Virus record (IMG/VR): IMGVR_UViG_3300048445_000088
Location: 1-21,209 of that record
DNA length: 21,209 nucleotides
Strand: one strand, 5' to 3'
DNA from: a virus
Made by a program: the position numbers and the translations under genes. The notes below the pieces were generated by a model. The model made no database searches. It saw only the letters and a program-made list of their open reading frames with translations, and was not told where the DNA came from. Below are positions 1-21,209 of this stretch, one piece after another (position 1 is the stretch's first letter; every line of letters begins with the position of its first letter).

Positions 1-7
1 AAGCAGA

Positions 8-199
8 ATGGATAAGTTAGCCCAAAGAGTGGATGACTTAGAACAAGCATTAGCCTTAACCTATGAGATGGCTAATAAGACCAGACACATTATGACTCGC
101 ATTGAGGGTTATTCAGATGCCTATGACCGATATAATAAAGATGTAGATAACGTAGCTATGGAGTTGGATATTAAAGCTAGTAGAGATGAGGGGAACTAA
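8..199 (+). CDS. Small coiled-coil protein, unknown function
   Basis: This 63-residue protein is not recognised. It is predicted to be almost wholly helical, with heptad-like spacing in residues 2-30 and a charged tail, so a short coiled coil that oligomerises or binds a partner is plausible. There is no signal peptide or membrane segment. Its last 14 bases overlap the ATG of the next gene, which suggests translational coupling in an early-gene operon. The start follows an A-rich stretch only seven bases from the window edge, so an upstream in-frame extension cannot be fully excluded. Confidence 0.6.
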   Translation: MDKLAQRVDDLEQALALTYEMANKTRHIMTRIEGYSDAYDRYNKDVDNVAMELDIKASRDEGN

Positions 200-428
200 A
201 GTGTACTATGAGAATGATAAGGGTGACTTCGATTTAATCGATGTCATCCAAGCTTGGAATTTAGGATTCAATAGAGGATGTATTCTAAAGTATATAATCA
301 GAGCTGGGAAGAAAGATGATGAGATACAAGATCTGTATAAAGCTAAGGATTACCTAGAACGAGAGATACAATATGTAAAGGAGCTAAGAGAAAAAGATAA
401 CAAATATTGGACATCAGATAACACATAA
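186..428 (+). CDS. DUF3310 (SaV-like) phage protein
   Basis: The 80-residue product matches what I know of the DUF3310 family, common in phage early regions and sometimes called nucleotide kinase-like without proof of activity. Visible hallmarks are a D-[LV]-I-D-V-I block near residues 16-21, then LGFNRG, the KYI-RAGKK block around residues 35-43, and a final KAKDYLEREI helix. The ATG at 186 overlaps the previous gene by 14 bases. An alternative GTG start at 201 is preceded by GAGGGG at 188-193 and would remove only five residues, so the exact start is uncertain. The role in the phage is unknown. Confidence 0.8.
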   Translation: MRGTKVYYENDKGDFDLIDVIQAWNLGFNRGCILKYIIRAGKKDDEIQDLYKAKDYLEREIQYVKELREKDNKYWTSDNT

Positions 429-430
429 TT

Positions 431-679
431 ATGTTTGGTTTAAATAAGAGATTACGCAAGATAGAAAGGGAATTACTTGAGCTAAAAAAACCATTTTTAT
501 TTGAAATAGGTGATGTTGTTAGGGTTAGTGGAAAGTATGACGAGGAATGGATTATAGCCTCTAAAGAAAAAGTTTATTACGAATACTCTAAAGAAGTTTA
601 CAACTACTATGTTTTAGCTAAAGAAGGTGTTAAAGTAAAGATAGAACAATCGGAAAGTTTTTTGATTAAAATTAGATAA
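431..679 (+). CDS. Hypothetical protein, helix plus beta-rich domain
   Basis: The 82-residue product is not recognised. Residues 1-20 form a basic and acidic amphipathic helix (RLRKIERELLELKK), and residues 22-80 are rich in beta-branched and aromatic residues, with FEIGDVVRVSG and EWIIA segments that resemble a small SH3-like barrel. That fold is only an inference from pattern. It starts two bases after the DUF3310 stop codon, so it is in the same transcription unit. No catalytic motif, membrane segment or signal peptide is seen. Confidence 0.65.
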   Translation: MFGLNKRLRKIERELLELKKPFLFEIGDVVRVSGKYDEEWIIASKEKVYYEYSKEVYNYYVLAKEGVKVKIEQSESFLIKIR

Positions 680-681
680 TT

Positions 682-843
682 ATGCCACTACCAAAACCTA
701 ATAGTACAGAAAGCCAAAAGGAGTTTATAGCTAAGTGTATGCTTAACCCTACGATGCAGAACGAATATCCTAATAAAGATCAAATACTAGCTGTTTGTTA
801 CCAGCAATGGAAAAAAAATAATAATAAATGTCTTGTTTATTAA
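682..843 (+). CDS. Small phage protein with C-x(n)-C motif, 53 aa
   Basis: This short gene translates to a 53-residue protein beginning MPLPKPNSTESQKEFIAKCM and containing PTMQNEYPNKDQILAVCYQQW. The pattern P-x-P-x(3)-E-x(3)-F-x(3)-C-M, then E-[FY]-P-x(2)-[DQ] and [AV]-C-x(3)-W, is one I recognise from many phage proteins, where it occurs alone or as the leader of larger head proteins. The two cysteines flanking the EYP segment could bind metal, which is an inference. It starts two bases after the previous stop. Function is unknown, but the motif makes a real gene likely. Confidence 0.7.
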   Translation: MPLPKPNSTESQKEFIAKCMLNPTMQNEYPNKDQILAVCYQQWKKNNNKCLVY

Positions 844-889
844 CAATTTGTTTTGTAGTTTAGCTTCATAAACAATAAAACAATAAGAT

Positions 890-1012
890 ATGAAAGTTTA
901 CAACCACCTAGAAGAAGACGAATTAGAAAGCACAGAATGCCCTATTTGCGGTAAACCAGATGCTGGAGGACAACCTTGTTCTCTTGACTGTCTTAAAGCT
1001 GATATGTTATGA
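890..1012 (+). CDS. Zinc-ribbon mini-protein, 40 aa
   Basis: A 40-residue reading frame with four cysteines arranged as C-P-I-C (residues 17-20) and C-x(3)-C (residues 30 and 34). This is typical of a small zinc knuckle or ribbon. The N-terminal half is acidic (EEDELESTE). The ATG follows an A-rich leader (ACAATAAGAT), the usual initiation context for Bacteroidetes. Its last four bases overlap the start of the next small gene. Such peptides often bind a protein or nucleic acid partner, but nothing here identifies the partner. Confidence 0.6.
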   Translation: MKVYNHLEEDELESTECPICGKPDAGGQPCSLDCLKADML

Positions 1013-1113
1013 GAAAGAAGTATAACAAATCAGATAGAATGGCACACTACTTCATAATTATGATGCAAACTGTGTGGATATTATTATTATTAACTAAACT
1101 TTATAACAAATGA
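1009..1113 (+). CDS. Single-span membrane peptide, 34 aa
   Basis: A 34-residue frame linked at both ends by ATGA-type overlaps, with the gene upstream at 1009 and the exonuclease gene at 1110. The N-terminus is basic (RKKYNKSDR) and residues 14-30 are hydrophobic (FIIMMQTVWILLLLT), so a single membrane helix with the N-terminus in the cytoplasm is predicted. The tight coupling on both sides is the main reason to believe it is translated. Function is unknown, and it could simply act to couple translation of the nuclease. Confidence 0.5.
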   Translation: MRKKYNKSDRMAHYFIIMMQTVWILLLLTKLYNK

Positions 1114-1874
1114 TTACATTATTAAACGATGAAAAGTGGGATAAGTTAGACATCTTACCGAAGATGTTAGACGATGACTTCTACTACAATTACTTAGGAA
1201 CAGATAAAGCTTTAAGCAGCTCCTCTATGAAGGACTTATTAGTTAGTCCAAAGAAGTTCATAGCACCAGACAACTTACCTAAACAAGCATTAAGAGACGG
1301 ATCACTAATCCACTTGATGGTGTTAGAACCAGAAAAGCTATCTGAATTAAATATTATAAATACCACTAAAGTAGCTAAAGGTTATAAGGATGCGGTAAAA
1401 GAGTTTGGAGAAAACAATGTGTATACGAGGTCTGAGTACAATAACGCTCGATACATTTCTAGAGCTGTATCAGATTGCAATGAAGCTAGAGAACTATTAG
1501 AAGGATGCAAATTCGAAGTTCCCGGGATAAAGATGTTTGGTGACATTGCTGTTAGAGGTAAGGCTGATGCAATGAAAGGTAAAACAATCATTGATCTGAA
1601 GACAACTTCTGATATTGAGAAATTTAAGTGGAGTGCTAAGAACTTCAAGTATACACTTCAAGCTGCATTATACTTAGACTTGTTTGATGCAGATGAGTTT
1701 ATCTTCTTAGTAGTCGATAAGAACACAAGAGATATTGCTATCTTTGAATGTTCTGATTACTTTATAGAGCAAGGACTACAAGAGGTAGACCAAAGCTTAG
1801 AAGCATACCGATATTGGTTTATGCAAAACAATATGGATGCAATTAATAACTACGTTAAAAGAGGAGTACTTTGA
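1110..1874 (+). CDS. RecE-like PD-(D/E)XK exonuclease
   Basis: The 254-residue product fits the exodeoxyribonuclease VIII/RecE-like PD-(D/E)XK family (PF12684 by my recognition). The order of motifs is as expected: a G-x(3)-H pair at G64 and H68, a GKAD segment around 150-153, the catalytic D-L-K at D162 to K164 within IIDLKTT, and the YTLQAALY helix at 181-188 with Q184. These enzymes resect double-stranded DNA to give 3' overhangs for single-strand annealing during phage recombination. No annealing protein is visible beside it, so a partner would lie outside the window. It is coupled by ATGA to the gene upstream and by four bases to the one downstream. Confidence 0.85.
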   Translation: MITLLNDEKWDKLDILPKMLDDDFYYNYLGTDKALSSSSMKDLLVSPKKFIAPDNLPKQALRDGSLIHLMVLEPEKLSELNIINTTKVAKGYKDAVKEFGENNVYTRSEYNNARYISRAVSDCNEARELLEGCKFEVPGIKMFGDIAVRGKADAMKGKTIIDLKTTSDIEKFKWSAKNFKYTLQAALYLDLFDADEFIFLVVDKNTRDIAIFECSDYFIEQGLQEVDQSLEAYRYWFMQNNMDAINNYVKRGVL

Positions 1875-2113
1875 CAACTAAAGACCTTATATACGAATAT
1901 TACCTTTCGGCACTAAAGCAGTTGAACGAAGGCGTATCCGTAGAGGTACTTGAGGGCGTCATAGAGACGTTTTTAGAAGTTGAGAACTACGAAGGTTGCG
2001 AGGGAATTAAAAGAGCCTTAGATGACGTTCGTTATTGGACTCTTGAAGACGTCATAGGAAGAAACAAAAACAATTTAGATAAGATACAAATAATATCCTT
2101 TAACAATGAATAG
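1871..2113 (+). CDS. Small acidic protein, TTG start
   Basis: The 80-residue product is acidic and mostly helical and is not recognised. The frame opens with TTG at 1871, overlapping the stop of the nuclease gene by four bases, with GAGGAG at 1861-1866 placed suitably as a ribosome binding site. No ATG exists early in this frame, so the TTG start is the best choice. The sequence contains repeated ExxxxVE patterns (VSVEVLEGVIETFLEVENYEG) and a GCEGIKRALDD segment. Its position right after the exonuclease suggests an accessory role in DNA metabolism, but this is context only. Confidence 0.6.
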   Translation: MTTKDLIYEYYLSALKQLNEGVSVEVLEGVIETFLEVENYEGCEGIKRALDDVRYWTLEDVIGRNKNNLDKIQIISFNNE

Positions 2114-2570
2114 TCATATTTACAAGAAAGCTACTAATAATTTAGTAAAGCATATAAAAGAGATAACTGGACTTGATCCGTTTAAGAACACTAGAAAGAG
2201 GGAATACATAGAAGTTAGATGCTTAATGTATCACCACCTTAGGCATAAGATGAGTTTGACTTATGAAACCATTATGAATGTGATGAATCTATATGGTGCA
2301 GACATCAAGACTCACGCTAGGATTATCCACGCATTAAACAACTATGATGTGTATATGAGGTTCAGCCCAAATATGAGACAATGGGTTGAGAACTTAGAGA
2401 AGACTAACTTAGGAGAGAAGTACGATAGAGCTGTAAAGCTTAGAGATAAGATATACAAGCTTACGGATGAGCAAATAGATTTCTACTACGATGAAATCAG
2501 TCAAGTCATCAAGCTTAATGAAGCTAAAGAAATGGAAGTAAAAGAACCTCAAATAGTAGAATATGCCTAA
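2106..2570 (+). CDS. DnaA domain IV-like DNA-binding protein
   Basis: The 154-residue product resembles the C-terminal DNA-binding domain of DnaA (Trp-repressor-like helix-turn-helix) without the ATPase domain. Residues 20-45 (TGLDPFKNTRKREYIEVRCL) mirror the DnaA segment in which R-x(3)-[IV]-x-x-R precedes the basic loop. Residues 50-77 form the helix-turn-helix, with YGADIKTHARIIHAL in place of the usual GRDHSTVxHA signature. The signature histidine and aspartate are shifted, so DnaA-box binding cannot be assumed. The C-terminal 70 residues are acidic and helical. It may bind the phage origin or act as a regulator. Overlaps of eight bases on both sides keep it in the operon. Confidence 0.7.
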   Translation: MNSHIYKKATNNLVKHIKEITGLDPFKNTRKREYIEVRCLMYHHLRHKMSLTYETIMNVMNLYGADIKTHARIIHALNNYDVYMRFSPNMRQWVENLEKTNLGEKYDRAVKLRDKIYKLTDEQIDFYYDEISQVIKLNEAKEMEVKEPQIVEYA

Positions 2571-3006
2571 GAAGAATAGAAAGCAACGCAACTCAGTTAG
2601 CAAGGCCACTAATGATGGTAGAGCGGGTAACGGGAAAGGTAAGCCTAATACTAAAGAGATTACTAGTAAACTAAAGAGTATGCCTCCCGCACAGCTCAAC
2701 AAAGCAAAGAAGGACCAGATATCTACATACGCTTTAAAAGCTATGAAGAAAGTTTTTGGTAGTGAGGCAGAGGCTTGGGAGACTCTAGCCGAACAAGCTA
2801 AAGATTCCTTTGCTCATATGAACTTACTGTGGCAGTACAGATATGGTAAGCCCGGAGACCAAGCTAAGGAGGATAACACTCCAAAGGTTCAAGCTCCAGT
2901 AATCAATTTCTATGCGAACTCAGATCAGATAAAGGAGTTGGATAATACGATAGACATAGATGCTATCGATGTAGACGATCTAAATAGCGATGCCGAAGAA
3001 GACTAA
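2563..3006 (+). CDS. Probable terminase small subunit
   Basis: The 147-residue product starts with a basic, disordered leader (MPKKNRKQRNS...), followed by a helical core at residues 30-95 containing WETLAEQAKDSFAHMNLLWQYRYGKP and a proline-rich then strongly acidic tail ending DDLNSDAEED. This layout, basic leader, helical core and acidic tail, is usual for small terminase-like proteins in Bacteroidetes phages, and the RYGKP block is one I have seen in that group. It lies one gene upstream of the large terminase. The assignment rests on position and pattern rather than a diagnostic motif; a DUF5681-type DNA-binding protein is the alternative. Confidence 0.6.
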   Translation: MPKKNRKQRNSVSKATNDGRAGNGKGKPNTKEITSKLKSMPPAQLNKAKKDQISTYALKAMKKVFGSEAEAWETLAEQAKDSFAHMNLLWQYRYGKPGDQAKEDNTPKVQAPVINFYANSDQIKELDNTIDIDAIDVDDLNSDAEED

Positions 3007-3232
3007 ACGAGTAGTATATCAGCCTACAGAAGAAGAAATGAAAGCTACGGTATGGGCTTTGAAAAATGATTATAAAATTATATCTTTGCCTACAGATAAT
3101 ACTCATAAAGAGTACTATGTTCAAGTAAAGAGAGGTAACAAAGTTTGGAGAAGTCCAGAAACATATAGAGAAAACGATGCTTGGAAGGAAATGTACGAAG
3201 TAACAGTAAAAATATACAACAGTAAGAAATAG
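2990..3232 (+). CDS. Hypothetical basic protein
   Basis: The 80-residue product is not recognised. It overlaps the end of the small-terminase-like gene by 17 bases and is the last gene before a promoter and terminator, so it closes the first operon. The protein is basic, with a lysine-rich start (MPKKTKR) and a beta-strand rich middle (YYVQVKRGNKVWRSPETYREND). It could bind nucleic acid, but no fold can be named. No membrane segment or cysteine pair is present. Confidence 0.6.
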   Translation: MPKKTKRVVYQPTEEEMKATVWALKNDYKIISLPTDNTHKEYYVQVKRGNKVWRSPETYRENDAWKEMYEVTVKIYNSKK

Positions 3233-3237
3233 CTACA

Positions 3238-3270
3238 TTTATTTATCATTTTAATTATTTATTAACTTTG
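3238..3270 (+). promoter_or_regulatory. Bacteroidetes-type promoter, weak -33 box
   Basis: TAACTTTG at 3263-3270 fits the TAnnTTTG -7 box of the Bacteroidetes housekeeping sigma factor. The expected TTTG -33 box is only matched as TTTA at 3238-3241. It sits just after the stop codon at 3232 in an AT-rich gap. Transcription would start near 3276, only about 20 bases before a terminator hairpin. Confidence 0.5.
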
Positions 3271-3297
3271 GATAAGTTTCAAGAACCTTGTAGCTAC

Positions 3298-3325
3298 AGC
3301 CCACTTAACGGTGGGCTTTTCTTTT
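3298..3325 (+). terminator. Rho-independent terminator before terminase
   Basis: AGCCCAC at 3298-3304 pairs perfectly with GTGGGCT at 3311-3317 around a six-base loop, followed by TTTTCTTTT. It closes the first operon. It also lies just downstream of the promoter-like box at 3263-3270, so a transcript started there would be about 50 bases long unless the terminator is read through. Confidence 0.8.
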
Positions 3326-3342
3326 ATAAACACTTTGGTACA

Positions 3343-3371
3343 TTTTCAGTTATCTTATTGTAGATAACCGT
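3343..3371 (+). promoter_or_regulatory. Repeated upstream element plus small inverted repeat
   Basis: TTTTCAGTTATCTTATT at 3343-3359 is identical over 17 bases to 18094-18110, which directly precedes another gene. Within it GTTATC (3349-3354) forms an inverted repeat with GATAAC (3363-3368). It ends 15 bases before the terminase ATG. A promoter element or regulator site is the likely role; see the finding on this repeat. Confidence 0.5.
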
Positions 3372-3374
3372 TTT

Positions 3375-4586
3375 ATGGAAGAAATAAAGATTCACGAGAA
3401 GTACATTCCCCTTTGGAAGCACGATAGTAGATATTATGTAGTAACTGGAGGAAGGGGTTCTGGAAAATCGTTTGGAGTAGCAATATTTTTGCTAAATCTA
3501 ACGTATGAACCCGGACATAAGGTGCTTTTTTCCCGATATACGATGATTTCAGCTCAATCATCCATTATTCCAGAGTTTATAGAGAAAATAGATATGATGG
3601 GTGTATCAGATCAGTTCAGAATCACTAAAGACGAGATCATAAATCTGACTACTGGAAGCTCTATTATGTTTAAAGGGATAAAGACTTCATCTGGTAACCA
3701 AACAGCTGCTCTAAAGTCCTTAAATGGCGTTACAACGTTCGTATTGGATGAGGCTGAAGAGCTTGTGGAGGAGGATGTGTTCGATAAAATCGATTTCTCA
3801 GTCCGTAGTAAGGAAAAACAGAACCGATGCGTCTTAATTTTGAACCCAACTACTAAAGAACATTGGATTTACCAAAGATTCTTCCAAAATAGAGGAATTC
3901 CCGATGGTTTTAATGGAAAACAAGATGATGTGACCTTTATACACACAGATTACCGAGATAATGAGAAAAACCTATCAGATTCATTCCTACAGCAAGTATT
4001 GGAGATGAAAGTTAGGCGTCCAGACAAGTTCCAGCACCAAATATTGGGTGGATGGTTAGCAAAAGCTGAAGGAACTATCATCCGCAACTGGAGAGTAGGT
4101 GACTACGTACAAACAGAGCATACGGTGTACGGACAAGACTGGGGATTCTCTACAGATCCAACCACACTTGTAAAAATATCGATAGATAAGGAAAGTAGAA
4201 AGATGTGGGTCAAAGAAGTATATGGAAAACCTAATATGTCCACTAGTGAAATAGCAGAGGCCAACAAGGCCGAATGCGGTTTAGATTTAATCATTGCAGA
4301 CAACTCTGAACCCAGATTAGTTAATGAGCTTAAGCAGTTAGGACTCAATATAAAGCCTACGATTAAGAAGAAAGGTAGTATACTAAGTGGAATAGCTCTT
4401 ATGCAAGATTACGAGATCATTGTTGATAGAGGTTCTAATGGTATTATAAAGGAGTTCAATAACTATGCTTGGCAAGAAAGAAACGAAAAGCCTCGTCAAG
4501 GATATGACCATTTTGTGGATGCAATACGATATGGACTGCAATATTTAGCCCAAGGTGTAAATTCTGGAAAATATGTTGTGAGGTAA
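3375..4586 (+). CDS. terL: Terminase large subunit (ATPase and nuclease)
   Basis: The 403-residue product is a phage terminase large subunit of the PBSX/Terminase_3 type, the motor that packages DNA into proheads and cuts it. The ATPase half shows Walker A GGRGSGKS at residues 25-32, Walker B FVLDEAEE at 122-129, and the coupling motif LNPTT at 156-160. The nuclease half shows the RNase H-like acidic triad: D255 in YGQDWGFSTDPT, D309 in LIIADNSEP, and D379 or D382 in YDHFVDAIRYGL. Length is normal for the family and no frame break is seen. The ATG at 3375 leaves a sensible N-terminus directly before the ATPase core. It is transcribed alone: terminators lie on both sides. Confidence 0.97.
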   Translation: MEEIKIHEKYIPLWKHDSRYYVVTGGRGSGKSFGVAIFLLNLTYEPGHKVLFSRYTMISAQSSIIPEFIEKIDMMGVSDQFRITKDEIINLTTGSSIMFKGIKTSSGNQTAALKSLNGVTTFVLDEAEELVEEDVFDKIDFSVRSKEKQNRCVLILNPTTKEHWIYQRFFQNRGIPDGFNGKQDDVTFIHTDYRDNEKNLSDSFLQQVLEMKVRRPDKFQHQILGGWLAKAEGTIIRNWRVGDYVQTEHTVYGQDWGFSTDPTTLVKISIDKESRKMWVKEVYGKPNMSTSEIAEANKAECGLDLIIADNSEPRLVNELKQLGLNIKPTIKKKGSILSGIALMQDYEIIVDRGSNGIIKEFNNYAWQERNEKPRQGYDHFVDAIRYGLQYLAQGVNSGKYVVR

Positions 4587-4606
4587 ATAATAATTTACTA
4601 TATTTG
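4576..4606 (+). promoter_or_regulatory. Bacteroidetes-type promoter for a short RNA
   Basis: TTG at 4576-4578 and TATATTTG at 4599-4606 match the -33 TTTG and -7 TAnnTTTG boxes with 20 bases between them. The -33 box lies in the last codons of the terminase gene. The start of transcription is predicted near 4613, and the first downstream feature is a terminator rather than a gene. Confidence 0.6.
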
Positions 4607-4612
4607 TCTTGT

Positions 4613-4672
4613 CGAACATCATTGGTTGCAGAAACCAAACTAAGCCCCCGAACAATAGTAGGGGGTTTTTTT
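4613..4672 (+). ncRNA. Candidate small RNA, two hairpins
   Basis: The predicted transcript of about 60 bases contains a first hairpin, TTGGTT 4622-4627 with AACCAA 4633-4638 and a five-base loop, and a second, CCCCC 4645-4649 with GGGGG 4661-4665, ending in seven T. It has its own promoter-like boxes at 4576-4606 and no credible reading frame. A free small RNA is possible, as is a plain terminator for the terminase gene that happens to follow a TAnnTTTG box. The 5' end is estimated from the promoter position. Confidence 0.4.
4642..4672 (+). terminator. Rho-independent terminator after terminase
   Basis: CCCCC at 4645-4649 pairs with GGGGG at 4661-4665, with further A-T and G-T closing pairs, and is followed by TTTTTTT at 4666-4672. 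It ends the terminase transcript and isolates it from the repeat region downstream. Confidence 0.8.
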
Positions 4673-4681
4673 ATTCCCTTT

Positions 4682-4717
4682 ACTGAAGAAACTGCAACAA
4701 CTGAAGAAACTGCAACT
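4682..4717 (+). repeat. 18-bp tandem repeat, two copies
   Basis: ACTGAAGAAACTGCAACA at 4682-4699 is followed directly by the same 18 bases with one change at the last position (4700-4717). A decayed continuation (ACTGCA, then TTGGAACTATTGGAAC) runs to about 4749. The period is a multiple of three, but no start codon and ribosome context supports a gene here, and the frame runs through the terminator. Confidence 0.7.
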
Positions 4718-4760
4718 ACTGCAATGGAAGCATTGGAACTATTGGAACCCCTTCCAGTTC

Positions 4761-4869
4761 TTAAACATAGTAGGTATTCTCTTAAACGCAGTAGGTTTGT
4801 GTGATCTGGCCCTTAAACGCAGTAGATAATCTCTTAAACATAGTAGGTTTTTTCTTAAACGCAGTAGGT
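4761..4869 (+). repeat. Iteron array, five 15-bp direct repeats
   Basis: Five copies of TTAAACNNAGTAGGT lie at 4761-4775, 4782-4796, 4813-4827, 4834-4848 and 4855-4869. The only variation is AT or GC at positions 7-8 and one G to A near the end of copy three. Start-to-start spacings are 21, 31, 21 and 21 bases, that is two or three helical turns, so all copies face the same side of the DNA. This is what initiator-binding iterons or a cooperative operator look like. A minus-strand reading gives the peptide unit PT(A/M)FK, but a 10-base step breaks its frame. Confidence 0.85.
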
Positions 4870-4888
4870 TTTTTGGGTTTGGCCTTTT

Positions 4889-5187
4889 CCGATCCGATTT
4901 GATCAAGATCAAAACTCTCTGAACCCGCATAAACACTGGGCTGAGCGATATTCTCACGAAAATGAGAGTAAATAATAGCGATTTTTCTATCCATCAAATT
5001 ATTTTTGCGTATACGTGTGCGGGATACAATATATTGCACCCGATCGGATATCGTCACCGTTTCCGATCCCGATAAGATCCCGATCCGATCGCACCCGCTT
5101 TTTATTTTTGTGATCCGATAACGTCACCCGATCCGATAACTATATATATAAAATTGTATTATCCCGATCCGATAACGTCACCCGATC
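4889..5187. repeat. GATC-rich repeat field, candidate replication origin
   Basis: About a dozen GATC sites fall within 300 bases. GATCCGAT occurs at 4891-4898, 5082-5089, 5112-5119, 5130-5137 and 5166-5173. A longer unit (GATCCGATAACGTCACCC then GATC) is exact at 5112-5133 and 5166-5187, and a variant, GATCGGATATCGTCACC, lies at 5042-5058. Inverted repeats are TTTGATC/GATCAAA at 4898-4913, TCTCA/TGAGA at 4952-4967, CGTATACG at 5008-5015 and CAATATATTG at 5027-5036. An AT-only stretch lies near 5140-5152 between the two long units. Together with the iterons this resembles an origin; a regulatory or partition site is the alternative. Confidence 0.55.
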
Positions 5188-5240
5188 ACCAGCAAAAGAA
5201 AAAATATAAGGGATGAAAAAAAAACAAAAAAAAATGCACT

Positions 5241-5274
5241 TTTGTTTGTGGGTTAAAAATTATTTGTATATTTG
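5241..5274 (+). promoter_or_regulatory. Strong Bacteroidetes promoter of the cassette
   Basis: Two overlapping TTTG boxes at 5241-5248 lie 18 or 22 bases before TATATTTG at 5267-5274, the best match in the window to the TTTG/TAnnTTTG consensus. Transcription would start near 5281, about 24 bases before the first gene of the cassette. A-tracts at 5196-5235 just upstream could act as an UP-like element. Confidence 0.75.
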
Positions 5275-5304
5275 ATCCATAGAAACAATAAAAACAAAAA
5301 ACAA

Positions 5305-5412
5305 ATGGAAACAATTACTTTAAACTTTGAAACAATTACAGCTTTGACAATTGCAGTAACTTTATTTTTATGCGGGATTGCTTTTTTAATAATTAACAAT
5401 AAACATATATAA
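5305..5412 (+). CDS. Single-span membrane protein, 35 aa
   Basis: A 35-residue frame directly after the strong promoter. The N-terminus is METITLNFETIT and residues 13-30 form one hydrophobic helix (ALTIAVTLFLCGIAFLII), followed by a short basic tail. The start context, AAACAAATGGAAAC, matches the A-rich ATGGAAAC starts of the genes at 5415 and 6424. Function is unknown. The clean start context, promoter position and two-base gap to the next gene support it as real. Confidence 0.55.
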   Translation: METITLNFETITALTIAVTLFLCGIAFLIINNKHI

Positions 5413-5414
5413 CA

Positions 5415-5600
5415 ATGGAAACAATACAACAAACTTGCTATGCTAAAAAAAGCAGCTTTACAGAAGTAAGAAAAACAGCTAAAAACAAAAAACGCATAAA
5501 GATCACTAAATTAGATATACTTTATACAATTGTATTGATACAGCTCTTAACCTTTGCTTTATTGCTTAATGCTGTTTTAATTAATTTATTCACTATATAA
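5415..5600 (+). CDS. Small membrane protein, 61 aa
   Basis: The 61-residue product has a polar, basic N-terminal half (KKSSFTEVRKTAKNKKRIK) and a hydrophobic helix at about residues 35-58 (ILYTIVLIQLLTFALLLNAV). A cytoplasmic N-terminus and a single membrane span are expected. It begins two bases after the preceding gene and shares the METI start. The paired membrane peptides at the head of this operon could work together, though nothing shows this. No homology is recognised. Confidence 0.6.
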   Translation: METIQQTCYAKKSSFTEVRKTAKNKKRIKITKLDILYTIVLIQLLTFALLLNAVLINLFTI

Positions 5601-5611
5601 ACTTTATAACA

Positions 5612-6409
5612 ATGAAAACAAAAGAAACAATTGACCTTATTTACAATATTTTTAACCAGCCTTTAACAGCTGGAAACGATCAACAATATAAGAGGCCTAT
5701 CTTAAGTAAAGGATCAACAAACAGTAAAACAGCTAAAAACGATCTAAAAACGTTTATACTGTATCTAGCACCCTATAAACAAAACTCTAAAAATATAAAC
5801 ATTTGTCCAAAAGCATCCGCTGGGTGCGCTGCTGCTTGTCTGTTTACAGCGGGACGCGGCAATATGTCACCAGTAAAAAAAGCGCGAATAAATAAAACAG
5901 AATATTTTATAAGTAACAAAAGGCAATTTATAATACAATTATCTATTGAAATTGTTAAAGCTTATAATAAAGCTAAAAAAGACGGCATAAAAATTGCTTT
6001 TCGTCTTAATGGGACGTCCGATCTAGATTTCATTTATTTGCTTTTAAAATATGCTAATTTGGATATCACCAGTTTAAGAGATCACGCAGTTTTTTATGAT
6101 TATACTGCTATTTTAGGCAAAGCTCAAAAATATATAGCTCACCCTAATTATCACGTCTCTTTTAGTAGGAAGGAGGATAACCAACTGGAAACAGCGCGCG
6201 CAATTGATCACGGTATTAATACAGCTGTAGTTTTTTCCGGTGCATTACCGAAAACGTATCTGGGTGCTAAAGTTATAGACGCTGATAAAAGAGATGACTT
6301 AATGATTACTCACAAAGGGATCATTTTAGGTTTACGCGCCAAAGGTGACGCAAAAAAGGATCAAAGCGGGTTTGTAGTTAAAACAGACGATCAAGGAAAT
6401 TTAATCTAA
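5612..6409 (+). CDS. Conserved phage protein, Gp88/DUF7227-like
   Basis: The 265-residue product belongs to a family I know from many phages and plasmids; I recall the labels Gp88 or DUF7227 but cannot confirm them. Its conserved blocks are all present in order: K-x-x-K-T-A-K..LAP (40-54), C65-P-K-A-S-A-G-C72-x(3)-C76-L-F-T-A-G-R-G (65-83), V-K-K-A-R-x-x-K-T (88-96), F-R-L-N-G-T-S-D (130-137), V-S-F-S-R-K-E-D-N (182-190), V-I-D-A-D (221-225) and a final R-A-K-G (242-245) then G-F-V. The three cysteines and the strand-rich spacing suggest a metal or cluster site in a barrel-like fold, which is inference. Biochemical function is unknown. It is the largest gene of the cassette. Confidence 0.75.
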   Translation: MKTKETIDLIYNIFNQPLTAGNDQQYKRPILSKGSTNSKTAKNDLKTFILYLAPYKQNSKNINICPKASAGCAAACLFTAGRGNMSPVKKARINKTEYFISNKRQFIIQLSIEIVKAYNKAKKDGIKIAFRLNGTSDLDFIYLLLKYANLDITSLRDHAVFYDYTAILGKAQKYIAHPNYHVSFSRKEDNQLETARAIDHGINTAVVFSGALPKTYLGAKVIDADKRDDLMITHKGIILGLRAKGDAKKDQSGFVVKTDDQGNLI

Positions 6410-6423
6410 TAAAGCTTTAAACA

Positions 6424-6624
6424 ATGGAAACGATCACAATTATAAACAGCTTACCAGCAGCACAAAAGAAACAAATTAGACGATCTAAAAAAGAATTCAT
6501 TATTATAAGACGGGATAAAACATATATCCTTACAAACGATCTATATCGATATAGAAACGATTATCAAATAGGAAACGGTAAATTTGCTGTAATTAGCTGC
6601 ATTAAAAACGATATAAAACTATAA
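6424..6624 (+). CDS. Hypothetical basic protein, 66 aa
   Basis: The 66-residue product is not recognised. It is basic and rich in isoleucine and tyrosine (FIIIRRDKTYILTNDLYRYRND), suggesting a small mixed alpha/beta domain that may contact nucleic acid. The start, AAACAATGGAAACG, repeats the context of the genes at 5305 and 5415. It lies 14 bases after the Gp88-like gene and 4 bases before the next one, so it is in the same transcript. Confidence 0.6.
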   Translation: METITIINSLPAAQKKQIRRSKKEFIIIRRDKTYILTNDLYRYRNDYQIGNGKFAVISCIKNDIKL

Positions 6625-6628
6625 GACA

Positions 6629-6808
6629 ATGAGACAATATTATTTGCACTGTTTAAAGATCTGGTATGTTCACAATGATACAGCCTATTATAAAACATAC
6701 ACAAAGTTTTGCAAGGATATAAGACGTACAAAGCTATATAAAAACGCGATCAACTTACTAGACGATCCAGATAATACAGCTTACAAGATAGAGATCTATA
6801 AGGGATAA
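6629..6808 (+). CDS. Hypothetical protein, 59 aa
   Basis: A 59-residue frame starting after AAGACAATG, the A-rich context used across this cassette. It is rich in tyrosine and lysine (YYLHCLKIWYVHNDTAYYKTY) with two cysteines and ends in a short beta-like segment (AYKIEIYKG). It is the last gene before the terminator at 6834-6858 and follows the previous stop by four bases. No family is recognised. Confidence 0.5.
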   Translation: MRQYYLHCLKIWYVHNDTAYYKTYTKFCKDIRRTKLYKNAINLLDDPDNTAYKIEIYKG

Positions 6809-6833
6809 AATAAACTATCTACAGCATACAAAT

Positions 6834-6858
6834 AAGGCCTTTTAATAGGCCTTTTTTT
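6834..6858 (+). terminator. Rho-independent terminator of the cassette
   Basis: AAGGCCT at 6834-6840 pairs with AGGCCTT at 6847-6853 around TTTAAT, followed by a T-tract to 6858. It ends the transcript that starts near 5281, making promoter, five genes and terminator a self-contained unit. Confidence 0.85.
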
Positions 6859-6949
6859 ATTGCCTATAGTTACCTATAGATAACATTATAAAACAGCTTT
6901 AAACAGCATTAAAATAGCTTTGTTTTATGTGCTGCTTTGCTGCTGGTGA

Positions 6950-6973
6950 TATTTAGCAAAGCTTTGATAAATA
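6950..6973. repeat. 24-bp near-perfect palindrome
   Basis: TATTTAGCAAAG at 6950-6961 is followed at once by CTTTGATAAATA at 6962-6973, which is its reverse complement at 11 of 12 positions. The centre is CAAAGCTTTG. No T-tract follows, so an operator for a dimeric regulator is more likely than a terminator. Confidence 0.6.
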
Positions 6974-7180
6974 GATAATGTAGTTAACACGGATATAAAC
7001 AGCACAAACAATATCAATTCAATATCATATCACCTATATACGATAACTAAATTTACAGCTCACATATATAAACGATATAGGATAAGATCACCCACTATTA
7101 TAAAATGATAGTATCTGGAGATGCTCTCACGGATCTGCAAGTATTTAGACGTAATATGAATGTTCTAAGGTGTTAGTTAT

Positions 7181-7364
7181 GCAGTTAGATGAAATCAACC
7201 CCTTTTTGAGACGGGGGTGGCCCAATCGAATAAATCTGAAATCGGGTAGGCGGGTTGGAAAATAAAAATGGAAAACCATTTTATGCTTTACTTACTTGTT
7301 AGCCTAACTGCTGAAGGGATAGCATTACAGCTAAGGGGTTACTCGAAATGTTTTACTACCCCCT
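7181..7364 (+). ncRNA. Candidate structured RNA
   Basis: An outer stem, GCAGTTAG (7181-7188) with CTAACTGC (7304-7311), encloses CAACCC (7196-7201) with GGGTTG (7252-7257), and AAAATGG (7265-7271) with CCATTTT (7276-7282) closed by an AAAA loop. A further hairpin, AGGGGT (7334-7339) with ACCCC (7358-7362), follows. All outer and inner stems nest without conflict, which favours a folded RNA or a DNA structure over coding. No known RNA family is recognised and the ends are only approximate. The ATG of the only long frame here (7268) lies inside the AAAATGG stem. Confidence 0.35.
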
Positions 7365-7436
7365 CTATAACCTTAAATAATGAAAGAAAAACGGTTAGCT
7401 TGAATGGTGCTGGGGGCTGTACAAAGGTTATGAAAG

Positions 7437-7553
7437 ATGAACACCGCAATTGCTAAACTGAGAGTGTCTGATCCAAGTGAGGTATGGTCTTACAAGACAT
7501 TCACAAGTTTGGTAGCTTATACAGATCTACTACTGTTCTATAAAGATAACTGA
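7437..7553 (+). CDS. Doubtful 38-aa reading frame
   Basis: An ATG at 7437, directly preceded in frame by a stop at 7431, opens a 38-residue frame beginning MNTAIAKLRVSDPSEVWSYK. The amino-acid mix is protein-like and it has a plausible hydrophobic segment (LVAYTDLLLFY), but there is no homology I recognise, no operon partner and no clear ribosome context. Its end overlaps the minus-strand copy of the TTTTCAGTTATCTT element at 7543-7556. It may well be chance. Confidence 0.22.
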   Translation: MNTAIAKLRVSDPSEVWSYKTFTSLVAYTDLLLFYKDN

Positions 7554-7605
7554 AAAGTATGAAAAGTGTTCACCCTTTTAGGCCCTTTTTCTGTAATTTA
7601 TATAG

Positions 7606-7672
7606 AGTCTAAATAAGGATGGGAAGCTAACCTTCACTATTTACTTTATCTAGAATGATTCTAAATAAGGGT
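7606..7672 (+). repeat. Direct repeat TCTAAATAAGG, two copies
   Basis: TCTAAATAAGG occurs at 7608-7618 and again at 7660-7670, 52 bases apart, about five helical turns. Both lie in the untranslated DNA before the tail operon, so they may be sites for one regulator. Confidence 0.45.
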
Positions 7673-7691
7673 AATATGAACAGTTTTATTG

Positions 7692-7710
7692 TTTTGCAGT
7701 TATCATACTA
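7692..7710 (+). promoter_or_regulatory. Looser copy of the TTTTCAGTTATC element
   Basis: TTTTGCAGTTATCATACTA matches the 17-base element at 3343 and 18094 apart from one inserted G and two changes. It ends 12 bases before the ATG at 7723, so three structural-gene starts share it. Confidence 0.45.
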
Positions 7711-7722
7711 TAAACATATTGT

Positions 7723-8508
7723 ATGGCGATATTAGATTTCGAAGTTAGAGTTCCAGCACGATTATCAGACATCAAGCTGAAAGAGTACCAAGAGTATATG
7801 AAAGTATACGATGGGTTGGAGCGAGATGAAGAAGGCAACGTATTAAACACTAAGGAACAGAATGATTTCTTAAGCTTGAAGATGCTAGACATCTTCTGTG
7901 GATTAAGCTTGAAGGAGAGCTATAAACTTCCTTTAAAAGCATTTGATGTTATCCTACAAAGAGTGTCAGAATGTTTCAGAGAAGAAACTCCTTTATTAAA
8001 AGAGTTTACGATGACAGATCCAAGTGGCGATTCAATTAAGTTTGGCTTTATTCCAAAGTTGGATGATATGAGTATCGGAGAGTTTATTGACTTGGAGGGA
8101 TATTTTAATGATTGGTCGAATGTTCATAGAGCTATGGCTGTTTTATATAGGCCAGTAGTGTTTGAAAAGAACGGCTTATATGATATAGAAGAATATAGTG
8201 GTACAGAAAAATGGGCAGATGTAATGAAGGACGCTCCAATTAACGTAGTTCTAGGTGCAAAGCTTTTTTTTTATCGTTTAGGCAACAAATTGTCGAAACT
8301 TATGATGAGCTATATGCTGAAGGAGGAAATGGAACAGAATACTCATCAGAAGCCAATTTTGGAAGAAAGTGGGGATGGTATCAGTCAATTTATGCAATGG
8401 CAAAAGGCGATGTCAGAAGACTTGATGAGGTTACCAAGCTCAATATACACAAATGCCTCACGTGGCTACAATTCGAAAAAGAAAAGAGTGAAATCGAAGC
8501 AAAAATGA
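7723..8508 (+). CDS. Tail assembly chaperone, zero-frame product
   Basis: This 261-residue protein is read without frameshifting. Its first 183 residues contain the RVPARLSDIKLKEYQEYMKVYDG opening and the GFIPKLDDMSIGEFIDLE block known to me from the chaperone-position gene of Bacteroidetes phages. Residues 184-261, after the T-run, are helical and end in a basic tail (YNSKKKRVKSKQK), with an SGDGISQFMQW segment. Tail assembly chaperones bind the tape measure during tail building and are not part of the virion. The position upstream of the tail genes fits, but the gene lies about 4 kb before the tape measure rather than next to it. It is the counterpart of the short gpG form in lambda. Confidence 0.7.
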   Translation: MAILDFEVRVPARLSDIKLKEYQEYMKVYDGLERDEEGNVLNTKEQNDFLSLKMLDIFCGLSLKESYKLPLKAFDVILQRVSECFREETPLLKEFTMTDPSGDSIKFGFIPKLDDMSIGEFIDLEGYFNDWSNVHRAMAVLYRPVVFEKNGLYDIEEYSGTEKWADVMKDAPINVVLGAKLFFYRLGNKLSKLMMSYMLKEEMEQNTHQKPILEESGDGISQFMQWQKAMSEDLMRLPSSIYTNASRGYNSKKKRVKSKQK

Positions 8509-8528
8509 TTAAACAACAATACAAATGA
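7723..8528 (+). CDS. Tail assembly chaperone, -1 frameshift product
   Basis: A -1 shift in the run of nine T (8264-8272) joins residues 1-183 of the zero frame to a second open frame that runs 8244-8528, giving a predicted 268-residue protein. The new part (residues 184-268) includes KWGWYQSIYAMAKGD at 216-230, DEVTKL at 235-240, and LQFEKEKSEIEAKMIKQQYK at 249-268. I recognise this block, tryptophan-rich start, DEVTKL, then FEKEK, from tail proteins of Bacteroidetes phages. The shifted frame ends in TGA at 8526-8528, which overlaps the next ATG as ATGA. The zero frame stops 18 bases earlier, so the shifted frame is the one coupled to the next gene. It corresponds to the long gpGT form. A homopolymer sequencing error is the alternative. 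Confidence 0.72.
8264..8272 (+). other. Frameshift site, nine T in a row
   Basis: In the zero frame the run reads CTT TTT TTT TAT, so it contains a canonical slippery heptamer T TTT TTT at 8265-8271. Two phenylalanine codons can re-pair after a one-base backward slip. A run of nine T also allows transcript slippage by RNA polymerase. The shifted frame is open only after the stop at 8241-8243, so the shift must occur between there and the end of the T-run or later. No strong downstream hairpin is evident by eye. Confidence 0.7.
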
Positions 8529-8986
8529 CACAAGTATACGACATATTAGACAAACTAAGAGATAAGCTAATGGGCAATCCTAATGTGTTCTTGGTTAAGT
8601 TTGGAGATCTGGACGAAATAGATTTGGACAAGACTGAAATATACCCATTAGCCCACTTAGATATAGCTCCTAATATTACGTTTGTGGATAACGTTATTGA
8701 GTTTTCTATTTCGCTTATGGTTTTAGACATTGTAGACATCACAAAGAAAGACGACAAGACAAAGCCTTTTTACGGGAATGACAACCTAGTTGACGTTTTA
8801 AACACTCAACTTGGAGTTGTTTCTGATATTGTCACTTCTTTACAAAGAGGTAGCTTATTTGACAACCAAGTACAGTTAGTAAATGAGCCAACTGTGGAGA
8901 AACTAGTCGATAAGTATGAAAATATGTTAGCTGGATGGGGTGCTAGTTTTACTGTTAGAGTTCCTAATAACTTTAGCATATGTTAA
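8525..8986 (+). CDS. Conserved structural protein, probable tail terminator
   Basis: The 153-residue product belongs to a family I recognise from Bacteroidetes phages, with VKFGDLDEIDLDKTEIYPLAH in the first third, VIEFSISLMVLDIVD in the middle, a DVLNTQLGVVSDIVTSLQRG helix pair, and an AGWGASFTVRVPN ending. The strands and helices are arranged like tail terminator or tail completion proteins, which cap the tail and join it to the head. The next gene is gp10-like, also a connector, which supports this. The ATG is coupled to the stop of the frameshifted chaperone. Exact function is inferred. Confidence 0.65.
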   Translation: MTQVYDILDKLRDKLMGNPNVFLVKFGDLDEIDLDKTEIYPLAHLDIAPNITFVDNVIEFSISLMVLDIVDITKKDDKTKPFYGNDNLVDVLNTQLGVVSDIVTSLQRGSLFDNQVQLVNEPTVEKLVDKYENMLAGWGASFTVRVPNNFSIC

Positions 8987-9471
8987 AGTCTGTAAAGACA
9001 AGAGCTGCATTAGGTAGGATTGGGAAACTTCTATACCAGAAGTACCAATCTCAAATGAAAGCGGATAAAACTTATGCTACTGGGAAGCTATCTAAGAGCT
9101 TTAAGTATAAAGTTGAAGACTTTAGCTTAGATATGATTGCTGACTGGAAAGTGAAATATGTTGACGAGGGATCTGCTCCAAGCAAGGTTGCACCTTATAA
9201 CGCAATAAGAGCTTGGGCAAAAGCAAAAGGCATTCAGCCAAAAAGAATAAACGGAAAGAGGAAGACTTTTAATCAAATGGCATTTGCTATAGCGAGTCAT
9301 ATATCTAAAAATGGGACTATACAGCGATTTGCGTCTAATGGAGGTGGAAGTAACTTAATAGACAAAGTACTAGGACGATATAAAAACTATATAACTAAAG
9401 AAGTATCTGAAGCGTTTCAACAAGACTTGAAGGATGCTTTAGATAAAAACATAAAAACTAATGGCAACTAA
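8980..9471 (+). CDS. HK97 gp10-like tail completion protein
   Basis: The 163-residue product resembles the HK97 gp10 family of neck and tail completion proteins. Supporting features are a basic helical start, the strand-rich KYVDEGSAPSK segment around residue 63-73, the AIRAWAKAKGIQP helix near 78-91, then a helix and the IASHISKNGTIQ block near 110-121. It overlaps the preceding gene by seven bases and the next by eleven, so all three are translated together. Neighbouring connector-type genes support the call. A capsid-linked role rather than a tail role is possible. Confidence 0.75.
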   Translation: MLKSVKTRAALGRIGKLLYQKYQSQMKADKTYATGKLSKSFKYKVEDFSLDMIADWKVKYVDEGSAPSKVAPYNAIRAWAKAKGIQPKRINGKRKTFNQMAFAIASHISKNGTIQRFASNGGGSNLIDKVLGRYKNYITKEVSEAFQQDLKDALDKNIKTNGN

Positions 9472-10597
9472 AATAAACGTAAGAAGCCCGTATTTCATCA
9501 AAGTATCTGATGCTAGTTTAGCTTCTGTAGAATTTAACTTATATATATGGGATGGGGTGGAAACATCTATCCCGGGTACTGCTACGTATACATTCACGAA
9601 GGATGTTGCGGGTGGTAATACCTACATTACTTTTGAAATAGCTGATTACGTTAGGGATTACATTATTACAGAATACGGTGACTACTCTACAAATGCAGTA
9701 TGGGTTTACTGGTCGTATCAAATGTACTCCGATTTAGCTAGAACTACAGCCATTGGCACTCCAATTACGGGACAAAGGTTAGCTGTGGATGGATATGGCT
9801 TCTTTGAGGATGGAATTCATCCCGGAGAATCTACAGTAGACGTATTAATGCAAGACAACACCGATATTTACTACTTAGATGGACAAGATATCGTATTTGC
9901 ACTATATGACGAGGGTGCTACAAATGTCTCTATAGATGGGACATCTGTACCGGCAGTTAGGTGGGAGCAAGTTTTAGAATACTGGGAGCAATTTGCAGAA
10001 ACTTGGGAATCTGGAGGCACGGATCAAGCCATCGGTGACTCTACAGACTCCTCCAACAAGATTGTCTACGTTAAAATCACAGAAACAGAGCTTTTTGGGG
10101 ATATAGAAACAATTACGGTGACCAAAAGCGTTGCTGCTGGTGGAGGAACACTTACAGTTAAGCTGATTAAGGTTTGTGAACCTAAGTATACACCTATGAA
10201 AGTCATATTCTACAATAAATACGGTGCTATGCAAGACTTGTGGTTCTTTAAGAAGTCACAAACAACACTAAATGTTACATCTGACACATTTAAACGCAAC
10301 ACTGTTGATTTTAGCGTTACACCAACCTATAACACAGCTTACCACCAAATAAAATCATTCAATGTAAACGGAAAAGAATCAATTACGCTAAATACTGGTT
10401 TTCTTCCAGAAAACTTTAACGGATTAATCAAGCAAATTATGCTATCTGAGGAAGTTTGGATTGACAATGGCACAAATGTATTGCCAGTTCGTCCAACAAC
10501 CAACTCATTAAACATCAAAAAAACGGTAAACGACAAGCTTATCAGTTACACAATGAACTTTGAGTATGCATTTGATAAAATAAACAACATCAGATAA
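9461..10597 (+). CDS. Conserved tail or baseplate protein, 378 aa
   Basis: The 378-residue product is a beta-rich protein of a type seen next to the 675-residue tail protein in Bacteroidetes phages. It opens with TKINVRSPYFIKVSDASLAS and contains an EIADYVRDYI segment near residues 60-70, then strand-rich domains and a tryptophan-containing VRWEQVLEYWEQFAETWES segment at about 166-186. A conserved distal tail or baseplate role is likely from position between connector and tape measure, but I cannot name a characterised homologue. No cleavage, signal peptide or membrane segment is seen. The last base of its stop is the first base of the next start. Confidence 0.6.
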   Translation: MATKINVRSPYFIKVSDASLASVEFNLYIWDGVETSIPGTATYTFTKDVAGGNTYITFEIADYVRDYIITEYGDYSTNAVWVYWSYQMYSDLARTTAIGTPITGQRLAVDGYGFFEDGIHPGESTVDVLMQDNTDIYYLDGQDIVFALYDEGATNVSIDGTSVPAVRWEQVLEYWEQFAETWESGGTDQAIGDSTDSSNKIVYVKITETELFGDIETITVTKSVAAGGGTLTVKLIKVCEPKYTPMKVIFYNKYGAMQDLWFFKKSQTTLNVTSDTFKRNTVDFSVTPTYNTAYHQIKSFNVNGKESITLNTGFLPENFNGLIKQIMLSEEVWIDNGTNVLPVRPTTNSLNIKKTVNDKLISYTMNFEYAFDKINNIR

Positions 10598-12624
10598 TGA
10601 AGCAAGACATCCAATTATATGTAGAAGGTCAAAGACTAGATTTATTCGAGGATGAAAGCTTACAGATAACCTCATCCATACAAGATGTTAGGGATATTTC
10701 TAAGGTTTTTACTGATTATAGCCAATTTTTTTCCGTAAAGGCGTCCAGAAACAACAACCTTATCTTTAAACACTTCCACGACAACAATATTACAAATGGA
10801 TTTGATGCTAGAAAGAAGGTAGATGCTGTTATTGAGGTCAATCACCAAACATTCCGAAAGGGAAAGATACGTTTAGACGGTGTTCAGATGAAAAACAACA
10901 GAGCATACGCCTATAAACTAACTTTTTTTGGTAATACAGTATCATTAAAAGACATTGTAGGTGAAGATTTGCTTAGTGATCTTGATTTTAGTGCTTACGA
11001 CCAATTATATAGTTCTTCTAATGTGATTTCTAAGCTACAGAGTGGAGCAACAGTTGATGGAGTAACTGATGCGGTGATTGTTCCTTTAATTAGTGCTGAA
11101 CAAAGATGGTTTTACAACAGCGGAGGGTCTAATGAGGAAGGAAACTTAGAGCCTACAGCTGGAGCGGGTGGTTATTACCGAAACTTAAAGTTCGCTATAC
11201 GACTTTACTGTATTATAAAAGAAATAAAAAACAAATATCCAGCTTTAAATATATCTGAAGACTTCTTTAACGCCACTAACGCTAACTTTTACGGTTTATA
11301 TATGTGGTTGCACCGAGAAAGCGGTCAAATGCCCGTAGAAGGCACTTATTCGGCTTATTTAGACAAGTTTCCAGCTCTATCTAGCTGGGAAGGTGTGTAT
11401 ATGAATGAAAGTTACTTCGAAATATCGGATGTTAACCCATTTCAAGCTCAATACTACTCTACTTCGCTTGATTTAACTGTTTCTTCGGCTTCTGTTCAGT
11501 TTAACGTCGTTTTAATAAAGAATAGTGTAGAGGTTCAGCGTTTTAATGGCAAAACTGGAGCTACATACTACTTTATAGATTTCGGCAATCTAACAAACGG
11601 TACTTATAAGATTAAAATTGAGTATACAGCCGCTTTTTCAGCTACAACAGCTACTAATATAGACTTCACTAGAGTTCCCGTGTCGGGTTCTAATACTAGC
11701 AACTTCTTCTTGTTTACAGCTAGTCAAACTTTAGCTACAGATTTCCAGTTTGTCGTATCTGATAATATGCCAGAAATGAAGGTTATTGACTTTCTTACTG
11801 GGCTATTTAAGATGTTTAACCTAACTGCTTACGAAGAAAGCGGAACTATTGTAGTTAAAACCTTAAACTCATACTACGCTTCGGGTAAAACTGGAGCTAA
11901 CGCATACGACATAACTAAGTATGTGGATATGAGCGATAGTGAAATTGAAAGAGCTACTATATACAAGCAGATAAACTTTGGATTTGATGGTTATGGTAGT
12001 TTACTCACTAAAAAACACAACGAATTGTTTAATAAGCAATGGGGTGAGGAGAAGTATAATATAGAGCAAAAATACGACGGAGAAATATACAAACTTTCAG
12101 TTCCGTTTGAGCATATGAAGTTTGAGAAGCTTCTTGATTTAAACGATGATTCAGAAACTCAAATTCAATGGGGATGGATGTCTGATAGCTTGGACGAGAA
12201 TAATGTTCCAAGTGCTTATATAGGAAAACCGCTTGTGTTTTATGCTCCAATCAGATTAACCAATGACTACATAAAGATAAAAGATGATGGCGGAACTACT
12301 ACAATAACTCAGTACTATATGCCTAGTAACTCAGTAGGATTCACAGATTCACAGACTATAAATTTCTACCCAGAAATAAACGAATATGCTTATACTGTTT
12401 TTAATGATACGCTATTTAGCACTTACTATCAAGATTACATAGAAGATGTGTTTGACTATAGAGCTAGAATAGTAAAAGTTAAAACAATACTGCCGTTAAA
12501 CATACTAGTAAACAGTAAACTCAACGATAGGTTCATTGTAAACGGATCTTCTTATAAAATAAATTCAATAACAACCAATTTACTAAATAATAAAAGTGAA
12601 TTAGAACTAATACCAGACTTATGA
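10597..12624 (+). CDS. Large conserved tail/baseplate protein, 675 aa
   Basis: The 675-residue product begins with IQLYVEGQRLDLFEDESLQI, followed by VFTDYSQFFSVKASRNNN, IFKHFHDNNITNGFDARKK and YKLTFFGNTVSLKDIVG blocks in the first 130 residues. I recognise this opening from tail or baseplate proteins widespread in flavobacterial phages and prophages. The middle (about 270-400) looks like beta-sandwich domains that could bind carbohydrate or form tail-tip surface. The size and position suggest a tail tip or baseplate hub protein, which is inference. Its stop overlaps the next ATG by four bases. Confidence 0.7.
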   Translation: MKQDIQLYVEGQRLDLFEDESLQITSSIQDVRDISKVFTDYSQFFSVKASRNNNLIFKHFHDNNITNGFDARKKVDAVIEVNHQTFRKGKIRLDGVQMKNNRAYAYKLTFFGNTVSLKDIVGEDLLSDLDFSAYDQLYSSSNVISKLQSGATVDGVTDAVIVPLISAEQRWFYNSGGSNEEGNLEPTAGAGGYYRNLKFAIRLYCIIKEIKNKYPALNISEDFFNATNANFYGLYMWLHRESGQMPVEGTYSAYLDKFPALSSWEGVYMNESYFEISDVNPFQAQYYSTSLDLTVSSASVQFNVVLIKNSVEVQRFNGKTGATYYFIDFGNLTNGTYKIKIEYTAAFSATTATNIDFTRVPVSGSNTSNFFLFTASQTLATDFQFVVSDNMPEMKVIDFLTGLFKMFNLTAYEESGTIVVKTLNSYYASGKTGANAYDITKYVDMSDSEIERATIYKQINFGFDGYGSLLTKKHNELFNKQWGEEKYNIEQKYDGEIYKLSVPFEHMKFEKLLDLNDDSETQIQWGWMSDSLDENNVPSAYIGKPLVFYAPIRLTNDYIKIKDDGGTTTITQYYMPSNSVGFTDSQTINFYPEINEYAYTVFNDTLFSTYYQDYIEDVFDYRARIVKVKTILPLNILVNSKLNDRFIVNGSSYKINSITTNLLNNKSELELIPDL

Positions 12625-12773
12625 TTAAAGAAATTGTAGACTTACTAAACACTAATGATTGGTATATTGGAGATGAAGATATAGATATAGCTAAAGGAAA
12701 ATATAAAGCCCCTATCAACTTAAAAGACCTAAAACAAACTATAAAAAGAAACAACTATAAAGATGGCAGATAG
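12621..12773 (+). CDS. Small hypothetical protein between tail genes, 50 aa
   Basis: A 50-residue frame joined by ATGA to the gene before and overlapping the tape measure start by 11 bases. It has an acidic first half (DWYIGDEDIDIAKG) and a basic end (LKQTIKRNNYKDGR). Overlap on both sides strongly suggests it is translated, perhaps to couple tail-protein and tape measure expression. Its sequence is not recognised. Confidence 0.55.
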   Translation: MIKEIVDLLNTNDWYIGDEDIDIAKGKYKAPINLKDLKQTIKRNNYKDGR

Positions 12774-14676
12774 AACAGAAATATTATACACCGTTAGAGT
12801 TGATACGGCTAACGGAAAGATAAAAATAGATGGATTAACAAAAGGTTTTGTTAGTGCAAAAACTGCTTTAAAAAATCTGAACGAAGAGCTTTCAAACCAT
12901 AATCAACAATTAAGGAATAATATAGACAAAACTGGTCTTGCTGGAGCTACATTAGTAGAGCTTGGTAGACTTATATCTGACTCTAACTACGGTTGGAGAG
13001 CGATGGCGAATAACTTGTCTCAGTTATCCACTTTAATGATTACTCTTATAAGCACAACAAAAGGCGTTGGAAATGCTTTATCTGCTTTAGGGAAAGCCTT
13101 TAGAGGCCCACTAGGACTTATTGTTGTTTTTCAAGCTGGAGTTGCTCTTCTTGAAAAAATGGCTATTAATGAGGAGAAAGCCGCTAGAGAAGCTAAAGCT
13201 CTTGATAACAGCTTTGTTAAATTAAGAAAAACGGTTAACGCATATTTAACCGAATTAAAGGATGCGAATTTAGAGGAAAGTAAGCGGGAGATTTTACTTA
13301 GAAGAGTTGGAGCTCAGTCTAATGATCTTAAAGAAATAATAGACAATCATAAAGGTAGTCTAAAAGATCTTAGGGAAGAGATAAATAAGTATATGGAAGT
13401 TCAGTCGTTAAGAATGAAATTGGATAAACTTATGGTTCAGTCAGAAGAGCAAGATGCTAAACATATGGAGAATGTTAGAATTCTTAGAGAAAACGACATT
13501 GAATCTATGAAAGAAGCCATTGCAGACCAAGTTTCTTGGCTGCCTAATTGGTTTGTTACAATAACCGAAGATATTTTCTCTTCGGAGCAGTCGATAAGAG
13601 ATAGGTTCAAAAATTATATAGCTGACTCTGGATATCAAAGTAAAGTAGGGTATGATGAGCAAATAGACGCAATACTAGAGAGACTAAAAGAACTAGGAGA
13701 TTCAACTACAAAAACAACTGATACTAACTTAAAAGAATTAAATAAGCTAATTGAAAACTGGAGAAAGAAAAGACTAGAAATACAAACTAGAAGCGACTTC
13801 GAACTACTAAATGTTCAAGAAGATATTGAAATTGAGAAAATGAAAGCTCTCGGAGCTACAGAACAACAGTTGCTTGATTTAAGGATTTACTTCTCAAACA
13901 AAAGAATGCAATTATTTGAGGCAGAGCATAAATCTATAGCTGAAATTCCAAAAAAATACCAATTAGAAATGTCTAAAGGGGAAATGGCTGTTAGGCAACT
14001 TACGGAGGAGGAATTTAAAAGAGGTCAGCAAATATTATTTGAAAATAGACTCCAAGCTGCTTCAGAATACGCACAACAAGCAGTAGGAGTACTTGACGCT
14101 GCTTTCCAAAGAGAATTAACTATAGAACAGAACAAGACTAACGCAATAAATAACGAGCTAAAAGCTAGGCTTAGAAATGAGAACTTATCTGTATCTGAAA
14201 AAAAGAAATTGCAGAATCAAATAGCTCAGAATGATGAAGCTTTAAGGGTTAAGCAACAGAAGATAGAAGAGAAGAGGTTTAAAATGCAAAAAGCGGCTAA
14301 CATATCTCAAGCACTTATTGAAACCTACTTAGCTGCGGCTAAAGCATTAAGAAATGCTGGAGGTGTTCCAACTGGTTTACCTCCTATGTACGCAACCATC
14401 GCTACTGGACTTCTTCAAGTAGCCGCTATTGCACAGCAGAAATTCCAAACTAGTTCTGCTAATATGACTGGAGCGGTTACGGAAGTTGATGCGGGTCAAT
14501 CTCAAGGCTCAACTGCACCAGACTTCAATATAGTGGGTCAATCAGCACAAAGCCAATTAGCTCAAACAGTGGCTGGACAGTTAGGAAAACCTACTAAAGC
14601 ATACATAGTATCGAAAGACGTTACTACTGCTCAAGAATTAGATAGAAACAGAATTAACGGAGCTTCATTAGGCTAA
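12763..14676 (+). CDS. Tail tape measure protein
   Basis: The 637-residue product has the layout of a tape measure protein, which sets tail length and is guided into the cell on DNA injection. The first 80 residues are mixed, residues 85-135 include hydrophobic stretches (LMITLISTTKGVGNALSALG and GLIVVFQAGVALLEKM) that could insert in the membrane, and residues 140-510 are long charged coiled coil. The C-terminal part has an alanine and glycine-rich segment (GLPPMYATIATGLLQVAAIAQ) near 540. At the usual 1.5 angstrom per residue, this length would allow a tail of about 95 nm, an estimate only. No lysozyme or peptidase motif is visible. Confidence 0.85.
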   Translation: MADRTEILYTVRVDTANGKIKIDGLTKGFVSAKTALKNLNEELSNHNQQLRNNIDKTGLAGATLVELGRLISDSNYGWRAMANNLSQLSTLMITLISTTKGVGNALSALGKAFRGPLGLIVVFQAGVALLEKMAINEEKAAREAKALDNSFVKLRKTVNAYLTELKDANLEESKREILLRRVGAQSNDLKEIIDNHKGSLKDLREEINKYMEVQSLRMKLDKLMVQSEEQDAKHMENVRILRENDIESMKEAIADQVSWLPNWFVTITEDIFSSEQSIRDRFKNYIADSGYQSKVGYDEQIDAILERLKELGDSTTKTTDTNLKELNKLIENWRKKRLEIQTRSDFELLNVQEDIEIEKMKALGATEQQLLDLRIYFSNKRMQLFEAEHKSIAEIPKKYQLEMSKGEMAVRQLTEEEFKRGQQILFENRLQAASEYAQQAVGVLDAAFQRELTIEQNKTNAINNELKARLRNENLSVSEKKKLQNQIAQNDEALRVKQQKIEEKRFKMQKAANISQALIETYLAAAKALRNAGGVPTGLPPMYATIATGLLQVAAIAQQKFQTSSANMTGAVTEVDAGQSQGSTAPDFNIVGQSAQSQLAQTVAGQLGKPTKAYIVSKDVTTAQELDRNRINGASLG

Positions 14677-14711
14677 AATAAGACAATAATTAACAAATAA
14701 GTTACCTTATT

Positions 14712-15653
14712 ATGGAAGAACTAGATATTTTTGAGCTATTTATAGACGAAGAAAACGAATACAGCGGTATTGATGCTGTATCTATCGTAGAGCATCCCGC
14801 TATAGAAGAAGACTTCATTGCATTGAAAGATGGCAAGGTTCAACTTGCAGAAATCGATACAGAAAAACGTATTCTTTTAGGCCCAGCTCTTATACCAAAT
14901 AAGAAAATATACAGAAGAAATGGAGAAGACGAATATTACATCTTCTTTAGCGAAGATACTGTTCGTAAAGCTTCAGAGTTATTTCTCTCAAGAGGCAAAC
15001 AGAACAATTCGACATTGGAACACGAGGTCGAGATCGGAGGGCTATCAGTCGTAGAATCTTGGATCATCGAAGATGAAGTTAAAGACAAATCAAGAAAATA
15101 CAATCTAAGCTTACCCGTAGGAACTTGGATGATTTCAGTAAAAGTAAACAACGACCAAATATGGGAAGAGTTTGTGAAAACTGGAATGGTAAAAGGTTTC
15201 TCAATCGAAGGGTTCTTTACTGATAAACTTGATGAAAGACCACAAGAGCCTACCGAAGAGGAAATGGCTGAGATGGAAGCTTTATCACTATTAGAAGACT
15301 TCTTATCTGAAGTAGGAGAAGTAGAGTTAGAGTCATATAACGATTATCCAGAATCCGCTTCCAACAATGCTAAAAAGGTATTGAAGTGGAGAGAAGAATA
15401 CCCTAACGAAATCAAGGGAATGACTTCTGTAGGATGGCGAAGAGCAAACCAATTAGCTAAGAAAGAAAAGTTAACTCGCTCAACGATTGCTCGTATGGCT
15501 TCATTTAAGAGACACCAAAAGAATGCTGAAATAGCTGAAGAGTATAAAAGCACACCTTGGAAAGATGCTGGGTATGTAGCTTGGCTCGGATGGGGTGGTA
15601 CTTCGGGAATCAATTGGGCTATCAATAAACTTAAATCGATAGATAATGAATAA
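14712..15653 (+). CDS. XkdF-like prohead protease with C-terminal domain
   Basis: The 313-residue product has two parts. Residues 1-175 match the XkdF-type prohead serine protease: LGPALIPNKKIYR (56-68), STLEHEVE (100-107) with the likely catalytic H104, LPVGTWMISVKV (134-145), and VKGFSIEGFF (160-169) with the likely catalytic S164. It would mature the capsid by cutting the scaffold. Residues 207-310 form a separate domain (YNDYPESASNNAKKVLKWRE, GWRRANQLAKKEKL, GYVAWLGWGG) that I know from many phage structural proteins. The link between them is acidic. Catalytic residues are assigned by position from the family. The ATG is preceded by AAGTTACCTTATT, a relative of the repeated upstream element. 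Confidence 0.85.
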   Translation: MEELDIFELFIDEENEYSGIDAVSIVEHPAIEEDFIALKDGKVQLAEIDTEKRILLGPALIPNKKIYRRNGEDEYYIFFSEDTVRKASELFLSRGKQNNSTLEHEVEIGGLSVVESWIIEDEVKDKSRKYNLSLPVGTWMISVKVNNDQIWEEFVKTGMVKGFSIEGFFTDKLDERPQEPTEEEMAEMEALSLLEDFLSEVGEVELESYNDYPESASNNAKKVLKWREEYPNEIKGMTSVGWRRANQLAKKEKLTRSTIARMASFKRHQKNAEIAEEYKSTPWKDAGYVAWLGWGGTSGINWAINKLKSIDNE

Positions 15654-15792
15654 CGATTGGGAAATTAGTATTGGACTTTACCCGGGAGTTCTCTTTGGGG
15701 TAAGAACATACGAAATAAGTGAAACGGAAACAGATCACTTATTTTATTTGCCACTTATCTATTTATGCTTAACAACTATAAAAGATGAATAA
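15646..15792 (+). CDS. Small conserved phage protein, 48 aa
   Basis: A 48-residue frame that begins inside the end of the protease gene. It contains ISIGLYPGVLFGVRTYE, then HLFYLPLIYLCLT, a pattern I recognise as recurrent in flavobacterial phages next to the protease and scaffold genes. The C-terminal half is hydrophobic, but short for a full membrane helix. Function is unknown. The recurrence and overlap with the neighbours make a real gene likely. Confidence 0.65.
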   Translation: MNNDWEISIGLYPGVLFGVRTYEISETETDHLFYLPLIYLCLTTIKDE

Positions 15793-15943
15793 GACAGTAA
15801 GTAGAACATCTCCTAAGGGAGGACGAAGAGGTTGCTTAGGACCAGATGGTAAATACTCTATCGAGAATTGCGATGGTTCTTTACAAGCACAAGGTGTTGG
15901 TTCTTTGGTAAATCAAGGAGAAAGCACCATTACAAGGGAGTAA
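15785..15943 (+). CDS. Small Gly/Cys phage protein, 52 aa
   Basis: A 52-residue frame overlapping the previous stop by eight bases. It reads as RTSPKGGRRGCLGPDGKYSI, then ENCDGSLQAQGVGSL. I recognise this from small head-region proteins of flavobacterial phages, in which CL, then a D-G-x-Y-S segment, then CDGSLQAQG is conserved. Two cysteines at residues 17 and 29 could form a metal or disulphide pair. Function unknown; it may be a minor virion component. Confidence 0.65.
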   Translation: MNKTVSRTSPKGGRRGCLGPDGKYSIENCDGSLQAQGVGSLVNQGESTITRE

Positions 15944-16009
15944 AAATACAACACATTGTTACACCAATAGTTATCTAATTAGATTATTAATTAATTAATC
16001 CAAATATAT

Positions 16010-16486
16010 ATGAACGCTAAAGACGTAGTTGAAAAACTAAAAGAAGTATTACTTGGAGCTACAGAAGAGGTTGTTGAGACCCCAGCTGTAGAAGAGCAAG
16101 TAGAACTTCAAGAAGAAGTTGCAACTGACGAGGTTCAAGAAGAAGTAAAAGAAGAATTGGCTGAGGATGCTGTTTCTGAAGATGCTCCAGTTGAAGCTCA
16201 ATATGCAACTAAAGAGGAATTGAATCAAGAAATCGCTCAATTAAGAGCTATGATTGACGAGATTATGTCTGGAATGGGAGCTGAAGCTTCTAAGGACGCT
16301 CCTCAAGAACTTTCTGCTGACGAAGTAGAACAACCTCAAGAAGAGGTAGAATTATCGGCTGATGAAGTTGCTGAAATTAAGCACAACCCAGAAGCTATGG
16401 TTGAAAACAAAGAATTGAACTTATATGCTCAATCTAGAAAACAATCAACCTTTGACAAAGTATTATCTAAAATCTCTAATAAATAA
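16010..16486 (+). CDS. Scaffold-like acidic protein
   Basis: The 158-residue product is extremely acidic and low in complexity (long runs of E with V, A and D) with a short coiled coil at 67-90 and a basic C-terminus (LYAQSRKQSTFDKVLSKISNK). This is the usual design of a capsid scaffold: a disordered acidic rod with a basic helix that binds the capsid protein. The gene sits between the protease and major capsid genes, the expected place. It follows an AT-rich leader with AATAGTTATCTAATT, a weak relative of the repeated element. The assignment is by architecture and context, not by homology. Confidence 0.75.
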   Translation: MNAKDVVEKLKEVLLGATEEVVETPAVEEQVELQEEVATDEVQEEVKEELAEDAVSEDAPVEAQYATKEELNQEIAQLRAMIDEIMSGMGAEASKDAPQELSADEVEQPQEEVELSADEVAEIKHNPEAMVENKELNLYAQSRKQSTFDKVLSKISNK

Positions 16487-16491
16487 ACAAA

Positions 16492-17400
16492 ATGGCTACT
16501 ACTACTAGTATTACTACTACTTACGCTGGAGAATCGGCTTCTAAATACATCGCTGCTGCTCTTCTCTCTGCTTCTACTATCGAAAAAGGATTAGTTGAAG
16601 TAAAACCAAACATTAAGTACAAAGAAGTTATCAAGAAACTCGCTACGGGAGACTTGTTAGCTGACGGAACTTGCGATTTCTCTGCAACTTCTACTGTTAC
16701 TTTGACTGAAAGAATCTTAACTCCAAAAGAGTTACAAGTAAACCTACAATTGTGCAAGGCCGATTTTAGATCGGACTGGGATGCGATTTCTATGGGATAC
16801 TCTGCTTTCGATTCTTTACCTCCATCTTTCGCTGATTTCTTAATCGCTCACGTTGCTGCTAAAGTAGCTGAGAAGAATGAGCAAAACATCTGGGCTGGAG
16901 TTTCTTCTAACTCTGGAGAATTCGACGGATTCTTAACTTTAGCTGCTGCTGATGCAGACGTAGTTGATGTTACTGGAGCTGTTGGAGGAATCACTAATTC
17001 TAACGTTATCGCTGAATTAGGTAAAGTAAGAGATGCTATTCCTAACTCTATCTACAGCAAAGAAGACTTATCTATCAAAGTTGCTCCAAACGTAGCAAAA
17101 GCTTACATCGCTGCTCAAGCTGCTTTAGGATATGCTAACCTTTACCACGATGGTAAATCTAACTTAAACTTTGAAGGAATCGCTTTAGAAGTATGTGACG
17201 GAATGACTGCTTCTTATATGGTTGCTTCTCAGAAATCAAACCTTTACTTCGGTACTGGATTGTTATCTGACCACAACGAAGTTAAAGTTATTGATATGGC
17301 TGACTTAGACGGATCTCAAAACGTACGTATCGTAATGAGATTGACTGCTGGTGTTCAGTACGGAATCGGTTCTGAAATCGTTCTTTATACTCCATCATAG
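16492..17400 (+). CDS. Major capsid protein, HK97-fold
   Basis: The 302-residue product is taken as the major capsid protein. It follows the scaffold gene by five bases, has a terminator right after it, and its codons are strongly biased to few choices (GCT, GGA, TCT), the mark of a very highly expressed gene. Content fits the HK97 fold: a long N-arm, the SFADFLIAHVAAKVAEKNEQNIWAG helix at about 114-138 (spine-helix position), a YSKEDLSIKVAPNVAKAYIAAQ segment in the P-domain, and a final strand block with QYGIGSEIVLYTP. No Ig or decoration domain is seen. Sequence identity to a named capsid cannot be shown from here. Confidence 0.88.
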   Translation: MATTTSITTTYAGESASKYIAAALLSASTIEKGLVEVKPNIKYKEVIKKLATGDLLADGTCDFSATSTVTLTERILTPKELQVNLQLCKADFRSDWDAISMGYSAFDSLPPSFADFLIAHVAAKVAEKNEQNIWAGVSSNSGEFDGFLTLAAADADVVDVTGAVGGITNSNVIAELGKVRDAIPNSIYSKEDLSIKVAPNVAKAYIAAQAALGYANLYHDGKSNLNFEGIALEVCDGMTASYMVASQKSNLYFGTGLLSDHNEVKVIDMADLDGSQNVRIVMRLTAGVQYGIGSEIVLYTPS

Positions 17401-17424
17401 TCATAGAGTAAAGCAATAATCTAT

Positions 17425-17464
17425 AAGGGTGGGTAAGCCAAACGAGCCTACTCACCCTTTTTTA
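17425..17464 (+). terminator. Strong terminator after the major capsid gene
   Basis: AAGGGTG at 17425-17431 pairs with CACCCTT at 17453-17459, and the stem continues with four more pairs and two after one mismatch, to a loop near CAAACGA. A run of T follows (17458-17463). It limits read-through from the capsid gene. Confidence 0.88.
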
Positions 17465-17486
17465 ATAACTAATAAAACATATAAAA

Positions 17487-18023
17487 ATGGCTTGTGATAA
17501 TTTATCTCTTTCAAGAATAGAACCTTGTAAAGACTCCGTTGGAGGGATTACTGCTGTTTACTTCATCAACTTTGGCGATGCTGGATTAGACATTCAAATG
17601 AATGCGACTAACGAGGATGTTATCGATTCTTTCGGTAACACGGTTACTCCAGATGTTAACGTATTCAAATACGAAGTAAAAGGTAGTTCTTCTTTCACTC
17701 AAAACATTCAGTCAGATAGAGCAACTGGAACAACTGCTTTCGAGCAAGTTCTAGAGCTTACGCTTAAGAAATTAAGCATTGCTGACCACAAAGAACTCAA
17801 ATTGTTATCTTACTCTAGACCTCACGTTTTAGTAGAGGATAACAACGGAAATATCTTCTTCGCTGGTAAAGAATATGGTATGGACGTAACTGGTGGTACT
17901 ATCGTAACTGGTGCTGCTATGAACGAAATGTCTGGATATACTCTTACCTTAACGGGTATGGAGAAAGCTCCAGCTAACTTCTTAGGAGCAACTATTGCTG
18001 CTGCTGGTGGTATCGTAAACTAA
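17487..18023 (+). CDS. Major tail tube protein
   Basis: The 178-residue product has the composition and gene position of a tail tube protein and shares sequence blocks I know from flavobacterial phage tail tubes: an opening ACDNLSLSRIEPCKDSVGGI, then VFKYEVKGSSSFTQNIQSDRATGT at about 59-82, HKELKLLSYSRPHVLVEDNNG near 99-119, and a C-terminal SGYTLTLTGMEKAPANFLG. It is beta-rich and has two cysteines near the N-terminus. Biased codons and flanking terminators on both sides suggest high, separate expression, as expected for a protein present in many copies. It lies within the head module rather than beside the tape measure. Confidence 0.8.
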   Translation: MACDNLSLSRIEPCKDSVGGITAVYFINFGDAGLDIQMNATNEDVIDSFGNTVTPDVNVFKYEVKGSSSFTQNIQSDRATGTTAFEQVLELTLKKLSIADHKELKLLSYSRPHVLVEDNNGNIFFAGKEYGMDVTGGTIVTGAAMNEMSGYTLTLTGMEKAPANFLGATIAAAGGIVN

Positions 18024-18045
18024 GAATTTAACACTTAGGCAATAG

Positions 18046-18071
18046 AAGGGAGCATTTAGCTCCCTTTTTTT
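18046..18071 (+). terminator. Strong terminator after the tail tube gene
   Basis: AAGGGAGC at 18046-18053 pairs perfectly with GCTCCCTT at 18059-18066 around ATTTA, with T to 18071. The tail tube gene is thus isolated by terminators at 17425 and here. Confidence 0.9.
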
Positions 18072-18093
18072 GTATCTAAAACAAAAAACAGCT

Positions 18094-18110
18094 TTTTCAG
18101 TTATCTTATT
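18094..18110 (+). promoter_or_regulatory. 17-base upstream element, second identical copy
   Basis: TTTTCAGTTATCTTATT here directly abuts the ATG at 18111 and is identical to 3343-3359 before the terminase. It follows a terminator by about 20 bases, as expected for a new promoter or start region. Confidence 0.55.
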
Positions 18111-18488
18111 ATGATTAAGTTATTACCAAATACCTTAGAGCAAACAATTACAATTGTTCCTAGAACGTTCCCTACTTTCGGAGTAGGATACGATGACGTG
18201 CAATTGGTAATTACTGAGGACGGAACAAGTAACTCTGAAACTATAACAGATCTTTCAGCTTCTGTTTCTAGCGAGTATAGCAACTATGTAACAATTCCAA
18301 TCACATTCTCTATACTGAAGGAAAACAGCTCTTATTTCTTAGAGTTTACAAGGAATGGAAATCTATGGTTTAGAGATAAGGCATATGTTACTAGCCAAAC
18401 TGATAAAACAGTAACACACACATTAAACACAAACAAATATACTGAGTTTGATTCGAGCGTATCTGACGAGTATATTTTTTTAGATTAG
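18111..18488 (+). CDS. Conserved small structural protein
   Basis: The 125-residue product is beta-rich and probably a single Ig-like or tail-sandwich domain: a strand-rich first half and KENSSYFLEFTRNGNLWFRDKAYVT near 72-96. I recognise the R-D-K-x-Y-V-T ending from proteins of this size located next to the portal in flavobacterial phages. Function is unnamed; a head-tail joining or head decoration role is plausible. The stop codon at 18486-18488 is one base before the portal ATG, so the two are coupled. Confidence 0.6.
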   Translation: MIKLLPNTLEQTITIVPRTFPTFGVGYDDVQLVITEDGTSNSETITDLSASVSSEYSNYVTIPITFSILKENSSYFLEFTRNGNLWFRDKAYVTSQTDKTVTHTLNTNKYTEFDSSVSDEYIFLD

Positions 18489-18489
18489 T

Positions 18490-20259
18490 ATGAAAAAGAA
18501 CATTAAGACAAGAACGATAGATTTGTCTAGTAAAGCTCCTACAAAGGGTTCTACAAGGATTATCAATCTATCTAGCTACCAAACTCCAGAAGTAAAAGAA
18601 GTTTACAATAAAGAATGGGTAGCTTACGGAGAAGACAATAACTATTTTGGCAATCTTATCGATGCTTACTTAGGTAGTCCTACTAATGCTAGATGTATTA
18701 ATGGTATTGCTGATATGATATACGGTAGAGGTATTGAAGCGACTGATAGCAAAGAAAACGCAACTCAGTACGCTAAAATGAAGATGCTTTTACTTGGTAA
18801 GGAAATCAGAAAGATAGCTGGTGACTACAAAATGCTAGGACAAGCTGCTATTCAAGTGGTTTATAACAAGACTAAGACTGAAATAAAGAAAGTATTACAC
18901 TTTCCTATGGAGACTCTTAGAGCGGAGAAGGCTGTAGACGGTACAATCCAAGCTTACTACTACCATCCTAATTGGAAGGAAATAAAACCTTCTGATAAAC
19001 CTAAAAGAATACCGACTTTTGGTAACGGAAGCAAAAGAGACTTACAAGAGTTATTTGTACTCAAGCCTTATCGTTCTGGATTCTACTACTACGCTCCAGT
19101 AGACTATAACGGATGTTTACAATACGCAGAGCTAGAGCAAGAGGTATCCAATTATCACATCAACAATATTAAGAATGGTTTACAGCCAAGCTTACTGATT
19201 AACTTCAACAACGGAGTTCCTAACGAGGAAACTCAAGAACTAATAGAAAGAAAGATTTATGATAAGTTTAGTGGAAGCTCAAACGCTGGGAAGTTTATAC
19301 TTACATTCAATGATAGTGCCGAAACTAAAGCTGATCTCGAACCGATTCATTTGCCGGATGCTCACGCTCAATACCAATTCTTAGCAGACGAGAGTAGAGA
19401 AAAGATAATGTTAGGACACGGAATTGTTTCTCCTATCCTTTTAGGTATCAAAGACAATACTGGATTCGGAAATAACGCAGAAGAGCTTAGAACAGCTTCT
19501 ATCCTTATGGACAACATCGTTATTAGACCTTTCCAACAAGCAATCATAGACGGATTAAACGAAATATTACACTTCAACGGTATTTACTTAAACCTTTACT
19601 TCGTTACTCTACAACCAATCGAGTTCACAGAACTTGAGAACATTTCTACTAAGGTTAAGAGAGAAGAAGAGACTGGAGAAAAGCTATCCTCCCAAAAAGA
19701 GGAGCTTTGCGACTTCTCAGACGAAGAAGGAGAAGACCTTCTAAGCCAATTAGAGGGCCTTGGAGAGGTTATCTCTGACGAGTGGGAGTTAGTACACTCA
19801 GAAGCTGTAACAAGCGATAATGAGGAGTTTGATTTAACTGCTTTAGCTGATGCTAATCCAAACTTAGACTCAACTCAAGATAATAGCGGTTATAAAGTAA
19901 GATATGCATACGTTCCATTAAGAAACTCTCCTTCTAGCAGAAAATTCTGTAAGAGTATGGAAAGTATCACCTCGAGAAGCATTGTCTTTAGAAAGGAGGA
20001 TATAAACCAAATGTCTTTTAGAGGTGTTAACAAAGAATTAGGTCATCAAGGTAGAAACTACAGCCTATTCAAGTTTAAAGGTGGTAAGAACTGCCACCAC
20101 TATTGGGAAAGAAGAGTATATAAGCGTATGGTCGCTGGTAATACTGTTGTAGATGAGTCTGAAGCATTAGCTGATGGATTCCAAGCTCCAACAAACCCAA
20201 CAGAAGTAGAAATTAGACCAGTAGATATGCCGGGAAGAGGGGCATACATTAAAAAATAA
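18490..20259 (+). CDS. Portal protein with long C-terminal extension
   Basis: The 589-residue product is a portal, the ring at one capsid vertex through which DNA passes. Residues 40-385 form the portal core: WVAYGEDNNYFGNLIDAY (43-60), SPTNARCINGIADMIYGRG (63-81), MLGHGIVSPILLGIKDNTGFGN (307-328), and AEELRTASILMDNIVIRPFQQ (330-350) for the stem and clip helices. An acidic linker (402-460) leads to a second domain at about 466-545 with RKFCKSM, FRKEDINQMS and KNCHHYWERRVY. This tail is common in flavobacterial phage portals and may be a head-morphogenesis-like domain. The cysteine and two histidines (C535, H536, H537) could bind metal. Length is long for a portal. Confidence 0.88.
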   Translation: MKKNIKTRTIDLSSKAPTKGSTRIINLSSYQTPEVKEVYNKEWVAYGEDNNYFGNLIDAYLGSPTNARCINGIADMIYGRGIEATDSKENATQYAKMKMLLLGKEIRKIAGDYKMLGQAAIQVVYNKTKTEIKKVLHFPMETLRAEKAVDGTIQAYYYHPNWKEIKPSDKPKRIPTFGNGSKRDLQELFVLKPYRSGFYYYAPVDYNGCLQYAELEQEVSNYHINNIKNGLQPSLLINFNNGVPNEETQELIERKIYDKFSGSSNAGKFILTFNDSAETKADLEPIHLPDAHAQYQFLADESREKIMLGHGIVSPILLGIKDNTGFGNNAEELRTASILMDNIVIRPFQQAIIDGLNEILHFNGIYLNLYFVTLQPIEFTELENISTKVKREEETGEKLSSQKEELCDFSDEEGEDLLSQLEGLGEVISDEWELVHSEAVTSDNEEFDLTALADANPNLDSTQDNSGYKVRYAYVPLRNSPSSRKFCKSMESITSRSIVFRKEDINQMSFRGVNKELGHQGRNYSLFKFKGGKNCHHYWERRVYKRMVAGNTVVDESEALADGFQAPTNPTEVEIRPVDMPGRGAYIKK

Positions 20260-20264
20260 TTATT

Positions 20265-20780
20265 ATGGCAAGTAAAGCATTATTCATATCGACAACTGAC
20301 TTAAAACGCAAATCTATTATAGATGGTAATGTAGATGCCGATAAATTAGTACAATTCATCGAGGTAGCACAAGATACACATATCCAAAACTACCTCGGTA
20401 CTGATCTATATAACAAGTTACAAGCTTTAATCGTAGGAGGTACTATTGATGACGTAGCAAATGCAGATTACAAGAATCTGCTAAACGATTACATCAAGCC
20501 TATGCTTATTTGGTTCTCACAAAGTGCTTACTTACCTTTTGCTATGTATCAAATTAGCAACGGAGGTATGTTTAAGCATACTAGCGAAAACTCTGAGACT
20601 GTAACGCTTGAAGAAATGAGAGCTTTATTAAACAGAGTGACTGAAACAGCTGAGTTCTACACAAGACGTTTCGTAGACTATATGGCTTATCAGTCTACTA
20701 CATTCCCAGAGTACAACTCCAATTCTAACGGAGATATGTATCCAGATAAAGACGTTAACTTCCATTCTTGGGTTCTATAA
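20265..20780 (+). CDS. Head-tail connector (adaptor) protein
   Basis: The 171-residue product is helical, with an opening MASKALFISTTDLKRKSIIDGNVD, then IQNYLGTDLYNKLQALI near 40-56, a KNLLNDYIKPMLIWFSQSAYLP helix around 69-90, and RFVDYMAYQSTTFPEYNSNSNGD near the end. This resembles adaptor proteins of the HK97 gp6 type (I recall the DUF6712 label), which attach below the portal ring. The gene directly follows the portal, the normal place. Homology is by recognition of blocks only. Confidence 0.72.
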   Translation: MASKALFISTTDLKRKSIIDGNVDADKLVQFIEVAQDTHIQNYLGTDLYNKLQALIVGGTIDDVANADYKNLLNDYIKPMLIWFSQSAYLPFAMYQISNGGMFKHTSENSETVTLEEMRALLNRVTETAEFYTRRFVDYMAYQSTTFPEYNSNSNGDMYPDKDVNFHSWVL

Positions 20781-20899
20781 TGGAGTACAATAGACTGTAC
20801 AAACCAAAGGAAGAAAATGTTAAGAAGTTAGAAGCCTTCTTAAAGAAGCTTCCTAATGAAGAAAAGGAAAAGATTAAAATAATTAAAGATTCTAAATAA
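20780..20899 (+). CDS. Small charged protein, 39 aa
   Basis: A 39-residue frame that begins on the last base of the connector stop codon. It is lysine and glutamate-rich and helical (YKPKEENVKKLEAFLKKLPN, then EEKEKIKIIK). The one-base overlap upstream and the one-base gap downstream indicate an operon member. No family is recognised. Confidence 0.55.
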   Translation: MEYNRLYKPKEENVKKLEAFLKKLPNEEKEKIKIIKDSK

Positions 20900-20900
20900 G

Positions 20901-21209
20901 ATGGGTATAACTCTCACTTCCAAAACAATAAATTCAACCTATGACTCACTATTAAAGCTCTCAGATAACGACTCGTTAACGGGAGCTTTTAAAGTAATTA
21001 CAGATGGTCTAGGAAACGATACTGGTGTTTCATTAAACAATACTGGAGACGTTACAATAAGCGGAACGCTAACAGTAAACACAAGAATAAAAACACCATT
21101 ACTTCAACTTACTGGTGGTACTGGTACTCAAGGAGAATTGTCTTGGAATGCTGATGAGGAAACTTTAGACCTTGTCAATAATGGTGCAGTATTACAATTA
21201 GGACAAGAG
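20901..21209 (+). CDS. Tail fibre-like protein, 3' end cut off by the window
   Basis: The first 103 codons of a longer gene, running open to the window edge. The sequence is rich in glycine, threonine and asparagine, with repeated beta-strand units (TGVSLNNTGDVTISGTLTV) typical of phage tail fibre or spike leader regions, and ends with LSWNADEETLDLVNNGAVLQ, a pattern common at the head of fibre proteins. The C-terminal receptor-binding part lies outside the window. A receptor-binding protein is the likely role, as the gene follows the structural module. Confidence 0.65.
   Translation, partial: MGITLTSKTINSTYDSLLKLSDNDSLTGAFKVITDGLGNDTGVSLNNTGDVTISGTLTVNTRIKTPLLQLTGGTGTQGELSWNADEETLDLVNNGAVLQLGQE

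Follow-up and report, generated by a model that had tools for sequence, protein, structure and literature searches.

Radical-SAM enzymes use an iron-sulfur cluster for difficult chemistry. In spore photoproduct lyase, QueE, NifB, EpeE, PFL activase, and viperin, a partial beta/alpha barrel carries a three-cysteine loop after strand 1 and conserved residues at the C-terminal ends of the strands. The canonical cysteine motif of these enzymes is CX3CX2C. Non-canonical spacings of the three cysteines can also bear the cluster, as described for HmdB, QueE (CX14CX2C form), PhnJ, and ThiC in passages of two papers (PMC4389238 and PMC3742179). In those passages, it is the first gap that differs in HmdB and QueE, and CX2C is retained, whereas the phage protein described here has CX3C at the second gap.

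This protein belongs to the phage family GP88 (Pfam PF17338; phrog_1617). GP88 was matched in 267 phage records, of which 237 were Mycobacterium phages and the others were Pelagibacter, Roseobacter, Puniceispirillum, Stenotrophomonas, Rhizobium, Mesorhizobium, Caulobacter, Tunturiibacter, and other phages, yet the outputs of the libraries searched (Pfam, PHROG, NCBIfam, and PADLOC) assign it no activity. GP88 was seldom found in host genomes (2 of 296 Bacteroidota genomes) and was present in 1 of 72,556 plasmid records. Our literature search, which covered mostly open-access papers, found none that gives GP88 or PF17338 an activity, and a mycobacteriophage structure-annotation paper (PMC12363180) gave no match for GP88 or for the word radical. 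The gp88 that appears in a passage of PMC8066314 is a concanavalin-like protein, and the radical-SAM phage protein mentioned in a passage of PMC10783043 is unrelated to GP88.

The window analyzed here is a stretch of 21,209 nucleotides from the virus record IMGVR_UViG_3300048445_000088. The ORF at positions 5612 to 6409 on the plus strand starts with ATG and encodes 265 amino acids. The encoded protein matched PF17338 over residues 36 to 257 (E = 1.9e-31) with 110.1 bits, above the curated cut-off of 24.4 bits for the whole-protein score, and matched phrog_1617 over profile positions 33 to 272 of 273 (E = 4.7e-58, 197.5 bits). NCBIfam and PADLOC gave no match for the protein. The match to the family is full length, every invariant residue is common to both, and we found no essential difference. 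PF17338 also matched all 92 members of our main alignment (A2) at E ≤ 1. Between the window gene and a copy of 89% identity in another locus (L011), dN was 0.091 and dS was 0.476, giving a dN/dS of about 0.19; the GP88 gene is therefore under purifying selection. Longer proteins with this domain also occur. In Tunturiibacter phage Tunturi_5 (locus L003, 5419 to 6756), the GP88 domain lies at the C-terminal end of a protein annotated as a minor head protein, and GP88-like regions were seen in proteins of 995 to 1211 amino acids among viral structure matches. Another family, phrog_1392, is weakly similar to GP88 and was considered as a route by which GP88 might be tied to a known function. It matched five of nine genomes, but all five matches overlapped already collected GP88 genes by coordinates, and it was rejected; the Escherichia coli control genome contains a phrog_1392 match as well.

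A preliminary description of this ORF took the protein for a likely enzyme whose metal- or cluster-bearing site is formed by C65, C72, C76, R131, N133, S183, S185, and R186. All eight residues occur at these positions, and C65, C72, and C76 are the sole cysteines of the protein. The claim that they are conserved held for the three cysteines, R131, N133, and S185, which are identical in all 92 rows of A2, but not for the other two: position 183 is Thr in 84 rows and Ser in one, the window's own, and position 186 is Arg in 45. The invariant residues of A2 also include K39, L77, G81, L132, T135, D137, Y164, D228, and L241, and K42 (91 of 92 rows), D163 (90), and K244 (90) are nearly invariant, with D225 identical in 88 rows; among these, K39, K42, L77, G81, D137, D163, Y164, D228, L241, and K244 were absent from the earlier list. 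The homologues were drawn from viral contigs, genome contigs, and phage records. Viral contigs were sampled with the patterns RLNGTSD and FYDYTK and a T-x-I-L-Y-L-A-P-like pattern, and genome contigs were sampled with RLNGTSD. The invariance of these blocks, RLNGTSD and FYDYTK among them, is thus partly built in, because they served as search patterns, whereas the cysteines played no part in the sampling. A separate alignment of 23 rows collected without those patterns (A1) showed the same invariant residues, except that N133 was replaced by Gly in one row.

The three cysteines were invariant in all 140 homologues whose ORF spans the cysteine region, with the pattern C-x(5-9)-C-x3-C. The extended pattern C-x(5-9)-C-x3-C-L fits 139 of the 140 loci, and Ile replaces Leu in the remaining one. 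In A2, the spacing is C-x6-C-x3-C in 75 of 92 rows, and the first gap is 7 in 10 rows, 9 in 4, and 5 in 3. In the window protein, the proposed cluster ligands form the loop C65-x6-C72-x3-C76-L-x3-G81-R82 (codons 65 to 82, positions 5804 to 5857, plus strand). No fourth invariant Cys or His was found in the 92 rows of A2, and three invariant cysteines without such a residue are as expected of a site-differentiated cluster. Three cysteines could also hold a metal without SAM, and many early phage proteins act through binding. The protein might then be a barrel that works by binding, for instance by inhibiting a host or defence protein, with no radical chemistry; its cysteines would hold structural zinc or form a non-catalytic iron-sulfur site. 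We consider this explanation unlikely: structural zinc usually has a fourth protein ligand, and the invariant polar residues R131, N133, T135, D137, Y164, S185, and D228, which are predicted to lie on the active-site side of the barrel, fit an enzyme.

The AlphaFold2 model of the protein, built from the 92-row alignment, had a mean pLDDT of 91.3 and a pTM of 0.87. Strands were predicted at residues 46 to 50, 128 to 131, 159 to 165, 180 to 185, 204 to 208, 219 to 223, and 238 to 242, with helices alternating in most places, and the predicted fold resembles a partial beta/alpha barrel. A long loop that follows predicted strand 1 contains the cysteines, and radical-SAM enzymes have their cluster loop in the same place. 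The other conserved blocks on the plus strand are RLNGTSD at the end of predicted strand 2 (codons 131 to 137, positions 6002 to 6022), FYDYT at the end of strand 3 (codons 161 to 165, positions 6092 to 6106), the invariant S185 at the end of strand 4 (positions 6164 to 6166), and D225 and D228 after strand 6 (codons 225 to 228, positions 6284 to 6295). The core at residues 40 to 255 contains 14 residues with at least 99% identity. Nine of them coincide with a strand end or follow it directly, five (C65, C72, C76, L77, and G81) are in the loop after strand 1, and none is in the N-terminal strand zone. The C-terminal strand zone makes up 26% of the core yet holds nine of the 14 residues, and 2 of 216 circular shifts reached that count. 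Placement was scored by secondary-structure position along the sequence, not by three-dimensional coordinates. By this measure, the conserved residues are gathered on the C-terminal strand side rather than scattered over the surface, the latter being the arrangement that the preliminary description had named as contrary to a single active site.

Plain Foldseek searching of the PDB with this model gave no match at E ≤ 0.001, and its top rows included rhamnose isomerase, transaldolase, and glycerophosphodiesterases at E values of 0.2 to 0.8. We then considered a structural realignment that covered 999 of the top 1000 PDB chains from Foldseek, of which the best 50 were examined. Rows 1 to 25 were all radical-SAM enzymes from nine families (SPL, QueE, NifB, EpeE, ChlB, anSME, TigE, Mmp10, and TYW1) with Z scores of 4.5 to 6.6; for this tool, a Z below 8 may reflect a mere common arrangement, and every Z obtained here was below 8. 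Radical-SAM enzymes accounted for 27 of the best 50 chains. The first protein of another kind appeared in row 26 at Z 4.5, tied with the last radical-SAM rows. The comparison with TIM-barrel radical-SAM enzymes suggested in the preliminary description placed these enzymes first in rank, with these modest scores.

A second AlphaFold2 model was made from a divergent homologue in Candidatus Uabimicrobium (L138; pLDDT 87.0) and was also beta/alpha barrel-like. On realignment, its first six rows were PFL activase, ChlB, QueE, viperin, ChlB, and TYW1 at Z scores of 5.2 to 5.6, and 13 of its first 18 rows were radical-SAM enzymes, with glycoside hydrolases and aldolases interspersed at Z 5.0 and below. 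The agreement of the two models is supportive, but they are not fully independent because the alignment of the homologue reuses most of the same sequences. The barrel-like fold predicted in both models and the radical-SAM enzymes as best structural matches are consistent with the proposed metal- or cluster-site enzyme; the variable R186 and Z scores below 8 weaken that proposal.

The plain Foldseek rows also bear on whether the protein could be another beta/alpha-barrel enzyme (an aldolase, an isomerase, a phosphodiesterase-like enzyme, or a relative of tRNA-guanine transglycosylase or DpdA) in which the cysteines play another role. Barrels other than radical-SAM enzymes do follow the radical-SAM rows in both realignments, but all of them fall below the first 25 rows for the window model or the first 6 for the homologue. 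The zinc site of tRNA-guanine transglycosylase is CxCx2C plus a His, located late in the barrel. In GP88, the cysteine spacing differs, the cysteines follow strand 1, and no His is invariant, so the zinc site of the transglycosylase and DpdA type was not found. Taken together, another barrel enzyme seems quite improbable.

The sequence comparisons were less favorable than the structural ranking. Pfam Radical_SAM (PF04055) did not match the window protein, for which GP88 was the only match at E 0.1, and a profile search of PDB sequences returned only chance-level matches and no radical-SAM chain. In hhalign comparisons, 29 radical-SAM proteins had a mean score of 16.0 and 60 decoys, sampled from 70, had a mean of 13.7, with length uncontrolled; the highest scorer was a decoy. 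The eight best radical-SAM alignments covered short ranges, mostly off the cysteine loop. These tests do not establish homology of GP88 to radical-SAM enzymes, and this missing sequence link, together with the modest Z scores, also counts in favor of the non-catalytic metal site discussed above.

We also compared GP88 with the phage Gp37/Gp68 family (DUF5131, PF07505), which itself has a three-cysteine motif. The first two cysteines are spaced C-x6-C in both families, and the Gp37/Gp68 label is attached to GP88 in two marine phage records (AP013541 and AP013545). However, the DUF5131 motif, C-x6-C-x2-C-Y, ends differently, and its other conserved blocks are not those of GP88. DUF5131 was absent among 25 of the 42 Pfam families matched by the 92 members. 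Profile-profile alignment by hhalign gave a probability of 0.33 and an E value of 0.18 for one pair, and homology was rejected. The possibility that GP88 is a distant member of DUF5131 is disfavored as very remote. In viral predicted structures, named matches at E ≤ 0.001 were of the GP88 type, DUF7227, one with a Gp37/Gp68-like label, and uncharacterized proteins, while several rows were nameless, and a family missing from such match lists is not thereby excluded. Because Radical_SAM of Pfam did not match, no radical-SAM chain was found by the PDB profile search, and DUF5131 is not homologous by profile comparison, we claim for GP88 a likeness to the radical-SAM superfamily and not membership in it. 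The likeness lies in the barrel-like predicted fold, the cysteine loop, and the strand-end residues; GP88 departs from these enzymes in having C-x(5-9)-C-x3-C instead of CX3CX2C, as well as in the sequence profile and the Z scores given above.

Next, we examined the surroundings of the gene in the window. Genes for terminase, capsid, and portal and the tail-side genes are in the same order as their relatives in Nonlabens phage P12024L, and therefore the host of this phage is probably a Bacteroidota bacterium. The structural order at 7723 to 20780 looks unusual (terL, tail-side genes, protease, capsid, portal), and P12024L has the same circular order. In P12024L, terL ends at 23946 and the relative of the window gene at 7723 to 8508 matches from 23949, 3 bases after. 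In the window, the two genes are separated by about 3.1 kb (4587 to 7722), an interval in which GP88 is accompanied by four small ORFs, a promoter-like site, and a terminator-like hairpin. GP88 also lies between terL and a relative of the 7723 to 8508 gene in four other loci (L038, L039, L043, and L046). This interval is probably a cargo insertion or cassette with its own transcription signals, each of which is weak alone.

The promoter-like site ahead of the cassette (5245 to 5274, plus strand) was found by motif search and consists of TTTG, 18 bp, and TATATTTG, in the manner of a Bacteroidota-type promoter. The motif occurred three times in the window, whereas 0.93 occurrences would be expected by chance, and 8 of 100 shuffles reached three. 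It is followed on the plus strand by a small ORF of 35 amino acids with a hydrophobic stretch (5305 to 5412; its start is inferred, and the longer listed ORF is 5272 to 5412) and by an ORF of 61 amino acids with a hydrophobic C-terminal half (5415 to 5600), which has a relative in L010 and L011 only. Downstream of GP88, also on the plus strand, are an ORF of 66 amino acids that begins 14 bases after the gene (6424 to 6624) and an ORF of 59 amino acids that is the last of the presumed transcription unit (6629 to 6808). The relative of the 66-amino-acid ORF in L038 (7772 to 7960) is upstream and not downstream of GP88, and therefore the small cassette genes shuffle around GP88. The terminator-like hairpin with a T run follows at 6834 to 6860 (plus strand); two such hairpins were found against 1.5 expected. 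Two repeat regions also lie between terL and the cassette. Just past terL, at 4759 to 4887, units of 18 to 21 bases are repeated around CTTAAACGCAGTAGGTTTTTT, detected as three copies by TRF and as a 56-base family by repeat search. In the non-coding stretch before the cassette, CCCGATCCGATAACGTCACC-like units are repeated at 5037 to 5187 and are possibly protein-binding or packaging sites.

Among the 92 non-redundant loci, 42 have at least 4 kb on both sides of GP88, and terL was within 4 kb of GP88 in 26 of these 42, as counted with one terminase similarity cluster, which may miss others, in loci picked by similarity to the window and not at random. With genome lengths of 40 to 60 kb, our rough estimate of the expected share is one fifth. 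As for a partner gene, the small ORFs directly downstream of GP88 were mostly unrelated from locus to locus and gave no ground for a model with a partner gene or precursor peptide. DNA methyltransferase genes recur near GP88 in some loci.

Early phage genes are often located at genome ends. GP88 lay no more than 2 kb from a record end in 16 of 29 records, and all 16 copies pointed inward, although deposited ends may be arbitrary. These 29 of the 267 records comprised 25 non-Mycobacterium and 4 Mycobacterium records, including RHEph21, a partial match of 26%; duplicates, one same-coordinate record, two Caulobacter records, and the other Mycobacterium records were set aside. In Pelagibacter phage HTVC134P, GP88 occupies 505 to 1239 and precedes the gene for the phage RNA polymerase. 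Cluster A mycobacteriophages such as Heffalump carry GP88 in the right arm or at the right end, and in their relatives L5 and D29 the right-arm genes are expressed first, early in infection, according to a passage of PMC5712189. Because the gene is often beside the packaging end and transcribed inward, we infer that GP88 would usually be made early and may have a role in host takeover or counter-defence, perhaps through modification of nucleotides or nucleic acids.

Altogether, the protein encoded at 5612 to 6409 is best read as a phage enzyme of a non-canonical, radical-SAM-like kind that is probably made early. On the evidence of the predicted models and the invariant residues, we think it somewhat probable that its mode of action resembles that of a radical-SAM enzyme, with a cluster on C65, C72, and C76, bound SAM, strand-end residues, and a 5'-deoxyadenosyl radical. 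In such a mechanism, each of three irons in a [4Fe-4S] cluster would be held by one of the cysteines that follow strand 1, and the fourth iron would be left free for S-adenosylmethionine to bind. The residues at the ends of strands 2, 3, 4, and 6 (RLNGTSD, FYDYT, S185, and D225/D228) would bind SAM and the substrate. One-electron reduction would then give the 5'-deoxyadenosyl radical, which would modify a target early in infection.

A bolder proposal, which we offer tentatively and regard as rather doubtful, is that GP88 constitutes a new phage-specific branch of non-canonical (C-x6-C-x3-C) radical-SAM enzymes, serving early takeover or counter-defence in phages that are unrelated to one another and infect mycobacteria, SAR11 bacteria, rhizobia, and Bacteroidota. 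Should GP88 prove to be a radical-SAM enzyme, standard anaerobic biochemistry could be applied at once to an orphan gene that is common in genetically tractable phages, and the catalytic cysteines could be mutated in a laboratory mycobacteriophage. The known range of cluster-binding cysteine spacings would also grow.
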